Below, piece by piece: positions 1-64,000 of a stretch of 64,000 bases of DNA. The notes under the pieces were generated by a model. The model ran no database searches. It had not been told where the DNA came from and saw only the letters and a list, made by a program, of their open reading frames with translations. The DNA lies in the IMG/VR virus record IMGVR_UViG_3300033149_004104, positions 62,001 through 126,000 of that record. One strand, written 5' to 3'. The DNA comes from a virus. Positions within the stretch are counted from its first letter, which is position 1; every line of letters begins with the position of its first letter. Position numbers and translations under genes: made by a program.

Positions 1-609
1 GCTTTATTTTCATCTCCATCTACTAAAACAGCAAAAATAATTAGTTCATTAGGCGCAATTATAGCTAGAAAATTTGGAGAAGAAAGGGGAGTGTCAACTC
101 AATTAAAACAATTTGGAATTCAAACTTGGGACTCCACTGATCCTATATCTTTAAATTTAACTTTTTCTTTTTTTAGAGGATTAAGAGGGCTTTATGATGC
201 TAAGAAGGAAGTATACGACCCGATTATGACTTTATGTGAGTTGCCCTTGCCTTCCTTGGGTGTCTTAGATAGTGTATTAACCGCTCCTGGTCCAACTGGT
301 GCAGAAGCAGTAGAAGAGGTGGCTTCTTTATTGAGTGAAGAGGCTAAGGCAGCGTTATCCGACCTTACAAATTATTATTCTATAAGAATAGGAAATATAA
401 TCTCGATTTCAGGAATAGTTATACTTAAAGCAGAGCCCACTTTTACAAGCGAATGTGATGAAAGGGGATATCCCATTTGGGGGCAGATAAACTTAGATAT
501 AAATTCAATAGAAACCGCTACTGTAGATTTATTAAGAGAAGGCGCTTCTCCTGTAGATAAGATCTCTCCCGAACCAAAGTATACGCCTCCGCCTTTAAGC
601 GGGCCTTAA
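1..609 (+). CDS. Tail/baseplate-associated structural protein, 5' partial
   Basis: The frame is open from base 1 through the GTG at 91, so the gene begins before the window and at least 202 residues are visible. The C-terminal part has a segment around TSECDERGYPIWGQINLDI (nt 435-500), a style seen in myophage tail-tube-end and baseplate proteins, where a beta-rich domain is followed by a proline-rich tail (KYTPPPLSGP). It lies directly upstream of hub and spike genes, which supports a tail-completion or baseplate role. I do not recognise a specific family. The internal GTG at 91 has an upstream GGGGA but is probably not the real start. Confidence 0.6.
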   Translation, partial: ALFSSPSTKTAKIISSLGAIIARKFGEERGVSTQLKQFGIQTWDSTDPISLNLTFSFFRGLRGLYDAKKEVYDPIMTLCELPLPSLGVLDSVLTAPGPTGAEAVEEVASLLSEEAKAALSDLTNYYSIRIGNIISISGIVILKAEPTFTSECDERGYPIWGQINLDINSIETATVDLLREGASPVDKISPEPKYTPPPLSGP

Positions 610-633
610 TCTTTAGAGGAGGGCAATTTAGTA

Positions 634-945
634 ATGTTAACACGTTATTCCTTTATGAAAAGCTCAAATACTTTAGCTTCGGATGGTACTTATTATCCCG
701 ATCCCTTAACTTTCTCTACTCAAAAATTTAGATTTACTGAATACGGTGTAGATTATTCTTTAATTGATATTGATATATCCAGATTTGATATATTAATAAG
801 CAAAGTTTATAATAATCAAAGATACAAAGATTTAATACTCGATATTAATAATATCGATTATATTTGGAATCAAGAAATAGGACGAACAATAATTTTTCCT
901 ACTAAATCTGATTTAGAAAGGTTTATCGAAGATTTTATAGAATAA
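634..945 (+). CDS. Small baseplate-region protein, unknown
   Basis: 103 residues, acidic, no recognisable domain. An SD (GAGGAGGG) lies about 12 nt before the ATG, and the TAA overlaps the next ATG by one base (TAATG), so it is translationally coupled to the hub gene. Position between a tail-end protein and the hub suggests a small baseplate component. The function is not known. Confidence 0.6.
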   Translation: MLTRYSFMKSSNTLASDGTYYPDPLTFSTQKFRFTEYGVDYSLIDIDISRFDILISKVYNNQRYKDLILDINNIDYIWNQEIGRTIIFPTKSDLERFIEDFIE

Positions 946-2129
946 TGAAATACTACGGATATAATATAAAATTAAAAATTAATAAGAGCGTTGATCTCGA
1001 TGATCCTAGTCTTTACTCTTTTTCTCTTACAGATAGTATCTTCAACTTACTTAATTTCGGCACTATATCGTTCTATGATATAGGCGGACATTTTAGAGAA
1101 TTTCTAATATTGGAAAACGGCAATGAAGTAAATGTAACTTTTGGTAGAGGGGAGACAATTAATAAATGTAATTATAATATAAAAAGTAACAGTATAGATA
1201 GAACAGAGAGTACAAATAGTATAACAGGAGAAATAAAAACAAAAGTAGAACATGCTTGGGGATCAGCAGATGAAAAAATAAAAAGCATTGCTTACGATGA
1301 TACGATATCTAATATAATTTTAAAACTTGCGAATAGCTATCAATTTAAAAATAAAGATATTACTACAACTCACGATAGAGATATTTGGTATCAACCTTTA
1401 TTAAATGATATTGATTTTATACAACAACAGTTATTGCCTAATGTGTATTCAACTTCAAGTAGCGATACTCCTTTATTTTGTTATACCACATACGATAACA
1501 ATATTCACCTTATTAGCGCAAAAGAAATGTTTGACAAAAAACCAGTAAAAGAATTGTTTTTTACTCCTGCATCTTATAAAGAATTTGAAAGCATGATATT
1601 TGTTTTAAAACACTGGACTGTTAATTCTGATGATTATGATAATTTGTTGAATCAAACCATTACTTATATAGATAAAGAGAGCGGTAGTATAATAGAAAAA
1701 ACAGATAAATTTAAAGATCATTTAATAAATAAAAGCGGTAAGTTATTTCACATAGGAGATGATAATCAAGCTAAAGGATACGAAAAATTCTTATATAAAG
1801 AAAAAGGGCAAAGAGAAAATATCTATAAAGGACAAATTATTAATAAATTAAAAAAGAATTATTTTATAAATGAGTTGATGATTACCTGCCCCTATGATCC
1901 TAATTTAAAAGCAGGAGAAACGATAAAGTTAAATATTTTTTTATCTGGGGAGGGAAAGAATCCTGTAAGATCAAAAAGACTCAGTGGAAAATATATAATT
2001 GAAGCTAGCGAACAGATATGGAGTGCACAATTAAAGAAAGCTTTTTCTAAATTGCTTATTGGAGTACCCTCTAGCGGTACCGATCCTAATATTCCTAGTG
2101 ATTATAGATATAAAGAACTTTTGGTATAA
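945..2129 (+). CDS. Baseplate hub protein, gp27/gpD-like
   Basis: 394 residues. The protein opens with a beta-rich domain (YNIKLKINKSVDLDDPSLYS) and a FGRGETI segment, then a helical middle containing DISNIILKLAN-like sequence, and a C-terminal part containing ITCPYDPNLKAGETIKLNI. That late motif (a 'tail-hub' domain giving a value for how the path is opened) is typical of hub proteins that trimerise to carry the spike. The spike gene follows immediately. Family assignment rests on layout and general sequence character, not on a database match. Confidence 0.6.
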   Translation: MKYYGYNIKLKINKSVDLDDPSLYSFSLTDSIFNLLNFGTISFYDIGGHFREFLILENGNEVNVTFGRGETINKCNYNIKSNSIDRTESTNSITGEIKTKVEHAWGSADEKIKSIAYDDTISNIILKLANSYQFKNKDITTTHDRDIWYQPLLNDIDFIQQQLLPNVYSTSSSDTPLFCYTTYDNNIHLISAKEMFDKKPVKELFFTPASYKEFESMIFVLKHWTVNSDDYDNLLNQTITYIDKESGSIIEKTDKFKDHLINKSGKLFHIGDDNQAKGYEKFLYKEKGQRENIYKGQIINKLKKNYFINELMITCPYDPNLKAGETIKLNIFLSGEGKNPVRSKRLSGKYIIEASEQIWSAQLKKAFSKLLIGVPSSGTDPNIPSDYRYKELLV

Positions 2130-2133
2130 AACT

Positions 2134-2925
2134 ATGTACAATATAAGATTATACTACGGAAAAGTAGAAGAGAATAACGACCCTGATAAAGAATCAAAAA
2201 TACAGGTACGATTATTACCTGAGATGAAAGATGTAGCAAAGTCTGATTTGCCCTGGGTACGTCCTTTTCTAGTAGAGAATATGACGGAGGAGGCAACATC
2301 TCATTGTCCTTTAGAAGAAGGTAGTACAGTTTGGGTATTCTTTTTAGACGAGTACTTTAAATATGGCTTTTACATTAAAGCAACTTTTTTAGATGATTTA
2401 TTTGATTATGACTCTGTAAAAAGCGATATTGATTCTATAAGTGATTTAGACTCTCAATCCTATCCTCAACCGAAGTTTACAAGATATAAAGACGGAACTA
2501 TAGTATTTCACAATTCTGAGACAGGGGAGACAGGAATTTATCATAAAAGCGGTTCTTATAATGTAATCGATAAAGATGGAAATGTTTTTTCTTATTCAAC
2601 CGGAGATATTAAAATTTATAATGATAATGGCTCAATCACAATAGATTCTAACGGGGAGATAGAATTAAATAATTCAAATACTTCTACCTTTACTGTTAAG
2701 AATGGAAGTTTTGAATTTGATGGCAATGCAAAAAGTTTAGTTAAATATGAAGATTTAATTACCGCATTGGATTCAATGTTTACTCAAATTCAGACCATGG
2801 TAATGATTGATCCTCTTACAGGAGTTGCAGGGCCACCTCAAGCTCCTTTTAATCAAATGAAAACCACTATTTGGGATGCTATCAAAACTAATGCTAAATC
2901 AACTACAATAAAAACTCAATCATAG
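2134..2925 (+). CDS. Baseplate spike protein with OB-fold, gp5/gpV-like
   Basis: 263 residues from the ATG at 2134, chosen because an upstream ATG at 2059 would overlap the hub gene by 70 bases and the protein NIRLYYGKVEENNDPDKESK looks like a natural N-terminus. Residues 1-90 resemble the OB-fold of spike proteins (KIQVRLLP, then DLPWVRPF, then GSTVWVFF). Residues 110-200 consist of short alternating beta repeats (KDGTIVFHNSETG, DNGSITIDSNGEIELNN), as expected for the triple-stranded beta-helix needle. It would be the membrane-piercing tip of the tail. The SD is weak, and translation may be coupled to the hub stop 5 nt upstream. Confidence 0.75.
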   Translation: MYNIRLYYGKVEENNDPDKESKIQVRLLPEMKDVAKSDLPWVRPFLVENMTEEATSHCPLEEGSTVWVFFLDEYFKYGFYIKATFLDDLFDYDSVKSDIDSISDLDSQSYPQPKFTRYKDGTIVFHNSETGETGIYHKSGSYNVIDKDGNVFSYSTGDIKIYNDNGSITIDSNGEIELNNSNTSTFTVKNGSFEFDGNAKSLVKYEDLITALDSMFTQIQTMVMIDPLTGVAGPPQAPFNQMKTTIWDAIKTNAKSTTIKTQS

Positions 2926-2933
2926 AAAATTTT

Positions 2934-2947
2934 ACTAATATATTATA
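2934..2947 (+). promoter_or_regulatory. ACTAATAT-type putative phage promoter abutting a start codon
   Basis: ACTAATATATTATA is followed directly by the ATG of the gp25-like gene, and no SD is present. It shares its first eight bases with sites at 6691, 17268, 26715, 32970, 41187 and 43260. It is interpreted as a phage-specific -10-like element giving a leaderless or nearly leaderless mRNA. Confidence 0.45.
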
Positions 2948-3355
2948 ATGGCAATAAAAGACATTAAAGAAATAGATTATCCTCAAGTTTATGATCTAGA
3001 TTATAGGGGCGGGATAGACGCCCAAGGGTTTATAAGGGAAACTTGGGGCGATAGGGCTCTAGTAAATAGTCTTAAATTATGGATTTCTTCTTTTAAAGGG
3101 GATTTAATTAATAATCTCAATACGGGAGGAAGAGTTGTACAACATCTTCTAAAACCTATGCGTCAAGTGGATATACAAAATTTCAAGCAATCGATTCGTG
3201 ATGGCATAGCAATGGATTACGGCCCCACTTTAAAGATAAAGAAACTCGAAATAACACCCAATTATGAAGAAAGGGTGTTTGAAATTTATATGGAAGTTTA
3301 TTCAAAAGAATTAAAGTATGTTACAGGATTATATGAAAAAATAAAAGGAGTTTAA
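2948..3355 (+). CDS. Baseplate wedge protein, gp25-like
   Basis: 135 residues. The middle of the protein (WGDRALVNSLKLWISSF, GDLINN, GGRVVQHLLKP, then DYGPTLKIKKLEITPN) has the shape of the gp25/W family: a small alpha/beta fold whose members nucleate sheath assembly on the baseplate. It is followed by the gp6/J-like wedge gene, the usual partner in myophages. The start has no SD and sits at the end of an ACTAATAT motif. There is an 8-nt spacer to the next RBS. Confidence 0.7.
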   Translation: MAIKDIKEIDYPQVYDLDYRGGIDAQGFIRETWGDRALVNSLKLWISSFKGDLINNLNTGGRVVQHLLKPMRQVDIQNFKQSIRDGIAMDYGPTLKIKKLEITPNYEERVFEIYMEVYSKELKYVTGLYEKIKGV

Positions 3356-3359
3356 AAAA

Positions 3360-5255
3360 TTGGATTTTTCTTTTAATAGTATAAAAGATAGAATAATAAC
3401 AAGTTTAAGAAGTAAGTCCGAATGGGCAAATATACTTTATTTCTCCACCAATATGCGGCTTATTGAAGCAGTTGCAAAAGAGATTGAAGAGTTGGCTAGG
3501 TATGATGAATATTTAACTAGAGAAACAAAATGGGATTTAGCTAGAAACAAATCATCTTTAGTAACGCAAGCTGCAGTACTGGGATATAAACCTCATAGAA
3601 AAATAGGTGCTAGGCAAAAATTGTGGGTTAGTTCTAAAGAGAAAGCGTTTTCTCCTGAGTGGAATCAATATACGGTTTATGAAGCAGGAGATGTGGTACG
3701 CTATGGTGAACAAAATACACTGTATGAAGCGCTAGTAGATAATCAAGGAGTGGAACCTACTAACACTAATTACTGGAAAAAAACCACTGCCGTTCATTCT
3801 TCTGTTATAGGTATTCCTAAATACAGCATATTTAAAACAGAAAATGATATCTATTTTACATCAATGAGCTCGGTTGATTTGCTTACTACTGAGAACTATG
3901 CAGAAATTGATGTAGTACAGGGCATACCGAGAACATTTACAACTATTGCGCAAGGTTTAATTTATGAAGAAATAGAAATAGAAAATGATAGTATAGATAA
4001 CAGTTTCTATGAATTAAGAGTTAATAATGATCTTTGGACAGAATATAATGATATTAGACAGGCCGAAGCTGATGATAAAGCTTACCAAATATTAAATAAA
4101 TTAGATTTTACAGGAATTATTATTAGATTTGGAAATAATTTAACTGGGAAAAAATTAAGTGCAGGCGATACCATAACTTTTAAATATGTAGAAACTTTAG
4201 GGGAACTAGGTGATGCGTTATCTAAAGGTGTCGTAAATACTGTTGTCTCCACTCTAGTAGACAATAAGGGAGAAACTGTTGATGGATATTGTTATAACGA
4301 TGAAGTTATATCGGGCGGTAAGGATGTAGAGCATATAGAGGATATAAGAAGTAATGCAAAATATACGTTCCAGTCTGGTTATAATGTAGTAGGTAAAAAC
4401 GATTACAAAATATATCTATTAAATAATTTTGATTTTATACAAAAATGCGTTGTATGGGGAGCGTATGAACAGAACATTGATGATGGAAAAGACCCTTGGG
4501 ATTGGATCTCTACTCAAGAAAACCTTGTCTACATTTCAGCATTTACAACAGGAGAAACCCCTACTCAATTACAAAACAATCAAAAAGTGGAGATAATACA
4601 AGATATAAATGAAAAGAAGCCCCCTACTGATATTATTATTTTTAAAGATGTTGTATTCGTTAATATGATCTTTAACACAACAGCCTATTTATCAAGTACC
4701 ACCTATTTATTGTCAGAAACTAAAACACTCTTAGAGCAAGCTATCCAAGAGGAATACAATATTACAAATTTAGATTTTGAACAAAATATCTATGAAACAA
4801 ATTATAAAGCTTTTATCGATAATTTTGATGAAGTAAGGTATCATAATACAACTATACAATTTTATAATGTTGAAGACTTTACAAGTGGAGACTATAGTCA
4901 AGCAATTCCTTACGAAGCTAGCGCAACTGCTATTATGATTCCTGTAAAAACAAAATCGGTATACGTTTATATTAAAGACACTTCGGATGAAGATGCTACA
5001 TACGTTCATATAGGAACAGATAATGGTGGAGGGGGATTTAATCCAACAGAAGGATATGATTTAAGTGGAAGTACTATTAACTATAATACAGGAGCAATTC
5101 AAATAAAAGAGTCTTCAGGAATGAGTGGAGATTATTCTAAATATGAAATGAAAGTGGTATATAGCACATCGGAAGATGATTTAATTTTACAGGGCAGAAA
5201 TCATATTTTCTATTTAAGAGAAGTTAATGTTGAAACTCTTTATCTTACCGAATAG
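3360..5255 (+). CDS. Baseplate wedge protein, gp6/gpJ-like
   Basis: 631 residues starting at TTG, set by an AAGGAG 9 nt upstream. The N-terminus (TNMRLIEAVAKEIEELARYDEYLTRETKWDLARNKSS, residues about 25-60) matches the helical start of J-type baseplate proteins, which dimerise to form the inner wedge ring. It is longer than P2 J. The extra part at residues 85-140 contains a WNQYTVYEAGDVVRY-type insert, which resembles a small carbohydrate-binding (chitin-binding-like) module. The C-terminus is beta-rich. It is part of the + strand tail operon. Confidence 0.75.
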   Translation: MDFSFNSIKDRIITSLRSKSEWANILYFSTNMRLIEAVAKEIEELARYDEYLTRETKWDLARNKSSLVTQAAVLGYKPHRKIGARQKLWVSSKEKAFSPEWNQYTVYEAGDVVRYGEQNTLYEALVDNQGVEPTNTNYWKKTTAVHSSVIGIPKYSIFKTENDIYFTSMSSVDLLTTENYAEIDVVQGIPRTFTTIAQGLIYEEIEIENDSIDNSFYELRVNNDLWTEYNDIRQAEADDKAYQILNKLDFTGIIIRFGNNLTGKKLSAGDTITFKYVETLGELGDALSKGVVNTVVSTLVDNKGETVDGYCYNDEVISGGKDVEHIEDIRSNAKYTFQSGYNVVGKNDYKIYLLNNFDFIQKCVVWGAYEQNIDDGKDPWDWISTQENLVYISAFTTGETPTQLQNNQKVEIIQDINEKKPPTDIIIFKDVVFVNMIFNTTAYLSSTTYLLSETKTLLEQAIQEEYNITNLDFEQNIYETNYKAFIDNFDEVRYHNTTIQFYNVEDFTSGDYSQAIPYEASATAIMIPVKTKSVYVYIKDTSDEDATYVHIGTDNGGGGFNPTEGYDLSGSTINYNTGAIQIKESSGMSGDYSKYEMKVVYSTSEDDLILQGRNHIFYLREVNVETLYLTE

Positions 5256-5266
5256 GGGCGTGATGA

Positions 5267-6682
5267 ATGGACATAACTAAGAATTTGCCTAAAATAATGA
5301 GAGGGAATTCCTTTTGGACTCAATTTGTTGAGAGCATTAAAGATGAACTTCTTAATATTCAAGCAGAAATAGAAAAGAAGAAAAATTTTTATAATGTCAA
5401 AGAAATTGATTCAATAGAAGAATTAACTGATATAAATAAGTCCTTAGGTACAGAAGTTGATTTAACTCTTTTTGAAAACAAAACCACAGAAGAACAAATT
5501 AACTATATGAAGCAGGAGACCGAAGGAATTACTTATAAGATAAGAACAAAAGGTGTGTATGATTATTTTCAATATGTATTTAATAGAATTTACGAAAGAG
5601 GCAATCTATATATCGCTTATGTAACCGATACCGATTATATCTTTAAAGCGATTGATTATAAAAGAACTTTAAGAGAAGTAAAAAATCATGATTTTTCTAC
5701 ACCTTTTGTAAAAACTTATAATGTGTTTCCTTTCTTTGACTTAACAGTAGATATACAAGGACTAGATGATATCCCGGTAAAACATTTAGATGAAGACCCG
5801 ACATGGTATTTAGACTCTGATTTATTTGAGTCTACAATTAAAATTACCAATCATATTATGGTTGAATTTATATTAGATGAAATAGTATCACAATTTGATA
5901 ATAGCATAAGTGGTAATTTCTTAATTACAGAAGAATATTTTAGATATTTAGAACGGGCTACAGAATACGGAAGAAGAGTAAGCGATATTCCTCATATAGG
6001 GGGGCAATTAACATTATTAACAGATATGAGCGGGGATTATAATGTTATATATGACATTGAAGCATACTGTAGAACTACAGAATATTTAAATGATGAAGAA
6101 GATTTTATTTATCTATTAGCCGGAAATGATAATGATGGGTTTTTTTATAAAAAAGAAATTAATTTTAATGAACGATATACAGATTCTAAAACAAATCCCA
6201 CATATTTTATGATGCAATCTTATATTCCAGCTAGGGAAATATATCCGGATATAATAGCACAAGGAGATGGAGTTAATACCACTTTTGATAGCAATACTTA
6301 CGGATTATTAGAGCATCCTGAGATAGTTCCTAATACTTTTAAAGTGCTCTATGTGCATAATGCAACTAATTATGAAGGGTACGATGATGGGAATGGTAAT
6401 ATAACAAGTGATGATGGAAGTACACACGGTTCAATCACCTATGCTACGGGAGCTTATACTATAATAACCTATGACGATGGGGAGGAGATAAGTTATGCCC
6501 CTGATGATGGAACTAATATCGAAACAAGATATAAAACTAAAAAAGATTTAAAAATTTCTAAGATAAGAGTATTAAATAGCGATGAAAATGCAGTAATAGA
6601 AGGAAATTTTCCATTAGTTCAATTTTATAATGAAAATAATTATTTAAGCATACAATGTATTGTTTATAACAGCGAGAGTTAG
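5267..6682 (+). CDS. Baseplate/tail protein (gpI/gp7-like position)
   Basis: 471 residues, SD AGGGG before the ATG. The N-terminus (KNLPKIMRGNSFWTQFVESIKDELLNIQ) is a helical 'first minutes' segment as in P2 gpI-type tail proteins. The rest is beta-rich and acidic, with a C-terminal DDGNGNITSDDGSTHG-type loop. It lies between the wedge J-like protein and the fibre genes, where the fibre-attachment wedge protein usually sits. The exact family is not certain. Confidence 0.55.
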   Translation: MDITKNLPKIMRGNSFWTQFVESIKDELLNIQAEIEKKKNFYNVKEIDSIEELTDINKSLGTEVDLTLFENKTTEEQINYMKQETEGITYKIRTKGVYDYFQYVFNRIYERGNLYIAYVTDTDYIFKAIDYKRTLREVKNHDFSTPFVKTYNVFPFFDLTVDIQGLDDIPVKHLDEDPTWYLDSDLFESTIKITNHIMVEFILDEIVSQFDNSISGNFLITEEYFRYLERATEYGRRVSDIPHIGGQLTLLTDMSGDYNVIYDIEAYCRTTEYLNDEEDFIYLLAGNDNDGFFYKKEINFNERYTDSKTNPTYFMMQSYIPAREIYPDIIAQGDGVNTTFDSNTYGLLEHPEIVPNTFKVLYVHNATNYEGYDDGNGNITSDDGSTHGSITYATGAYTIITYDDGEEISYAPDDGTNIETRYKTKKDLKISKIRVLNSDENAVIEGNFPLVQFYNENNYLSIQCIVYNSES

Positions 6683-6690
6683 GATAACAT

Positions 6691-6707
6691 ACTAATATTA
6701 TATAATA
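6691..6707 (+). promoter_or_regulatory. ACTAATAT-type putative phage promoter upstream of fibre gene
   Basis: ACTAATATTATATAATA lies 20-36 nt before the ATG of the collar fibre gene, with a separate GGGAG SD in between. This arrangement, motif then short leader then SD, fits a -10-like promoter element. Confidence 0.5.
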
Positions 6708-6726
6708 TACAAAGGGAGAAAATTTA

Positions 6727-8337
6727 ATGAGTAGAAATATAACAGATTTTGGAACTCAAAAAATCTATTTTGATTATGCTGCTCCGGCAATATCGGAAGA
6801 ATTTAATAATATAATGCATAAAGTAGTGAGAAGCGGTTTATATAGAGGGGGTAGTTTATCAGTTGAGTCAACATCACAAGTTAGAATATCCCCAATGGTT
6901 GTATTTATAGAGAATTCTAATAAATCTAGTGCTGATTTATCAGTACGAATTGAAACCACTGAAGATATAGTTCTAAATATAGACGAAACCGACCCATTTG
7001 TGATTTGTCATTATGAATGGTATAACGATCCTGTCTCTTACATGGAAGTTAAAACAGTAGCAGGAGGTTTAATAGGAGAGTACGATTTAATACTGGGAAG
7101 TGGGGTTTTTACTAACGGGGATTTAACTGGATTTGATACAACCGAAAGAGATTATATATCTTGGGATGCTGATACCACTAGATTAGGAGAGTCAGCTACG
7201 ATAGTAAGTTCCCCATCCGGAGGAACTCAAACTAATTTAAGCGGGGAAACTGATATAGTAACTGCAATACAAGAAGTGTTCAACAGATTGATTGATTTAA
7301 GTGGAGTAGAAGACGATGCGGTTAAGAATCGACATATTGATTTTGGCACTTCAGCAACTCAAATAAACAGTAATGATATTCCTATAGGAAAAAATATAAC
7401 CACCGGCGGTACAATAGATAGTGTTACACAATCCGATATTACTTCCAATGTTATTGAAATACTGTTTGATGCTTTAGCTGATTTAAGTGGAGCAGATGAC
7501 AATTCTGTAAAAGAACGACATGTTGATTTTGGTACAGGACAAAATCAAATTGACGGGGATTTACTTCCTCTAGGAACCGCAATATCTAAAGTAATTTCAG
7601 AAGCTACTAATGTAGATTTTGCTAACAGTAAAAAAATAAGAGAAGCCCTGAAAGACACTATAGATAGAATTGCTCAAGTATCAGATCAAGTAACTACGAA
7701 TAAAAACAGCATAAGTTCTTTACAGACAGATGTAAATACAAATAGCGATAGAATAGATAAGACCTATGGAATTCCTGTAGGAACTATAATGATGTTTGAC
7801 GGAAGTAATTGGCAAGATGATGTTACTCTGCCTGGATGGTATGCTTGTGTAGCCGCAAATAGTGTACACGGAGCTCCTGATTTAGAAGATAAATTTATAA
7901 GAGGAGGCAGTAAAGGAACTAAAGGAGTTGACTATGGAGTAACAGGAGGTAGTGATACTGCTACTTTAAATAGTAATAATCTACCTCCTCATACTCATAG
8001 TATTAGTTTATCTCACAATGCAAGTATAGGAGCTACAGCTCCCAGTCACAGTCATGGAATGGCACATACGCATAAATATACGAGATTTACCGTTGATTAT
8101 CATCGTACTACTGTTGTTACAGAAAATATTAACAAGTTATGGGCAGGCCGGTCTGAGGTAAATACAGGCGGTTCAAGTAGTGCAAATACAGGTGTTTCTG
8201 CACCATCGCATAGCCATTCTATTTCTATTAGCAATCATTCTGGTAATACAGGGAACGGGGGGTTTGCTAATTCAGCATTTAGCATCGTTCCCCAATATTA
8301 TTCTGTTATCTATATAAGAAAGTGTTATCAAAGGTAA
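6727..8337 (+). CDS. Tail fibre with phage tail-collar domain
   Basis: 536 residues. Residues 170-300 hold two repeats of a fibre module (DLSGVEDDAVKNRHIDFGT and DLSGADDNSVKERHVDFGT, spaced about 60 residues). A coiled-coil-like stretch follows at 310-345. The C-terminal third is a tail-collar domain: IPVGTIMMFDGSNW, PGWYACVAANSVHGAPDLED, FIRGG, then a His-rich loop (LPPHTHSISLSH, SHSHGMAHTHK, SHSHSIS) that can bind metal ions in trimeric fibres. It ends in SIVPQYYSVIYIRKC, typical of these fibre tips. It has its own upstream promoter-like motif and is 3 nt from the giant fibre gene. Confidence 0.8.
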   Translation: MSRNITDFGTQKIYFDYAAPAISEEFNNIMHKVVRSGLYRGGSLSVESTSQVRISPMVVFIENSNKSSADLSVRIETTEDIVLNIDETDPFVICHYEWYNDPVSYMEVKTVAGGLIGEYDLILGSGVFTNGDLTGFDTTERDYISWDADTTRLGESATIVSSPSGGTQTNLSGETDIVTAIQEVFNRLIDLSGVEDDAVKNRHIDFGTSATQINSNDIPIGKNITTGGTIDSVTQSDITSNVIEILFDALADLSGADDNSVKERHVDFGTGQNQIDGDLLPLGTAISKVISEATNVDFANSKKIREALKDTIDRIAQVSDQVTTNKNSISSLQTDVNTNSDRIDKTYGIPVGTIMMFDGSNWQDDVTLPGWYACVAANSVHGAPDLEDKFIRGGSKGTKGVDYGVTGGSDTATLNSNNLPPHTHSISLSHNASIGATAPSHSHGMAHTHKYTRFTVDYHRTTVVTENINKLWAGRSEVNTGGSSSANTGVSAPSHSHSISISNHSGNTGNGGFANSAFSIVPQYYSVIYIRKCYQR

Positions 8338-8340
8338 GGT

Positions 8341-11300
8341 ATGGGTACTGAGCAGTTTGATGATATAGTTGGGAAAAAGATAAAATCTAATCTTGAAATA
8401 ACCACTGAGGAAAAATATCCCGGTAATCCCGAGTACGCTAACAATGTAGATGGAGATTATACTAATGCAATTGGTGATGCGGTTGAAGCGTATGTCAATG
8501 GAGAAGAAACTCAACCACCCGATATTCCTCAATGGGATTCCCCAGCTTACGACTTAGAAATAATAGAAGATGGAACGGGTCTAAAAAAACCTAAAATTAC
8601 ACTTCACTGGATTGATACATCTTCTGATATATTAACAGAAAATTTTCTTATTTATAAGACAGATAACTCGGGTGGAACTTTTGGTACTTTAACCTTATAT
8701 GATAAAATACCAGCGGATGAAACTGATTACGTAGATGAAAAATTATCTTTTAATACAGGATACCGTTATGCAATAAGAGCGGAAGATAGATTTCTAAATC
8801 GTTCTGATTTAACAGATTATCAGGAGATTACAACTCCTACGGTTCCTGAACCATCTCGACCTACTGATAAAATCGTAACAGGTGCCGGGGTAAAACAAAT
8901 CGGTTTAAAATTTCAAGGATCGCCATCTTTTGAAGATATTTTATATTACCAAGTTGAATCAAGAAGTGCTACGGCAGATCCAGATGGATACGGTGGTTAT
9001 GAGGTACCTGCATCTCCTTCTTGGGGAGATTGGGAAGTAATAAATCAATCTCTTTCTACTCGAATAATACATGAAAATTTAGACTATACTAAATGTTATC
9101 AGTATAGATACCGCTCGGTAAATTCTTACGGAGTATCAGGGAGTGCAAATAGCGAAGAAGGACATAGTGAGCTATTATCAGATATAGTTATCCCGCTAAA
9201 AGTAAAAAGAGATGACTTAGATTGGGATATCCAGGATCAAATAGATGGTAAATTAGATTATTATATAACACATTCTTCACAAGACCCTAAATATCATCCT
9301 GTTTACGGTTGGCCTGATACAAGTAAAGACGATTTAGATCATCATAGGGATATTTGGTATCAAATCGATACTGGGCTAAAAAAAGTTTTTAATGGTTATA
9401 CTGGACTATGGGAAAATCAACCAAATATAACTAAATTAACTATTGCCGATGATAATGTCCTTACTCCTTCCGAGAAATTAATATTAAAGAAAGAATGGAA
9501 TACGATAGCTAAAGAAAAAATAGTATTACTTACTCAATTTGGTTTAAAAGAAGGAGAAATCGGTGGTGTTGAAACCGAGAAATATAACTACATAAGCGCT
9601 TATAATACACTAGATAGTTATCTAAATAATATAATAGATGGAATTCTTAAAGAATCAAACTACTTACAAGTAATAGAAGATATTGCAGGAGCTACGGCCA
9701 GAGATGATGGGTTTATCTTTTTATTCTTTCAAGATTCTACTCCTACAGCAAATGGAGCAGGAGATTTATGGATAAATACCGAAGATGAGTTAGATATTCT
9801 TTATAAATGGAACGGCTCAAATTGGATAGAACAGACAGGTGTTTCAGAAGAGGATAGATTAAAAATAGTTTCATTAAAACAAACAACGGGTAGTGATGAT
9901 GAGATTGTAATTTATTTTCAAGATTCAGAGCCTAGTATTCCCGCATCCGATGAAGATGACCTGTGGGTAGATACTGACGGTGGAGATTATCTCTACAGAC
10001 ATACTTCTGGAGGAACATGGGAGATAGTCGAATCTGCTATTCTAGACATAAACGGTGAAGAGCTAAGAGGAAAGTTTAGAGATTATTATGATGCAAAACA
10101 AGAATTAGTCAAAGCGATATCTGACGTATCCGCTGATGATATGAGAACAAGATTTGTAAATAATACCTATATGATCGATATCGAAAATGATAAAATAGAC
10201 AGTACAACATACTTTGTAGATTTCATAAATAATGTTACTAGAACCTCTATTAAAGTCTATTCAGTAAAGGACGAGGATAAAAACAATTTAACTGGCCTCC
10301 AAGCAGATGATTTACTAGTTGCTACAGATACATTTAAAGAGTATCGATACAATGGAGCGTCTTGGGAAGAGTTAACAGAGACTAATACTGATTTTTTGCG
10401 AGCATTTATTGATGCTGATCATTTGAGAACAATTTACATTCCTGCCTCTGATGCTGACTTACCAAGCTTTTATCAGGCTAGAGACTTACTTATCCCCACA
10501 GCTACATTTTCTAATAATGATGGTTCTACTACTAAAGAATTTCAAAAAAATTCTGTATATATTACCACAGTAAATGAAATTAGCGCATTTAATAACGCCC
10601 ACTGGGGATTAAGTATAAAATATACCGATGATACGCTAGCCAAGTATAAAACATCGGTATTTGATTCTCCACCTAATTGTGAATATAATGCGGGGGAAGA
10701 ACGATGGGAAGTTAATACAAGTCTAGGCGATAGTTATGTAAGTGAAGATATATTTGTGCCAGGGCAGGAATATGTAATTTTTGATGGGAGTACAACAAAA
10801 ACATTTGATAAGGGAGAGGTTTATGTAGCTAGCATAGCGGATGAGGAGGCGCATAGAAGAGATGGCTATCCGTTTGTAAATACTCATTGGGAAAGAAAAT
10901 TAAGATTCAGTCAAGAACTGGATGATATAACAGAAGATAATAAATTAAGTCCTACTGAAAAGCTAGCTACAAAGAAAGAGTGGGAGATAATTAGAAAAGA
11001 GTATCCTTCGATAATAGAAGAAGCTGTAGAGCAGGGGGTAAATACTTTTAGTTTTAAATCGGCTTACGACGAATTAGATGATTACCTGAATAATGAAAGT
11101 ACAGGATTATTAAATGATACGAGCACTACTTCTGATATCGTAGGCGATACTTTTAGATCCAAGTTCAGTAATTATTACGATGAAAAAGCTAAAATTCTTA
11201 GATCGATAGCGTATATGGCGTCTCAAGACGCTTACAGTGGAACTGATTATATAACAAAAAGAGAACATGTGGGGGAGGCGGTAGATGATGATACAGAATT

Positions 11301-14300
11301 GTGGCCTTTAACCTCTTCTGCTTGTAATTCATCTTTTGGTACAGAGCCTCTAAATAGAAATGTAGTACTTCAACCAAAAATGCACTCCTGGCTTGGACAA
11401 AGCGGGGGGGTTTTTCAAGAAACAAGCAACGTATTAAAAGACCCTTGTGATTTATCTACATCAAATTGGAGTAAAAACAGTTGCACTACTGAACTTGTAG
11501 AAAAAAAGATAGTAAACTTTCCGTTTACCAAAGCTGAATCGTCAACAGCTTCGGGGTATGTTTATCAAACCTTTGTTCCTACTGCCTCAAGAATAGCGGT
11601 GAGTGCTGTGGTGGAAAAAGGCAATACGGATAATACAGCTTTATATCTTTATGATTCTACTGCAGGTACATATATTGAAAGAGGGCTGTTTACATTCAGC
11701 ACTGAAACCTTTACTCCAGATGATAGTTCAACAATTTATGAAGTAATAACTATAGAACAATATAGACGGTACGTAATTAAATACTCTGTCGATGTAACTG
11801 GTGGAAATACTTTACAATTACGATGTTATGCAGCATGGAATGGTTTAGCGGGAGATTTTACTTATTGGGCTGCTGTACAGGTTACTGAAACTAATTACCC
11901 CGTAGCTTTTATTTCTCCAAAGAAATACCCCTCGCTCACCCGACCTAAAAGTGGATGGAAATACAATTTTCCTCTACAATCACAAATGCGAATAAAAATG
12001 GAAGTAACACCTTGGTTTAATTATGGTACGAGTATTAATCATCGATTTTATGAGTGGTATATAGATGATACACATCGTTTAATATTATATTACGAAGCAT
12101 CTGATGATAAAATTTGTATATATTGGAGAGATGGAGGTACTGTTAGATATCTTCGATCTCCTCAATTTGATGACAGTACCTCTTATCTCAATATTAATCA
12201 AAGACTGAAAATAGATGTAGCATTTGATCCTAATGGCTCAGGAAGTTTTCTTAAAATTTATGATAAAGATGATAATCTGCTCTCGGAAGATACAACATGG
12301 GATGGAACCCCTGATACTTTTACATCTAATTTTAATAATTTTTATGTGGGACAATATGAAACTGGACTACAAGCCGATTCTGAAATACACTCTTTACAAA
12401 TTTGGTCGGGGGCTCTTACCGACACTGGAGATCCTACATTTCAATTAAAACCAGAACCTTTAATTTACGGATATCTTGAACAGAAAGAAACAAAAAGCGA
12501 TACAGTTGGGGTATTTAATGAAATCAATACTCTGGTTTCAGATTCAGAAAATCTTACCACAGCAAATTGGGTTCCTTACCACTGTACAACTGAATTAACT
12601 GATCAATATGTAGAGGGGCATCGATTAACGAAACTTACAGCTACTAGCGCCAATGCACAAGCATATCAAACTGTTACTTTTACATCATCTGAGAAAAAAG
12701 CGATTACTGGAATTGTAAGAAAAGGAAATTATGATCCAGCAGGATTTTTTTTACATGATGCAAGTACTTCTACAAATAAATTATATCTTAAAATCAACTT
12801 TTCTACAAAAACAATTACTGGGGCAGTCGGTTCTTTAATTCATGCTATTTGGCTTGACAATAAGACAGTGCAAGTATACGCTGTATCTAATGCAGTAACT
12901 CATACTAATGCACATCGAATATATTGTGATGTAGACGGAGATGATTTAGGCTCTGCCGGGGATTATACCTATTGGACTGCAGTACAGGTATATGATAATG
13001 TGTTTCCTTATTCTTATACTCCTAACGACCGTGATGCTTGTTTCTTACAAACCCAAAGAGCGCTAACAGAAAAGCATACAATAGAGTGCAAAATCTGGCC
13101 TTTCTGCAACTACGACACTGCTGGAACCCATTACATAGCCTCCTGGTACGTAGATTCAAATAATTATTATATGCTTAGATTCTACTCTGCAAAGATTCAA
13201 TTACTATATAAAAGAGGAACGGGAGAGGCGATTTTAGAATCTTCTGCCTACACTTCACAAAGCGATTGGAATAAAGCACATGATATAGCAATAATAGCAG
13301 ATCTAGGAACAGGAGATACAACAGGAACAAAGTTAATAATAGACGGAGTAATAGTAGATGAAACATGGAGTGGAAACATTGATAGCTTCTCCCCTATTTT
13401 TCCCACCCTTACAATTGGATCTAAGACGAATAATAATACAGAGTATTTTGAAGGTTTTATATGGAATCTTGCCTATACTGCACGGAAAAAAGAAGTTTGG
13501 GAAGTACAACAACACTATCAAAGACAACGACCTTATTATGATATCAACTCTATAGCTAATGAATCTGATACTATTTACATAGATCCTTATAATGTGTATA
13601 TAAAAAATTTAAAAGTATTCGATAGCGTATTTTTCGGTAGACAAGAGTCAGAGAGTCTTCCTTATTTTAAATGGGATACAAATAGTGGAAAAATAACAAT
13701 AAATAAAACTCTTATTACTGCAAGCGACAGTTATAACTATTGGGACTTAGATACCGGGGGATTTAGAGTAGGCAATGCTAGTAGTTATATATATTATGAC
13801 CCCTCAGGAAATGGTTCTCTAACGCTTAAAATGGATGCAATATATGCATCAACCTTAGAAACTCTAGTAAATGGAAAACTTTCAATTTCAATGGAAGGTG
13901 ATTTAACAGGAGAACCCCCCTCTCTTCAATCTCCTATCTACGTGACAACCGAAGATACAGGGGGTGCTGATCCTGCTTATGGTATCATTAGCCATTTAAA
14001 TGAGATAAGATTAAGAACGGGTAATGCAGACCCACAATCAGCTTCTGATGCAATAGTTATAGATAATAATCAAAATGTTGGCATCGGGACGACTAGTCCA
14101 AGTGCACTATTAGAGATAAAAACAGCTATAGCTGCAAGTTCAGGTCTCCTAATTACAGGTGGTGCGTCTTCTAGCAATGCTCTCAAAGTCGCTGGAAGCG
14201 CAGGAGATGGTGGGGGGAATGTCGTAGAAATATCTCCTAGTTGGAATACTAACAATGGGCCGACGGCTCTTTTGATTAATCCCGAGAATATTGGCGGAAC

Positions 14301-15063
14301 CCAGACTGGAGCAAAACTGCTAGATATTCAATATGATGGTTCAAGTAAGCTTATGGTAGATAAATCAGGCAACGTCGGCATCGGAACGCCAAGTCCAGAG
14401 AGTAAATTGCAGGTTATTGTTCCAACAGCTGCTTCTGGCTTGGGGCTTCTCATTAGTACGGCACTAGGAACAAATTATGATGATACAAGCATTCCTTTTA
14501 GAATTATAGAGTCGGCAGGGACATTGTTTACAGTACAAGGAAACGGTAACGTCGGCATCGGGACAACGGGTCCGGGGGCGAAATTAGAAGTAAAAGCGGG
14601 TTCCGAAGGGCAATCTTCGCCTGTAGAAGCAATAAGAATCTGGGGTCCAAACAGTCCAACTAATATGAATTCTGCCCAAGATTTGAAATGGCATTTTGCT
14701 AGTGCGGGTTCTGCAGGTATAAGAGCATATCGTGGAGGCAGTTGGAATACTTATTTGCAATTTTTGACTAATGCTGCTTCTGCTGGTTCAGATAATCCTC
14801 AGGTAAGAATGACTATAGATGATACAGGCAATGTCGGCATCGGGACGTCGAATCCAAGCCAGAAACTTTATGTTTCGGGTAATATCCAAGCTACAGGAGC
14901 TATAATTGCAAATACTGCTGGATCTGTTTATGTGCGATATGGTATAGGTGATCCGGGAAGTGGGAATGGTAAATTAGCAGTATATGCAAGTACTTTAAAT
15001 ACCTTTCGTGCGGGGACTCAATGGGGGTGGCAACACTTTAATCCAGATGGACAAGGATGGTAA
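8341..15063 (+). CDS. Giant modular tail fibre / central fibre protein
   Basis: 2240 residues. Order: fibronectin type III-like region (about 60-310, with DTSSDILTENFLIYKT and YRYAIRAEDRFLNRSD). Two copies of a helical module starting DDNVLTPSEKLILKKEW (about 365) and EDNKLSPTEKLATKKEW (about 870). Short beta modules containing NGSNW or GGTWE. Two tandem 365-residue units (about 1035 and 1400), each with an LSTSNW/LTTANW start and a LamG/concanavalin-like fold. Finally four NVGIGT-type repeats (about 1910, 2010, 2070, 2164). NVGIGT repeats normally precede an S74 self-cleaving chaperone, which is absent here. It is the likely host-receptor binding fibre. Confidence 0.8.
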   Translation: MGTEQFDDIVGKKIKSNLEITTEEKYPGNPEYANNVDGDYTNAIGDAVEAYVNGEETQPPDIPQWDSPAYDLEIIEDGTGLKKPKITLHWIDTSSDILTENFLIYKTDNSGGTFGTLTLYDKIPADETDYVDEKLSFNTGYRYAIRAEDRFLNRSDLTDYQEITTPTVPEPSRPTDKIVTGAGVKQIGLKFQGSPSFEDILYYQVESRSATADPDGYGGYEVPASPSWGDWEVINQSLSTRIIHENLDYTKCYQYRYRSVNSYGVSGSANSEEGHSELLSDIVIPLKVKRDDLDWDIQDQIDGKLDYYITHSSQDPKYHPVYGWPDTSKDDLDHHRDIWYQIDTGLKKVFNGYTGLWENQPNITKLTIADDNVLTPSEKLILKKEWNTIAKEKIVLLTQFGLKEGEIGGVETEKYNYISAYNTLDSYLNNIIDGILKESNYLQVIEDIAGATARDDGFIFLFFQDSTPTANGAGDLWINTEDELDILYKWNGSNWIEQTGVSEEDRLKIVSLKQTTGSDDEIVIYFQDSEPSIPASDEDDLWVDTDGGDYLYRHTSGGTWEIVESAILDINGEELRGKFRDYYDAKQELVKAISDVSADDMRTRFVNNTYMIDIENDKIDSTTYFVDFINNVTRTSIKVYSVKDEDKNNLTGLQADDLLVATDTFKEYRYNGASWEELTETNTDFLRAFIDADHLRTIYIPASDADLPSFYQARDLLIPTATFSNNDGSTTKEFQKNSVYITTVNEISAFNNAHWGLSIKYTDDTLAKYKTSVFDSPPNCEYNAGEERWEVNTSLGDSYVSEDIFVPGQEYVIFDGSTTKTFDKGEVYVASIADEEAHRRDGYPFVNTHWERKLRFSQELDDITEDNKLSPTEKLATKKEWEIIRKEYPSIIEEAVEQGVNTFSFKSAYDELDDYLNNESTGLLNDTSTTSDIVGDTFRSKFSNYYDEKAKILRSIAYMASQDAYSGTDYITKREHVGEAVDDDTELWPLTSSACNSSFGTEPLNRNVVLQPKMHSWLGQSGGVFQETSNVLKDPCDLSTSNWSKNSCTTELVEKKIVNFPFTKAESSTASGYVYQTFVPTASRIAVSAVVEKGNTDNTALYLYDSTAGTYIERGLFTFSTETFTPDDSSTIYEVITIEQYRRYVIKYSVDVTGGNTLQLRCYAAWNGLAGDFTYWAAVQVTETNYPVAFISPKKYPSLTRPKSGWKYNFPLQSQMRIKMEVTPWFNYGTSINHRFYEWYIDDTHRLILYYEASDDKICIYWRDGGTVRYLRSPQFDDSTSYLNINQRLKIDVAFDPNGSGSFLKIYDKDDNLLSEDTTWDGTPDTFTSNFNNFYVGQYETGLQADSEIHSLQIWSGALTDTGDPTFQLKPEPLIYGYLEQKETKSDTVGVFNEINTLVSDSENLTTANWVPYHCTTELTDQYVEGHRLTKLTATSANAQAYQTVTFTSSEKKAITGIVRKGNYDPAGFFLHDASTSTNKLYLKINFSTKTITGAVGSLIHAIWLDNKTVQVYAVSNAVTHTNAHRIYCDVDGDDLGSAGDYTYWTAVQVYDNVFPYSYTPNDRDACFLQTQRALTEKHTIECKIWPFCNYDTAGTHYIASWYVDSNNYYMLRFYSAKIQLLYKRGTGEAILESSAYTSQSDWNKAHDIAIIADLGTGDTTGTKLIIDGVIVDETWSGNIDSFSPIFPTLTIGSKTNNNTEYFEGFIWNLAYTARKKEVWEVQQHYQRQRPYYDINSIANESDTIYIDPYNVYIKNLKVFDSVFFGRQESESLPYFKWDTNSGKITINKTLITASDSYNYWDLDTGGFRVGNASSYIYYDPSGNGSLTLKMDAIYASTLETLVNGKLSISMEGDLTGEPPSLQSPIYVTTEDTGGADPAYGIISHLNEIRLRTGNADPQSASDAIVIDNNQNVGIGTTSPSALLEIKTAIAASSGLLITGGASSSNALKVAGSAGDGGGNVVEISPSWNTNNGPTALLINPENIGGTQTGAKLLDIQYDGSSKLMVDKSGNVGIGTPSPESKLQVIVPTAASGLGLLISTALGTNYDDTSIPFRIIESAGTLFTVQGNGNVGIGTTGPGAKLEVKAGSEGQSSPVEAIRIWGPNSPTNMNSAQDLKWHFASAGSAGIRAYRGGSWNTYLQFLTNAASAGSDNPQVRMTIDDTGNVGIGTSNPSQKLYVSGNIQATGAIIANTAGSVYVRYGIGDPGSGNGKLAVYASTLNTFRAGTQWGWQHFNPDGQGW

Positions 15064-15608
15064 AAATGTATATAGGATTTGAAACAAAAAAACTAGAATT
15101 AGATAGAGTTGAAGCTCTATACCCGCCAACGATCATATTATCAGAAACAATACCAGAAACGACATATTATCTAGTAATTGAGGAATATTCTCAGTATTTT
15201 TATTTTAACGAAAAAGGCGAATTCAAAACAAAAATGTGGGAAGGGTGGAATAATTATCCGTTGTATACATTTAACCGTGATAAGTATGAAGCTGGAGAAG
15301 ATCCTTTTGAACCATTTGACCCATATTCATCGAAAACATTTAAACACCGAATACGTCGAGAGCGAATTGAAAATCAAATTAAATGGCAACTACGATACCC
15401 AATCGAAATTAAGAAACTTCGCAAAGCACTCAAAAGAGTAATTATGCTACTGGAAGCTTCAGGAGCAAATATTAATTGGCCAGAACTAAAAGAATTTATG
15501 GAATATTCTAACACAATTGAAACAGTGATCTCTAAGCACCCAAAGGTTTCTAAATATCTTAATAGAATAGACCTTAAAACTGAAAATGGGGTTAACAATG
15601 ATGCTTGA
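15057..15608 (+). CDS. Possible tail fibre assembly protein
   Basis: 183 residues, overlapping the end of the giant fibre gene. There are two candidate starts, ATG 15057 and ATG 15066; only weak SD-like purines precede either. The first half is rich in aromatic residues (YYLVIEEYSQYFYFNEKGEF), while the second half is helical and basic. Fibre genes are often followed by a dedicated assembly chaperone, and the fibre lacks an intramolecular one, so this is a reasonable candidate. No specific family is recognised. Confidence 0.5.
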   Translation: MVKMYIGFETKKLELDRVEALYPPTIILSETIPETTYYLVIEEYSQYFYFNEKGEFKTKMWEGWNNYPLYTFNRDKYEAGEDPFEPFDPYSSKTFKHRIRRERIENQIKWQLRYPIEIKKLRKALKRVIMLLEASGANINWPELKEFMEYSNTIETVISKHPKVSKYLNRIDLKTENGVNNDA

Positions 15609-15786
15609 TAATGAAGTACAACAAAAATTCTTAGAAGATAGCGGATATGCTCAGGGTTGGGGGTGGACATTAACTGATGAGGATATTGAGCAGATGAAAA
15701 ATTGCGATAACCGTGATGTTCTCTACCCAGCGCTTGAAAATAAGCTTATACAGGAGTGTGAAAGCGAGCAGGAGGCGGCTATATGA
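15598..15786 (+). CDS. Small unknown protein
   Basis: About 62 residues from the ATG at 15598 (a second in-frame ATG follows at 15601), preceded by TGGGG. It overlaps the previous gene by 11 nt and the next by 4 nt (ATGA). It contains a GYAQGWGWTLTDEDIEQM segment. Tight coupling on both sides supports expression. Function unknown. Confidence 0.55.
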   Translation: MMLDNEVQQKFLEDSGYAQGWGWTLTDEDIEQMKNCDNRDVLYPALENKLIQECESEQEAAI

Positions 15787-16160
15787 AATTAGGAATAATA
15801 GTTAATAATCAAAATATTTTGGAAAAAATAAACAAAATGGATCTGCCCGGAAGTAAAGTTTTAAAATTAAGAAAAATAATAAAAAAATTTATGGAAGAAT
15901 TACGACAATTTGAAGAAGAGAAGAATAATTATATTTTAAAACACGGTGAGAATGGAGAACTAAATAGAGACTCCAATCCGGAAGCTTATGAAAAAGCAAT
16001 TCTTTTTCTAAACGAAATGATGAACAGCGAGATAGATATAGAACCAGCTCCCATTCTTGATGATAGCGATATAGAAAATAATAAATTTAGTGTTGCGGAT
16101 TTAGATAGGCTGGAGGCCCTGGGATTATATAAACCCGATAGTGATGAGAAAATATCATAA
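15783..16160 (+). CDS. Unknown helical protein
   Basis: 125 residues, SD AGGAGG, start overlapping the previous stop. Charged, mostly helical, with an acidic C-terminus (ILDDSDIENNKFSVADLDRLEALGLY). A 7-bp inverted repeat (TAAACTT/AAGTTTA, 16158-16179) lies across its stop codon and could slow or end transcription, though the U-tract is poor. Function unknown. Confidence 0.55.
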   Translation: MKLGIIVNNQNILEKINKMDLPGSKVLKLRKIIKKFMEELRQFEEEKNNYILKHGENGELNRDSNPEAYEKAILFLNEMMNSEIDIEPAPILDDSDIENNKFSVADLDRLEALGLYKPDSDEKIS

Positions 16161-16235
16161 ACTTAATGTGCAAAGTTTATAATATGCATAAGGCGAGGAA
16201 AATATAAACATAAAATCTAAATGGGGGAGGCAGAG

Positions 16236-16943
16236 ATGAATTATGAAGAACTTTTGCAATTTGGGGGCACATTCTATAATGATAACAACAATAATGCCGG
16301 AGTAGAATGGTATGTAGAAGAAAAAGAAAACCAGCTTATTATTAGAATTCCTGGCACTAATTCTTTTAGAGATTGGATAACAAATTTTATATTCTTCCCT
16401 ATGTCGTATTATTATCCAGATGCTAAAGTGCACTCAGGTTGGTATAACGAGTATATACAGAGCGGAATAAATCTTAAAATGAAAAAAATAATTAAAGAGG
16501 GGGCTTATAAAAAAGTAACAATAATGGGGCATTCAAAAGGCTGTACTACAGCATTGTTTCTTACTCAATATTTATCTCTAACTTTTAAATCTGATAATGT
16601 TAAAATTGAAACTTTTTTGCTTGGATCCCCTAAAGTGGGCAATCTTAAATTTAAAAGACTATTAGAAAAAAATGAAAACGCCTTTATACACAATATTCAA
16701 GTAAGGGGTGATATTGTTTGTAAAATGCCTCCTAATCTTATCTTGTTATTTCTTCTCCCTTATTTTTTTCTAATTAATAAAAAATTCATATTTTGTTTTT
16801 TCTGGCACATTGGACACGGAAAAAAGATAAAAATAGGAAAAAAGAGCTTTATAACTTTTAAAGGTCATGAGTTTGATAATTACAGAAAATTACTTATAGA
16901 GGAAGAAAAAGAAAGGAAAAGAAAATGGATAAACAAAAAATAA
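16236..16943 (+). CDS. Class 3 lipase-like alpha/beta hydrolase
   Basis: 235 residues from the ATG at 16236, which follows a strong GGGGGAGG by 5 nt (the ATG at 16221 precedes that SD and is rejected). Motifs of the fungal-type lipase family: IIRIPGTNSFRDWITNF (residues about 36-50, oxyanion region), VHSGWYNEY (65-73), the nucleophile elbow GHSKG with Ser100, and LLGSPKVGN followed by VRGDIVCKMPP with a candidate catalytic Asp. A hydrophobic stretch (LILLFLLPYFFL) near residue 170 could anchor it in membrane. Substrate is not predictable; membrane lipid or host envelope ester is possible. It overlaps the next gene by 19 nt. Confidence 0.75.
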   Translation: MNYEELLQFGGTFYNDNNNNAGVEWYVEEKENQLIIRIPGTNSFRDWITNFIFFPMSYYYPDAKVHSGWYNEYIQSGINLKMKKIIKEGAYKKVTIMGHSKGCTTALFLTQYLSLTFKSDNVKIETFLLGSPKVGNLKFKRLLEKNENAFIHNIQVRGDIVCKMPPNLILLFLLPYFFLINKKFIFCFFWHIGHGKKIKIGKKSFITFKGHEFDNYRKLLIEEEKERKRKWINKK

Positions 16944-17254
16944 AGAGTAGTACAAAGGCAATTACCTGGGCAGCTTTCTTACTTAACCCTTTAGCATGGA
17001 TAGCAGACTGGTTCTTTAAAAAAAGTACCATCGATTATTTAATAAAAAATAAAATAGATATAACCCGTTTAAATGATATAGAAAAATTTATTACAGATAT
17101 TCCTTTAGCTACCATTGCAACCGCCTTTGTTACAATAGCTACAGCATACGTAGCGGGACAAAAGGGTAAAACGATCAGCAAGAATATTGGCGCTCCAAAA
17201 GGCAAGGGCACAGATGAAAACGATCCTGATGATGCGCCTCCTCCTCTAAAATAA
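16925..17254 (+). CDS. Small membrane protein, holin-like candidate
   Basis: 109 residues. One hydrophobic segment near residues 14-30 (AITWAAFLLNPLAWIADWFF) and another at about 58-77 (IPLATIATAFVTIATAYVAG), with a polar, acidic, proline-rich tail. It sits between a lipase and an M23 endopeptidase, so a holin or lysis accessory role is plausible. The sequence alone does not prove it. Confidence 0.5.
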   Translation: MDKQKIKSSTKAITWAAFLLNPLAWIADWFFKKSTIDYLIKNKIDITRLNDIEKFITDIPLATIATAFVTIATAYVAGQKGKTISKNIGAPKGKGTDENDPDDAPPPLK

Positions 17255-17267
17255 TTTCAGAGATATT

Positions 17268-17281
17268 ACTAATATTATATG
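17268..17281 (+). promoter_or_regulatory. ACTAATATTATATG promoter-like motif including the start codon
   Basis: ACTAATATTATATG ends in the ATG (17279-17281) of the endopeptidase gene. No SD is visible. The same 14 bases occur at the start of the NeuA-like gene at 32970-32957 on the other strand. Confidence 0.5.
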
Positions 17282-18031
17282 TACAGCGAGAGAATAAACA
17301 AGTTTTTAAAAGAATATGATATAAATGATAATCTTGATTTTGATGATTTAAAATTTAGAGTTGGCGCTCCAATTACTTCTAGCTTTGGATTAGTCGCCGG
17401 ATACAGAAAAGTAAACAACGAATATATATTTGATTCTGTTAGAATTCATACAGGTGTTGATAGAAGTTGGGGAGAGAACGGAAGCGTATATGCACCGTTT
17501 TATTTTAATAGAAGCGAACTACACGATTATGGTGCAGATCATGTATATGGAAGCCTAATACGTTTATTTAACGATGAGTATGGCTTTGAAATGCGTATAG
17601 TCCACATGAATCCAAAAACCGATATTGATAAAACAGCATATCAACTTTTAACCAACAATCAACCCATAGAACGAAATACTTATTTGGGGGTTTGCGGAAC
17701 ATACGGTAGTGCCAGTAGTGGAAGACATACCCATACAGAAATAGTATCTATTAAAGAAGAAAACAAAATACTGGATGTTATCCTATATAGGAAGTTTGGA
17801 GCAGATATTTATAATAGCTATACGGAAAATCACATAATAAATTTTTATAGATCAAAGAGGGTTTTTAAAAATAAAAAAGTTGAAGAAATTTTAGACCATT
17901 TCAATAATTTAAAAAAAGCTAGAAGAGTAGTAGGTATAATAAATGATTATTTATATGAATACAAAGATTGGTACTATGGAATGGAAAAAAGAATACGGTA
18001 CAGTAGTGAAAAGTTGTTTAACGGATTATAA
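17279..18031 (+). CDS. M23-type (LytM-like) endopeptidase, probable endolysin
   Basis: 250 residues, no signal peptide. The metallopeptidase motifs are RIHTGVDRSW (His57, Asp61) and, about 90 residues later, GRHTHTEIV with the HxH pair. These match the zinc ligands of the M23 family that cut peptidoglycan cross-bridges. The rest of the fold (SSFG at residue 34; NTYLGVCGTYGSASSG before the HxH) is also M23-like. The C-terminal 70 residues are helical and may bind the wall. It lies with lipase and holin-like genes, which supports a lysis role. Its ATG lacks an SD and belongs to a promoter-like motif. Confidence 0.75.
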   Translation: MYSERINKFLKEYDINDNLDFDDLKFRVGAPITSSFGLVAGYRKVNNEYIFDSVRIHTGVDRSWGENGSVYAPFYFNRSELHDYGADHVYGSLIRLFNDEYGFEMRIVHMNPKTDIDKTAYQLLTNNQPIERNTYLGVCGTYGSASSGRHTHTEIVSIKEENKILDVILYRKFGADIYNSYTENHIINFYRSKRVFKNKKVEEILDHFNNLKKARRVVGIINDYLYEYKDWYYGMEKRIRYSSEKLFNGL

Positions 18032-18054
18032 AAAAATAAAGGAGAGAAGAACGT

Positions 18055-18336
18055 ATGAATTTAAATTGGAATAACATCATGGCATGCGCAGTTATAGTGA
18101 TCGGATTAACAGAGTATGTCAAAAGTTGGGATAAAAAGGAAAAGTTAAAAAAGATTTATAAACTATTCCCACTAGGTTTTTCATTTGCGGCTAGTCTTCT
18201 TTTAACGTTTATAGAAGGTTTTACGATAAATAGTTTTCTCTTTACTGGATTGATTGTATTGGCTTTCTCAACACTTGGTTACGAAGCGATACTTAAATTT
18301 GTGCAGTCAATTATTGAAAAATTAAAATTAAAATAA
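18055..18336 (+). CDS. Holin-like membrane protein
   Basis: 93 residues with SD AAGGAGAG. Three hydrophobic segments (about 8-20, 42-56 and 61-78), a charged linker (KSWDKKEKLKKIYK) and a basic C-terminus (IIEKLKLK). Size, topology and position next to the endolysin are those of a holin. The family is not recognised by sequence. Confidence 0.55.
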   Translation: MNLNWNNIMACAVIVIGLTEYVKSWDKKEKLKKIYKLFPLGFSFAASLLLTFIEGFTINSFLFTGLIVLAFSTLGYEAILKFVQSIIEKLKLK

Positions 18337-18348
18337 GAAATACGGACA

Positions 18349-18429
18349 ATGCTAGATAAATTTATAAATTGGTTATTTTCACACATATTAAAAGATAATG
18401 AATACTTTAAAAAGGCGGTCATAACGTAA
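18349..18429 (+). CDS. Very small peptide, possible gene
   Basis: 26 codons (starts MLDKFINWLFSHILKDNEYF), ending with TAATG that overlaps the next start by one base. The peptide is amphipathic. Coupling to the next gene is the main support, and only a weak GGA precedes its ATG. Confidence 0.35.
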   Translation: MLDKFINWLFSHILKDNEYFKKAVIT

Positions 18430-19217
18430 TGGCATGGGTACAGCTTATTAAATGGTTACAATCACAAGATACATTAACACTTATCATCGCACTTGGAATT
18501 TTAATATTTCTTATTTATAAAGGAATAATACGTATTCCTTCTATAAATAAGACAATCAGAAGAAAAAAATGTGAAAATCCTCACATAAGTTGTATTAATT
18601 ATATTGATTTAGGGAATCGTTTATCAAAGCTTATGGTACTAAAAACAGAGATTGATAGAATTATAAACTTGGATATACTGAGAGAGCAAATGAACCTAGT
18701 AGATCAGATTGTATATGATATAAGAAAAAAAATGGAGCTTCATTTTGATAAGATACTTAAAAATCAACAGCCCGATATACAGGATGTCAATTCAAGTATT
18801 GAACATAAAATCTTTGAAAATATTGCTAAATTAGGAGAGAAAACAATAAGAGATTTATTTCGATTTATAATGAAAGAAAATCGCATTCCAAACAATGAAG
18901 CTGAATTTATCCTATACGCTAAAAACAGGGCTAATAACGTTATTAACCGAGTAATTGAAGAGCTTTCAGTTAACTGGCATCGAGGACTCAGCATTACTAA
19001 AGAAATTTATATGAAAGCTTACTATGGAAAAATACAAGATTTCCGTGATTTAAACTCTGAAATCGAAGAACAAATAATAACCACACTAAAGAGATGTAGG
19101 GACATTAACAACAGAAAATGGCTTGAAATTATGCAATATGATGATGAAGCTGCCGCTTTATTCCCCGAAATATATGAAGAAGCAATGAAGAAAGAAGGAG
19201 AAAAGCGGCAGACATGA
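18429..19217 (+). CDS. Membrane-anchored helical protein, unknown
   Basis: 262 residues. One N-terminal transmembrane segment (LTLIIALGILIFLIYKGII, about 16-34) then a long charged helical domain. An SD-like AAGGCGG precedes the ATG. As the last + strand gene of the lysis block it might be a spanin-like or lysis-control protein, but there is no lipobox partner in view and I do not recognise it. Its TGA directly abuts the stop of the convergent minus-strand gene (no spacer). Confidence 0.5.
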   Translation: MAWVQLIKWLQSQDTLTLIIALGILIFLIYKGIIRIPSINKTIRRKKCENPHISCINYIDLGNRLSKLMVLKTEIDRIINLDILREQMNLVDQIVYDIRKKMELHFDKILKNQQPDIQDVNSSIEHKIFENIAKLGEKTIRDLFRFIMKENRIPNNEAEFILYAKNRANNVINRVIEELSVNWHRGLSITKEIYMKAYYGKIQDFRDLNSEIEEQIITTLKRCRDINNRKWLEIMQYDDEAAALFPEIYEEAMKKEGEKRQT

Positions 19218-19571
19218 CTAGAATTGTATTTTAAAATACTTATATACTCTCGCCTCGAAATAAAAAAGTTCTTTTCTTAACTCTTCCATTCTTAAGTTAT
19301 TTTTTTCTGGAATATTTTTATAAAAATCAAACTTAGCATCTTCAGGATCTGTTGGATGTCGTTCGCTGTTTGCTTTATTAAGATGTCGATTAAAACTTAC
19401 GTAGTGTGGTTCTTTTTTAGCCCTCTCAATAGCGATACGCCTTCCTAAATCTTTAGAAAAGGTGTCCTTTGGATGACATAGCGACCACCCGATCCTGTCT
19501 TTTTCTAATGCAACTAAGCATCCATAAGGTTGACGATTCTCTTTTCTTATGTACTGAACTAACATAATCAT
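19218..19571 (-). CDS. Conserved-looking phage protein, unknown
   Basis: 117 residues, preceded by ATGGAGGA. The core reads GCLVALEKDRIGWSLCHPKD then LGRRIAIERA, a pattern I associate with small phage proteins of unknown function. It is convergent with the + strand block with no spacer, and a 14-base perfect palindrome (GTATTTTAAAATAC, 19226-19239) lies in its 3' end. Confidence 0.55.
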   Translation of the reverse strand: MIMLVQYIRKENRQPYGCLVALEKDRIGWSLCHPKDTFSKDLGRRIAIERAKKEPHYVSFNRHLNKANSERHPTDPEDAKFDFYKNIPEKNNLRMEELRKELFYFEARVYKYFKIQF

Positions 19572-19648
19572 TCCTCCATCTTAATTTTTTTCAAGATCAA
19601 ATAATGTTTTAACATATTTGATCTAATATTCTCAGTTTCTAAATTCAT
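19568..19648 (-). CDS. Possible 26-residue peptide
   Basis: Frame MNLETENIRSNMLKHYLILK and on, ending TGA within the ATGATTATG of the next gene, with GAGGAA upstream. Its last codons also supply the SD of the following gene. Overlap suggests coupling, but evidence is thin. Confidence 0.3.
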   Translation of the reverse strand: MNLETENIRSNMLKHYLILKKIKMEE

Positions 19649-19732
19649 TCTAGTTTTTTTCCTCTTCTGCACTAAAAAAAGAATTAAAAGATACTATAAG
19701 AAAAAAAATCAAAACGGCTTTTATTAAATACC

Positions 19733-20752
19733 TTATAATACTCCCTCCCATGTTATCTTTTTATTCTTTATCTTATTATAAAAATCGTATTGAGATAACC
19801 GCCATTCTGCACTCTCTATAGGATGTTCAACAGCGTATTCTAGATCTTCCAGAGTACTGTCAGCAGGATCTTGACCTGCCCCCGGCATAAAAACAATGAG
19901 ATAATCATAATCATAAAACTTATTTATTTGTGTAATCATAGAGCGTCCTGCATCATCGTTATCAGGAAACAATATAAGATTTTTCACTTTACTCAGCAGC
20001 TTCTTTTGACCGGTACCTAACGAACTACCTAGTGTTGCTACAACATTTTTAGAAATATACCTCCAGATACGAAAAGCACTTTTTATTCCCTCTACTACAT
20101 ATAAAGGCTTTCGCAAACTAATACCGTCCCAATTCCATAATATATCCGCCTTACTGCCTTTCGGGTAGATTACTTTCAATTTCTGCTCTTCCGTATAATC
20201 TCTGCATTCCATATTCACTATTTCGCCGTTCTCTAATAATGGAATACATATTCTATCTTTAATAAATGTACCTTTCTTGTTTTCTTTAGAAAAAGAGATA
20301 TACGCTTTATTTGTATAACGAATATCAAATTCATCTATCATTTCCTTATTAACATTTATTTTTTTAAGATATGTAAGAACCTGCGAATTTGACAAAGGAT
20401 TATATAAACGCCCACCTGATATTCTTAACTCTTTCTTTAATTGTTTCTTCTCTGCTATAAGTTGATTTTGACCTAATGTCTGATTAAAAAGCCTTGATAA
20501 TACCTCATCGCTTTTAATATATTTACTATAATTTCCGTTAGAAAGTTTTGTAACAAATGCATAAAAATTGTACGTAGCACCGCAGCTCCAACATTTACAA
20601 TAGCCGTTGTTTTTTAACATTGTCATTGAGGGATTCCTATCCCTATGATTTTGATTTATACACCGAAATTTTATATATTTACCTTTATCTTCGAATTGTA
20701 TTCCAAGTTCACGAACTATTGATAATATTTCAGTAGTCGTTAAGTAAATCAT
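19733..20752 (-). CDS. dnaG: DnaG-type DNA primase
   Basis: 339 residues. N-terminal zinc-binding domain: RCINQNH (Cys31, His36) and CKCWSC (Cys54, Cys57) before GATYNFYAF. TOPRIM domain: LYVVEGIKSAFRIW (acidic Glu), LGSSLG, then LILFPDNDDAGR with the Asp cluster that binds the metal. It makes RNA primers at the fork. Shorter than bacterial DnaG and without a helicase domain. The start overlaps the clamp loader stop by 4 nt, so the two are one translational unit. Confidence 0.88.
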   Translation of the reverse strand: MIYLTTTEILSIVRELGIQFEDKGKYIKFRCINQNHRDRNPSMTMLKNNGYCKCWSCGATYNFYAFVTKLSNGNYSKYIKSDEVLSRLFNQTLGQNQLIAEKKQLKKELRISGGRLYNPLSNSQVLTYLKKINVNKEMIDEFDIRYTNKAYISFSKENKKGTFIKDRICIPLLENGEIVNMECRDYTEEQKLKVIYPKGSKADILWNWDGISLRKPLYVVEGIKSAFRIWRYISKNVVATLGSSLGTGQKKLLSKVKNLILFPDNDDAGRSMITQINKFYDYDYLIVFMPGAGQDPADSTLEDLEYAVEHPIESAEWRLSQYDFYNKIKNKKITWEGVL

Positions 20753-21912
20753 CTTTTAACTTGCTCACGTACTTTATATTTTTCTCTTTTGCGTATTATT
20801 GGAATACTTCTTATTTTATTAATATACTTTAATAGAGCTGCTTTAAAATATTTTTCATTAAATGAATATCCAACCCTTGATTTTTCAATATCTAAAACCG
20901 TATCTAACAATTTATTATAGTTTACGTTATTTACTATCTTAACAAATTCCTCCTCTTTAAATTCTTCAGGTAGTTTATTTAACTGATTAAATACACCAGC
21001 ATCGACAAGATATTTATACATAAGATTATAAAGATATTCGTTTTCAAATAAAGGGCTCTCTATTAAATTAAAAATACTATCTACTTTTTCGGCATTAAGT
21101 AAATTATGTATAAATTCAAACTGATTAGACTGATTCATAATACCCAATTCTTTCTGTACTTCTTCTACAGTATATAACTCCCCTTCCATTACTCTATCAA
21201 GCATTTGTAAAGCATTACGATACGAACCAAGAGCATTGTTAGCTATTAATAAAAGAATTTCGGGCGCTTCTTCTTCAAAAGTTTTAGGGAATCTTTTATC
21301 AGCATATAAAGTATCAACAAGATTGAAAAACACTTCTTTTATATATTTAAAAATATCTTCATAATTTGCCATGTAAAACTTATAAATTTCATATCGTGTC
21401 TTAAGGGCTAAATGAAACTTTTCACTCTCGGTAGTACAAAGAATAATATATACGTTCTTACGAGGTTTTTCACTTAATAAAAGCATAGCCCCTTTTGCTT
21501 GAGCTGAATTTAACAAGTGTGCTTCATCAATTATTATTACCTTATTCTTATCAAAGAAAGGAACATAGGATAGCATATCCGATAAACTTTTAACCCCTTC
21601 TTTACCTAAATCCGTAGCATCTATATAAGTAGTATCCCGTTTAAACCTGCCATCGTTTATATCTTTACATGCTTCACATTTATTACAAGGCTCAACACAA
21701 TCCTTTTTTATAATAGGTTCTTTACAATTGAGAATCTTAGCTATAATAAATGCCAGTGTGCTTTTACCCGTTCCACTATGACCTAGGAACATCATATAGG
21801 AAGGAAAATTATTTTTTAGACTTCTATTTTTAAATTCTTTTACTATTCTCTTATTGCCTTGCATTTCATCTAAAGTTTTTGGTCTATACTGTATTCCTAG
21901 CATATTACTCAT
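20749..21912 (-). CDS. dnaX: Clamp loader ATPase, DnaX (gamma/tau)-like
   Basis: 387 residues. Walker A GHSGTGKS (44-51), a zinc cluster of Cys72, Cys76, Cys79 and Cys82, Walker B IIIDEAH (126-132) and a sensor-1-like region (IILCTTESEKFH). These are the hallmarks of the gamma/tau subunit that loads the sliding clamp. The arginine-finger SRC motif is less clear than in bacteria (LALKTRYEIYKF). The partner clamp is at 61269-62348. The gene starts within the stop of a 59-residue gene (ATGA). Confidence 0.88.
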   Translation of the reverse strand: MSNMLGIQYRPKTLDEMQGNKRIVKEFKNRSLKNNFPSYMMFLGHSGTGKSTLAFIIAKILNCKEPIIKKDCVEPCNKCEACKDINDGRFKRDTTYIDATDLGKEGVKSLSDMLSYVPFFDKNKVIIIDEAHLLNSAQAKGAMLLLSEKPRKNVYIILCTTESEKFHLALKTRYEIYKFYMANYEDIFKYIKEVFFNLVDTLYADKRFPKTFEEEAPEILLLIANNALGSYRNALQMLDRVMEGELYTVEEVQKELGIMNQSNQFEFIHNLLNAEKVDSIFNLIESPLFENEYLYNLMYKYLVDAGVFNQLNKLPEEFKEEEFVKIVNNVNYNKLLDTVLDIEKSRVGYSFNEKYFKAALLKYINKIRSIPIIRKREKYKVREQVKR

Positions 21913-22088
21913 CGTTGCTTTAATCTCCTTATTTTTCTATTTAAAATATCACAATATTGTAAAGCTCGAATACTAAGTACATTAATTTGCAATCTCTCAC
22001 TAATTCTATCTTTATCGTTTCCTTGATTATTAGATGAAAGATATTCAATGTTGTTTAATATTTCTATAATTTGTTTCAATTCATTCAT
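21909..22088 (-). CDS. 59-residue protein upstream of clamp loader
   Basis: Begins ATG at 22088 after GGAGGCGGT and reads MNELKQIIEILNNIEYLSSN onward, ending in TGA that overlaps the dnaX-like ATG (ATGA). Helical and charged. The strong SD and the overlap make it a real gene. Function unknown. Confidence 0.7.
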   Translation of the reverse strand: MNELKQIIEILNNIEYLSSNNQGNDKDRISERLQINVLSIRALQYCDILNRKIRRLKQR

Positions 22089-22103
22089 TATACCGCCTCC
22101 ATT

Positions 22104-22143
22104 TAAAAAATGGAGCCGAGCGATATATTTACCACTCAGCTCC
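22104..22143 (-). terminator. Rho-independent terminator after the rIIB-like gene
   Basis: On the minus strand, GGAGC-t-GAG pairs with CTC-g-GCTCC across a loop of about 14 nt and is followed by ATTTTTT (22105-22110). It separates the rII pair from the primase and clamp loader genes downstream. Confidence 0.65.
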
Positions 22144-22152
22144 TGACGATGA

Positions 22153-23367
22153 TTAGGAGGATTTATCTACTCTCTCAACCGAAGGGGCTAAGAGTTCTGG
22201 AACTGACAATTTTTTTCCATTCTTTTCGATACAAGCCACTAAATATCTTTTATATGATGTGGCCTGTTTATGACGTACACCATTCCTTATACGATAATTT
22301 TCCATAAATTCCATATTCTCAATTCTGTTAATTGCGTCATCTACTGTCTCATTGGCCTCGATAGTTGTTAGAATATATCCTTTATAATCATTATTAATAT
22401 GTTGCCAATTTGCTTTTCGATATAATACTGAAAAATTTTCTAAATATTTTACTCCATCGTTTTCAGTAAGCCCATATTCATTTTCTAACCAATAATTGTA
22501 ATAATCTTCTTTTTCTTCATATTCCTCCTCTCTATCTGCATCATCATCATATATAAGATAATCACCATCAGATACAAAATAATCTTTAATTTTAGTATTT
22601 TTCCAATCTTCGATAATCTTCACTACTTCATACTTACATACTCTCATTTTAGCATTATTATAGTCTGCTGGTACAGTTACTACATCCTTTGGATTAACTT
22701 TTACTAATACAGTTACATCCCTTTCCGATTCTAATGTACCGTAGTAAAGCAAATAATTATAACTACATACATGAAAGCCATAAGAACATGTCATATATCT
22801 ATCAGGATCAACTTTGTCCCTATCCATTTCAATTATTTCACCTGGAGAATTATTTATACTCCTGGTATAAATGTCAACCAATATGCCCTCTTCATTCCTT
22901 ATTACTTTCTTATAAGCTAAGAAACATCCATCCTCAGTAATTGGTAAATTGTTGTGTTCTAAAAACAAATACAATTCGTTTACACTTTGTGGAGAGGGAT
23001 TTTCCATCATGTTTTCAATAAACTTTACAATACTCTTCCAATCTCCTTGTTGATCAATAACTTCTTCAAGTCTGTCAACAATAGCGGATCTTATCACTGT
23101 ATCTTTATACTTGATAAGCCCATTTTCAATGGTGATTGGACTATCTTTCAGATAATTTTCAAATTTTACTTTTCTGTCCAGTAGTTTCTTAAGACTTTGA
23201 ACTAAACGACTAACGGAATCCTCATCCTCCCATTGATCAAAAGCAAGTAGCATGTGACTTACTGGCTTGTAGTTATCTTCGGTAGAATGAACAGCATAAG
23301 ATACACCGTCCATATACAACTGAATTTCATCCTTTGTCATAAAAAACTGCAATCTGTTCTTATTCAT
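22153..23367 (-). CDS. rIIB: rIIB-like protein
   Basis: 404 residues, SD AGGAGG. The middle reads NPSPQSVNELYLFLEHNNLP then ITEDGCFLAYKKV, MDRDKVDPDR, TCSYGFHVCSYNY, and VKVNPKDVVTVPADYNNAKM, which is the conserved core of rIIB homologues found in many large phages. In T4 the rII proteins act at the membrane in lysis inhibition and exclusion; in other phages the role is unknown. It is downstream of the rIIA-like gene, the usual order. The C-terminal acidic stretch (DDDADREEEYEEKEDYY) is not typical. Confidence 0.8.
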   Translation of the reverse strand: MNKNRLQFFMTKDEIQLYMDGVSYAVHSTEDNYKPVSHMLLAFDQWEDEDSVSRLVQSLKKLLDRKVKFENYLKDSPITIENGLIKYKDTVIRSAIVDRLEEVIDQQGDWKSIVKFIENMMENPSPQSVNELYLFLEHNNLPITEDGCFLAYKKVIRNEEGILVDIYTRSINNSPGEIIEMDRDKVDPDRYMTCSYGFHVCSYNYLLYYGTLESERDVTVLVKVNPKDVVTVPADYNNAKMRVCKYEVVKIIEDWKNTKIKDYFVSDGDYLIYDDDADREEEYEEKEDYYNYWLENEYGLTENDGVKYLENFSVLYRKANWQHINNDYKGYILTTIEANETVDDAINRIENMEFMENYRIRNGVRHKQATSYKRYLVACIEKNGKKLSVPELLAPSVERVDKSS

Positions 23368-23401
23368 TTTATTTATCCTCCTAATATATAATATATATTT
23401 T

Positions 23402-25639
23402 TTATTGATAGTTTTTAAGTAAATCTATCAATATCTTCACATTTTCTTCTTTTATTCCTACTCCATAATAGTCCTCTATTGAATCCTTGTCCACTATTTT
23501 TAATATCGGGTATTTATCTTCTACCTTTTTAAGCAAATCGCTTGTTTTTATAAACATTTCCGATAATTTTTTATTATTTAATACATCAAATTCATCTACA
23601 GAATATTCAAAATCGTATATTATTTTTTTCAAATTCTTTAAATCCCTCTCAATTTCCGGTATACTACCTTTTCCTTTTTTTCTATTAATTAACTCTTTCA
23701 CATCTTTGTCACTCTCAAATACTTTTTTATCACAATCGTCAACTATCTCTAGTATAGTTACAAGTTTTCTTTCAATATATGATAAGGATTTATCATGATG
23801 CATTAAAAAACTTGTATATCCATATTGTTTTATAGCTTTAGAGCTATTAAATTTTTCTTTCAATAATACTTCTATTGATTTAAAGAATGGTTTGAATTTT
23901 GTTAATTTTTTAAATCTTTTCGTGTTAATTTCGTATCCATTAATTACAAATATTGGAATACTGTCATTAAGCACTTCAAGACTTTTCAAAATATCTAATT
24001 TTAAATTAGGAACTCTTCTATTTTCATCTCTAACATCTTTATACGAATTTCTATATCTTATTACATAGTATAACTGTGAATTATTCTTGTATATATCACT
24101 TTCTAGCAATTCTTTATATGTAAAACTTTTATTTATGCCATCGCAGTTATGTAAAATAGTATAAAATCTATTACTATCTTTATTTTCTGTAGCAGAAGAG
24201 TCTGTTTTACTTCTCTCTCTACCTGGTTTTCTTATATATTTAAGTTCACTTATCTTATTTAGCTCTCCATCAACTCCCAATTTTTGAATATAATCTTCTG
24301 GAATGACTAATGCATGAAAGTTATATTGTCTCATGTTTTGTTTTAATTTGTATATTCCGCTATTTGGATTATTTTCATCATTTATAAAAATTTTTGTCTT
24401 AGGAGACCCGATTTCACTATAAGAAATAAATGAATTTAAAACAGATGATTTTAAAACTACTCTATCTTCATAAGTATCATAAAAAGAACCTTTTTTTTGA
24501 ACTTTAAAAAATTTTATTTTCTTTCTATCATCACTATTATCTATTTCCAATGCCTTTTGTAAAGGTTTTCCTTTATACCAAACGTTTCTATTAATAAAAT
24601 CACGAAAAAAATCAACTTTAGAAACGATAGTATAGTAACTTCTAATCACTTCTAACAATGTCTTATTATCACTGAAATATTCTTCTTGAATTTCATCTTG
24701 AACTTTCTTTACAATTTCTTTTAATTTTAATATAAGATTATTTACAGTTCGTGTATCTAATGAAAGCGCCTCCCTACTTGGGGCAATATCAAGCTTACCA
24801 ATTGGAAATTCTATCACTATAAGTAAACTACGAAGAAAATGCGTAATGATAGTCTTAAGCTCATTGTTTAAAAGATTGCTATCAGATATCAACCCCGATT
24901 TTGATAACGAATCAACTCTATATTCAACGTTCCCTTGCACAGCAATAAGACCGTTGTTATATCGTCCTTTATATATTCTCCAATCACTTCCTTTAAATAT
25001 AGCATCTTTAGGGTATTCAAGTGGAGCAAAATCACCTTCTCCACCTATAACTCTTGGCTTAATCCGAAAGGGGCGAAATACTTCTTTAGCGTTTGCCTCC
25101 CACATGTAAAAGTCTCCCTTATCTACTTCAACTTGTACTTTAACTCCATTATGCTCAGAAGTACTCATCTCTGTTACTTTTGAAATACAAGGAATGTTTT
25201 CCTCATTAAGATAACAGGCATAGATTTTCTTTTCCCCATTATATACCGACTCAACAGTAAAGGATTCCTTATACGCAAAAGGAGATTTACTCCCCAAACC
25301 CAAGACACCCACAAAGTCATTGCTTTCAGTTTTATCGCTTCCAAAATAGCTACTGTATAACGATAAAACTTTTTCCTCACTCATTCCTGTACCATAGTCT
25401 TTAACATAGAAGTATGGTTCAAGGGAATTAGGAAGATGCACTTCAAATGGTTCTCTTTCTTTACCTGCCTCTACATGTGAATCGTATGCATTGGTAGAGA
25501 GCTCACGAATAACAGCCTTTATTTTATTTGTATATAATTTATCTGAGAGAATTTGAAAAGCTTTTGGACTGGCAGTGATAGAAAAATTCTGCCCTTGGAG
25601 ATTAGTTTTTACATTCTTTTTCTTAATCACTAATTGCAT
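23402..25639 (-). CDS. rIIA: rIIA-like protein with GHKL ATPase domain
   Basis: 745 residues, SD AGGAGGG. The N-terminus carries Bergerat/GHKL motifs: AVIRELSTNAYDSH (N box, about 43-56), VKDYGTGMS (G1 box, about 78-86) and LGLGSKSPFAYKESFTVES (G2, about 108-126). This matches rIIA homologues. The long C-terminal half has no clear domain. It is paired with the rIIB-like gene, 34 nt apart, and probably co-transcribed. The upstream spacer is very AT-rich and contains TATATTATTAATAG. Confidence 0.82.
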   Translation of the reverse strand: MQLVIKKKNVKTNLQGQNFSITASPKAFQILSDKLYTNKIKAVIRELSTNAYDSHVEAGKEREPFEVHLPNSLEPYFYVKDYGTGMSEEKVLSLYSSYFGSDKTESNDFVGVLGLGSKSPFAYKESFTVESVYNGEKKIYACYLNEENIPCISKVTEMSTSEHNGVKVQVEVDKGDFYMWEANAKEVFRPFRIKPRVIGGEGDFAPLEYPKDAIFKGSDWRIYKGRYNNGLIAVQGNVEYRVDSLSKSGLISDSNLLNNELKTIITHFLRSLLIVIEFPIGKLDIAPSREALSLDTRTVNNLILKLKEIVKKVQDEIQEEYFSDNKTLLEVIRSYYTIVSKVDFFRDFINRNVWYKGKPLQKALEIDNSDDRKKIKFFKVQKKGSFYDTYEDRVVLKSSVLNSFISYSEIGSPKTKIFINDENNPNSGIYKLKQNMRQYNFHALVIPEDYIQKLGVDGELNKISELKYIRKPGRERSKTDSSATENKDSNRFYTILHNCDGINKSFTYKELLESDIYKNNSQLYYVIRYRNSYKDVRDENRRVPNLKLDILKSLEVLNDSIPIFVINGYEINTKRFKKLTKFKPFFKSIEVLLKEKFNSSKAIKQYGYTSFLMHHDKSLSYIERKLVTILEIVDDCDKKVFESDKDVKELINRKKGKGSIPEIERDLKNLKKIIYDFEYSVDEFDVLNNKKLSEMFIKTSDLLKKVEDKYPILKIVDKDSIEDYYGVGIKEENVKILIDLLKNYQ

Positions 25640-25723
25640 TTTAAGTCCCTCCTAATCATTTATTGTTATCTATTAATAATATATAAATTTTTGCCAATTT
25701 TTTTAAATTTTTTTTTAAAAAAT

Positions 25724-26704
25724 TTATTTTTTTAAACGCCGTCTTATTTTCTTTTCTATTCTTCCTGGCACATCTCCTACATAATCTTTCTCAATTTCCC
25801 TCACAATTTCTTTTTCTACCGTAGATTCTTCATTTTTTATAATAGGAGAGGATTCTATTTTTTCCCTTTTAGGTTCTGCTAGAGCAGCAGGTTTCAGTTT
25901 TACACGTTTCTCATCTTTTTTACTTTTCTTTTTAATCCCTTTATTTTTTCTTTTATCGCTATTATAAAACTCTATTGATACATTACCCGCTACCATAAGC
26001 AGTACAGCAAAGGGGTCAAATACAACACATAGAAGAATAATAAGAACACGAGCTGCATTATCATAAAAATCTTGCGCATTTTTTTCTCCATAAATAATCA
26101 TTGCTATATATTTAACTGGGCCTACGTTCACTTCATAAGACTCCTTTTCATTTTTTAACTTATAAATTTGATCTTGATACTGAGCAATATTATCTTCTGC
26201 TTGTTTAATACGATTTCTTAATTCAATTCTTTCGCTTTCCTGTTCCTCTCTTTTTTTCAAAGCTATCGTTATAACATTTAAATCAATATAACTTTGTAAA
26301 GCGTCATCTAATAAATTAATATCTTTTTGAGCTCGATCTATTTCTCTCCGTTCACGTTTAATTAAGTTTTCAAGTCTTTCTATTTCATTATCATATCGGA
26401 TTGCTACAACTCTTTGTCCTACATAAGCTTTTGACAAATATCCAAAAATCCCAATAGTTGAAATAATAATAAGAATAATAATAGCAATAAAGAAATAAAC
26501 TTTGATAAGATTTTTAGATTTTTTCCATGTACTATAGAGCCAGAGAGTGGCAGATATTTTAGCCAACTCCATAGAGGCGCCCATTATCGTAACTCCCCAT
26601 AAAGCGCCGCTAAATATGGTGCGTATACCTGTAATAGAGAAAATTGCTGATATAATAGAAAGAACAACAGCAGATATTATTGAGAGAATCCCTATTATAG
26701 GCAT
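25724..26704 (-). CDS. Membrane protein with coiled coil
   Basis: 326 residues. Hydrophobic segments at about 1-25, 30-56 (GALWGVTIMGASMELAKISA), 68-90 (VYFFIAIIILIIISTIGIF) and 215-242 (VLIILLCVVFDPFAVLLMV). Between the third and fourth is a long coiled coil (NEIERLENLIKRERREIDRA onward). The tail is lysine-rich. Similar membrane coiled-coil proteins recur in large myophages without known function. The start abuts an ACTAATAT motif and has no SD. Confidence 0.65.
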   Translation of the reverse strand: MPIIGILSIISAVVLSIISAIFSITGIRTIFSGALWGVTIMGASMELAKISATLWLYSTWKKSKNLIKVYFFIAIIILIIISTIGIFGYLSKAYVGQRVVAIRYDNEIERLENLIKRERREIDRAQKDINLLDDALQSYIDLNVITIALKKREEQESERIELRNRIKQAEDNIAQYQDQIYKLKNEKESYEVNVGPVKYIAMIIYGEKNAQDFYDNAARVLIILLCVVFDPFAVLLMVAGNVSIEFYNSDKRKNKGIKKKSKKDEKRVKLKPAALAEPKREKIESSPIIKNEESTVEKEIVREIEKDYVGDVPGRIEKKIRRRLKK

Positions 26705-26715
26705 AATATATTAGT
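26705..26715 (-). promoter_or_regulatory. ACTAATAT-type motif abutting a start codon
   Basis: ACTAATATATT followed at once by ATG (26704). The gene has no SD. Same class as sites at 2934, 17268 and 32970. Confidence 0.45.
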
Positions 26716-26726
26716 TAACGGAGGTT

Positions 26727-27182
26727 TTAAAAAGTCTCTATGACATCAATTTCTCGTATCTTCTCCTCCAATTTCTCTCGTAATATATTCTTACTTTTGC
26801 GATAACTTGTATCTCTAGAATCGATATAATAAAGTAACTCATATATCTGCTCACCTGTCAGCTCGATAAATATATCATGTGGTTGCATCAACAATTTTAA
26901 AGTATCTCGGCTAACGAGTCTAAAATCATTTCTTTTACAAGGGCCTAGAAATCCTAAATCTCCATTTAGAATATCCACCCCCATAAACCCTTCTTCTTCT
27001 GAAATATTCAATGCCGGATTTTCAGTCCACACTACACGACCTATAATTTCTCCGTTTGTAACTATGTCTCCAGTTTTAAATTGAATATGAGGGGTCTTTT
27101 TATACTCTTCGATTTGTTTTCTTTTATATTCCTCTTCTAATTTATCTATAGCATCTCTTAATTTTTGAAAAATTTCTTCCAT
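26727..27182 (-). CDS. Unknown phage protein
   Basis: 151 residues, SD AGGAG. N-terminal helix rich in Lys and Glu, then an SH3-like beta region (FKTGDIVTNGEIIGRVVW, residues about 35-52). The second half is helical. Its first 17 codons have a near-copy at 27429-27509, part of a local tandem duplication. Confidence 0.5.
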   Translation of the reverse strand: MEEIFQKLRDAIDKLEEEYKRKQIEEYKKTPHIQFKTGDIVTNGEIIGRVVWTENPALNISEEEGFMGVDILNGDLGFLGPCKRNDFRLVSRDTLKLLMQPHDIFIELTGEQIYELLYYIDSRDTSYRKSKNILREKLEEKIREIDVIETF

Positions 27183-27448
27183 ATTTTACTCCTGTTTTTA
27201 ATTTTTATTTTTCTTTCTAATCGTTCTTGAAATCCGATAAGAGCTAAAGCAAATTCCAGCACAAAATATTCTCTTGCAATATCTGTGTTACTATAAAACC
27301 GTTCTCCTAATATCCGATTATTAATAGCTTCGGTGATTTGATTAATATCCTGAATGAATGCGATTTCATTATCTTCTGACAATTCCTGTAAAAATGAAAA
27401 ACCAACAGTAAACAATACCATTAGAATTTCACATATAATCTTTTGCAT
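27158..27448 (-). CDS. Secreted small protein, duplicate copy A
   Basis: 96 residues with a signal peptide (IICEILMVLFTVGFSFLQ) and a conserved core (LSEDNEIAFIQDINQITEAI, NRILGERFYS). It is almost identical to the N-terminal 85 residues of the neighbour at 27532-27942, but the C-terminus differs (ERLERKIKIKNRSKIWKKF), ending early. It overlaps the next gene by 25 nt. Likely a truncated tandem duplicate. Function unknown. Confidence 0.55.
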   Translation of the reverse strand: MQKIICEILMVLFTVGFSFLQELSEDNEIAFIQDINQITEAINNRILGERFYSNTDIAREYFVLEFALALIGFQERLERKIKIKNRSKIWKKFFKN

Positions 27449-27509
27449 ATTTATACTCCCCTTCTAATTTGTCTATAGCATCTCTTAATCTTTGAAAAAT
27501 TTCTTCCAT
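27429..27509 (-). pseudogene. Remnant 5' copy of the 26727-27182 gene
   Basis: A 26-codon frame starting MEEIFQRLRDAIDKLEGEYK, nearly the same as the start of the 151-residue gene, with the same upstream sequence (AGGAGTAAAAT). It ends by running into the signal peptide gene copy A. It marks one junction of the local tandem duplication. Confidence 0.6.
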
Positions 27510-27531
27510 ATTTTACTCCTGTTTTTAATTT

Positions 27532-27942
27532 TTATTCCCCTTCCCAAACTTTCTCTTTTAATACCTCTTTAAGAGTTACATTATGCCAATTAATATTTTC
27601 TTTCCTATACTCATCGAAAAGGTATTCTACCATGTAGCCCAATATTCTTGATATTTTAATATCGTTTATCATTTCGATTTTATTTTCCTCACTTAAAAAA
27701 CCGTAATTATCAATTCGTTCTTGAAATTCAATAAGAGCTAAAGCAAATCCCAGCACAAAATATTCTCTTGCAATATCTGTGCTACTATAAAACCGTTCTC
27801 CTAATATCCGATTATTAATAGCTTCGGTGATTTGATTAATATCCTGAATGAATGCGATTTCATCATCTTCTGACAATTCTTGTGAAAATGAAAAACCAAC
27901 AATAAACAATACCATTAGAATTACACACATAATCTTTTTCAT
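27532..27942 (-). CDS. Secreted small protein, duplicate copy B (full length)
   Basis: 136 residues with SD AAGGAG. Signal peptide (MKKIMCVILMVLFIVGFSFS, cut probably after FSFS-Q), then LSEDDEIAFIQDINQITEAI and a helical C-terminal domain ending KEVLKEKVWEGE. Predicted exported. It is the parent-like member of the duplicated pair. Function unknown. Confidence 0.6.
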   Translation of the reverse strand: MKKIMCVILMVLFIVGFSFSQELSEDDEIAFIQDINQITEAINNRILGERFYSSTDIAREYFVLGFALALIEFQERIDNYGFLSEENKIEMINDIKISRILGYMVEYLFDEYRKENINWHNVTLKEVLKEKVWEGE

Positions 27943-27969
27943 ATTTATACTCCTTTGTCTTTAAATTTT

Positions 27970-28155
27970 TTATAAGTTTTCTATATTGATCAATTCTCCA
28001 TGCTCAGCATTAAAATCAAATCTTCTTCCTTCTGCATAGATACTATTATCAATAATTTTAAAATTGCTGTTTAACAGCACAAATAAGGCTTTAAATTTTT
28101 CAAAGTCATTACTTAAACCGCTAATTTTAATAATTTCACTTGGTACTCTCATCAT
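27970..28155 (-). CDS. Small unknown protein
   Basis: 61 residues, SD AGGGGG before ATGATG, overlapping the previous gene by 4 nt. Contains SGLSNDFEKFKALFVLLNSN and GRRFDFNAEHGE. No family recognised. Confidence 0.5.
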   Translation of the reverse strand: MMRVPSEIIKISGLSNDFEKFKALFVLLNSNFKIIDNSIYAEGRRFDFNAEHGELINIENL

Positions 28156-28355
28156 ATTACCCCCTTACTATCATTTATTTGAAATTTACCACAATAATCT
28201 TCCGCTCCGTATGTTACAGGAAACCGCTCGGGATTTCTTGTAACATTTGATATCGTAACAGATATCGCAGGAGGATTAAACCTGCATTCTCCTATTTTCT
28301 TATTATTTAATTTTTGTTTCCAATATAAACAATCTTTACATGTATACCTGCTCAT
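28152..28355 (-). CDS. Small cysteine protein, probable metal-binding
   Basis: About 67 residues from the ATG at 28355, preferred over the GTG at 28364 because GGGGGTG lies 9 nt before it. Motif SRYTCKDCLYWKQ, GECRFNPPA, and YCGKFQ gives four cysteines (CxxC, C, C) in the order seen in small rubredoxin/HiPIP-like or zinc-knuckle proteins. Common as an orphan in phages. Role unknown. Confidence 0.6.
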   Translation of the reverse strand: MSRYTCKDCLYWKQKLNNKKIGECRFNPPAISVTISNVTRNPERFPVTYGAEDYCGKFQINDSKGVI

Positions 28356-28360
28356 AAATT

Positions 28361-28993
28361 TCACACCCCCATTACTTTTTTAAGAGTTTCTTCAACATTA
28401 TTTCCGGGAATTACTCTATTAAAATTATACTTTTGAGACAAATACTCGTATGCAATTCTTACTCTTTGAATAGATTCTGTATCCATGTTTTCGTATATAT
28501 CATTTACGTTTTTTTCTTCTTTTATATCAGCAATTTGAAAAGGGAAATAAAATACCATATCAGGTTCAAGATTCAGAACTGATATTTTACTTAAAAAGTA
28601 TGAAAGTTGTAAATCTTTATCCAGATCATATTTATATATAATTTGCTTCCCATACAATTGATAAGCAAATGTACTATACCACCACCGGTCACAAATTACG
28701 GTTTTCCCATCTTTTAAAGCGGGCAATACTATCTTAGTGACATGCTCTACTTTATCAGCAAGAAATAGAAAAAAATTTGTTAAATCATGAATTTGCCAAC
28801 GCTTATCCTTGCATAAACTCCTAAGCAAGGGGGCTAAAATACCATAATTATCATCCCCAGGTTGAAATGTAAATATCGCTTTAATTCCTGTATTATTTAA
28901 ATATTTTACCATCGCTCTAGCAACAGATGTCTTGCCTGTTTTATCTATTCCCTCGAATACTATTAGCTTATTTCTAAATTTATCTAGTTTCAT
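28361..28993 (-). CDS. tmk: Thymidylate kinase (dTMP kinase)-like
   Basis: 210 residues. P-loop FEGIDKTGKTS (13-23), TFQPGDDNYG where cellular enzymes have the TREPGG loop, the ADKVEHV segment, and the LID/DRW motif ICDRWWYSTFAYQ. This phosphorylates dTMP to dTDP and would feed phage DNA synthesis. It is followed downstream (minus strand) by small genes. It could also act on other deoxynucleotides, as some phage kinases do. Confidence 0.8.
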   Translation of the reverse strand: MKLDKFRNKLIVFEGIDKTGKTSVARAMVKYLNNTGIKAIFTFQPGDDNYGILAPLLRSLCKDKRWQIHDLTNFFLFLADKVEHVTKIVLPALKDGKTVICDRWWYSTFAYQLYGKQIIYKYDLDKDLQLSYFLSKISVLNLEPDMVFYFPFQIADIKEEKNVNDIYENMDTESIQRVRIAYEYLSQKYNFNRVIPGNNVEETLKKVMGV

Positions 28994-29065
28994 CTATATT
29001 ATTCCCCGTCTTTAAAAATGGCGCTATTCTTTAATAATAATAATATATACTTTTTTTAAAAAAAT

Positions 29066-29986
29066 TTAAACTAAGAAGTCAGGATATCCTCTGACAAAAC
29101 ATATTCTATCTAAACCAAATTCATCTATTATTTCCTGAAATCGCCTTCTAAAGGATACGCCACTTTTATACTTTGTGTATAGATCGCCTCCTCCGAAATC
29201 AAACCCTGATAAAAATATTTTGTCAAAACCTTCATACAATGCCTGTAAAATCCAAAAATACCCCGTATTACCTTTTCTATCATTATAGTAAAATACATTA
29301 TTCCCTCTTGTACTATATAAACTAAACTTTTTACTTTTATAATTTTGTATTTCTCTAAAAAGTTTCTTATCCAATACTCCAATACGAGTAAATGGCAAAT
29401 CTTCTTTATATGCATGGTTACACCCCCATAGCTCGCCTTTCCAATTTTGTATAAAAGAAATATCAGGCTCCTCTGTCCTGGTTACCCCGTTACCTAAAAT
29501 GAGCACCTTATTAGAGAAATCATTATATATGGTTTCCCCATACAATTTTACTTCTTCTTGTATAATTCCATCATAATCATTCTCTATAAAATATATATTA
29601 TCACTAAAATTAAAATCATGAGATAGCTTCTGTAAATCCCGTATCCAGTTAGCTTTATTCTTCTTTTCGTGATTGGTTCTTCCTAGGTTAATTCCGCAAA
29701 TATAGATATTCTTATATTCCTCGGTTAATGCATGATAAATGGCAAAAGAAAATAAATTGAGATTAGAACCATCCGTATTACATAATATATCAAAATTTTT
29801 ACCAAATTCTCTTTTATACTCCTGCGCTTTAAACAAGCCAAGATTATCTACAAATATTTTACTAAATTGAATTGATTTATCTAGAAAACGAAAATTGAAT
29901 CCCCATATTTCCTCTTTCCATTCTTTAACAAATTGTTTAGATTCTTTACATAGATTATCGTTGCCGAGAATTAGGATACTTTTCAT
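29066..29986 (-). CDS. GT42/DUF115-like putative glycosyltransferase, paralogue C
   Basis: 306 residues with two Rossmann-like halves. First half starts SILILGNDNLCKESKQFVKEW and is degenerate. Second half (about residue 170 on) reads KVLILGNGVTRTEE, GELWGCNHAYKE, FDKIFLSGFDFGGGDLY. These match the pattern of the GT42 sialyltransferases and DUF115 proteins (GNG near the N-end, CN..Y, then an (G)FD motif after a hydrophobic strand). Overlaps the upstream gene (ATGA). Third of three tandem paralogues. Activity inferred, not proved. Confidence 0.55.
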   Translation of the reverse strand: MKSILILGNDNLCKESKQFVKEWKEEIWGFNFRFLDKSIQFSKIFVDNLGLFKAQEYKREFGKNFDILCNTDGSNLNLFSFAIYHALTEEYKNIYICGINLGRTNHEKKNKANWIRDLQKLSHDFNFSDNIYFIENDYDGIIQEEVKLYGETIYNDFSNKVLILGNGVTRTEEPDISFIQNWKGELWGCNHAYKEDLPFTRIGVLDKKLFREIQNYKSKKFSLYSTRGNNVFYYNDRKGNTGYFWILQALYEGFDKIFLSGFDFGGGDLYTKYKSGVSFRRRFQEIIDEFGLDRICFVRGYPDFLV

Positions 29987-31140
29987 ATTAAAAAATCGGG
30001 CTGTTTTCCAATGAATGACATATTCTTAATCCCAAATTCTTTACTAACAGATAAAAACTGTTTTTTAAATAGCGCCCCATTTTGTTCACTGGAATTATAA
30101 ATATTTGAATTATCAAAATCAAATCCTCCTAAAACAATCTCTTCAAATTCTTCATAAATAGCCTGTAAAACAAGAAGAATTCCTGTACTCCAATTTCTCT
30201 GTTCTTTGAATAGAAAGACTCCCAATTGCTTATTTTCATATTCTTCAAATCCATCAAACTTTAAAGTAAATATATCATAATCATAATTATTGTTAAGCTT
30301 ATATTGAAGCGCCTTATCAACCATATATTTTTCTCTACAGCCAACTGCTTTAATAGTCCTTACATTTTCCACTTCTCTATATGCTTCATTACATACCCAT
30401 ATCCTATGTCGCCACTTATTTATAAATTTTTTAACTGATGGTTGTAGACGAGATTTGCCATTCCCCAATATTAAAACTTTTTCATTTAATACAATATGAG
30501 CGTTCTTATTATTTACCTCAAGATGATTTATCCCCTTTAAATACAATTTTGCATAATAATCTGAAGGCTCATCACTCATAATAAAAGGCTTATGATCCTT
30601 CCCTATAAATATTACTTTATCCAGTCCAAGCTCATCTCGTATAAGTCGCCAATTCCTTACCCATTTCTCCTTATTCTTTATATGATGATTTTGTACATAT
30701 ATATCTTTTCCACCTAGATCAAATCCAATTACATAAATTTTATCATATCCTTTTATTATAGCCCTTGCTACCAAGGTACTGCCAGAGTCTTTAATAAATA
30801 ATCCAGGAATATCAATCATTTCTACACCCGGAAGCGTTTTAGCTTTTGGATTTTTTCCAAATATGCGATATTTACCCCCGTATCTTTTTTTATATTCTAC
30901 AATTTCTTTTAATGCCGATATATCGCCAATTATTAAATCTAATCTTGGAAGCGAACCGTTATAGTATTCTAAATAAGCTGAATTACAGGCCCAAATTTCC
31001 CCGCTCCATTTTTGTATAAAATCCTGATGTTCTAATCTTGATATTCCATTTCCAACAATAAGCACTTCTTTTATTTTTTTTATAGAATTCTGGTGGCTGT
31101 TATTTAAATTTTTATTTTCAATAATTGAAGGATTTTTCAT
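29983..31140 (-). CDS. GT42/DUF115-like putative glycosyltransferase, paralogue B
   Basis: 385 residues. Two repeated halves: EVLIVGNGISRLEHQDF, GEIWACNSAYLE, DSGSTLVARAIIKGYDKIYV, IGFDLGGKDIY; then KVLILGNGKSRLQ, RIWVCNEAYRE, VLQAIYEEFEEIVLGGFDFDN. An insert between the halves follows FIGKDHKPFIMSDEP. Near-identical DNA to paralogue A occurs at its 5' end (31015-31055). Linked by ATGA overlaps on both sides. Confidence 0.6.
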   Translation of the reverse strand: MKNPSIIENKNLNNSHQNSIKKIKEVLIVGNGISRLEHQDFIQKWSGEIWACNSAYLEYYNGSLPRLDLIIGDISALKEIVEYKKRYGGKYRIFGKNPKAKTLPGVEMIDIPGLFIKDSGSTLVARAIIKGYDKIYVIGFDLGGKDIYVQNHHIKNKEKWVRNWRLIRDELGLDKVIFIGKDHKPFIMSDEPSDYYAKLYLKGINHLEVNNKNAHIVLNEKVLILGNGKSRLQPSVKKFINKWRHRIWVCNEAYREVENVRTIKAVGCREKYMVDKALQYKLNNNYDYDIFTLKFDGFEEYENKQLGVFLFKEQRNWSTGILLVLQAIYEEFEEIVLGGFDFDNSNIYNSSEQNGALFKKQFLSVSKEFGIKNMSFIGKQPDFLI

Positions 31141-32249
31141 GCTATATATTTTTCTCTATTTAAGAATTTTGGTTGCCCCTCAACAAATTTAATTTTATTT
31201 ACATTAAACCAGCATCTTATTAAATTCATCTGTTTTCTATACGTTAGCCCTTCTACCGCCCTGTTCTTATAGATATGATCTCCCCCAAAATCAAAACCAC
31301 TTAACCATATCATATCATACTCTTCATACAAAGCTTGTACTAAAAGAAGCATGCCCGTTTTAAAAGAATTAGTATAAAACAGCTTAACATCTTTGTTGAC
31401 TTTTTCTATAGTATAAACATCATAATCAAGATTATGCTTCTCTTTAAACTCAAGCATATCAAAAACTAAATGCGTAAACCTGGTTCCTACTCTATCAATT
31501 CTATTAAGATTATTATATTCTCTGTAATATGCATCATTACAAACCCATATTTCTTCTCTCCAATTTTTTATAAATCTTCTATTAAGAGAATTCTCTCTAC
31601 TTCTTCCATTTCCTAAAATAAGCACGTTATTAGTTCTTTTAACATTCTCTTCTTGATAACTTTTTACAGGATAATTAACAAAAAAGTTTTCTTTTAAATG
31701 ATCTTCTCCATTCATATATTTTCTAGCATAACTATTTATAGGCATCTCACTTAATATGAAAGGCTTATGATCTATTCCCACAAAATGAATTCTTTCTAAT
31801 CCAAACACCCTTGCTATTTTTCTCCAATTATCCACCCATTTACTTTTATTTCTTCTTTCATGATTTTTTACATATATATCTTTTCCGCCCAGATCAAATC
31901 CTACTAAAAATATCTTACCATAATTTTCATATAATGCCTTTACAACAAGCGTTGACCCGGAATCTTTAATATATCTTTCTGGAATTTCAACTTTTTTTAC
32001 TTCTGGTATACTTAATGCTTTTGTATTTTTACATAATAATTTATAATTTAATTTATATCTTTTTTTAGCTCTATAAGCTTCTTTTAATGCATCCTTATCT
32101 CCTATTAGAATATCTATTCTTGGAATTTTTTTATCAATCAGGTCTTTAAAAGCCCAATTGCAAGTCCAAATTTCTCCTTGCCATTTTTGTATAAAATCCT
32201 GATGTTCTAATCTTGATATTCCGTTACCTATAATAAGAACTTCTTTCAC
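31137..32249 (-). CDS. GT42/DUF115-like putative glycosyltransferase, paralogue A
   Basis: 370 residues, start GTG overlapping the NeuA-like stop (GTGA). Two halves as in paralogue B: EVLIIGNGISRLEHQ, GEIWTCNWAF, DSGSTLVVKALYENYGKIFL, VGFDLGGKDIY; then NVLILGNGRSRE, EIWVCNDAYYRE, MLLLVQALYEEYDMIWLSG, FDFGGDHIY. Its position straight after CMP-sugar synthesis supports use of a CMP-nonulosonate donor. Confidence 0.6.
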   Translation of the reverse strand: MKEVLIIGNGISRLEHQDFIQKWQGEIWTCNWAFKDLIDKKIPRIDILIGDKDALKEAYRAKKRYKLNYKLLCKNTKALSIPEVKKVEIPERYIKDSGSTLVVKALYENYGKIFLVGFDLGGKDIYVKNHERRNKSKWVDNWRKIARVFGLERIHFVGIDHKPFILSEMPINSYARKYMNGEDHLKENFFVNYPVKSYQEENVKRTNNVLILGNGRSRENSLNRRFIKNWREEIWVCNDAYYREYNNLNRIDRVGTRFTHLVFDMLEFKEKHNLDYDVYTIEKVNKDVKLFYTNSFKTGMLLLVQALYEEYDMIWLSGFDFGGDHIYKNRAVEGLTYRKQMNLIRCWFNVNKIKFVEGQPKFLNREKYIA

Positions 32250-32959
32250 TTAAATTTCTCCTTTAGCAATAATTCAACAATTCTAAAGTCCGTCTTTACA
32301 TCTATTTCAAAATGGGTATAATAGTCCATTATAAAAAGCCCAACCGGATCAGTTAACCTGTTTTTTGATTTAATAATATTACTAATCGTGTTTATATACA
32401 TAGCCCCGTTTTCCATATAAATGTTATTTTTGTAAAAACGCTTCTCTTGCCTTAAAGGCCTAGATTTAAAATCATAATTCAAGGGAATAGCCCGAGATTT
32501 TTGATATTTATGGGAAAAACTTTCAGTCCATAAAAACCTGTGATTTAGATCCGCTACTGATAACATTGAATTGTATGACCCCTTTTCATATTCATCAATC
32601 ATTTTATTAACATCCTTATAATTAAGCAAAGGATTAGTAGCTTGGACAAGTATAAAAACGTCTTCATTATTTTCGTATCCTTTTCCCAAATACTCCAATA
32701 TAGCATCCTCGGTTGTTGAATTATCTTGTGCATTTTTATGTTCCCTATCATAAAAGATAATTTTATTAAATTGAAATTTTTTTATTATTAATTTATATTC
32801 TTCCGAATCGATTGCAACTATTATTTTATTAACTTTACTTTGCTGTAGAGCACTTAAAACCCAATATACTAGAGGTCTATGATTAATCTTTTTTATATTC
32901 TTATCTTTTATTCCTTTACTGCCACTTCTTATAGGAACAAACGATATTATATTATTCAT
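32246..32959 (-). CDS. neuA: CMP-nonulosonic acid (sialic acid) cytidylyltransferase, NeuA-like
   Basis: 237 residues. Motifs: VPIRSGSKGIKDKNIKKI (residues 8-25, CTP-binding), VAIDSEEY, ILVQATNPLL (Q-T-N-P-L where cellular enzymes have Q-T-S-P-L), NGAMYI, and HFEIDVKTDFRI (the metal-binding Asp). The family joins CTP to sialic, pseudaminic or legionaminic acid to make the CMP-activated donor. The exact sugar cannot be told. It leads a coupled run of three putative transferases and lacks an SD; its ATG belongs to an ACTAATATTATATG motif. Confidence 0.8.
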   Translation of the reverse strand: MNNIISFVPIRSGSKGIKDKNIKKINHRPLVYWVLSALQQSKVNKIIVAIDSEEYKLIIKKFQFNKIIFYDREHKNAQDNSTTEDAILEYLGKGYENNEDVFILVQATNPLLNYKDVNKMIDEYEKGSYNSMLSVADLNHRFLWTESFSHKYQKSRAIPLNYDFKSRPLRQEKRFYKNNIYMENGAMYINTISNIIKSKNRLTDPVGLFIMDYYTHFEIDVKTDFRIVELLLKEKFK

Positions 32960-32970
32960 ATAATATTAGT
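32957..32970 (-). promoter_or_regulatory. ACTAATATTATATG promoter-like motif including the NeuA start
   Basis: Exactly the same 14 bases as the start of the endopeptidase gene at 17268-17281, ending in the start codon. No SD upstream. Confidence 0.5.
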
Positions 32971-32973
32971 CAC

Positions 32974-33576
32974 TTAAAAAATATAATCAAATCTTTCTAA
33001 ATCATCAGCATATAAAGTACTAACTATATCAACAGATTTTTTATCGTAATATTCTTTATAATTTTTTCTTCGTGGCGCTCCGAAACTTTTATTAATCTGT
33101 TTAGGCTGTGGTATTCCTATTAAATCAAATATGTGGCGTATTTCTTTTTCAAAGTTTTCAAATCTTGCAATATAATCATAATTTTTACTACCTTTAGGAA
33201 TTGCAAACCAACGTAACTGCGGTACATAGTGTATTTTATGTAAAGACTCTTTTAATTGAGTTTGAATAAAATCGTTAAAATCTTTTTTTATAGCACTAAA
33301 TACTTTATTGTCATTTAAATCTTTTTGAGAAAGTGAACCTCTGTTTGCCCGTGACCAATACGAAACAAGTCTATCAAAAGGATTTCTTACAATAGTAAAC
33401 GTAAAGTATTTATCCCATTTTTTGGGGTACGCTTGTATGTATCGAATTGGGAAGGCATGTCTCCCACCTACTTCTTTTGGATTTATGACCATATTTTCAT
33501 CAAATAATGCATTTATCGTATGCCCTCCAGTACGAGGAATACTTACAAAAATCGTCTTGTACTTATCACTTACCAT
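32974..33576 (-). CDS. Sulfotransferase-like protein
   Basis: 200 residues from ATG 33576, which lies 4 nt after the stop of the truncated glycosyltransferase frame. PAPS-binding signature KTIFVSIPRTGGHTINALF (residues 6-24) and FTIVRNPFDRLVSYWSRAN (about 60-78) with the Arg and Ser of the 3'-phosphate loop. Similar to the Sulfotransfer_2 group that sulfates sugars. A longer frame could reach back to 33711, overlapping the upstream remnant. Acceptor not predictable. Confidence 0.7.
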   Translation of the reverse strand: MVSDKYKTIFVSIPRTGGHTINALFDENMVINPKEVGGRHAFPIRYIQAYPKKWDKYFTFTIVRNPFDRLVSYWSRANRGSLSQKDLNDNKVFSAIKKDFNDFIQTQLKESLHKIHYVPQLRWFAIPKGSKNYDYIARFENFEKEIRHIFDLIGIPQPKQINKSFGAPRRKNYKEYYDKKSVDIVSTLYADDLERFDYIF

Positions 33577-33580
33577 ATTA

Positions 33581-33781
33581 TTATACTCTCGTTGTTTGTA
33601 ATATGAAGAACCCATGCCCATTAGGCCAGCTTTTATAATTATCTTTATATCTACACCCTTGTACACCCCCCCAAGAAATATCATCCCAAAAGATAAATAT
33701 CTTATCCACATAATCAGTTATCGAATTTATAGACTGCTGGACAAAATCTTCCCCATAAAGACATCTATATATTGCTATCAA
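33581..33781 (-). pseudogene. Truncated glycosyltransferase N-terminus with G7 run
   Basis: 66 codons from TTG. The start MIAIYRCLYGEDFVQQSINS then YVDKIFIFWDDISWG resembles the N-terminal strand-helix-strand of GT-A glycosyltransferases ending in the ligand-binding DD. It is then lost. A run of seven G (33666-33672) sits at the end of the conserved part; a one-base change there would put the frame into that of the sulfotransferase. Either a decaying gene, a phase-variable tract, or a sequencing error. Confidence 0.5.
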
Positions 33782-34469
33782 AATTCTTAATAAACTCCTT
33801 TAATTTTTCAGCATCCCGTATTCTTTCCCATTCTTTCTCTCTATATAATGCTTTTACTTTATCTCGTTTTCTTCTCGCCCTTTGATCTCTATATGTGTCA
33901 TCCAACTCTGACTTACCCACACTGAAATGTAAATGCTCTATATACAGATCAGGTATATATACAAGCCTATCTATTCTTTTTGCTAAATCAGTAAGCCAAG
34001 TATCGTTATAATCTGCACTAAAGTAGGGAGGTACAAAATATCCTACTGTTTCTATCCAATTTTTATGAATAAAGCCATGGGTTCCTAACTCCCCACTATC
34101 TACAATTCCATCTCTACCGTATACGAATAAAATTTTATCAGGATATTTTTCAAATTCGCTTTTAACAATTCTATCCCATTCTTTTGTTTTATAAACAAGA
34201 TCATCTCCTGCATGATGATAAATAGGACCTGTTGCTTTTCTGTAGCATTCATTCCACATATTACTAAGTACAATCCTTTCACCAATAATGAATTTTATAT
34301 TATAATTTTTTTGCAATTCTAGTGCTTTATCTCTTGATCTTTTATCGTCATTATCAATATAAAAAACAATTTCAACACTATTAGAATCCTCTGCTTTAGA
34401 AAATGCTGAATTGCATAATCTTTCCATTCCTGACGGTCTGTTTCTTGTTGGCACTAGTAAACTAATCAA
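33765..34469 (-). CDS. GT2-type (GT-A) glycosyltransferase
   Basis: 234 residues from TTG, SD AGGAGAG. Motifs: ISLLVPTRNRPSGMERLCNS (start), IVFYIDNDDKR, GPIYHHAGDDLVYKT (DxD-like pair) and SADYNDTWLTDLAKR with acidic residues in the place of the ED catalytic base. This is a family 2-like sugar transferase. Acceptor and donor unknown. Overlaps the truncated frame downstream by 17 nt. Confidence 0.7.
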   Translation of the reverse strand: MISLLVPTRNRPSGMERLCNSAFSKAEDSNSVEIVFYIDNDDKRSRDKALELQKNYNIKFIIGERIVLSNMWNECYRKATGPIYHHAGDDLVYKTKEWDRIVKSEFEKYPDKILFVYGRDGIVDSGELGTHGFIHKNWIETVGYFVPPYFSADYNDTWLTDLAKRIDRLVYIPDLYIEHLHFSVGKSELDDTYRDQRARRKRDKVKALYREKEWERIRDAEKLKEFIKNFDSNI

Positions 34470-34473
34470 CTTT

Positions 34474-35049
34474 TTACTCTCCTATTCTAATTATTTCCAC
34501 TCCGGGCTGATCTTTTATATATCTCCAGGGGTCAAGAATACAAGAGCCTTTTGGAAAAGAATATGTTCCAAATTCTTTATGTCTTGTTCCAATAAAATAG
34601 ATAGCTGGCTCTTGTAATGGAGGGGGACTTTTATCAATATACGGATCATACATTTGAGCATCTATATCTTTTTCCCTTAGTATATTCTTTAAAAGGATAG
34701 CGGGGCTACCAACTTCTAAATTAGTCTGTTCTTTAAACGCTTTTCCTAAAATAATTACGGGCAAATCCAACTGCTCTTTCTTTTCTTTTACTAATTCTGC
34801 CAACCATTCAGTTTGTTTTTCTCTGCAAAGCATAATATTTTCAAACCAATCGTACGAAAGATTAAGTTTTCTAGAAAGCCATGAAAGAGCTATATTATCA
34901 CGGGGATGACAATTATGCGAAACAATATTAGATTTTTTCTCTATCCAAAATAAATCATCATTATTCTGATGATTTGGAAATAACTCTAAATTATACACAT
35001 CCCCTTCATAATATAATGTTTCAATTTTTTTAATATTCTTTTTTTTCAT
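34474..35049 (-). CDS. Nucleotide-sugar dehydrogenase, C-half: split-intein C fragment plus C-extein
   Basis: 191 residues with its own RBS (AGGAGTG, 7 nt before ATG). Residues 1-46 are an intein C-terminal fragment (see 34912-35049). Residues 47-191 are the C-extein: CHPRDNIALSWLSRKLNLSY, the catalytic-Cys helix of UDP-glucose/UDP-ManNAc dehydrogenases, then LPVIILGKAFKEQTNLEVGS and YDPYID, the C-terminal UDP-binding domain. It cannot work alone since the NAD domain is encoded in the next gene upstream (35080-36207). Trans-splicing would give a protein of 268+145=413 residues, a normal length for this family. Confidence 0.85.
   Translation of the reverse strand: MKKKNIKKIETLYYEGDVYNLELFPNHQNNDDLFWIEKKSNIVSHNCHPRDNIALSWLSRKLNLSYDWFENIMLCREKQTEWLAELVKEKKEQLDLPVIILGKAFKEQTNLEVGSPAILLKNILREKDIDAQMYDPYIDKSPPPLQEPAIYFIGTRHKEFGTYSFPKGSCILDPWRYIKDQPGVEIIRIGE
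34912..35049 (-). other. Split intein, C-terminal fragment (46 aa)
   Basis: Starts MKKKNIKKIETLYYEGDVYN and ends IEKKSNIVSHN, followed by Cys. This has block F (EGDVYNLELF, then DDLFWI) and block G: penultimate His45, terminal Asn46 and a +1 Cys (34909-34911). Basic N-terminus suits electrostatic pairing with the acidic-to-mixed N fragment. Size and layout match other naturally split inteins. Confidence 0.85.
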
Positions 35050-35079
35050 ATTTTAACACTCCTATTAGCTAATCTTCTT

Positions 35080-36207
35080 TTAATTTCTATTATCATAATA
35101 TAATTTATCCGTTTGTTTTACTTTATCTGCTCGAATAATTTCCATTTTACCATTCCTAAATACAGGAATTAAATGATCCTCAGTACAAATAAATTCTTCA
35201 TCCTGAACAGAGAATTTATACAATTTGCCTTTATATTTTCTTTTAGTTACGTCTTTTATTAATTTTTCTTCTTTTTCAGAACAATCGCTATTAATAGATT
35301 CTATAAAAAATTTTTTATTTTCTGATGAGTGGAAAATCTCATAGAAATCCCCTATAGTAAATATTTCATTATTAACTTTTATTTTTGAATCATATAAAAC
35401 ACATCCTCCACCATCTCCCATTCCGCCCCTCATATATTTATTTGATATAATTCTATCAGTTGCAAGTGAAAGAGCCCTAGTTACTTCATCTACATTTGTA
35501 TTTGGAGTCTTATGACATATCTCCATAACGGTATTCATCATAACTATTTTTGTCGATATCGCAGTGTTATAAACCACTTTTATAAGCTCTGCATTTTCTA
35601 TTGTTGTTTCAAATACAGGACGATCATGTAAAGTTTTATAAAAAAGTTTTACTGTTTCTTTCGCTGCAAAACTATCAGTTCCTAATAATACAAACTCGGG
35701 GTTCATAAAATCGGGTATTGTGGTTCCCATAGCTATAAAGAAAGGATTATAACATAGATCTATATAAGGAGACATAAACGGACGAATTTCTCTTTCAATA
35801 GTCCCTGGTAACACTGTTGAAATAATAACCACAATTTTATGTCTTTTTATTTTATTTAATTCCTCTGAAAGTTGTATTACTGATTCTTTTAAGTAACTAT
35901 AGTCAAAATCTTTTCTTTCATCCGGTAATCTTGTAATTCCTTCATATTTTTCAGCATGAGGCGTTTGTACAGCAATAAAAATTATATCAGAACGCCCCGC
36001 TACATCCTTAATTGGTAATATCTTGATATTACTATTATCGAGTAGCTCTTGAGCCCCCTCTTCTCTATATGGAATTTTTTTATCTTTTATAATTTCTTTA
36101 ACTTTCTCGGAAGGATCATATCCCACTACTGAATGGCGCCCAAATTTTTCTATTGCTAAAGCGCAAGGTAGCCCCAACTTTCCAAGACCTAAAAATCCTA
36201 TATTCAT
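35080..36207 (-). CDS. Nucleotide-sugar dehydrogenase, N-half: N-extein plus split-intein N fragment
   Basis: 375 residues. Residues 1-268 are the NAD-binding and central domains of the UDP-glucose/GDP-mannose dehydrogenase family: MNIGFLGLGKLGLPCALAIE, IIFIAVQTPHAEK, ISTVLPGT, YNPFFIAMGTT, AELIKVVYNTAISTKI and MRGGMGDGGG. Residue 269 is Cys and the last 107 residues are an intein N fragment (35083-35403). The missing C-terminal domain is in the next gene, 30 nt on. The reaction would be two-step oxidation of a UDP-sugar to its uronic acid. Start overlaps the GT-B stop (ATGA). Confidence 0.85.
   Translation of the reverse strand: MNIGFLGLGKLGLPCALAIEKFGRHSVVGYDPSEKVKEIIKDKKIPYREEGAQELLDNSNIKILPIKDVAGRSDIIFIAVQTPHAEKYEGITRLPDERKDFDYSYLKESVIQLSEELNKIKRHKIVVIISTVLPGTIEREIRPFMSPYIDLCYNPFFIAMGTTIPDFMNPEFVLLGTDSFAAKETVKLFYKTLHDRPVFETTIENAELIKVVYNTAISTKIVMMNTVMEICHKTPNTNVDEVTRALSLATDRIISNKYMRGGMGDGGGCVLYDSKIKVNNEIFTIGDFYEIFHSSENKKFFIESINSDCSEKEEKLIKDVTKRKYKGKLYKFSVQDEEFICTEDHLIPVFRNGKMEIIRADKVKQTDKLYYDNRN
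35083..35403 (-). other. Split intein, N-terminal fragment (107 aa)
   Basis: Block A begins CVLYDSKIKVNNEIFTIGDF with Cys1 (TGT at 35401-35403). Block B is EEFICTEDHLIPV with the TxxH pair Thr74 and His77. It ends KTQTDKL-like, specifically VKQTDKLYYDNRN then TAA, the site where natural split inteins break. No homing endonuclease is present between the fragments. Confidence 0.85.
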
Positions 36208-37205
36208 TTGAAAACTCCTTCGTATATTCTTAAATAATCATTCAATATTTTTTCATTATTCCAATGCTTCTCCATAAATTCTCTTGAATCCCGCTGAAGT
36301 TTCTTTAACAAACTTCTATTTTCATTTAACTCTGTAATTGTAGTAGCTAAAGAGTGCTTATCTGCCAGCACCCAGGGCAATTCATACAATTCGCACTTTA
36401 AGAACTCGGTAAGGTATTGAATCATCCAGTCTTTTAAGTTACACATAACTACTTTCCCTTGTGATAGCCCCTCCAATGATGATAAATGATAGCTGCCAGT
36501 ATAAATATCGTCAATATGAATATCACCTGAGGCTCGTCTTTTTAAACACTCATCAAATCGTTCTCCGTAGATAATATCTTTTTCTATAATACCTTTACTT
36601 TCTAATTCATTTAATATAGCAGAAACCTCGCTATAACTTTTATAAGCCCATGTGGATTTCCTCTTTTTTTTAAGTTTTTCCAACGGCTCCTTATTAGATG
36701 GGCTATAAGTAACTTTTATTCTTTCATTATTAACTTCCTTGTATTGAAGCAAAGGGTCGCATATATCAACAACATTACGCACTGGATAAAAATCATCTTT
36801 AAGTAAAGACTTCAATCTTACCGCTTGATACTGTGCAATACAAGCTATTCTGTCTATTCTTACCCATTTCTTAATAACATTAAACATTTCATTAATTACT
36901 TTCTCAGGCTCACCGTGCATCTGGTACACAAACGGTTTATTAATATTGCTTAGCATTTGCCATCCCTTGCTATTTTTATGTAAAGGAGGCTGATTATGAA
37001 TGTGTATAATATCTGCCCAGTTAAGATATTCTTTAAATTGTTTTAAATCTTCTTTACCTTTACCCCATACAACATCTGGTATTATTTTCATACTACTTAA
37101 TCGAGATTGAATGCACTTTGATTCTATCCCATTTTTATTTAAAAAATTACTTAACCTAACCGGCGCTCCTGCTAATGGTGATCTACAAAGATGCAATATT
37201 TTCAT
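36204..37205 (-). CDS. GT-B fold glycosyltransferase (GT4-like)
   Basis: 333 residues. N-terminus MKILHLCRSPLAGAPVRLSN with a second Gly-rich loop pattern for GT-B, WADIIHIHNQPPLH (a classical GT4 motif), and in the C-domain GSYHLSSLEGLSQGKVVMC, equivalent to the donor-binding E-x7-E region. It ends FMEKHWNNEKI as many GT4 proteins do. Overlaps the upstream gene by 23 nt and the dehydrogenase by 4 nt. Confidence 0.75.
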   Translation of the reverse strand: MKILHLCRSPLAGAPVRLSNFLNKNGIESKCIQSRLSSMKIIPDVVWGKGKEDLKQFKEYLNWADIIHIHNQPPLHKNSKGWQMLSNINKPFVYQMHGEPEKVINEMFNVIKKWVRIDRIACIAQYQAVRLKSLLKDDFYPVRNVVDICDPLLQYKEVNNERIKVTYSPSNKEPLEKLKKKRKSTWAYKSYSEVSAILNELESKGIIEKDIIYGERFDECLKRRASGDIHIDDIYTGSYHLSSLEGLSQGKVVMCNLKDWMIQYLTEFLKCELYELPWVLADKHSLATTITELNENRSLLKKLQRDSREFMEKHWNNEKILNDYLRIYEGVFK

Positions 37206-37962
37206 CTAGTAGAAACTCCTCATCGTTAAACAATTTAAAGACAACATCATTATAATATTTGTCTTTCATTAAATGTAAGTTTTTCCAACTATTGAGATAA
37301 TCCTTTCTTGAGAACGATAGTTTTCCAACTTTCTTTTTATGCTCGATACTCTTAGCGTATTGCGCACTCTCTTCAGCACTTTCAATATAACTCCCATCAA
37401 ATCCAACATAATATATTTCTTTATATCCCATATACGCTGTAAGAAAATAAAACGCTCCCACTACCGAACCTTGTGCCTGTACAATTATATTATCTTTATA
37501 TTCGGTATTGAAGCTCCCCTTCCGGATATCATTATCATCAATATTATTTGATTTAAAAAAATATATGTTCTTCAGATTCTTTATCTTTTCATAAAGTGAC
37601 ATAATTATTTCTATATCTAATGGGCTATCATTTCTTTTTTCCTTTTTCTCAATATGAAATGAAAAGATAGCATGCGGTAGTAATACATATTGAGCTAAAT
37701 GTAATTTATCTACATTTCTTCTAAGTCCTTGATAATGAAAATTAACAGCATACTGAACACTCTTACTAGCTGTAAAGATAGATATAGCATCAGTAAGTGT
37801 ACAAATATCATACTGCCTTTGCCCTTCCAGTTTCTTAATATTCAGCGTATCTATAGAAGGGCCGGAGCCAATAAGTAAAGCCTTGTTATTTCGAGGCTTC
37901 CTCGGTACTTTTTCTAAAGTAGGCAGAAAAGGCTCTCTTAAGTCATCGACTGTTGTTATCAT
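37183..37962 (-). CDS. GT42/DUF115-like putative sialyltransferase
   Basis: 259 residues. NKALLIGSGPSIDTLNIKKL (residues 28-47), then YDICTLTDAIS, IVQAQGSVVGAFYFLTAYMG and YKEIYYVGFDGSYIES. The G-(N/S)-G-P-S loop, the Q/S-G-V segment and the GFD motif match the GT42 (CST) sialyltransferases and the DUF115 group. Sialyltransferases of this type use CMP-sialic acid, which NeuA/NeuB in this cassette would provide. Overlaps neighbours by 4 and 23 nt. Confidence 0.6.
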   Translation of the reverse strand: MITTVDDLREPFLPTLEKVPRKPRNNKALLIGSGPSIDTLNIKKLEGQRQYDICTLTDAISIFTASKSVQYAVNFHYQGLRRNVDKLHLAQYVLLPHAIFSFHIEKKEKRNDSPLDIEIIMSLYEKIKNLKNIYFFKSNNIDDNDIRKGSFNTEYKDNIIVQAQGSVVGAFYFLTAYMGYKEIYYVGFDGSYIESAEESAQYAKSIEHKKKVGKLSFSRKDYLNSWKNLHLMKDKYYNDVVFKLFNDEEFLLDENIASL

Positions 37963-38699
37963 TTCTTCTTACCTGCTCTTCTTAATCGTGCCTCATAATT
38001 ATAATAATCGGGGTGTTCTATGATTTTTTTTACAATATTATAAATAAAATCATGAGTTTTTATCTTTCCTTTTTGTAGTAATTGCCACATATACTTAGCA
38101 TTAGAATATTGATCATGTGGATCAACACGACCCCGATTTTTTATGTTTGCTTTATCACGAATTTTCTTAGGCAGATAGTCTGGAAAATATTCTCTATAAT
38201 CGTTGGGAATAAATAAATCAGGTTTCATATAATAAAAGTCTATTCCAGTAAACCAAAGTTCTTTTGGATTATATTGTAAAAAATGTTCCATGATAATAGG
38301 GCCGTACAGTACGCCTTTTATTTTTTTGCTAAGTTTTGCTATTGTATCAGCAAGCGTAAATGTAGGAATGGTTTTAGAGTATTTATCAATAAGATTCCTC
38401 TGATTTGTTTTCATTCCTAATAATTTCACCCCATATTTATCTCTCCATGTTTTTAAATACCCCGCCGGTTGCATTTCACGATTAAATTGTACATTCATAC
38501 AAAGTATATCGCATCTCTTACCATAATTCTCCACATAAGCAACTTTATCTAAAAGAAAAATAGCGCCGTTTGTTCTTATTACGCAATCGAAACTGTCTAT
38601 TTCTTTACCGAGATATTTCCCTTGTAATATCGGAGACGGGCCAACAAATATTACTCGTTTCTCTTCTACCTGCTGCTGTAATAACTTTTCTACGTTCAA
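37959..38699 (-). CDS. GT29-like sialyltransferase
   Basis: 246 residues from TTG (overlap TTGA). Residues 17-47 read VIFVGPSPILQGKYLGKEID then SFDCVIRTNGA, the sialylmotif L of GT29 (family pattern VGNGG..LG..ID..D.VIR.N.A). A second region GVLYGPIIMEHFL then WFTGIDFYY fits sialylmotif S, and the VDPHDQYSNAKYM segment has the His of the VS motif. GT29 enzymes are known mainly in eukaryotes and some bacteria and viruses. Donor would be CMP-sialic acid. Confidence 0.7.
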   Translation of the reverse strand: MNVEKLLQQQVEEKRVIFVGPSPILQGKYLGKEIDSFDCVIRTNGAIFLLDKVAYVENYGKRCDILCMNVQFNREMQPAGYLKTWRDKYGVKLLGMKTNQRNLIDKYSKTIPTFTLADTIAKLSKKIKGVLYGPIIMEHFLQYNPKELWFTGIDFYYMKPDLFIPNDYREYFPDYLPKKIRDKANIKNRGRVDPHDQYSNAKYMWQLLQKGKIKTHDFIYNIVKKIIEHPDYYNYEARLRRAGKKK

Positions 38700-39247
38700 T
38701 ATTTCTTCCTTATAACACAGGATGTATCTTTAAATATTTCATCTGGAAATTTAAGTACTTCATTAAAAGCCTTTCTGACTCCTGGATGATGCTTACTATT
38801 ACTATAATCATGTAGCGCCAGGAAGCCATTTATTTTTAATTTTGGCCACCATAAGCCAATATCTTCCTTTACATTAAGAAAATTATGATTAGCATCGATA
38901 TAAATAAACATTAAAGAGTTATTTTGAAACATTTTACAAGCTTCTTTACTTGTTGTTTTTATTTTATAAATATTAGAATACTTTTTACAAAGTTCATCAA
39001 ATTGCTTTTCTACTATTTCCATAGGATATTTATATGAAGAAGCGTCATTTTTATCATATCCGTTTTTCCAAGCATCAATCGCTATAACCTGATCAAAATT
39101 TTTTGCAAATATTTCTGTACTATCTCCTACGTAAGAGCCTATTTCTACAACTTTGGCAATAGTAGGATCTATTCGCTTTACATAAGCACATAAATCTTGA
39201 AGTCCCGATTTTGCATTTCTAGCTTTTCGTATACTAATTTTTTCCAT
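38696..39247 (-). CDS. Class I methyltransferase-like protein
   Basis: 183 residues from the ATG at 39247, chosen because GGAGAT lies 6 nt before it and it overlaps the upstream TAA (TAATG). KVVEIGSYVGDSTEIFAKNF is the SAM-binding motif I, VIAIDAW motif II, then LMFIYIDANHNF and NGFLALHDY, typical of the Methyltransf_24 group. Likely methylates a sugar within the cassette. Substrate unknown. Confidence 0.7.
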   Translation of the reverse strand: MEKISIRKARNAKSGLQDLCAYVKRIDPTIAKVVEIGSYVGDSTEIFAKNFDQVIAIDAWKNGYDKNDASSYKYPMEIVEKQFDELCKKYSNIYKIKTTSKEACKMFQNNSLMFIYIDANHNFLNVKEDIGLWWPKLKINGFLALHDYSNSKHHPGVRKAFNEVLKFPDEIFKDTSCVIRKKY

Positions 39248-40026
39248 TATATCTCCATACGATAATAATACATCCAAAGTTCTTCTAATTCATCATACCC
39301 TTTATTTAATTTATCCCTAGGGGATTTATCCCAAGGCTTTTGACTTACAAAGTGAAGTAGTCTTACTTTTTCGTTAGTTATTCTATACAATAAATCTCTA
39401 TTTCTACTAAAGAAAATTTTATGTTTCTTACCTTTCCACATTCTCTTCTCACAATTATATTCTTTCGGAAGAATGTGAATCATCTTTTTAAAGTATTTAT
39501 TAATAGCTTTTTGATCCGGCATTGAAAATCCCCGCCTTGAAAACTGTAAAATATTTTTATACAGCTTAAAGTCTAGATAGGGTTTATTTACAACAATGAC
39601 GCCAGTATTTATTCCGCTTCGTAGATTATCGCTTCCTGATCCATAAGCCTGCACTCCCGCCAATCTTGCTCCACATCGAAAAAGTGGATTTAAATCTCCT
39701 AATGCAATAGTATCCATATCGATAAAAACAACTCTATCACAATCAGTATAAGAAAAAATATCAAGTTTGTAATACGTATTTTTTAAACAATCGTCTGTTA
39801 TTGACATATTAATGTGTTTATAATTTTCAAATCTTGGTTTTACAAACTCTACATTATCATGTAATAAAGAAGCCATATAACCTTTATTTGAATTAGAAAG
39901 CCCCATATCAATAAATCGCCATTTATAATTTAATATTTTGGGACTATTTTTTACCACCGATTTATAAAAAGCAATAAAGCCGGGCATAAACGCATTATCT
40001 ATCATTGACAGTAGAATAATTTTCAC
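39247..40026 (-). CDS. GT8-like glycosyltransferase
   Basis: 259 residues from GTG. DxD motif VVFIDMDTIALG (Asp103, Asp105), GINTGVIVVNKPYLDF (residues 138-153), PDQKAINKYF and RLLHFVSQKPWDKSP with the C-terminal His motif. This is the glycogenin/LgtC layout of family 8, retaining transferases using UDP-hexose. SD GAAGAG. Follows a small conserved protein by 2 nt. Confidence 0.75.
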   Translation of the reverse strand: MKIILLSMIDNAFMPGFIAFYKSVVKNSPKILNYKWRFIDMGLSNSNKGYMASLLHDNVEFVKPRFENYKHINMSITDDCLKNTYYKLDIFSYTDCDRVVFIDMDTIALGDLNPLFRCGARLAGVQAYGSGSDNLRSGINTGVIVVNKPYLDFKLYKNILQFSRRGFSMPDQKAINKYFKKMIHILPKEYNCEKRMWKGKKHKIFFSRNRDLLYRITNEKVRLLHFVSQKPWDKSPRDKLNKGYDELEELWMYYYRMEI

Positions 40027-40028
40027 TC

Positions 40029-40280
40029 TTATATCTCTTCGTATGTCCTATTAAATATATCGATTTTACAGGGATAGAACTCTCCATTTACTCCTTGTAT
40101 TACATAATTTCCTTTTTCACATTTCATGTCCCCCTCTAACGTTTTTATAACTAAGGCATTACTTGACTCCACAGATAAATGACAATGAGATTTACAAAGT
40201 TTTTTTATCTCATCCAAATTATTTCCATCCCATCTTATTGCTTTCACAATGATTGGCTTCTTTCTGAATTCTTTCCACAC
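40029..40280 (-). CDS. Small conserved phage protein (PGDY/GEFYPCK type)
   Basis: 83 residues, GTG start with GGAGG 8 nt upstream. Ends IKTLEGDMKCEKGNYVIQGV and GEFYPCKIDIFNRTYEEI. This pattern (IKTLEGDM..GDYIIKGV.GEFYPCK.DIF..TYE) is widespread among phages of many hosts, with unknown function. Its presence inside the sugar cassette may be accidental. Confidence 0.75.
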   Translation of the reverse strand: MWKEFRKKPIIVKAIRWDGNNLDEIKKLCKSHCHLSVESSNALVIKTLEGDMKCEKGNYVIQGVNGEFYPCKIDIFNRTYEEI

Positions 40281-40281
40281 T

Positions 40282-41136
40282 TTAATTACCTCCGATCCTT
40301 AAATTCTTTTTCTTCTCTTCTTCTCCTGGATATAATACTCTTGGCCCGTATCCTTTGGATAACCCCCTCTCAATATCTCTTACTCCTTTAACAAGCTCAA
40401 ATAAACCATTAGGTTCAACTGAAGCTGCTTGATCACTACCCCACAGATTATGATTCAACGTTATATGCTTTTCTATCCATGTAACTCCATACGCAAGCAC
40501 TGCAAATGCATCTTTAATTCCGTAATAATGAGAGCTATAACCGATTTCTTTTCGAGGATACTTTTCTTTCAACCATTTTACATACTGTAAATATAAATCA
40601 TCAATAGAAGTAGGATACACACTATTTGTATGCATAATAACATGAGGATCTAATATATTAACAGCTTTTTCTATTTCCTCCTCAGTACTCATGCCCGTCG
40701 ACATTATCCTATAATCAAATAAATCTCTACATAATTCAAGAAGTGCGTCGTTGGTAATAAGAGCAGATGGAATCTTTACAATATCCACAAATTTCTTCAT
40801 GAAATAAGCGCTGTCTAAATCCCAAACCGATGCAAACCAGCCTATTCCACAACTAAAACAATAATTATCAATTTCAGCATAATTGTCTTCATTAAATTCA
40901 ATATCTTTTTTATATTGCAAATATGTAATAGGCTTTTGTCTCCAAGGTACAATTTTTTCTTTATTTTTCTTATCTTCAGGAACGCAGATATCCGGATTTC
41001 TTTTCTGGAACTTTACATAATTACAATCTGCAGCACTAGCAATTGTAATAAGTTTTCTAGCACTTTTAATAAACTCTAACTTATCATTTCCAAAGAATGC
41101 ATTTAAGCCAATCTCAGCTATTATCTTAACTTCCAT
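40282..41136 (-). CDS. neuB: Nonulosonic (sialic) acid synthase, NeuB-like, without SAF domain
   Basis: 284 residues, SD GGAG. Motifs: VKIIAEIGLNAFFGND (start), DCNYVKFQKR (KFQ), ADIV-like FVDIVKIPSALITND, MSTGMSTEEEIEKA, IMHTNSVYPTSIDDLYL, EIGYSSHYYG, WIEKHITLNHNLWGSDQAAS. This is the PEP-condensing TIM barrel that makes sialic, pseudaminic or legionaminic acid. Known NeuB proteins have a further C-terminal SAF (antifreeze-like) domain of about 60 residues that helps shape the active site; it is missing here. The other precursor enzyme (2-epimerase) is not in the window. Confidence 0.8.
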   Translation of the reverse strand: MEVKIIAEIGLNAFFGNDKLEFIKSARKLITIASAADCNYVKFQKRNPDICVPEDKKNKEKIVPWRQKPITYLQYKKDIEFNEDNYAEIDNYCFSCGIGWFASVWDLDSAYFMKKFVDIVKIPSALITNDALLELCRDLFDYRIMSTGMSTEEEIEKAVNILDPHVIMHTNSVYPTSIDDLYLQYVKWLKEKYPRKEIGYSSHYYGIKDAFAVLAYGVTWIEKHITLNHNLWGSDQAASVEPNGLFELVKGVRDIERGLSKGYGPRVLYPGEEEKKKNLRIGGN

Positions 41137-41175
41137 ATTATACTACTCCAAAGATAGAATAAAAAAATTTGAGTC

Positions 41176-41188
41176 TATTATATTAGTA
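41176..41188 (-). promoter_or_regulatory. ACTAATAT-type putative promoter of the NeuB gene
   Basis: TACTAATATAATA lies about 40-52 nt before the NeuB ATG and leaves room for a short leader and SD. It is just downstream of the M23 gene stop, so a new transcript may start here. Confidence 0.45.
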
Positions 41189-41196
41189 TTTCTCTT

Positions 41197-41991
41197 CTAC
41201 TGGCTTAAAATTATTTCGCTTGTAGATGTGAGATAATCGATTGGATTAACAAGTTTCCCGTTTTTCCTAATTTCGTAATGAAGATGAATCCCATACGATT
41301 TTCCCGTATTTCCCATTAACCCAATTACTTGACCTCGTTTTACCTTTTGGCCTTCTCTTACATAAGTTCTACTCATGTGTGCATATAAAGTAGTATATCC
41401 GCCATTATGTTTAATCTTTACCATCTTTCCATATACAGGGTGCCAAATCCAAACATCTGTAACTATTCCATCAGCGGTAGCTATTATCTTAGTCCTATCA
41501 CTTGCAGTTATATCTATACCTTTATGAAAAAAGATCTCTTTTGTGAAAGGATAAATCCTATTACCAAATCCCGATGTAATTCTAACCTCCGGACTATAAC
41601 ATACAGGAAACACATTGGGAATATTATGAGTATACTCTTTCCTTTTATCAAAGAAATTTTGAACATTATTTAAGAAGCTATCAAAGCTTCCTGTTCCATT
41701 TTTAATTGCTGTCACTAAATTTTCTATAGAGGTATTTTGTACAGTATTATCAATACCGCCAATATTTATATATTGTTCCTTATTATAAAGAGAAACTACA
41801 ATATCTTTAAGCGTTTCTCTATACTTAATTTGATTACTCTCCAAGTTGTTTATTTTCTTTTCTTTTTTCTCAAGTTCCTGTTTATATGCGGTTTCTTCTT
41901 TTCTTAATTTATTTTGATACCAAATATTTAAATCGATAATAAAAAATATAAAAAAAAGAAAAAGAAATCTCCAAAATAATTTTTCATTCAT
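41197..41991 (-). CDS. Membrane-anchored M23 endopeptidase
   Basis: 264 residues. N-terminal signal anchor (FLFLFFIFFIIDLNIWYQ, about 9-26), coiled coil (ETAYKQELEKKEKKINNLES) and a C-terminal M23 domain: SGFGNRIYPFT, FFHKGIDITAS (His and Asp), GYTTLYAHMSR, YGIHLHYEIRKNG (HxH). This looks complete with all ligands, unlike simple hydrolase relics. Likely cleaves peptidoglycan in the envelope. Overlaps nothing but sits 13 nt from the lytic transglycosylase. Confidence 0.82.
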   Translation of the reverse strand: MNEKLFWRFLFLFFIFFIIDLNIWYQNKLRKEETAYKQELEKKEKKINNLESNQIKYRETLKDIVVSLYNKEQYINIGGIDNTVQNTSIENLVTAIKNGTGSFDSFLNNVQNFFDKRKEYTHNIPNVFPVCYSPEVRITSGFGNRIYPFTKEIFFHKGIDITASDRTKIIATADGIVTDVWIWHPVYGKMVKIKHNGGYTTLYAHMSRTYVREGQKVKRGQVIGLMGNTGKSYGIHLHYEIRKNGKLVNPIDYLTSTSEIILSQ

Positions 41992-42004
41992 TTTAAAACC
42001 TCTC

Positions 42005-42448
42005 CTACAGGCGATTTAAAACTTTCACAACCTTTACAAAGTATCTGTTTCCTTGATGTACTTTGTAATTATTAGTAACTGCTTTAGGACCAATATTATA
42101 AGCCATAATGGCTTTTTCCCATGAATTAAAGTAAGTATATAGCCACTTAAGATATTTTAAACCCACCTCTATATTATGATAAGGGTTCCAGGGATTAAAT
42201 TTCTTTTCTCTATTCCAGAATTTCTTTTCAAAATAACTTATATAAACAGGATTTAGTTGAAAGATACCGATATCCCCGGATACCCCTCTGATATTCCGCC
42301 AACCTGATTCTACTTCAATTATTGCAATTGCTATATCAGAGGGGATATCATATTCTTTACATTTATCTATTGTAAAGTCTTTTAAAGGGGAACTAAAAGA
42401 ATATAAATGAGTAAAAAAGTACAATAATATAACTACAAAATTCTTCAT
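42005..42448 (-). CDS. Lytic transglycosylase (SLT-like)
   Basis: 147 residues. Signal peptide (FVVILLYFFTHLYSFSS, about 4-20), then IAIAIIEVESGWRNI with catalytic Glu47 of the ESGW motif, GVSGDIGIFQLNP (GxxGxxQ), and AIMAYNIGPKAV (AYNAG type). This cuts the glycan chain between MurNAc and GlcNAc. Follows a sigma-like gene in the operon, next to an M23 enzyme: a pair acting on the two bonds of the wall. SD AGGAAAA. Confidence 0.82.
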   Translation of the reverse strand: MKNFVVILLYFFTHLYSFSSPLKDFTIDKCKEYDIPSDIAIAIIEVESGWRNIRGVSGDIGIFQLNPVYISYFEKKFWNREKKFNPWNPYHNIEVGLKYLKWLYTYFNSWEKAIMAYNIGPKAVTNNYKVHQGNRYFVKVVKVLNRL

Positions 42449-42457
42449 TTTCCTATA

Positions 42458-43234
42458 TCACATATAAGCATGGTATGCTATCTTCTTATATAAATCCTCA
42501 CTACATATTTCACAAAATCCAACATCTTTGATGAGGAACTTAGAAAGATCTCTAACAAATTTTTTGTCTTTGATACTCATATACCAGTTAACATAAGAAA
42601 CAGGTTTTTCTTTTTTATTAGAGAATTCGTTTCGATATTTATCATATTTAGAAATTGTTGATTGAGATAATCTCATCTTTATAAAAGTTTCATACTTCTT
42701 ATATTTCTTATTATTGTGAAAAAATTGCAATAATAGATTATTTACAATCTTTCTTTTATCGTATTCGATCTTTTTATATGTCGCTAGATGATTATCAATG
42801 TAATCTTCAAAATTTAAATTATTTTCCTCATCGATCACAGAATCTTTATTTAGACACGATAATCTTAACTTTCTATATATTCCCTGTTCATAATCTAATT
42901 TTACAAATGAATGGTTTTTCATCTCTGTTTTGAAAAACTTCTTAGCCTCATTCATTAACTTCATTTTAAAGATATTTGTTATATCAAAATTATCATCTAT
43001 TTTATTAACATCAATATATTTAACAACTTCATTTAATATAAGATAAGCTTCCATTTTAAAATCTTGGAAATCGTCATAATTTTTTGTCCATTTCAGTAAT
43101 TTCCCGCTTACCTTATTAACTAAAGGTTGATACTTTTGCCATAGCTTTTCCATATTATATTTGACATTCTTATTATTCTTAATTTCTTTTATTAATTGTT
43201 TATCGCTTTTAATTTCTTCTTTTATCTTTCTCAT
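42458..43234 (-). CDS. Sigma-70-family-like protein, candidate late sigma factor
   Basis: 258 residues, SD AAGGAG. Residues about 28-100 read MEKLWQKYQPLVNKVSGKLL, DFQDFKMEAYLILNEVVKYI and MKLMNEAKKFFK, which fits region 2 of small sigma factors (LW..Y.PLV...A, DD..DF..E..L.L..A). The rest is helical and basic, with a possible wHTH (LSQSTISKYDKYRNEF). Region 4 is not clear. A good candidate to read the phage-specific ACTAATAT elements, one of which stands 17 nt before its own ATG. Identification by pattern only. Confidence 0.5.
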   Translation of the reverse strand: MRKIKEEIKSDKQLIKEIKNNKNVKYNMEKLWQKYQPLVNKVSGKLLKWTKNYDDFQDFKMEAYLILNEVVKYIDVNKIDDNFDITNIFKMKLMNEAKKFFKTEMKNHSFVKLDYEQGIYRKLRLSCLNKDSVIDEENNLNFEDYIDNHLATYKKIEYDKRKIVNNLLLQFFHNNKKYKKYETFIKMRLSQSTISKYDKYRNEFSNKKEKPVSYVNWYMSIKDKKFVRDLSKFLIKDVGFCEICSEDLYKKIAYHAYM

Positions 43235-43249
43235 TTTCTTCTCCTTAAA

Positions 43250-43260
43250 ATTATATTAGT
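43250..43260 (-). promoter_or_regulatory. ACTAATAT-type putative promoter of the sigma-like gene
   Basis: ACTAATATAAT followed by AAGGAG and the ATG of the sigma-like gene, leaving a short leader. If real it makes the gene self-regulated. Confidence 0.45.
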
Positions 43261-43301
43261 CATAAGTTATAAGCTCCTAAAAAAATGATTTGCATAACTT
43301 T

Positions 43302-43523
43302 TCATGAAATACCCCCTATTATCGAGGGATATTCCCCTTCTATATATGTATTTGTCAAAGTAGAATTATCAGAAAACTGTTGCCTTACTCCGACAAACAA
43401 TTTGCCTTTTGGAGTTTTACCTCTAAAGGTTATTTCAATAACTTCTTTCATTTGGCCAAAACAATTGGGAAGTATATCCCCAATTGTTATATTTTCAATG
43501 TCTTCTTTAGAAAACCTTTTCAT
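43302..43523 (-). CDS. Small unknown protein
   Basis: 73 residues, SD AAGGAGG. Contains MKEVIEITFRGKTPKGKLF and VRQQFSDNSTLTNTYI. A plus-strand frame in the same bases is rejected. Function unknown. Confidence 0.55.
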   Translation of the reverse strand: MKRFSKEDIENITIGDILPNCFGQMKEVIEITFRGKTPKGKLFVGVRQQFSDNSTLTNTYIEGEYPSIIGGIS

Positions 43524-43544
43524 ATTATCCTCCTTGTAATCAAT

Positions 43545-44114
43545 TTATTCTAACAGTTTAATTTCTTTTTTAATTTCCTTCTCTAACAAAAGAGAAGTAT
43601 CTTTAGTGTTTACTGTAGTTTGACGTCCTCCGGTAATTTCTGCAAGCTTTTTCATAAACTCTTCTCCTTTATCTCCACCAGGGCCAATATAAATAATATT
43701 GACTGGCGTTGCAAGTTTAAGCGCTTCTTCTATTGCTTGAGATTCAGAATCGGGTAAGCCATCGCTAATAACAATTATTGTTTGTCTTTTACTCCGCGGC
43801 AATGTCGTACATAAACGGAAAGCTTCTGCCATATTTGTTTCTCCTGCTGGAAATGTTTCAATTCCTAGACAAGCGCTTTCTGAAAATGAAATATATGATG
43901 CCCTTGGATAGTCTTGAATTGCTTCCATTAAAGCATCAAACTTGGATTTACCCTTCACATATTCTGACATCGATCCAGAGCAATCAAGCAATAAAGTTAA
44001 ACTTGATTGCGCTTCAATTCTTTTCTTTTCTTTTTTTATGTCAGCTAAACCTTTTTTTAAGCTATCTGACAATGATAGCATTGAATCTTTTTTAAAAACT
44101 AAAGCTTTTTTCAT
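43545..44114 (-). CDS. VWA-domain protein
   Basis: 189 residues, SD GAGAGGG. MIDAS: LLLDCSGSMSE (Asp44, Ser46, Ser48), then AGETNMAEAFR (Thr) and VISDGLPDSE (Asp). Metal-dependent interaction domain. Its ATG overlaps the partner gene upstream by 4 nt. VWA proteins often recruit a partner protein or ATPase; no MoxR-type ATPase is seen here. Confidence 0.75.
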   Translation of the reverse strand: MKKALVFKKDSMLSLSDSLKKGLADIKKEKKRIEAQSSLTLLLDCSGSMSEYVKGKSKFDALMEAIQDYPRASYISFSESACLGIETFPAGETNMAEAFRLCTTLPRSKRQTIIVISDGLPDSESQAIEEALKLATPVNIIYIGPGGDKGEEFMKKLAEITGGRQTTVNTKDTSLLLEKEIKKEIKLLE

Positions 44115-44695
44115 ATTTCTACCCTCTCTTCTATTTCATTTAATATTTTATTGCATAATACAAAGAGCCGATCAATACAAGCCTCTAATTCTCCCTCGCT
44201 GTCAGTACTCTCAGCTCTCGCTATTATGCTTGAAATTTTTTCAAATTGCCTCTCAGCTTTTTCAATAAATTCATCATCAATTAGGTCTTGAAAATAACAA
44301 TGTTTAACAAGCGTGAGAAGATTAATAGGAATATATTCAATGTCTTTCTTTTTTATTGAGTATTTGGCTTTCGCTATTACAGCAGGCAATGGCCTAATTA
44401 TTTCAAAGTTTTCATGCATAAAAACTCTATGAGTCCCCGTATGAGAAAGCCATTTATTCTTTTTATCTACAATACAAAAGGCTGGAGGCGGCCTATCATT
44501 CCTTTTTTGAAGAGGATAAAATCTAAAAGATCTTCTTCCTCTTGAATTTAAACTGCACACGATAAAGACCCTTCTGGTATAAAATTCCTTTAAATTTGGA
44601 GTCCATACCATCGGATCTGATTCATGATTCGGAACAATTTTAGTACATGCGGTTGCCACGAACTTAGACGGATTCTCTTTATCAAATGTAAACAT
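44111..44695 (-). CDS. Unknown protein, VWA partner
   Basis: 194 residues from ATG 44695, which follows GGAG by 8 nt, preferred over a GTG at 44725. Contains RRSFRFYPLQKRN, KKNKWLSHTGTHRVFMHEN, and a helical C-terminus. Overlap with the VWA gene implies they act together. Not recognised. Confidence 0.55.
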   Translation of the reverse strand: MFTFDKENPSKFVATACTKIVPNHESDPMVWTPNLKEFYTRRVFIVCSLNSRGRRSFRFYPLQKRNDRPPPAFCIVDKKNKWLSHTGTHRVFMHENFEIIRPLPAVIAKAKYSIKKKDIEYIPINLLTLVKHCYFQDLIDDEFIEKAERQFEKISSIIARAESTDSEGELEACIDRLFVLCNKILNEIEERVEI

Positions 44696-44957
44696 GAAAC
44701 CGTCTCCATTTTGCACTTTTCCCACGAGGCAGGCCTTTCTGTGGCCTCCAAAATCCTTCTGCTCGTGCTAATCGATACATGTATCGATCAACTGCTCGAG
44801 CCAGATCAACTGATTTTTCAGTAACTTCACAACAAGCTAAACTTACTTGTTGCCTAAAATCTTGAGGCATTTCTTCTTCTAACCACCGCCATCGTCGATA
44901 AGCGATGGCAAGAGCATAGGGAAAATGTGGACGAGGGTCATTGTATATCTTCTTCAT
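44682..44957 (-). CDS. Small helical protein, unknown
   Basis: 91 residues, SD AAGGAGG. Arg-rich (YRRWRWLEEEMPQDFRQQVS). Slightly overlaps the next gene. No family recognised. Confidence 0.55.
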   Translation of the reverse strand: MKKIYNDPRPHFPYALAIAYRRWRWLEEEMPQDFRQQVSLACCEVTEKSVDLARAVDRYMYRLARAEGFWRPQKGLPRGKSAKWRRFHVYI

Positions 44958-44994
44958 TTTATTTTCCTCCTTAACATCATTTAATTTTTAGGAA

Positions 44995-45300
44995 TTAAAT
45001 TCCAGATAGCTTTCTTTTTATTTTCAAATGCGATTCATACAGACAGCGAATCTTTCCTTGATTGTCAATTCTAAGCAAAGCTTCACCAAGCGTATTTTCA
45101 GTACCAAAAGTCTCTCTTATTCCATTACATTCTTTGTAAATTCTCCAGAAGAATTTGGTTTTATAACCATCCCAGTTACCTGATCGGGAAATGATTCTAG
45201 ATTCTTTAATGATTTCATATCCACGGAAGTACCATTTCCCGTTTTTTCTTTTAGCTTCTTTTTTTAATTCCTTGATTTTAGTCTTATCATTGTCATTCAT
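44995..45300 (-). CDS. Small basic protein, unknown
   Basis: 101 residues, SD AAAGGAGAG. Basic, with GKWYFRGYEIIKESRIISRS and WDGYKTKFFWRIYKECNG. No family recognised. Preceded in the transcript by a degraded tRNA-like element (45365-45413). Confidence 0.55.
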   Translation of the reverse strand: MNDNDKTKIKELKKEAKRKNGKWYFRGYEIIKESRIISRSGNWDGYKTKFFWRIYKECNGIRETFGTENTLGEALLRIDNQGKIRCLYESHLKIKRKLSGI

Positions 45301-45364
45301 TTTTCTCTCCTTTACATTTTAAATTCATTAGTTATAATACTACATTCTGCTTACAATGTAAATA

Positions 45365-45413
45365 TATAACTGCACCTGGAAATTAAACTGGGGCTAGCCA
45401 CCAGGATAGCTAT
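45365..45413 (-). repeat. tRNA-like intergenic element T1 (degraded)
   Basis: Minus strand ATCCTGGTGGCTAGCC followed by CCCAGTTTAATTTCCAGG. It keeps the CCTGGTGG-TAG segment shared with the better copies, but the T-arm pairing is poor. A downstream segment ATTGTAAGCAGAAT is shared with T2-T4. Confidence 0.45.
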
Positions 45414-45414
45414 T

Positions 45415-45693
45415 CTATAAAATAACTACATCAGCATCGACGGGCTCATATAAAACCACATGCCCGCTGGCTTCTTCAATACTCTTGACAGAAGCTCCCG
45501 CCCAGCCAAACGGGCCTCCGACTCCGAAAGGGTCAATTTTAATAGCATTGAAAAAATCAACGCTATCCATGCCTTCCCAAACCTTGTTGTCATCAACAAA
45601 GAAAACTGCGTAAACATCTTCGCCCTTGTCGACGACTTGATCTTTTATTACTGTGTCATACTGCACAGTAAATTTCACTGCTACCTTTTTCAT
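45415..45693 (-). CDS. Small acidic protein, unknown
   Basis: 92 residues from ATG 45693 after AAGGAGAG. MKKVAVKFTVQYDTVIKDQV then VWEGMDSVDFFNAIKID. Ends with DADVVIL. Function unknown. Confidence 0.6.
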   Translation of the reverse strand: MKKVAVKFTVQYDTVIKDQVVDKGEDVYAVFFVDDNKVWEGMDSVDFFNAIKIDPFGVGGPFGWAGASVKSIEEASGHVVLYEPVDADVVIL

Positions 45694-45740
45694 TTTTTCT
45701 CTCCTTATCATAATATTCTGCTTACAACATAAGCATATAA

Positions 45741-45786
45741 CCATGCCCAGGAATTGAACCCGAGCCTTATACCACTAGAATGAATA
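45741..45786 (-). repeat. tRNA-like intergenic element T2
   Basis: Minus strand: TCTAGTGGTATAAGG then a T arm GCTCGGG-TTCAATT-CCTGGGC and CATGG. The T stem closes with G-U pairs. A weak acceptor, no anticodon arm. Followed by GCTTAT-GTT-GTAAGC hairpin, then AAGGAG of the next gene. Confidence 0.6.
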
Positions 45787-45799
45787 ATTGGAATTATAA

Positions 45800-46105
45800 T
45801 TATTTATGATAAAATCTTGCTTTTATTCTCCCACTCTTAGTTGTGTACAATTCAATAGCATTCTCCCACTCTACACTTGAAGGGGGGTCACCATAGATAA
45901 CAACCTCTCTTCTTTCACTGTCATCTACCCACTTATAAAAAGTTTCCTCCTCTATCCAAGAGTGATCCGAAAATATTACTTTTGCGTAATCCCTAAATAC
46001 TTGATAATCTATCTCTCCATCCGTATAGAAGCACATCGCTACATCTATACCCTGCTCATAAATAAGGTAATCGGGAAGGTCGCTTATCCTAATAATATCT
46101 CCCAT
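45800..46105 (-). CDS. Unknown acidic protein
   Basis: 101 residues, SD AAAGGAG. Contains DVAMCFYTDGEIDYQVF and DSERREVVIYGDPPSSVEW. No family recognised. Confidence 0.55.
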   Translation of the reverse strand: MGDIIRISDLPDYLIYEQGIDVAMCFYTDGEIDYQVFRDYAKVIFSDHSWIEEETFYKWVDDSERREVVIYGDPPSSVEWENAIELYTTKSGRIKARFYHK

Positions 46106-46164
46106 CCTTATCTCCTTTACGTTTTAGACCCGCCGGTCATAATATTATATTTCGCTTACAACGT

Positions 46165-46197
46165 AAGCTTACAATTGTACCCAGGAATTGAACCAGG
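46165..46197 (-). repeat. tRNA-like intergenic element T3 (T arm only)
   Basis: Minus strand CCTGG-TTCAATT-CCTGG directly after the stop codon of the upstream gene, followed by GTACAATTGTAAGC and the GCTTAC-GTT-GTAAGC hairpin. The acceptor and D-like parts are lost or overlapped by the coding region. Confidence 0.55.
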
Positions 46198-46200
46198 GAA

Positions 46201-46770
46201 TTATTCATAATAATTAAAAAGAACAGGCATTATAAAAGCCATATACCGGAATTTATTATACTGCTGCGATGATACAAGAATCAAAGGATTAAAAGGTTCC
46301 GCAGGTATTTGTACTTCCAGAAAATAACCGGAAGGAATATTCTTTAAATAGTCACGTAAATGATCGTATTCGATAGTCCAAGTTTCTTTTGTGTTCCAGT
46401 TTTTGGACATTTTAATGATTATGTCCGTGTATATGAGCGGTATCGAGCTAACAGGATATTGAACTAAATATTGAGTTTGTAATTTATATTTCTGCATCAC
46501 CCGCTTGTGATCTGGGAAATTAATATTATCAGATTGAATCAGATATTTATTTTTTAGATCAATATAATAAATTCCTTCGGGCAAAATTATATCCTCGTCT
46601 GTAGTTTCAACAATATACATTCTCTTAGTATCGGTACTTACAAGAGAATAACCTGTTGAGAGGATATGACCGAAAAACGGCAACCGAGTGCCTTTCCCGG
46701 CAGCTACCTTCAAGTATTTTATCAGCGGTTTTAAATCTTGATGAATAAAAATCTGATCTTTTTCTTTCAT
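46201..46770 (-). CDS. Possible clamp-like protein, unknown
   Basis: 189 residues, SD CGGAGG. Its first third (DLKPLIKYLKVAAGKGTRLP, FFGHILSTGYSLVSTDTKRM) has the rhythm of the sliding clamp N-domain (lPilsnil...g.L.l.atD), but the remainder does not clearly continue the fold. It might be a single-domain clamp relative. Low certainty. Confidence 0.45.
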   Translation of the reverse strand: MKEKDQIFIHQDLKPLIKYLKVAAGKGTRLPFFGHILSTGYSLVSTDTKRMYIVETTDEDIILPEGIYYIDLKNKYLIQSDNINFPDHKRVMQKYKLQTQYLVQYPVSSIPLIYTDIIIKMSKNWNTKETWTIEYDHLRDYLKNIPSGYFLEVQIPAEPFNPLILVSSQQYNKFRYMAFIMPVLFNYYE

Positions 46771-46791
46771 TTTGTTATCCTCCGTTTTATT

Positions 46792-47229
46792 CTATCTATC
46801 AAATTTAAAATAAACTCTCGGTTCAATCTCCCCAGGACGTCCAACGTCAAACCCGATGGGCATGATCGGTTCTAATTCATAAGCTCCTAGAAAGCCCTCG
46901 AGAAGATTCTCTTGATCGATTTGATCAAGAGTAAGAAAGATTGCCTCTTCAGCTGGAGATAGGGAAGCGCCAACATTACCTAAGAACCAGAGTTGACCGA
47001 AATTGAGATTTTTAACCTCAACTTCAACTCTGTACCATGGGTCATCAGCAAGAATGATCCATTTTGGAAAACTCTGCCCCCGCAAGGCTTTCCTAAGATC
47101 ATTTACAGATGGGAATTTATACTTCCCGTTTGTATTGATCGTTAGAGATAGAGAGCGAGGGGCTGGAGCTCCTTCTTTCTTTACTCCATCCCAAGAGAAT
47201 CCAGGGCGGATTGAAAAAGAATATTTCAT
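46792..47229 (-). CDS. Unknown protein, paralogue of 47864-48328 gene
   Basis: 145 residues from ATG 47229 (the upstream ATGs lie before or on the AAAGGAG). Shares with its paralogue the pattern SFSIRPGFSWDGVKKEGAPA, LSLTINTNGKYKFPSV, LRKAL, LWFLGNVGASLSPAE, DVGRPGEIEP. Function unknown. Confidence 0.65.
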   Translation of the reverse strand: MKYSFSIRPGFSWDGVKKEGAPAPRSLSLTINTNGKYKFPSVNDLRKALRGQSFPKWIILADDPWYRVEVEVKNLNFGQLWFLGNVGASLSPAEEAIFLTLDQIDQENLLEGFLGAYELEPIMPIGFDVGRPGEIEPRVYFKFDR

Positions 47230-47282
47230 TTCTCTCATTTCTCCTTTCATTATAATATATTCTGCTTACAACGTAAGCTTAC

Positions 47283-47326
47283 AGCCGTGCCCAGGAATCG
47301 AACCTGGGCTAACCACCAGGACGGCT
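47283..47326 (-). repeat. tRNA-like intergenic element T4 (best preserved)
   Basis: Minus strand, 44 nt: acceptor GCCGT pairs with ACGGC (extended by A-T). In between CCTGGTGGTTAG, a D-loop-like segment, then T arm CCAGG-TTCGATT-CCTGG, a perfect 5-bp stem with the canonical TTCRANN loop, then GC and acceptor. The anticodon arm is missing, no CCA is encoded. Followed by GCTTAC-GTT-GTAAGC and AGAATATATTAT before the RBS. Confidence 0.75.
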
Positions 47327-47338
47327 AATTCCAATTTG

Positions 47339-47569
47339 TTAGTACTGCAATTTTTCCAAAAGCCACACATACCCATCCCATTCATAGCGAATAGGATGAA
47401 CGATAAACCCGTCTTCTCTCGTATGGTTGCGAAGATATCTTTCTACAGCTCCAGGGCTTCTCTTTATAATTCTGTATGGATGATCTTCCTGCTGCTGCAG
47501 AAACCACATGAGATCAATGATCTCATCCTTCTTTCCGTTCTCCCAAATTTTTACCACGTCATTTCTCAT
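47339..47569 (-). CDS. Unknown protein
   Basis: 76 residues after AGAGGTGAAG. Contains VKIWENGKKDEIIDLMWFLQ and RYLRNHTREDGFIVHP. No family recognised. Followed by element T4. Confidence 0.55.
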   Translation of the reverse strand: MRNDVVKIWENGKKDEIIDLMWFLQQQEDHPYRIIKRSPGAVERYLRNHTREDGFIVHPIRYEWDGYVWLLEKLQY

Positions 47570-47586
47570 TTCTTCACCTCTCCATT

Positions 47587-47763
47587 TTAATAATCTTCTC
47601 CAGGTTCTCTTCTTAGAACCTTTTGAAGTCTAATTTTATATGCTCGAGGACTTAGAACTTCTAAGTCCTCATAATTTTTGACGAAATCAAAGCACTTTTC
47701 CATATTCCCCTCAAAGAGGACATCTGCCCTTTTGAAGGAAACCACAACCCACTTTTTCTCCAT
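47587..47763 (-). CDS. 58-residue protein with hairpins inside the gene
   Basis: Starts ATG 47763 after GGAGAG: MEKKWVVVSFKRADVLFEGN, MEKCFDFVKNYEDLEVLS, ending RREPGEDY. Two perfect inverted repeats lie inside: 11 bp at 47646-47670 (GAGGACTTAGA) and 7 bp at 47602-47621 (AGGTTCT). Confidence 0.65.
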   Translation of the reverse strand: MEKKWVVVSFKRADVLFEGNMEKCFDFVKNYEDLEVLSPRAYKIRLQKVLRREPGEDY

Positions 47764-47794
47764 CTTTCTCTCCTTTCTTTTTCATAATCTTCTA

Positions 47795-47812
47795 CTTGCC
47801 ATACGGCGAGCT
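47795..47812 (-). repeat. Leader hairpin of the T5 type without tRNA-like part
   Basis: Minus strand CTCGCC-GTAT-GGCAAG followed by TAGAAGATTATG and AGGAGAG, the same leader type as after element T5. The spacer upstream (47813-47863) has no clear T arm. Confidence 0.5.
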
Positions 47813-47863
47813 ATATTCCTATAAATATATCACTTAGCGAACTTTTGGCCCCAGCTTCCCCCT

Positions 47864-48328
47864 CTAAAATTTTAGAAAAAGTGCAGGCTCGGGCCCACCG
47901 GGACGCCCCAAATCCAAGCTTACAGGTCGGATATGTATCCCACCGTGAATGTCCAAGAACTTGTCGAGAAGATTCATTCGGCTCCCATCATCGGATGTGA
48001 CATATTCTTGGTTAGCCTGATTCATAACTGAGAGAATTTCTCTCTCGGCTAAATTGAGAGTTGCTCCAACTTGGCCAAGAAAGAACAATTGATCAAATGT
48101 CATATCCCTGATATCACATTTGACTTCGATTCTCACATCTGGGCCATCATTAACAATAGTCCAGATAAAGCCATGCCCGTCCAGGGCTTCCCTCATATCT
48201 CTTACTGACGAGAAACTCCGCTCTCCGTCAGTGAGAATTATTAAAGTCATTGAGTGCGGGTCTGGCACTCCATGCTTTTTTGCCCCATCCCAGAAGAATC
48301 TAGGGCGAATTCTAAAAGACCGCTTCAT
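47864..48328 (-). CDS. Unknown protein, paralogue of 46792-47229 gene
   Basis: 154 residues, SD AAGGAGG. SFRIRPRFFWDGAKKHGVPD, MTLIILTDGERSFSSV, LFFLGQVGATLNLAE, LDLGRPGGPEPALFLKF. Same gene family, separated by three small genes from its paralogue. Confidence 0.65.
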   Translation of the reverse strand: MKRSFRIRPRFFWDGAKKHGVPDPHSMTLIILTDGERSFSSVRDMREALDGHGFIWTIVNDGPDVRIEVKCDIRDMTFDQLFFLGQVGATLNLAEREILSVMNQANQEYVTSDDGSRMNLLDKFLDIHGGIHIRPVSLDLGRPGGPEPALFLKF

Positions 48329-48546
48329 TTTCTTCCTCCTTTAATAATATTATTAGTCTCCTTTAACAGAGACTCTTCACTATAATGCCCCCCGCAATAT
48401 AGACAATATAAGTAATCTCCATACCCATATATCTTTATATCAGATAAAGATATGGGATCGCCAACATTAAGCGCTTCAATTGCACATTTAACATGATAGC
48501 GCAAAGGATTCGCTATCACTTCATTATACATAGTACTATTTTTCAT
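48325..48546 (-). CDS. Small zinc-binding-like protein, paralogue of 49028-49252
   Basis: 73 residues, SD GGAG. NPLRYHVKCAIEALNVGDPI then YCLYCGGHYSEESLLKE. CxxC and an upstream Cys could bind metal. Very similar to the gene at 49028-49252. Confidence 0.6.
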   Translation of the reverse strand: MKNSTMYNEVIANPLRYHVKCAIEALNVGDPISLSDIKIYGYGDYLYCLYCGGHYSEESLLKETNNIIKGGRK

Positions 48547-48594
48547 TTTCTTTCTCCATTTAATGATTTTCTACTTGCCATACGGCAAGTTACA

Positions 48595-48637
48595 GCCGTG
48601 TCCGGGAATCGAACCCGGGCCTAACCACCAGGACGGC
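48595..48637 (-). repeat. tRNA-like intergenic element T5
   Basis: Minus strand: GCCGT/ACGGC acceptor; CCTGGTGGTTAGG as a small D-like hairpin (CCT/AGG); T arm CCGGG-TTCGATT-CCCGG with perfect pairing. Followed by CTTGCC-GTAT-GGCAAG hairpin, different in sequence from that after T4 but alike in form, and GGAG of the next gene. Confidence 0.75.
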
Positions 48638-48644
48638 AATCCCT

Positions 48645-48872
48645 CTATTCCTCAAATTGCTCCCATCGGGAGCTATAAATATATGCTCCCGCGCAAGCGA
48701 GCATCTGCACGTGTTTATCACAAAACTCGCCGCCATCACCTTGACCCCACCACACATGCCAGACGCCTTCAGCGTCTTCCGGATACTCGAGAATCCCTGC
48801 AGGGTTCTCTAGCCCGCAATACGGACAAGATTCAGCATCTCTTAAAATTTCGTCAATTGTCTTCTTCTTCAT
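48645..48872 (-). CDS. Small CxxC protein
   Basis: 75 residues. AESCPYCGLENPAGILEYPE with CPYCG, then GEFCDKHVQMLACAGAYI. Possible zinc finger (CxxC, CxxH). It overlaps the next upstream gene by 20 nt. Function unknown. Confidence 0.6.
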   Translation of the reverse strand: MKKKTIDEILRDAESCPYCGLENPAGILEYPEDAEGVWHVWWGQGDGGEFCDKHVQMLACAGAYIYSSRWEQFEE

Positions 48873-49035
48873 TTTCTTCTTCCTTTAGTCTGTCACAATA
48901 GACATTACCATTTTCATCTACTCCCGAGTTACATCCGCCACCAAATGGCGAACATGACAACCCGGACGACTTCCAAGTGTAATCATAATACGGGCAATCA
49001 TCACCCGACATAATTTGAGACGGTTCTTTATTCAT
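48853..49035 (-). CDS. Small cysteine-rich protein
   Basis: 60 residues, SD AGGAGAG. Four Cys (DDCPYYDY, LSCSPFGGGC, VYCDRL) and an acidic tail (EEENEEEDN). Could bind metal. Unknown. Confidence 0.5.
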   Translation of the reverse strand: MNKEPSQIMSGDDCPYYDYTWKSSGLSCSPFGGGCNSGVDENGNVYCDRLKEEENEEEDN

Positions 49036-49252
49036 TTTTCTCTCCTCTTATAATTTCATTGCTTTCCTTCATTAATGACTCTTCACTATATTGTCCTCCA
49101 CAATACGGACAATATAATGAACCACCATACTTATATATCTTTATATTAGATAAAGATATATAATCATCAATGTCAAATGCTTCGATTAAACATTTGACGT
49201 GATAGCGCAAAGGATGCGCTACCGCTTCATTGTACATAGCATTGTTTCTCAT
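49028..49252 (-). CDS. Small zinc-binding-like protein, paralogue of 48325-48546
   Basis: 74 residues, SD GGAGAG. HPLRYHVKCLIEAFDIDDYI then YCPYCGGQYSEESLMKE. CPYC pair. Duplicate of the 73-residue gene 500 nt downstream in the transcript. Confidence 0.6.
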   Translation of the reverse strand: MRNNAMYNEAVAHPLRYHVKCLIEAFDIDDYISLSNIKIYKYGGSLYCPYCGGQYSEESLMKESNEIIRGEKNE

Positions 49253-49276
49253 TTTCTCTCTCCATATAAAATTTTA

Positions 49277-49474
49277 TTAGCTTGTCCGCCATCCACAATT
49301 AAGACAGCGAACAAGGGGATCATCCCCCTCCAATCCGGTTACCTGAAGCTCCTGCTCTCCGCATTTAGGGCAGGGCTCAATCGGATACCCGGAACTCATT
49401 CCAAGTACCCATTCCACACCAACAAGGTTAAAAACCTTGCCGGATATTTTAATGGTTTTTTCTATTTTCTCCAT
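49277..49474 (-). CDS. Small zinc-ribbon protein
   Basis: 65 residues, SD AGGGAGAG. EPCPKCGEQELQVTG then VRCLNCGWRTS: the CPxC and CxxC pairs of a zinc ribbon. Overlaps the end of the next gene by 26 nt. Confidence 0.65.
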   Translation of the reverse strand: MEKIEKTIKISGKVFNLVGVEWVLGMSSGYPIEPCPKCGEQELQVTGLEGDDPLVRCLNCGWRTS

Positions 49475-50576
49475 TCTCTCCCTCCTCTAGCTTTTTTATA
49501 ATTACTTCCATACTATCAGTCTGGAAGTAATTACTAAGACGGCTTAACATCATGTCAACTGTGCCGTCTTCTTTATCTGGAAAAAGCTCAATGCTTTTTT
49601 CCAGTTTCCTTTGTTCTTTGAATAGGCTATTAACCCGTTCTCTTAGTTGCTCAATTTTAGCGCTGTATTTTTTTACTTTCCTTTCAGCGCTCTTTTGAGC
49701 AATTATTTTTTCATTGAGTATCCCCCTATATTTCTCAGTCACATCTTTTTCTCTTTCATAAGACGTAACTTCCTTTTCCCCCCAACAGCCGCCCCTCATA
49801 CCATCGGGGGATTCCTCAATATAATGACTTTCAACTCTCTGAACAGGGTACACCGTATATACCCGCTGTTCATCAAGGTCAATCTCAATAAGTTTAGAAC
49901 TAAGAATTCCTTTTATTCCCTCTCCTTCGGATATTTTTCCACGTATCCGAGTTTCGAGCTCAATTCTCTCAGCTTGGCGCTTAGCTTCGCCGAGAGAAGA
50001 TAGAGCCCCTTTCATTCTAGTAATCTTTTTTTGAATTTTTTTAATTTTGGGGAGTATCTCTTTTTTCAGGTGGGTGACTTTTTTAAATCGGGGCAGTAAA
50101 ACTTTACGCCCCCAAGCCAGGGCTTCTTGGTGCCGTTTTCTTAAATCGGCTTCCCTGGCTTCTTTTTCAGCTATTTTATACAAGCGATAGGCTTCTCCCA
50201 TCGCTTGCCATTCTTCTTTTTTTAAATATTTCTCAATTCCTGACTCCCAACTGCCATCTTCGTTCGGGTAGAAGACAGCAATCCTCTCCTCTCTATCGTC
50301 AGGGAAAACCTTAACGACAGAGACTCTGGGAGTCCATGTCCTCAGGCTGACTTTAGTGGGAACTTGCCAATCCCACTTTCTAATTTCAACCCGAGGCTCT
50401 GCTTTTCGGAGCGGTGTGGCGATAAAAAACCGCTCCTTTTCAACCAATCTACATTCCCACCACTCGCCAATGGTGGGCTGAAAACAAGAACGGCGATCTA
50501 TCAAAATCACCTTCCCGTTTTCGTTTTTTCCAAAGAACGGCCCTTTCGAGCCGTTCTTTACTTGGAGGAGTTTCAT
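49449..50576 (-). CDS. Coiled-coil protein, unknown
   Basis: 375 residues. A beta-rich N-part (GPFFGKNENGKVILIDRRSC) is followed by Lys/Glu/Arg-rich helices (about 115-200 and 260-335) likely to form coiled coils, with a VYTVYPVQRVESHYIEESPD strand between them. No SD is seen before the ATG, which is embedded in the palindrome ATTTAAATATTTAAAT. Function unknown. Confidence 0.6.
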   Translation of the reverse strand: MKLLQVKNGSKGPFFGKNENGKVILIDRRSCFQPTIGEWWECRLVEKERFFIATPLRKAEPRVEIRKWDWQVPTKVSLRTWTPRVSVVKVFPDDREERIAVFYPNEDGSWESGIEKYLKKEEWQAMGEAYRLYKIAEKEAREADLRKRHQEALAWGRKVLLPRFKKVTHLKKEILPKIKKIQKKITRMKGALSSLGEAKRQAERIELETRIRGKISEGEGIKGILSSKLIEIDLDEQRVYTVYPVQRVESHYIEESPDGMRGGCWGEKEVTSYEREKDVTEKYRGILNEKIIAQKSAERKVKKYSAKIEQLRERVNSLFKEQRKLEKSIELFPDKEDGTVDMMLSRLSNYFQTDSMEVIIKKLEEGENGENRKNH

Positions 50577-50584
50577 TTAAATAT

Positions 50585-50959
50585 TTAAATACAAAACTGA
50601 TCTACGCAAACCAGCATTGATACTCGATCAGCTAGTTTGCATACCCTAGCCTTTCCCAACGGCCGACCGCTTGCCTTTATTGCGGTTAGCGTCGGGAAAG
50701 ACACCAAAACGATATCGACGCTGCTGTCAGCCTCAAGCTCATCAAGAGCTTGAATGATAGCTGGAGGCAGCTCAAAAGCCATCTCCACATCGACCCAACC
50801 TCTAGAATTCTCGATCTTTTTCTCGATTTGCTTGACCGAGAATCTTCTTACAGTTTCACAGTCGACACGTGACAGCACCGTGCCATCTGTGAACTTGAAA
50901 TCGTGCGGACTGGAGAAATTTACAACTCGCAGTCCATTCTTCAATTTTACTTTTGTCAT
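50585..50959 (-). CDS. Unknown protein at head of small-gene operon
   Basis: 124 residues from ATG 50959, after AGGAGGAAAA. MTKVKLKNGLRVVNFSSPHD, then a helical part (FELPPAIIQALDELEADSSV). First gene after the structured leader. Not recognised. The upstream ATG at 50980 precedes the SD. Confidence 0.65.
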   Translation of the reverse strand: MTKVKLKNGLRVVNFSSPHDFKFTDGTVLSRVDCETVRRFSVKQIEKKIENSRGWVDVEMAFELPPAIIQALDELEADSSVDIVLVSFPTLTAIKASGRPLGKARVCKLADRVSMLVCVDQFCI

Positions 50960-50991
50960 TTTTCCTCCTAATCTAATCATTTTTTCGTTTC

Positions 50992-51131
50992 CAGCCGCGT
51001 GGGATTCGAACCCACCCCGGCTAATGCCGGTTCCCGCATCGGAATTTCACCTTGCGGCCGATGCCCCTGTCTGCAGCCAGGCGTCCGGGACTTTTTTACG
51101 GTGGGACACTCACCGAAATTTCATTTTTAAT
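50992..51131 (-). ncRNA. Structured 5' leader with tRNA-like 3' domain
   Basis: From about 51131 (predicted transcription start) down to 50992. Stem CGGTG/CACCG with 7-nt loop (51099-51115). Hairpin GCATCGG/CCGATGC (51038-51066 area). CCGGC-ATTA-GCCGG (51017-51030). T arm GTGGG-TTCGAAT-CCCAC (50999-51015), and a 7-bp acceptor CGGCCGC/GCGGCTG (51054-51060 with 50992-50998). The 69-nt tRNA-like end has no proper anticodon arm. GC-rich inside an AT-rich genome. Could be a processed RNA, leader or regulator. Confidence 0.6.
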
Positions 51132-51138
51132 TAACTGC

Positions 51139-51167
51139 ATTATACCCCCCTTTGCAAAAAAAGTCAA
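51139..51167 (-). promoter_or_regulatory. Consensus sigma-70 promoter for the small-gene operon
   Basis: Minus strand TTGACT, exactly 17 nt spacer, TATAAT (-35 at 51162-51167; -10 at 51139-51144). Start of transcription expected about 51131-51132. It would read the structured leader and the genes from 50959 down to at least 44 kb. Confidence 0.8.
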
Positions 51168-51210
51168 TAGTTTTTTCTAAAAAAATAAAAAAATTTTAAT
51201 TTTTTTCTGG

Positions 51211-51235
51211 AAAAATAGTAAACACATGTTTACTA
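51211..51235 (-). terminator. Hairpin terminator downstream of the DNA polymerase gene
   Basis: Perfect 9-bp inverted repeat TAGTAAACA/TGTTTACTA (51216-51235) followed on the minus strand by TTTTT, 48 nt past the polymerase stop. AT-rich stem, so moderate certainty; it may also be an operator for the adjacent promoter. Confidence 0.5.
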
Positions 51236-51282
51236 CTCCTATATCTCTAAAATCTCTAATTCTCCTGTCAAATTTAAGATTG

Positions 51283-53970
51283 CTATATCAGCTCATCCCC
51301 AAATCCCCATACCTGATTTTTATCATAATAATCAGCTATATTTATTTCAAGTTCAAGTGGAATTCCTTTATTCTCCGGTCTATCTTTCTCAAATTCTTCT
51401 TTTGCTACTTTAAACAACTCATTTACCTCTTCTCTATGTGTATATCCTACAATAGCGTCATGTACATTTCCACATAATCTGCTTTTCAAATTATTTTCTT
51501 TAATATATTTGTTTAATTTAATAGCCATTAATATCATAATTGCGTTTTCATAACTTTGTACTGGAGAATTTAACGCTATATTTTTAAGATTTTTAATCAC
51601 TCCTTTTCTATCATCCTTTCCTTGATATTTTAATTGTGGCAGTCTCCTGATTGCCCCAAACGGGCTTCTTACGTACCCATCAATTTCAGCCTGCCCTTTT
51701 ATCTCATTTGTACCCACAATTTTATCTATCCAACTCTTCAATCCACTATATTTTTCAAAATATTTACCTCTTATATCACTAGCTACTGCCCAACATTTAG
51801 CAAAATAAGATTTATTAGAAATAGATTTAAACATATCAGATTTATCATCATTTAATAATGAAAGCATTTTATCAACCTTGTTTTGCAAATTAAAATCATT
51901 TATATATTTAATTACGTCCCTCTCACCCCATTCTTTCTCAATAACAGTTTTAGCAAAATTAAAAGCTGTTGCACCGAATTCTAATTGAAAATTGATTCCC
52001 TTGGCTTTAAATCTTATCTCTTTTATATTATCATCCCCAGCTTTTTTTAATTTAATAAACTCTTCAAGAGATAAATCCCTTCTTAGTACAAATTGAGCAG
52101 TCATACTATGCATATCGCCACCCAATTCTGTAAAAACCTTCTTCATTTCTTTATCTTGACTATAAATAGCTCCAATACGTAACTGAAATCCCGATGCGTC
52201 TTTTTCATCTATAACATAATCCTCGCTCGGGGGAATAAATATCCTGCGATACCATTTAGCTCTTTCTCCGTGTTTCGGAATATTTTGTCCATTCGGGTTT
52301 TGACTCCAATTCCTGTGAGAACTTGTAAGAAAGGGGCCAAATGTGGGGTGTATTCTATCATCACGCTTCCTATATTGAAAGAATCCTGAATTATCTTCTC
52401 TTTTGCCCACAAAGGTATTCATAAGAGTCTTCAGGGCCCTGTACTCTTGAATAAGCTTAGCCTCTTTATGTCCATCGTTAATCCATTGAATTAACTGATC
52501 ATCTCCAGTTAAATATATATTATTTATTTTTAAATCTGCATTTAATTTTTTAATTAAACCGGGCTTAGGCTTTTCTTTACTTCTGCCATAATCTTTCCAT
52601 CCTAACATTTCCAATACAGCCCCCAATTCATTACCGCTATCCAGGTCAAAGTCAACTTTTAAAGATTTTATTATTTCATCTTTTTTTTCACTTATTAATT
52701 TCTCCAATTCTAATGAATATTTTTCAAGTAAATTCCAATCAACACACATCCCCTCTAATTCTATATCTAGAAAAACATTCACAGCTGGCATAACAATATC
52801 ATAAAAATATTTTTTTAAACTCCATTGGCTCTCAGGAAATTTTTCTTGTACAGGAAAGGCTCTATCAATTCTTTCTATTTCCTTTACTTGTTGTTCATAT
52901 ATCTGATATGTAACAATAGCATCCATAATAGCATAGGGATATCTAACTTCTTCTGGAATCCTGCTATAATCATTTTTACATTCAGGATATTTCTTTTTAT
53001 ACAAGTCTAATTCTCTATCATATCCCCCGTGTATTGTATAGAGCCATGCATCACTTTTAAGTGATGAGCGTTGCATTTCGTTTATAACATGACTGGCATT
53101 CCATGTATCATGATATATGTTGATATTTTCTCTAGGAACCCCTTTTAGAATGAAAAATTTTGTATCATATTTTCCATTTTGCATGATAAGCATTTTATTC
53201 TTAATAAATTCTGAAAAAAGATATATATCAACTTTCTTCCAATCTAATAAGTAACCGGTTATACCATCAAAGGAGATAGTTACTTCGAGTATTTCGCTAT
53301 CAGGATGCCAGGGATCTAGTAATTTAGTTTCAATATCACAGGCCATCTTACAAGCTTTATCTTTATTAGCCTGCAGCCACACGTTAGGGTCCTCAATTAC
53401 TTCTTTCTTTATTCTTTGTTTTTCTATTTTCGGAAATTCTATCATAAAAGCGTTTCTAATTTGATGTTTAGCAAAAATGTAAGACCAATTATCAAGGATT
53501 TTATTTTTTCTAGGGTTGATAAAATTATATAAATTGTCAATCGGGAAAATTATAGAATCTAAATCAGGAGCATAAAAATAAGTTTTGTTAAATATAATAT
53601 CATAAAAACCTTTGATATCTAAATCGTCGCTTTTAATAATAGAATATAACGCCCTGCCTACTGTAATAATTTTACTTTTTGGTTTTATATACTGCTTCAA
53701 GTCTATACATCTGTCGGCATAAAAATCAATTATTTTATTTGGTTCTTTATCTAAATTGAAATTGAAACAGTTCAAGACAAGTATATCTGCATCAACTATA
53801 CTAGAAATAAATCTTAAGAAAATTTCTCTAGTTTTATAATTATAATTTTTATCTAAAACAACTACAAAATCATAAGATTGATCTTTATTAGATTTAAATA
53901 CTACTGAATCGATCATATTATAATATTTTTTAATATCGAGGTTTCTATTTAGAGGCTTACTAAAAATCAA
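51283..53970 (-). CDS. polA: Family A DNA polymerase
   Basis: 895 residues from TTG after AAGGGGAG. 3'-5' exonuclease region with CDIETKLLDPW (DxE, about residue 212). Polymerase: motif A YVIDEKDASGFQLRIGA, motif B RFKAKGINFQLEFGATAF, SPFGAIRRLP, motif C NVHDAIVGY. Relative to the usual DYSQIELR, KxxxF-xxxYG and HDE, this enzyme has Gln where E. coli Pol I has the Glu710 steric gate, Phe for Tyr766 and Ala for the Glu of HDE. No 5' nuclease domain; that job is done by the separate gene at 57523. Main replicative polymerase candidate. Confidence 0.88.
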   Translation of the reverse strand: MIFSKPLNRNLDIKKYYNMIDSVVFKSNKDQSYDFVVVLDKNYNYKTREIFLRFISSIVDADILVLNCFNFNLDKEPNKIIDFYADRCIDLKQYIKPKSKIITVGRALYSIIKSDDLDIKGFYDIIFNKTYFYAPDLDSIIFPIDNLYNFINPRKNKILDNWSYIFAKHQIRNAFMIEFPKIEKQRIKKEVIEDPNVWLQANKDKACKMACDIETKLLDPWHPDSEILEVTISFDGITGYLLDWKKVDIYLFSEFIKNKMLIMQNGKYDTKFFILKGVPRENINIYHDTWNASHVINEMQRSSLKSDAWLYTIHGGYDRELDLYKKKYPECKNDYSRIPEEVRYPYAIMDAIVTYQIYEQQVKEIERIDRAFPVQEKFPESQWSLKKYFYDIVMPAVNVFLDIELEGMCVDWNLLEKYSLELEKLISEKKDEIIKSLKVDFDLDSGNELGAVLEMLGWKDYGRSKEKPKPGLIKKLNADLKINNIYLTGDDQLIQWINDGHKEAKLIQEYRALKTLMNTFVGKREDNSGFFQYRKRDDRIHPTFGPFLTSSHRNWSQNPNGQNIPKHGERAKWYRRIFIPPSEDYVIDEKDASGFQLRIGAIYSQDKEMKKVFTELGGDMHSMTAQFVLRRDLSLEEFIKLKKAGDDNIKEIRFKAKGINFQLEFGATAFNFAKTVIEKEWGERDVIKYINDFNLQNKVDKMLSLLNDDKSDMFKSISNKSYFAKCWAVASDIRGKYFEKYSGLKSWIDKIVGTNEIKGQAEIDGYVRSPFGAIRRLPQLKYQGKDDRKGVIKNLKNIALNSPVQSYENAIMILMAIKLNKYIKENNLKSRLCGNVHDAIVGYTHREEVNELFKVAKEEFEKDRPENKGIPLELEINIADYYDKNQVWGFGDELI

Positions 53971-54036
53971 TTTGCTCCCCTTTTGCTTCGATATCTATTT
54001 CAAGATTAGTTGCTTTAATAAAGTTTAAACAATTAT

Positions 54037-55011
54037 TTATCTTTCATTATTAACATAAGGTATTTGCTTGATCATTCCATTCCACAATTTAACAAGATAT
54101 AATTCGGGAAATTTACCTCCTCCCGCTTGCTTATGTCCATGAATATTATGCAAGTTATTTACATCAAACCCTTCCCTAGCCCTCACTGACACTTTCCCGT
54201 TTACAGCCTTTTTATTACCCCCCTGAAATGTATTAATATTAATTATATATACAATATCATCATATTTCTCAAGCAGCTTAGAGCAAACAATACTTACTCT
54301 AGAAGAACCATAATAAAGAATAAATTTATTTCCTCTATTATCAATTCTAATTTTCATATTCTGTTCAGCATTTAATAGCTCTTCCTGTTCTTTAGCGATG
54401 CCCTCCTGTATAATGTTATGTTCATAATCTGTCCAATACCAATCTCCTCCCTTCTCAAATTTAGAAAGCTGGAGATGAATAAAGGGCATAAACTTCTGCC
54501 AGGTTTTCTCTTTCGCTTCATAATCTGTACATTTCCAAAGTACTCTATTAAGATTTTGAGCTTCTTCCCATAAAGGGGAGCCTTTATTCCAAGTATCATA
54601 TATATTTATTAAATCAACAAAATGTTTCACAATCTCAGGAATTGTTTTTTTCTTATCTTTAATAAGCCATTCGTAAAAAAGTAAAGTTCCTGATTTTGAT
54701 ATATCCACATAAATATTATCGTCTGAGGGGAGTTCCAAGGACATCTCATGGTGGTCAAAAATAAAGTAATTTTTAAAATTACATTTAATATAATTAAAAA
54801 AAGAAACGCTAATTGAAAAATCAGTTATAAATATAATATTATCCTTTCCCTTATAATCTTCAACTATATACTTCTCGTCATCATTTTTCTCTTCACCATA
54901 TATAACAGGAATATACTGATCAATTGGCAGTTCAAAATATTTAGATAAAATTATAGGAGCAATACCGTCCAAGTCTATATAATGTGTCAATAAGATATTC
55001 ATTTTAAACAT
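54037..55011 (-). CDS. DHH-family phosphoesterase
   Basis: About 324 residues; starts at 55032, 55011 and 55002 are possible, with GGGGG just ahead of 55011. YIDLDGIAP, ITDFS, FDHHEMSLE and the DHHA1-like GHKQAGGGKF give the DHH and DHHA1 domains. Such enzymes are RecJ-like or nanoRNase-like nucleases. Its position between UDG and polymerase supports a nucleic-acid role. Confidence 0.78.
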   Translation of the reverse strand: MFKMNILLTHYIDLDGIAPIILSKYFELPIDQYIPVIYGEEKNDDEKYIVEDYKGKDNIIFITDFSISVSFFNYIKCNFKNYFIFDHHEMSLELPSDDNIYVDISKSGTLLFYEWLIKDKKKTIPEIVKHFVDLINIYDTWNKGSPLWEEAQNLNRVLWKCTDYEAKEKTWQKFMPFIHLQLSKFEKGGDWYWTDYEHNIIQEGIAKEQEELLNAEQNMKIRIDNRGNKFILYYGSSRVSIVCSKLLEKYDDIVYIININTFQGGNKKAVNGKVSVRAREGFDVNNLHNIHGHKQAGGGKFPELYLVKLWNGMIKQIPYVNNER

Positions 55012-55060
55012 AAACCCCCATTTAAGAAACATTAACTAAAAAAACAACTCAATATTTCTT

Positions 55061-55648
55061 TCAATCATTGTTTAGTTCCAGTTCTTTTAATTTTAAAAAT
55101 CCATGTTTCCATTCATTCCATATTTTATTATTACTCAGATCCTCCTTTAAACTTCCTACATTTCTAATAATGTACGAGGGATGATATAAAGGAAAAATTG
55201 TATACCCAAAATCATCATCCTGTAATATCTTCTCTTTATACTTACCAATACCATTTAGTCCAAAGGCTTTTAATGCGTTATCTCCAAAAGGCACAACAAT
55301 AGTATATCCTTTCTCCTTTAAGAATTTAAGTTCATTATATAAACCTTTCTTACAGTAACGAACCGCTTTTATCGAATCCGGATGAAAAAAATTATTATTG
55401 GGCGGCCTGCAAGAAATTCTATTTGTCACCCATTGTATATTTCTCTTAATGCCTACTTCAGCTAACATTTTATTAAGAGCTTGCCCAGCCCGCCCTACAA
55501 AAGGGCGTTTTAATCTATCTTCATCTTTTCCAGGAGCTTCTCCCATAAATATGATCCTACCTCCATACGCCCCCTCGCCCCACACCTTATTTTGTCTTTT
55601 AAATGGACAGAAATTACATTCGCTTTCTTTCCTTATAAATTTAAACAT
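55061..55648 (-). CDS. Uracil-DNA glycosylase, family 4-like
   Basis: 195 residues. GEAPGKDEDRLKRPFVGRAG (motif 1), TNRISCRPP, FPLYHPSYIIRN (motif 2). Cys11 and Cys14 near the N-terminus plus two later Cys (SCRPP, YCKKG) match the 4Fe-4S ligands of the family. It removes uracil from DNA. SD GGAGAAC. Confidence 0.83.
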   Translation of the reverse strand: MFKFIRKESECNFCPFKRQNKVWGEGAYGGRIIFMGEAPGKDEDRLKRPFVGRAGQALNKMLAEVGIKRNIQWVTNRISCRPPNNNFFHPDSIKAVRYCKKGLYNELKFLKEKGYTIVVPFGDNALKAFGLNGIGKYKEKILQDDDFGYTIFPLYHPSYIIRNVGSLKEDLSNNKIWNEWKHGFLKLKELELNND

Positions 55649-55685
55649 CTTATTTATGTTCTCCTCAATAATAGATAATTAAAAT

Positions 55686-57518
55686 TCACACATCGCCTTT
55701 AAAAATATTTTTCCACTCGTCCTTACTTAAAGTTTCTTTTTGAAATAATTTCTCATCGAGATCAGTTTTTTGAATCAAAGCTTTTTCAATATACTCATCT
55801 AAACTTTCTTCAAAAATTATAGGATTAATAATAACCCGTTTACTTTGTCCAATACGGTGAAATCTTTTTATACTCTGACTCCAATTTGTATAGCTAAAAT
55901 CACGACTGAAATAAATTACCCGAGAGCATTCAGTTAAATTTATTGCTGTACTCATTACTCGAAAACTGCCAACGAGCAGATTACTATCCTTATCTTGCTT
56001 GAATCTTTCTATCTTAGCATCTCGTTCTTCTTGAGTTTTTTCAGTATTGCCGTGTATAGTAATTGGATTATATTTGCTATACCGTTCTGAAAGTAAATCA
56101 ATTGTTCTCGGATGAAAATCAAAAATAACCAGTTTTTCCTTTTCTTCATTTAAATAATTATTTACAAGAGAATCAAGAATATCAATCTTTCCATGATGCT
56201 TTTCAAATTTAAACTTTTTTACAAGGTCTGCTAATGTGCGTGAATAAACAGGGTCAATCTTCCCTTTTAACAACTCAGCATTTTCATAAGCGAGCGAAAT
56301 ATATGCAAATTTATTTCTTAACTTTTTTGGTACTAATCTTCCATCGTTCTCTTTCTTGATAATTGTAATAACATAATTAACAAGAGCCTCGTAGATTTGT
56401 TTCTGCAAATCACTTAATTCTGCATATACATTTTTAATATATAATTTAGGCAATTCAAGAACTTCATCTGATTTATATCGTACTACTAACTTTTTAAACT
56501 GCTTTTCCCACCATTCTTGTTTATCTTTATAAACATAATTTACGGCATAATCACTAAATCTATTACCTATATTAGCAATATCATCAATCCACTGGTAGTA
56601 TGATTTGCCTATTATATTATTATCAAGAAAAGTTATCTGATTGTATATTTCATCAAATCTATTTGGAGTAGGAGTTCCAGTAAGCACATATCGAAAATCA
56701 AAATACTGTTTATGCAAAAGAATTACTTTAGCCTGTCGAGATTGAATAGACTTAATATTATGAGACTCATCAAGTATAATAGCTCGTTTATTACCAAATA
56801 AATCCCAAGGGATGACAGGTTTTCTATATTTTTTATTTAACCTACCATTATTTAACTTTCTAAACCAATCATCACTAAGCGTTAAGTAATGCCGATATGT
56901 CATGATAATTACCTTAACATTAGACAGGTCTTGTTCAAATGGATTTCTATTACTATTCGCTTGTGATATTAATATATTATCTTTCGTAAGAAAATTAGAG
57001 AAATGAAGTAATTCTCTTCTCCAGTTATAAACGCCTTCTGAAGGCGATACGATTACGATTTTATCAATTTCGTTTTCAGCATACAATTGATTCAGTAAAG
57101 AAGTAACAATATACGTCTTTCCAGTACCCATTTGAAGAAACAATGCAAGTCTATTCTGTTTAATACCTTTTCGTATTGCGTCAAGTTGAAAATTCTCATA
57201 GGGCGGTTTCCCCTTAATAGGCGGCACGATAAGATACTTCTCATCAAATATTTTCCTTCTAAATTCTGTTTCCGGTTGTGTTTCTTTAAGAGATTGCTGC
57301 ATCATTTCTTCTTCATTTCTAACAATAATCGTATCAATCTCTTCAAGTTTGTATTTAATCTTTATAAAAGAAGAAGCCTTACCATACCATGCTTTATACT
57401 CAGGGTCATACCGAAATTCTTTAGTACTTTTTATAATATCTTTTATACTATTGAAATAATCACCATTGAATTTTATACCAACCAACTTAGCTGGCTCATT
57501 ATACTCTACCTTAATCAT
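55686..57518 (-). CDS. SNF2-family (SF2) helicase
   Basis: 610 residues, SD AAGGAG. N-terminal 60 residues (FRYDPEYKAWYGKASS) resemble the HARP-type annealing-helicase module. Walker A FLQMGTGKT (128-136), Walker B as IILDESHNIKS (DESH), motif III LTGTPTPNRF, and late motifs FHPRTIDLL and FHRIGQSKRV. Likely works at forks or in recombination. Confidence 0.85.
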   Translation of the reverse strand: MIKVEYNEPAKLVGIKFNGDYFNSIKDIIKSTKEFRYDPEYKAWYGKASSFIKIKYKLEEIDTIIVRNEEEMMQQSLKETQPETEFRRKIFDEKYLIVPPIKGKPPYENFQLDAIRKGIKQNRLALFLQMGTGKTYIVTSLLNQLYAENEIDKIVIVSPSEGVYNWRRELLHFSNFLTKDNILISQANSNRNPFEQDLSNVKVIIMTYRHYLTLSDDWFRKLNNGRLNKKYRKPVIPWDLFGNKRAIILDESHNIKSIQSRQAKVILLHKQYFDFRYVLTGTPTPNRFDEIYNQITFLDNNIIGKSYYQWIDDIANIGNRFSDYAVNYVYKDKQEWWEKQFKKLVVRYKSDEVLELPKLYIKNVYAELSDLQKQIYEALVNYVITIIKKENDGRLVPKKLRNKFAYISLAYENAELLKGKIDPVYSRTLADLVKKFKFEKHHGKIDILDSLVNNYLNEEKEKLVIFDFHPRTIDLLSERYSKYNPITIHGNTEKTQEERDAKIERFKQDKDSNLLVGSFRVMSTAINLTECSRVIYFSRDFSYTNWSQSIKRFHRIGQSKRVIINPIIFEESLDEYIEKALIQKTDLDEKLFQKETLSKDEWKNIFKGDV

Positions 57519-57522
57519 TTTT

Positions 57523-58488
57523 TTATCTCCTTCTCATTTTGGGCGGATTAAATAGAATTTTTGCAGGATCCTTTTCTTTTTCTGCATCCTCTCTACATAT
57601 ATAAATATACATTTTTTTATCTATTTCTTTAATGTCAAATCCCAGAATTTTATAAATTATTTCAAGCGCTTTCGGATTAAATTTGCCTGGTATAATGTAT
57701 TGATCAATTTCTTCTTCCTTTATTGGAAAGAAAGATATAAGCTGGTGATTAAGATTAAGTCTGTTTTTATTTTTTCTAAACTCATTTTTAACTTTATCGC
57801 TTATGTAATCTATAATATCCAAATTCTCTAGTATTTCATACACATCTTTATATTCACTACATAACCTCTCAACTATTTTAGTCTGTATTCTCGGCACACC
57901 AACAGGAATTTCATCACTTGCGTCACCTTTTATCACTTTGTATAAAGTTACAGAATCTACAGTGGGTTTAAAGTTATATTTATTAATAAAAGCACATAAA
58001 TCAATAATTTGCTTATTTCTATATAGGTGTGTATTTTCACTAATACAGCGAGCCCAATCTAGATCTTCAGATATAAGCAAGTTTTTACTTTCTTTTGAAA
58101 TATTTTTTAATATATAAGGAACAATATCATCGGCCTCATATCCTGTACCATAAACTATTACATATTGTTCGCTTTTATTAAGAAGAATAAGTCGTAAATA
58201 GTCCATTCCCTTGTAGAAATGTTTAGGCCTTCTAAATCGAATCATTTTATAACCGGGATCAATCATTTCTTGTCGTAAATTATACTTAGAATCATGGTTA
58301 TCAAATAAAAACCAAAATTTTGTATTCTTTTTAGCGAAATTCCTCTCCCATTTCAATACGGAATTTAAAAATCCCCATATCCCCCCTGTTATTATAGTGC
58401 GCCCCTTTACTCGATGGGTCATATTTTTAAATATAGAATAATTTCGAGTATACCAAAGATTTGAATCTACTAAAATATTATCATACAT
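57523..58488 (-). CDS. 5'-3' exonuclease / flap endonuclease
   Basis: 321 residues. DSNLW and FDNHDSKYN at the N-terminus, GYEADDIVPYIL (acidic cluster), ISEDLDWARCI, and KGDASDEIPVGVPRIQ, the helix-hairpin-helix of T5/T4-type FENs. It would remove RNA primers for the polymerase that lacks this domain. No SD: start lies 7 nt after the previous stop, coupled. Confidence 0.83.
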   Translation of the reverse strand: MYDNILVDSNLWYTRNYSIFKNMTHRVKGRTIITGGIWGFLNSVLKWERNFAKKNTKFWFLFDNHDSKYNLRQEMIDPGYKMIRFRRPKHFYKGMDYLRLILLNKSEQYVIVYGTGYEADDIVPYILKNISKESKNLLISEDLDWARCISENTHLYRNKQIIDLCAFINKYNFKPTVDSVTLYKVIKGDASDEIPVGVPRIQTKIVERLCSEYKDVYEILENLDIIDYISDKVKNEFRKNKNRLNLNHQLISFFPIKEEEIDQYIIPGKFNPKALEIIYKILGFDIKEIDKKMYIYICREDAEKEKDPAKILFNPPKMRRR

Positions 58489-58494
58489 ATAGTA

Positions 58495-58890
58495 TCATTC
58501 AGTTAATGTATCCTGTAAATATAATCGAAATATTTCTTTTAACATATTCTTATTTGAACTTATTTGTTGTAAGAAATTATCTAAATTTTTATTATCATTT
58601 ACAATACTTTCAATATCTGTTTCCTTAAAAGCATCATATCTTCTTATTAATTGTTCAAATTTTTCTTCATTTTCTATTTTCTCATTATTCAAGTTAAACG
58701 GAATATATTTATTAATTGCCTCAACAGAGAATATATTTAATTTAATAAGAAAAAGTTTAATAAAAACTATCAACTCTTCGGGACTAACATCCCCCATTAA
58801 ATCCAAGGTACTTGTATAATTATCATCTACATTATTACTATAGTCTTTATAAATGTATTGTATCTTAAGTTCATGTATAATTGCCGACAT
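58495..58890 (-). CDS. Unknown protein
   Basis: 131 residues, SD AAAGGAG. Acidic and helical (DLMGDVSPEELIVFIKLFLI). Lies between FEN and a metallophosphoesterase. Not recognised. Confidence 0.55.
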   Translation of the reverse strand: MSAIIHELKIQYIYKDYSNNVDDNYTSTLDLMGDVSPEELIVFIKLFLIKLNIFSVEAINKYIPFNLNNEKIENEEKFEQLIRRYDAFKETDIESIVNDNKNLDNFLQQISSNKNMLKEIFRLYLQDTLTE

Positions 58891-58927
58891 AATTTATTAA
58901 TCTGCTCCTTTTAATACTAATTAATAG

Positions 58928-60304
58928 TTACTCCGTCACCTTACTGTAATCCGGTTGATAGTAAAAGGTAGAAATCTTCCCCCTTTTTTTATGCCATAAG
59001 TGCGCTTGCGCTTCTTTAAGATGACTGTGACCTTCAGCATAAGCCCATGCACTTATAGGAGCAATAGATGGGAGTACAAGTACTCTTACTCCCATTTTTT
59101 CCATTACCGAGTATGCATGAAGGTGCCCAGTATGAATCTCTCTAAACTCAGTTTTACCCCAAAGTTCAGGCACTTCTCTTGCCATAATAAGCGGAATACT
59201 ATCTATTTTTTTCTTTCTCCCGCCACTTTTCGTACCATGATCAAATCCGATAAGACATTTGCCCCATCTATAGTATTTCCGAAGCTTAGGTTCATTATCA
59301 ATTTCTACTTGATTTGTTGTACGATAATGATGCTTTAATGTCTCACCTAGATAATAGGCCCTTTGTACATCATGATTTCCGGGAATAATAGGAACAATAA
59401 CGTTGGCAATTGTTAAAAGCATATCGATTCCTCGTATTGCCATTTCCACTCCATAAGTGAAGCTCTTTTGATATCTACAGTCTTCATGCTGTACGGTACC
59501 GGAAAACGTTGTGTTTTGAGCATTATCAACATTAAAATAATCGTTGCCTATTGGAAACAAAATTCTCGAAATATCGTATTCCTTACAAACTTTAATAATA
59601 TTATCTACACATTCTATAAATTTTTCTCTCGTAACTTTAATATCATAATTTGCATCGCCCGTTTCTTCTCCCCATGCAAGTAGTCCTAGATGTGTATCAG
59701 GAATAGAAACTTCTAACATAAGATCGTTATTCTTTATGTTTCTCTTAATTTCGGGATATTCAAATTTATAATCTTTAAGAAACTTCTTAATTTTCTTAGC
59801 TGCTGTTTCTATAGACTCCTCTTTTCTTCTTTCAAAAACAGCTTTTATTTTACATTGATAATTTCTATTTACTACCCATTGATTCTTTTTAGTAGATGTG
59901 CCGTTTATAACGCCATCGTTCCATGACAAGTCTTGCTCTTTATATTTTGCTGATACGTCCCAGTAGTTCGTAGTAATTGTATAATTTCTTACTTTCCATA
60001 CCGCCATATCGATTTCAGCATAAGTAATCAAATCTTCTAAAGTTTTAATATCCGGAGATACCGATACAATCGTCTGTTTTTTGTCGCTTACTGTTCTTGT
60101 AATAGTTGTTTTATTTGAATTGTTAAAATCTTTCTTAAACTCTACACGTAATATTCTTGTTATGTTATCATTAAAAGTTTCATAAGTAAAATTACTTAAA
60201 ACCTCCCTTTTACACTGATCTATATTATTTCTTACCCAATCTTCTCCTTTTTCTTTTAAATAAAAACGAATCCACTCTGTAGAGTATTTAAATCTTTTAT
60301 CCAA
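58928..60304 (-). CDS. Metallophosphoesterase, possible DNA nuclease
   Basis: 458 residues from TTG with AAGGAG. N-terminal 180 residues of helices and beta with no known domain. From about 195: SIPDTHLGLLAW (metal), FPIGNDYFN, VPIIPGNHDVQRAY (GNHD), LIGFDHGTKSGGRKK and EIHTGHLHAYSVM (GHLH). The set GD/GNHD/GHLH is the calcineurin-type dimetal phosphoesterase family, including SbcD/Mre11. Could be a repair nuclease, but N-terminus is unlike SbcD. Followed in the operon by a FEN and helicase. Confidence 0.8.
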   Translation of the reverse strand: MDKRFKYSTEWIRFYLKEKGEDWVRNNIDQCKREVLSNFTYETFNDNITRILRVEFKKDFNNSNKTTITRTVSDKKQTIVSVSPDIKTLEDLITYAEIDMAVWKVRNYTITTNYWDVSAKYKEQDLSWNDGVINGTSTKKNQWVVNRNYQCKIKAVFERRKEESIETAAKKIKKFLKDYKFEYPEIKRNIKNNDLMLEVSIPDTHLGLLAWGEETGDANYDIKVTREKFIECVDNIIKVCKEYDISRILFPIGNDYFNVDNAQNTTFSGTVQHEDCRYQKSFTYGVEMAIRGIDMLLTIANVIVPIIPGNHDVQRAYYLGETLKHHYRTTNQVEIDNEPKLRKYYRWGKCLIGFDHGTKSGGRKKKIDSIPLIMAREVPELWGKTEFREIHTGHLHAYSVMEKMGVRVLVLPSIAPISAWAYAEGHSHLKEAQAHLWHKKRGKISTFYYQPDYSKVTE

Positions 60305-60605
60305 CCCCTTTTTTTCTCCTTCTTTTTTTAATCTGTTTGTGATGAAAATCTAATTTATGCCCCCTCCTTCTTGATTTCTTAGCCTCTAATCTTCTCTCTT
60401 CTCTATTTTTAATTCCGGGCAGGGTAAGAAACTTTTTTATAATTGTTCGATTATTAACAACATATCTTTTTTGATAAGCGTAATCTTCAAACTTTCTGAC
60501 AACAGAGTATTTTCCTTTTGGAAAAAAATCATTAAGATTTTTTCCTTCTGGAATTTTTTTTACATCTTCTTCAGTATAAAAAAGAACATGACCTATTATT
60601 CTCAT
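60297..60605 (-). CDS. Small basic protein, unknown
   Basis: 102 residues, SD AGGAGAG. C-terminal third is strongly basic (RRLEAKKSRRRGHKLDFHHK, RRRKKGVG), which suggests nucleic-acid binding. N-terminal part FYTEEDVKKIPEG. It overlaps the phosphoesterase start by 8 nt. Confidence 0.6.
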   Translation of the reverse strand: MRIIGHVLFYTEEDVKKIPEGKNLNDFFPKGKYSVVRKFEDYAYQKRYVVNNRTIIKKFLTLPGIKNREERRLEAKKSRRRGHKLDFHHKQIKKRRRKKGVG

Positions 60606-60621
60606 AATTATTTATGCTCTC

Positions 60622-61242
60622 CTACACTTTTTTTGTAATAACGTTATTATATTTATCTACTTCATATCCTTCAGATACGAGCTTCGACTTATTATCAAAA
60701 TATTTCCATCTGTTACGAGGATCAGTTATATCGTTTAAAATTTTTTTAAGAAAATATGTACAAGGAATTTTTAATTTAAATCTTTTTATTTCATTTGTTA
60801 CAAGATTTCTTATTATAAGTTCATCTACTTTCATAATTACTTTTTCTATTCGCCATTTTACTTCCTTTTCTTGAATAATCCCCCCACTTGGTGTAATATC
60901 CTTAAGGGATATATCCCCCCTTGAAACCATACAGTTAAGCTCCTCAGTTGTAAATTTCTGCTCATATTTAACAACTTGAATCATAATTGGATAATGCTCA
61001 TTTATAAGTTTTTGACGTATATCATAAATATTCGATTTCACATCTTTTGTAAAATCAAAATTAAAATCAAATAATTTTTTCTTTTTGTAATCTTTTCCTA
61101 CATAATGATAAAGAGTAACTCCTTTATCCGTTATGATAGGATTATGTAAAAAAAGGGGGGATTTAGAACAAAAATTTTTAAATCTTTTTTCAAATTCATC
61201 TAGAAAAATTCTCACATCAATTTTTTCATCATTTACTATCAT
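60622..61242 (-). CDS. Unknown protein of replication operon
   Basis: 206 residues, SD GAGG. No domain seen. Positively charged, helical start, ends EVDKYNNVITKKV. Between clamp and small basic protein, so probably in replication. Confidence 0.5.
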   Translation of the reverse strand: MIVNDEKIDVRIFLDEFEKRFKNFCSKSPLFLHNPIITDKGVTLYHYVGKDYKKKKLFDFNFDFTKDVKSNIYDIRQKLINEHYPIMIQVVKYEQKFTTEELNCMVSRGDISLKDITPSGGIIQEKEVKWRIEKVIMKVDELIIRNLVTNEIKRFKLKIPCTYFLKKILNDITDPRNRWKYFDNKSKLVSEGYEVDKYNNVITKKV

Positions 61243-61268
61243 TTGAGTATTACCTCGTTTCCTATATC

Positions 61269-62348
61269 TTAGTAATCTTTGAACTTGGATAGAGCAACAT
61301 GAATCTCTTTATTAGTCAAGCCTATAATATTATAGGCGTTCTTATCTTTATCAGTAAGATCAATCTGAATTAGAATATCAGAGTCATCAATAACATTGAT
61401 AGCTTCATAAAAGCTCCTTCTAGCGATCCAAAATCCATACCCAATTTGATCTTCATCAATTTTTTCAACGTTTACAACATGTTTAATTCTGGTATAAGCG
61501 TCGTCATCTGACTTTATTAATATGTGTTTTTCATCTATTGCCTCTATGTAAACTCTCTCATTTACCTCATTATAAACGAATTGCCCTACAAATTCGAGGT
61601 TTTCTAAAAAAGAGTCTTTTTTAATATGAATAAATTTATCATGTGTGTATAAATTTATAATATCATCTGAATCTAAATTTTCAGGTATCTTTAATTCTAA
61701 ATATTCAACAAATTGAATTTTTATTTCTTTATTTTCATCGCAAATAAAAAGTTGTTTTTTATCTTTATTAAAATAAATTTGTAATTCTCTGAACGGCAAT
61801 GCTTTTATAACAGAAACAACCGACCTGTTAAAATCTGCATGATAATCTATTTCTTGATCACTATTTAAGACGGCTTCATAAAGACACGTCCCATCCGTAC
61901 TTACAATCTTATTCTTATAAAAACGAACCCCCCCATAATTTCTAGCCGACTCATCACCGGCAAATTCCAAGCCTTTTATCATTTTTTGAATGCCCTCAGA
62001 ACTTAGGCTAAATTTCTTCGCATTATCAAAATCAAAATTTATATAATAAAAAAAATCAGAACCAGAGAACGAGTATAAATTATATTCATTATTTCCCACG
62101 CAAAAAGCTTTATTTTCTTTTACTTTTAACTCCTCAAAAATAGCACAAAGAGCAAGTAATTCCTTACCTGCTACATAGAAGTTATCCACTTTGTCTGGAT
62201 CAACAGTATGCTGAAATTGAACTTCAGCAATAAAATTATCGCTAGTTATTCTAAAAACAGATTCTTTAAAATCGAGATAAACCTGATTTTCATTGGCCAT
62301 TCTAACTAAGTTAGAAAATTTAGAAAATTTCTCTGTAATAATCTTCAA
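61269..62348 (-). CDS. dnaN: DNA polymerase sliding clamp, DnaN-like
   Basis: 359 residues from TTG after AAGGAGAAG. Three-domain beta-clamp pattern: KFSKFSNLVRMAN (N-terminal strand-helix), EGIQKMIKGLEFAGDESARN then YGGVRFYKNKIVSTDGTCLY in domain 2 (the TDG typical of clamps) and EAINVIDDSDILIQI near the end. Length fits DnaN (about 360). Divergent from cellular DnaN. Partner of the DnaX-like loader. It is the first minus gene after the divergent intergenic region. Confidence 0.75.
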   Translation of the reverse strand: MKIITEKFSKFSNLVRMANENQVYLDFKESVFRITSDNFIAEVQFQHTVDPDKVDNFYVAGKELLALCAIFEELKVKENKAFCVGNNEYNLYSFSGSDFFYYINFDFDNAKKFSLSSEGIQKMIKGLEFAGDESARNYGGVRFYKNKIVSTDGTCLYEAVLNSDQEIDYHADFNRSVVSVIKALPFRELQIYFNKDKKQLFICDENKEIKIQFVEYLELKIPENLDSDDIINLYTHDKFIHIKKDSFLENLEFVGQFVYNEVNERVYIEAIDEKHILIKSDDDAYTRIKHVVNVEKIDEDQIGYGFWIARRSFYEAINVIDDSDILIQIDLTDKDKNAYNIIGLTNKEIHVALSKFKDY

Positions 62349-62427
62349 TTTGCTTCTCCTTAATGCTTAATTTTTTACATGATATAATATATATTAATTT
62401 TAAGAAAATTTTAACTAACATTACACT
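62349..62427. promoter_or_regulatory. Divergent intergenic region with AT-rich promoter candidates
   Basis: 79 nt between the clamp gene (-) and the + strand pair. On + a TATAAT at 62383-62388 has TTAATG 17 nt upstream, a poor -35. On - a TATATTAT-rich stretch is also present. No SD is visible before the + ATG at 62428. Confidence 0.4.
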
Positions 62428-62823
62428 ATGAAGAATTTAACAACAATTCAAGTATTTATAGTGTTTCCAAAAAGAAAAGATAAATGGAAATATTATATTA
62501 ATGACAATCTTAAAGATAGTCATACTCTCCATCGTGATAAAATTCAACAACTCATATTACAATATATAAACTCTAAAGCTGGTAATCAAGTAATAGAGCA
62601 TCTAAACAAATATCATGCTTTCATAGTATATACAAAACAGAATAAAGTATATAGATTACAAGTCGATAAGGAGTCAGCATTTAAACAAATGAAAGAAAAA
62701 TTCAACAGAGAAGCATTTAATGCAGATAAAATTTATAAAAAAATAAAAAAAGAGCAAACAAAAAATGAAGATGATATGTTTATCTCTCAAAATAATGCGC
62801 TATTGAAAAAAATCTTAAAATAA
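62428..62823 (+). CDS. Unknown basic protein
   Basis: 131 residues, no SD. Contains FPKRKDKWKYYINDNLKDSH. Basic and helical; could bind nucleic acid. Overlaps the next ATG by one base (TAATG). Confidence 0.55.
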   Translation: MKNLTTIQVFIVFPKRKDKWKYYINDNLKDSHTLHRDKIQQLILQYINSKAGNQVIEHLNKYHAFIVYTKQNKVYRLQVDKESAFKQMKEKFNREAFNADKIYKKIKKEQTKNEDDMFISQNNALLKKILK

Positions 62824-63722
62824 TGTATCTTTTAAAAAAAACGCCTATGACCAACTTAAACGAAAAACAAAAAGAATTTCAATATCTTATTAACGACATT
62901 ACTAATGAAAAATCACTTTATTATCTTTTCACAAAGCACACAAAAGAACCGTCGTATAAAACAGAATATAAAATTATTTACAGACTTGTTAATCTGCAGT
63001 ATGACGATCAAATAATTGAAAAGTTTTTTAAAACTTTTATCTGGAAAAATACAAATCTTAAGCAAAACAGAATAAACTCTCTCCGATCGTCTATCCAAAA
63101 AGCCAGAGTCTATTATAATAACCATAAAAGCAAGTTTGACTATGAATATGATATAATTATTGGACAAGTAGACTACTTTACAGCTTTGACAGTTTATGAA
63201 AGAGTAACGCTTAGGGCAATTTTAAGAATTGCAAAAACTATAGGCCGATTCGATAATTTACAACTATCCTTAAGAAGAATAGCTAAAAAATCAGGAATAA
63301 CTCCTCCTGCGGTTAATAATAATATTAAGAAACTTATAAAAAAAGAAATTATAGCAAAAGTAAAAAAAGGTAAAATGAAAGTAGCTACAATTTACACCAT
63401 AAACAAAGATAGGATACTTAAATCTATTTTTTCCAAAGAAAATCTAAAAATAGATAGCGTATCTGTTAAATCTAGCAAAAATAAAACTAATGCGAGAATA
63501 TTCGGCGGGGGGGAGTTGGGCAAAACAGGGTATCTTATCTTAAATATGTTTTTAGACAACCCAAAAAAAGAATTTAGCATCCAGGAAATATCTAAAGCAT
63601 TAGCAATAAGTTTTCCAACCTCTAAAAAGAAAATTGATTTTTTAGAAAGAGAGAAATATTTAAAATCGAGAGAAGTAAAAACTAAAGGGAGACCTAAAAG
63701 AATGTATAGACTAAGAGATTGA
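62823..63722 (+). CDS. Winged-helix DNA-binding protein, possible replication initiator or regulator
   Basis: 299 residues. Two winged-helix regions: about 152-190 (LSLRRIAKKSGITPPAVNNN, IKKLIKKEIIAKVKKG) and about 245-296 (KEFSIQEISKALAISFPTSK, then KIDFLEREKYLKSR and a GRPKRMYRL wing). The N-terminal half is helical. A switch to + strand and the following inverted-repeat region suggest an initiator or regulator. The run GGCGGGGGGGAGTTGGGC is GC-rich. Not a named family. Confidence 0.6.
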   Translation: MYLLKKTPMTNLNEKQKEFQYLINDITNEKSLYYLFTKHTKEPSYKTEYKIIYRLVNLQYDDQIIEKFFKTFIWKNTNLKQNRINSLRSSIQKARVYYNNHKSKFDYEYDIIIGQVDYFTALTVYERVTLRAILRIAKTIGRFDNLQLSLRRIAKKSGITPPAVNNNIKKLIKKEIIAKVKKGKMKVATIYTINKDRILKSIFSKENLKIDSVSVKSSKNKTNARIFGGGELGKTGYLILNMFLDNPKKEFSIQEISKALAISFPTSKKKIDFLEREKYLKSREVKTKGRPKRMYRLRD

Positions 63723-64000
63723 AAGGGGGGACTTTTTTAAATAGATTAACAATTCTTATATTAATATATATATATTAATATTAATATATGAATTGTAAAC
63801 CTATTTAAAAAAGATCCTAATATATACTCCTGTTAAATATGATAAAAATATAGAAAATATGCCCGCCAAGTGCCGACTTAAATTTTTTTCTGTTTATGTG
63901 TATATTAGATATGTAAAGTAGAATTTGTGATATTGTATATCACATTTAAAAGATCATCTGAATAGATGATATAAAAAATTATTTATATTTATTTATAGGA
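63723..64000. other. Noncoding AT-rich end with inverted repeats
   Basis: 278 nt without a supported gene. It holds a nested inverted repeat at 63732-63813 and two short hairpins at 63927-63943 (GTGATAT/ATATCAC, 3-nt loop) and 63953-63970 (ATCATCT/AGATGAT, loop GAAT). Candidate terminator, origin or operator region. Confidence 0.65.
63732..63813. repeat. Nested 82-bp inverted repeat
   Basis: Outer arms CTTTTTTAAATAG (63732-63744) and CTATTTAAAAAAG (63801-63813) are perfect 13-bp complements. Inner arms CAATTC (63750) and GAATTG (63790). The centre is TATATTAATATATATATATT-like. Preceded by GGGGGG. Confidence 0.75.

What the first reader, a model, noticed from the sequence alone, without database searches (positions are those of the whole stretch)
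34474..36207. Nucleotide-sugar dehydrogenase gene split by a natural trans-splicing intein
The 375-residue gene has a dehydrogenase N-terminal two-thirds ending in a 107-residue intein N fragment (block A Cys1; block B TEDH with Thr74 and His77). The next gene, 30 nt away with its own SD, opens with a 46-residue intein C fragment ending SHN and followed by Cys, then the rest of the enzyme. No endonuclease lies between them. Spliced length would be 413 residues, normal for this family. Phage split inteins are known in replication and nucleotide genes such as gp41, NrdJ and IMPDH; in a sugar enzyme of a glycan cassette it seems new to me.
Basis: partly seen in the sequence, partly recalled or inferred. 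Interest (0 to 1): 0.9.

Follow-up and report, generated by a model that had tools for sequence, protein, structure and literature searches.

The report
Phage sugar-enzyme gene with split intein
A phage makes a sugar-processing enzyme as two separate proteins, each carrying half of a self-splicing 'intein' that most likely joins them exactly at the enzyme's catalytic cysteine; many related phage sequences share the arrangement, so it looks like a mobile family, but splicing itself has not been tested.

Summary
Window 36207-35080 (-) encodes 268 residues of a nucleotide-sugar dehydrogenase plus a 107-aa intein N-fragment; 35049-34474 (-) encodes a 46-aa intein C-fragment plus the remaining 145 residues. 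Profiles built without the window lineage find the fragments at 112 and 65 bits; five shuffled windows give at most 10. The joined 413-aa extein aligns over 411-413 residues with 11 uninterrupted phage homologues. A read-through model folds as an intein; its best PDB match is a split intein. Cys+1 is the enzyme's catalytic cysteine. It is not a single case: 57 IMG/VR contigs (three of them the window's own phage type) carry both halves, 50 with an endonuclease-like gene between. Two loci share a 99-100% identical intein-endonuclease-intein cassette within 72-78% identical exteins, as recent homing predicts. Remnants in other loci suggest, without proving, that the window allele lost its endonuclease. 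Contiguous inteins in this enzyme are published (PMC4071816). I found no report of a split one, but the key paper (Dassa 2009) was not readable. Trans-splicing is inferred, not shown. Verdict: real; new member of a known kind.

The parts
35404..36207 (-). N-extein: residues 1-268 of the nucleotide-sugar dehydrogenase (NAD-binding and most of the central domain), ending GMGDGGG
   Evidence: PF03721 82.1 bits and PF00984 49.0 bits, both over cut-off; TIGR03026 147.2 bits over 1-274, below its cut-off of 189.8; aligns to uninterrupted homologues
35083..35403 (-). Intein N-fragment (IntN), 107 aa, Cys1, block B T74-E-D-H77; stop codon follows at 35082-35080
   Evidence: TIGR01445 30.6 bits, over cut-off; family profile without the window 112.3 bits
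35050..35079 (-). 30-nt gap after the N-half stop, in frame, with three more in-frame stops and Shine-Dalgarno TAGGAG. A 16-codon ORF (MIIEIKRRLANRSVKI) begins in the end of the N-half, crosses the gap and ends ATGA on the C-half start, as the endonuclease genes of several relatives do: possible endonuclease vestige
   Evidence: sequence, start-site context, comparison of gap ends
34912..35049 (-). Intein C-fragment (IntC), 46 aa, ATG start, ends S-H45-N46
   Evidence: family profile without the window 64.7 bits; alignment with nine relatives
34474..34911 (-). C-extein: 145 residues beginning with Cys+1 (CHPRDN), which would be the catalytic cysteine after splicing; stop included
   Evidence: TIGR03026 29.5 bits over 47-140, below cut-off; alignment to uninterrupted homologues resumes exactly at this Cys

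Best explanation
The two genes encode the halves of one phage nucleotide-sugar (UDP-glucose-type) dehydrogenase, each carrying a fragment of a natural, canonically split class 1 intein. IntN (107 aa) and IntC (46 aa) associate and fold into one Hint domain. The Gly268-Cys1 bond rearranges to a thioester, Cys+1 takes over the acyl group, Asn46 cyclises with help of His45, and the exteins are left joined by a normal bond as GGG-CHPRDN. Cys+1 becomes the active-site cysteine, so the enzyme should be dead before splicing and scarless after it. The locus belongs to a phage family, probably mobile, in which a free-standing endonuclease gene normally sits between the halves; the window allele most likely descends from such a form by loss of the endonuclease. 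Shown by computation: sequence family, predicted fold, junctions, selection and mobility signature in relatives. Inferred: that splicing happens, that the enzyme is active, that the endonuclease was lost in this lineage.
For: Family profiles 112 and 65 bits against at most 11.7 (real ORFs) and 10.0 (shuffles). TIGR01445 over cut-off. The joined extein aligns over 411-413 of 413 residues to 11 of 11 uninterrupted loci examined, 47-60% identity (proteins read). AF2 model of the read-through intein (pLDDT 79.7, pTM 0.76): the top 30 PDB matches are inteins or intein-like domains, best Aes123 PolB1 split intein E 3.5e-11, NrdJ-1 E 2.5e-8, gp41-1 E 1.9e-6. Cys1 in 23 of 23 representatives and block B T..H in 22 of 23. 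H-N and C+1 also in 23 of 23, but 17 of these were found by a search for HNC, so only the window and L014, L203, L218, L227, L228 are free of that choice. dN/dS 0.04-0.18 in the six IntN or IntC comparisons with unsaturated dS. Cassette 99-100% identical within exteins 72-78% identical, L022 against L033. An endonuclease remnant in the L203 gap and a C-terminal one in L353; endonuclease end codons kept in L042 and L051.
Against: No splicing or enzyme activity is measured. Pfam Intein_splicing stays under its cut-off. The window lineage is a single sequence type, so selection was measured in relatives, not in it. The structure models contain an artificial linker made from read-through stops. 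The intein tree is weakly resolved (9 of 19 inner branches open), and its nearest relatives by that tree (L218, L227, L228) do not have the endonuclease end that the window gap resembles, so loss of an endonuclease here is not proven. One relative (L048) lacks the block B His.
Confidence: 0.93

Rival explanations
1. Decayed intein: the gene was broken by stops inside a contiguous mini-intein, splicing is lost, and the dehydrogenase is a pseudogene.
For: The two halves are in the same frame, as expected from stops arising in a once contiguous gene. A contiguous mini-intein at the same site exists (L064).
Against: A good Shine-Dalgarno and ATG precede the C-half. The window's junction residues are intact. 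Split relatives show low dN/dS. 54 further contigs outside the window's own type keep a two-gene form with both halves.
Confidence: 0.04
2. The two genes are separately made proteins that associate without splicing (genes in pieces), with the intein fragments acting only as a docking pair.
For: Enzymes split by an endonuclease insertion that still work are cited in print (title of Friedrich 2007 in the reference list shown; not read).
Against: The break falls exactly at the catalytic cysteine with intein junctions, and uninterrupted homologues resume at exactly that residue. Block B and Cys1 have no reason to persist in a mere dock.
Confidence: 0.02
3. Assembly or sequencing error split one gene.
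For: Metagenomic contig.
Against: Four in-frame stops and an own ribosome-binding site; identical in three other contigs; the same arrangement in divergent loci.
Confidence: 0.01

Closest known systems
Fractured genes with split inteins and a free-standing endonuclease (Dassa et al. 2009; only the citation was seen; content recalled, paper not held)
   Same: Enzyme gene broken in two by a split intein; in most relatives of the window an endonuclease-like gene lies between the halves
   Different: Host gene is a nucleotide-sugar dehydrogenase, whereas that paper, as I recall it, deals with DNA-synthesis and repair enzymes; the window allele has no endonuclease
Aes123 PolB1 split intein (PDB 9hth)
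   Same: Best fold match and second-best profile match
   Different: Polymerase host gene; cysteine-less (title), whereas the window has Cys1 and Cys+1
NrdJ-1 and gp41-1 split inteins (PDB 8ubs, 6qaz)
   Same: Same fold
   Different: Weak sequence relation (NrdJ-1 E 0.0031, gp41-1 not among the 9 profile matches); other host genes
'udp' intein of cellular UDP-glucose 6-dehydrogenase (PMC4071816, passages)
   Same: Same host enzyme; in 89 one-ORF cellular loci a contiguous intein sits at the same cysteine, GGx|C(F/L)PKD; the split IntN profile matches 81 of these 89 at E<=1e-3 in that small set
   Different: One polypeptide, 78 of 89 inteins 322-495 aa long, room for an internal endonuclease; best identity to the window IntN 29.5% by E-value order. 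That the published 'udp' intein uses this very cysteine was not checked in the paper

Membership tests
Natural split intein, class 1 | IntN with nucleophile at position 1 and block B T..H | tested here: met
   Cys1, T74-E-D-H77; TIGR01445 over cut-off
Natural split intein, class 1 | IntC ending His-Asn followed by Cys, Ser or Thr | tested here: met
   SHN then Cys in the window
Natural split intein, class 1 | Two separate ORFs with own translation starts | tested here: met
   Four in-frame stops, Shine-Dalgarno and ATG
Natural split intein, class 1 | Hint fold when the fragments are together | tested here: met
   AF2 model with a read-through linker; inteins are the best PDB matches
Natural split intein, class 1 | Pfam Intein_splicing score over its curated cut-off | tested here: not met
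   21.2 and 22.8 bits against 35.8. The contiguous inteins of L064 and L014 also stay below it (18.0 and 34.4), so the model seems insensitive to this family; it is a detection threshold, not a biochemical feature
Natural split intein, class 1 | Ligation of the exteins in trans | not testable with these tools
   needs co-expression
Fractured gene (split intein plus free-standing endonuclease) | Endonuclease gene between the halves | tested here: not met
   30-nt gap in the window. An endonuclease-like ORF is present in 36 of 42 and 15 of 17 contigs with both halves; two contigs are in both lists, one of them with the ORF
Nucleotide-sugar (UDP-glucose/GDP-mannose) dehydrogenase | NAD-binding and central domains | tested here: met
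   PF03721 82.1, PF00984 49.0 bits, both over cut-off; PHROG 9148 UDP-glucose dehydrogenase E 5e-60
Nucleotide-sugar (UDP-glucose/GDP-mannose) dehydrogenase | UDP-binding C-terminal domain | tested here: inconclusive
   PF03720 23.9 bits against 30; PDB matches of the read-through model are dehydrogenases of this family
Nucleotide-sugar (UDP-glucose/GDP-mannose) dehydrogenase | TIGR03026 over cut-off | tested here: not met
   172.8 against 189.8 for the read-through protein, which still holds the intein; the joined extein was not scanned
Nucleotide-sugar (UDP-glucose/GDP-mannose) dehydrogenase | Catalytic Cys in a GGxC-x-P-(K/R)-D motif | tested here: met
   GGG|CHPRDN forms only across the splice junction; the role of this Cys is recalled
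Nucleotide-sugar (UDP-glucose/GDP-mannose) dehydrogenase | Oxidation of a nucleotide sugar with NAD | not testable with these tools
   substrate unknown

The most novel reading that the evidence does not exclude
A phage-wide family of mobile split inteins is specialised on the catalytic cysteine of nucleotide-sugar dehydrogenases; the whole IntN-endonuclease-IntC cassette homes as a unit, and after the endonuclease decays the split is kept because trans-splicing gates when the sugar enzyme, and so the phage's glycan modification, becomes active.
Probability: 0.12. Interest if true: 0.8.

Novelty: new member of a known kind. Interest (0 to 1): 0.6.

Why it matters
Natural split inteins are valued ligation tools, and how they arise is open. 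PMC12707363 (passages) says they are believed to come from contiguous ones and that, if so, the age of the split should correlate inversely with aggregation of the N-fragment. This insertion site offers a comparative series: empty gene, contiguous intein with LAGLIDADG match, contiguous mini-intein, split intein with intact endonuclease gene, with a decaying one, and without. It also puts a split intein in a metabolic sugar enzyme at its catalytic residue, where splicing and enzyme activity could be read out together, and it supplies more than 20 distinct untested intein pairs.

Tried and rejected
Rejected: an assembly error (identical in three contigs; four stops). A recoded genetic code, because window ORFs are long under table 11. 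A hidden endonuclease between the halves, because the gap is 30 nt.

Led nowhere or limited: the IntN alignment A1 was not conserved enough for a collection scan, so IntC alignment A2 was used. Alignment A3 placed IntC on IntN, perhaps through the internal symmetry of the Hint fold; it was discarded for A4 and A5 with extein anchors. The PDB search with the IntC profile was uninformative: ubiquitins lead, the KlbA intein is third at E 0.0035. Foldseek of the whole read-through precursor showed only dehydrogenases in the 50 rows listed. The intein tree does not resolve the place of the window. The IntN of L022 and the IntC of L027 had no match at E<=0.01 in 50,697 GenBank phage records; P0001 and P0002 matched 27 and 6 records there, and some P0001 matches run into IntN columns, but I did not open those records. 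The genome-contig scan stopped at 120 rows, as did the scan for uninterrupted alleles, so those are lower bounds.

Rows set aside: three large contiguous inteins (L028, L039, L047) are not in the table and are counted apart. L048 is not in the extein tree because its N-extein is cut by the contig end. Of 120 cellular loci, 89 show one ORF with standard junctions; the other 31 were not counted: four without a dehydrogenase match that look like chance (L068, L127, L176, L181), three frame-broken (L129, L166, L178), L152 unresolved, the rest truncated or with variant junctions. The comparison used eight endonuclease ends of the LGIKL/LNIKV type and left out the differing ones (L026, L200, L218, L227, L228, L031).

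Full report
OBSERVATION. The window is bases 62001-126000 of a 135,563-base IMG/VR virus record. Two consecutive minus-strand genes match the finding exactly. The first, 36207-35080, is 375 aa: 268 residues of a nucleotide-sugar dehydrogenase ending GMGDGGG, then 107 residues beginning with Cys and holding TEDH at 74-77. The second, 35049-34474, is 191 aa: 46 residues ending SHN, then CHPRDN and the rest of the enzyme. Between them are 30 nt with a Shine-Dalgarno TAGGAG. The two genes are in one frame, but four stops separate them. The locus is 100% identical over 5,734 nt in three further IMG/VR contigs, which probably sample the same phage.

CHANCE CONTROL. TIGR01445 (intein N-terminal region) scores 30.6 bits, over its cut-off of 24.5; Pfam Intein_splicing stays below its cut-off. 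Profiles built from 20 other loci, window lineage left out, score 112.3 bits on the N-half and 64.7 on the C-half among 1,604 window ORFs. The next value is 11.7 (IntC profile on the N-half) and the best in five shuffled windows 10.0. A PDB search with the IntN profile (which includes the window) returns the M. jannaschii KlbA intein (6e-10), a polymerase intein, entry 9hth (1.2e-7), and NrdJ-1 (0.0031). The same search with the IntC profile is uninformative: ubiquitins lead and KlbA is third at 0.0035.

JUNCTIONS AND FOLD. The joined 413-aa extein aligns over 411-413 residues to 11 of 11 uninterrupted phage homologues examined (L005-L009, L013, L015-L019) at 47-60% identity, and in the alignment with six of them the gap closes exactly at GGG|C. 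An AF2 model of the intein with short extein anchors and a read-through linker (pLDDT 79.7, pTM 0.76) matches inteins: Aes123 PolB1 split intein (9hth) E 3.5e-11, KlbA 2.2e-9, NrdJ-1 2.5e-8, gp41-1 1.9e-6. The whole read-through precursor (pLDDT 81.0, pTM 0.68) matches dehydrogenases of the UDP-glucose dehydrogenase family.

A FAMILY, NOT A SINGLETON. A scan of viral contigs for the DNA of HNCHPRDN gave 45 stretches on 45 contigs, a scan with the IntC alignment added four contigs, and a scan for HNC(F/L)PKDxxA gave 26 stretches, two on contigs already seen: 73 contigs in all. On 57 the two halves are separate genes on one contig: 42 and 17, two shared. Three of the 57 are the window's own type. 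On ten, one ORF spans both parts: L064 (mini-intein), the L014/L028 contig, L039, L047 (intein 351 aa in L014 and 368 in L047; LAGLIDADG match tested and found for L014), and L350, L354, L355, L356, L363, L374. On six the N-half was not seen in the fetched stretch (L024, L049, L061, L357, L361, L373). The contigs are not all independent: the 43 with both parts fall into 23 sequence groups, one of them a truncated copy (L034). So among alleles with this motif the occupied state (45) is the minority.

ENDONUCLEASE. On 50 of the 57 an ORF of 239-295 aa fills the gap: 36 of 42 and 15 of 17, one shared. Thirty of the 36 form one blastp family with L022's, and all 15 of the second set match it. Only two were scanned against libraries. 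L022's scores 29.0 bits against the 29.1 cut-off of Phage_endo_I and matches endonuclease PHROGs. L031's, which stands for the other six (identical), matches a homing-endonuclease PHROG and begins GIY-YIG-like (my reading). Seven have no intact ORF: the three window-type contigs (30 nt), L042 (16 nt), L051 (21 nt), L203 (195 nt) and L353 (300 nt). L203's gap encodes 73 residues of the endonuclease C-terminus at 70% identity. L353's holds a C-terminal piece (E 2.5e-7) and a doubtful N-terminal one (E 0.06). L042 and L051 keep endonuclease-like last codons, LGIKL-stop, overlapping the C-half ATG as in several intact loci. In the window the same frame reads RLANRSVKI-stop; 0.025-0.3% of shuffles are as similar to eight chosen intact ends. 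This supports loss of an endonuclease in the window lineage. But it is nine codons that also carry the ribosome-binding site, I chose the comparison after seeing the pattern, and intact loci with other ends (among them L218, L227 and L228, the window's neighbours in the intein tree) were left out.

MOBILITY AND SELECTION. L022 and L033 share IntN (100%), gap with endonuclease (98.9%) and IntC (100%) at DNA level, while their exteins are 78% and 72% identical. L027 and L056 show the same contrast more weakly (89-95% against 73-76%). This is what recent homing of the entire cassette predicts. Of seven pairs tested, six IntN or IntC comparisons in four pairs have unsaturated dS and give dN/dS 0.04-0.18; some of these have dS of 1.5 or more and are rough. 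In the extein tree the window sits with seven uninterrupted alleles and L014 (84/85), and intein states are patchy (10 changes, least possible 5). The intein tree places it near L218, L203, L227 and L228 (89/96, not starred).

MECHANISM. Cys1 holds in 23 of 23 representatives and block B T..H in 22 of 23, L048 having Q. Terminal HN and C+1 also hold in 23 of 23, but 17 of these were found by searching for HNC, so that count is partly built in; the window, L014, L203, L218, L227 and L228 are free of it. This fits class 1 splicing in trans (mechanism from general knowledge). Because C+1 is the dehydrogenase's catalytic cysteine (general knowledge of the family), neither half should be active alone. 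Neighbouring genes include matches to NeuB, a cytidylyltransferase, a sulfotransferase, glycosyltransferases and a methyltransferase, so the enzyme plausibly supplies an oxidised sugar nucleotide for a glycan (inference).

WHAT IS KNOWN. An intein in UDP-glucose 6-dehydrogenase is published (PMC4071816, passages). In genome contigs a scan stopped at 120 loci; 89 show a one-ORF intein at the same cysteine. Their IntN regions match the phage profile in 81 of 89 at E<=1e-3 and their IntC in 15 of 89, E-values being for that small set. The phage split intein may share ancestry with them, though general intein similarity could also explain it. I saw no cellular locus with the short-IntC two-gene form among the 120, but three are frame-broken, one (L152) is unresolved and others are truncated. 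Literature searches for a split form: 'split intein' with 'UDP-glucose dehydrogenase' 0 papers, with 'nucleotide sugar' 2 unrelated by title; 'intein' with 'UGDH' 0, with 'UDP-glucose 6-dehydrogenase' 2, one of them PMC4071816, with 'UDP-glucose dehydrogenase' 3. In passages of these three (PMC3322345, PMC8528832, PMC7019647) the inteins are in other genes. PMC7090010, PMC11766414 and PMC12707363 do not contain 'dehydrogenase' in their main text (term search). Dassa et al. 2009 and Carvajal-Vallejos et al. 2012 are not held; my memory that the former covers DNA-synthesis and repair enzymes is recalled, not checked. No GenBank phage record matched the IntN of L022 or the IntC of L027.

VERDICT. 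A real natural split intein, probably functional, in a widespread and probably mobile phage family at the catalytic cysteine of nucleotide-sugar dehydrogenases. The kind (split intein, fractured gene) is known; the host enzyme, the size of the family and the visible decay series appear new within the searches named.

Noticed in passing
L043, ORF at 2505-4637 of the reverse complement (also L046): The N-half of this relative seems to carry a second, contiguous intein at another site (FYN|C...QGN|T), so one dehydrogenase gene is hit by two inteins.
   Followed up: partly
L203, L218, L227, L228 and most split loci of L349-L373: In a second subfamily the C-half has only about 50 extein residues, so these phage dehydrogenases seem to lack the UDP-binding C-terminal domain (joined extein 286-315 aa in the first four).
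   Followed up: no
L048 block B (TSDQ): The block B histidine is replaced by Gln while the junction residues are intact; splicing competence is doubtful.
   Followed up: no
window 32246-41136 (-): Phage glycan cassette with NeuB, a cytidylyltransferase, a weak GT29 (sialyltransferase) match, a sulfotransferase and glycosyltransferases: a possible nonulosonic acid pathway in a phage.
   Followed up: partly
window 29066-32249 (-): Neighbouring genes of 385 and 370 aa share motifs (GNGISRLEHQDFIQKW, GFDLGGKDIYV) and a 306-aa one resembles them more loosely; they look like duplicates. The 370-aa one has no Pfam match.
   Followed up: no
L218 contig (297,710 b) and L044 contig (230,059 b): These large phages carry five (four over cut-off) and three matches to the intein N-terminal model, so several genes seem intein-bearing.
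   Followed up: no
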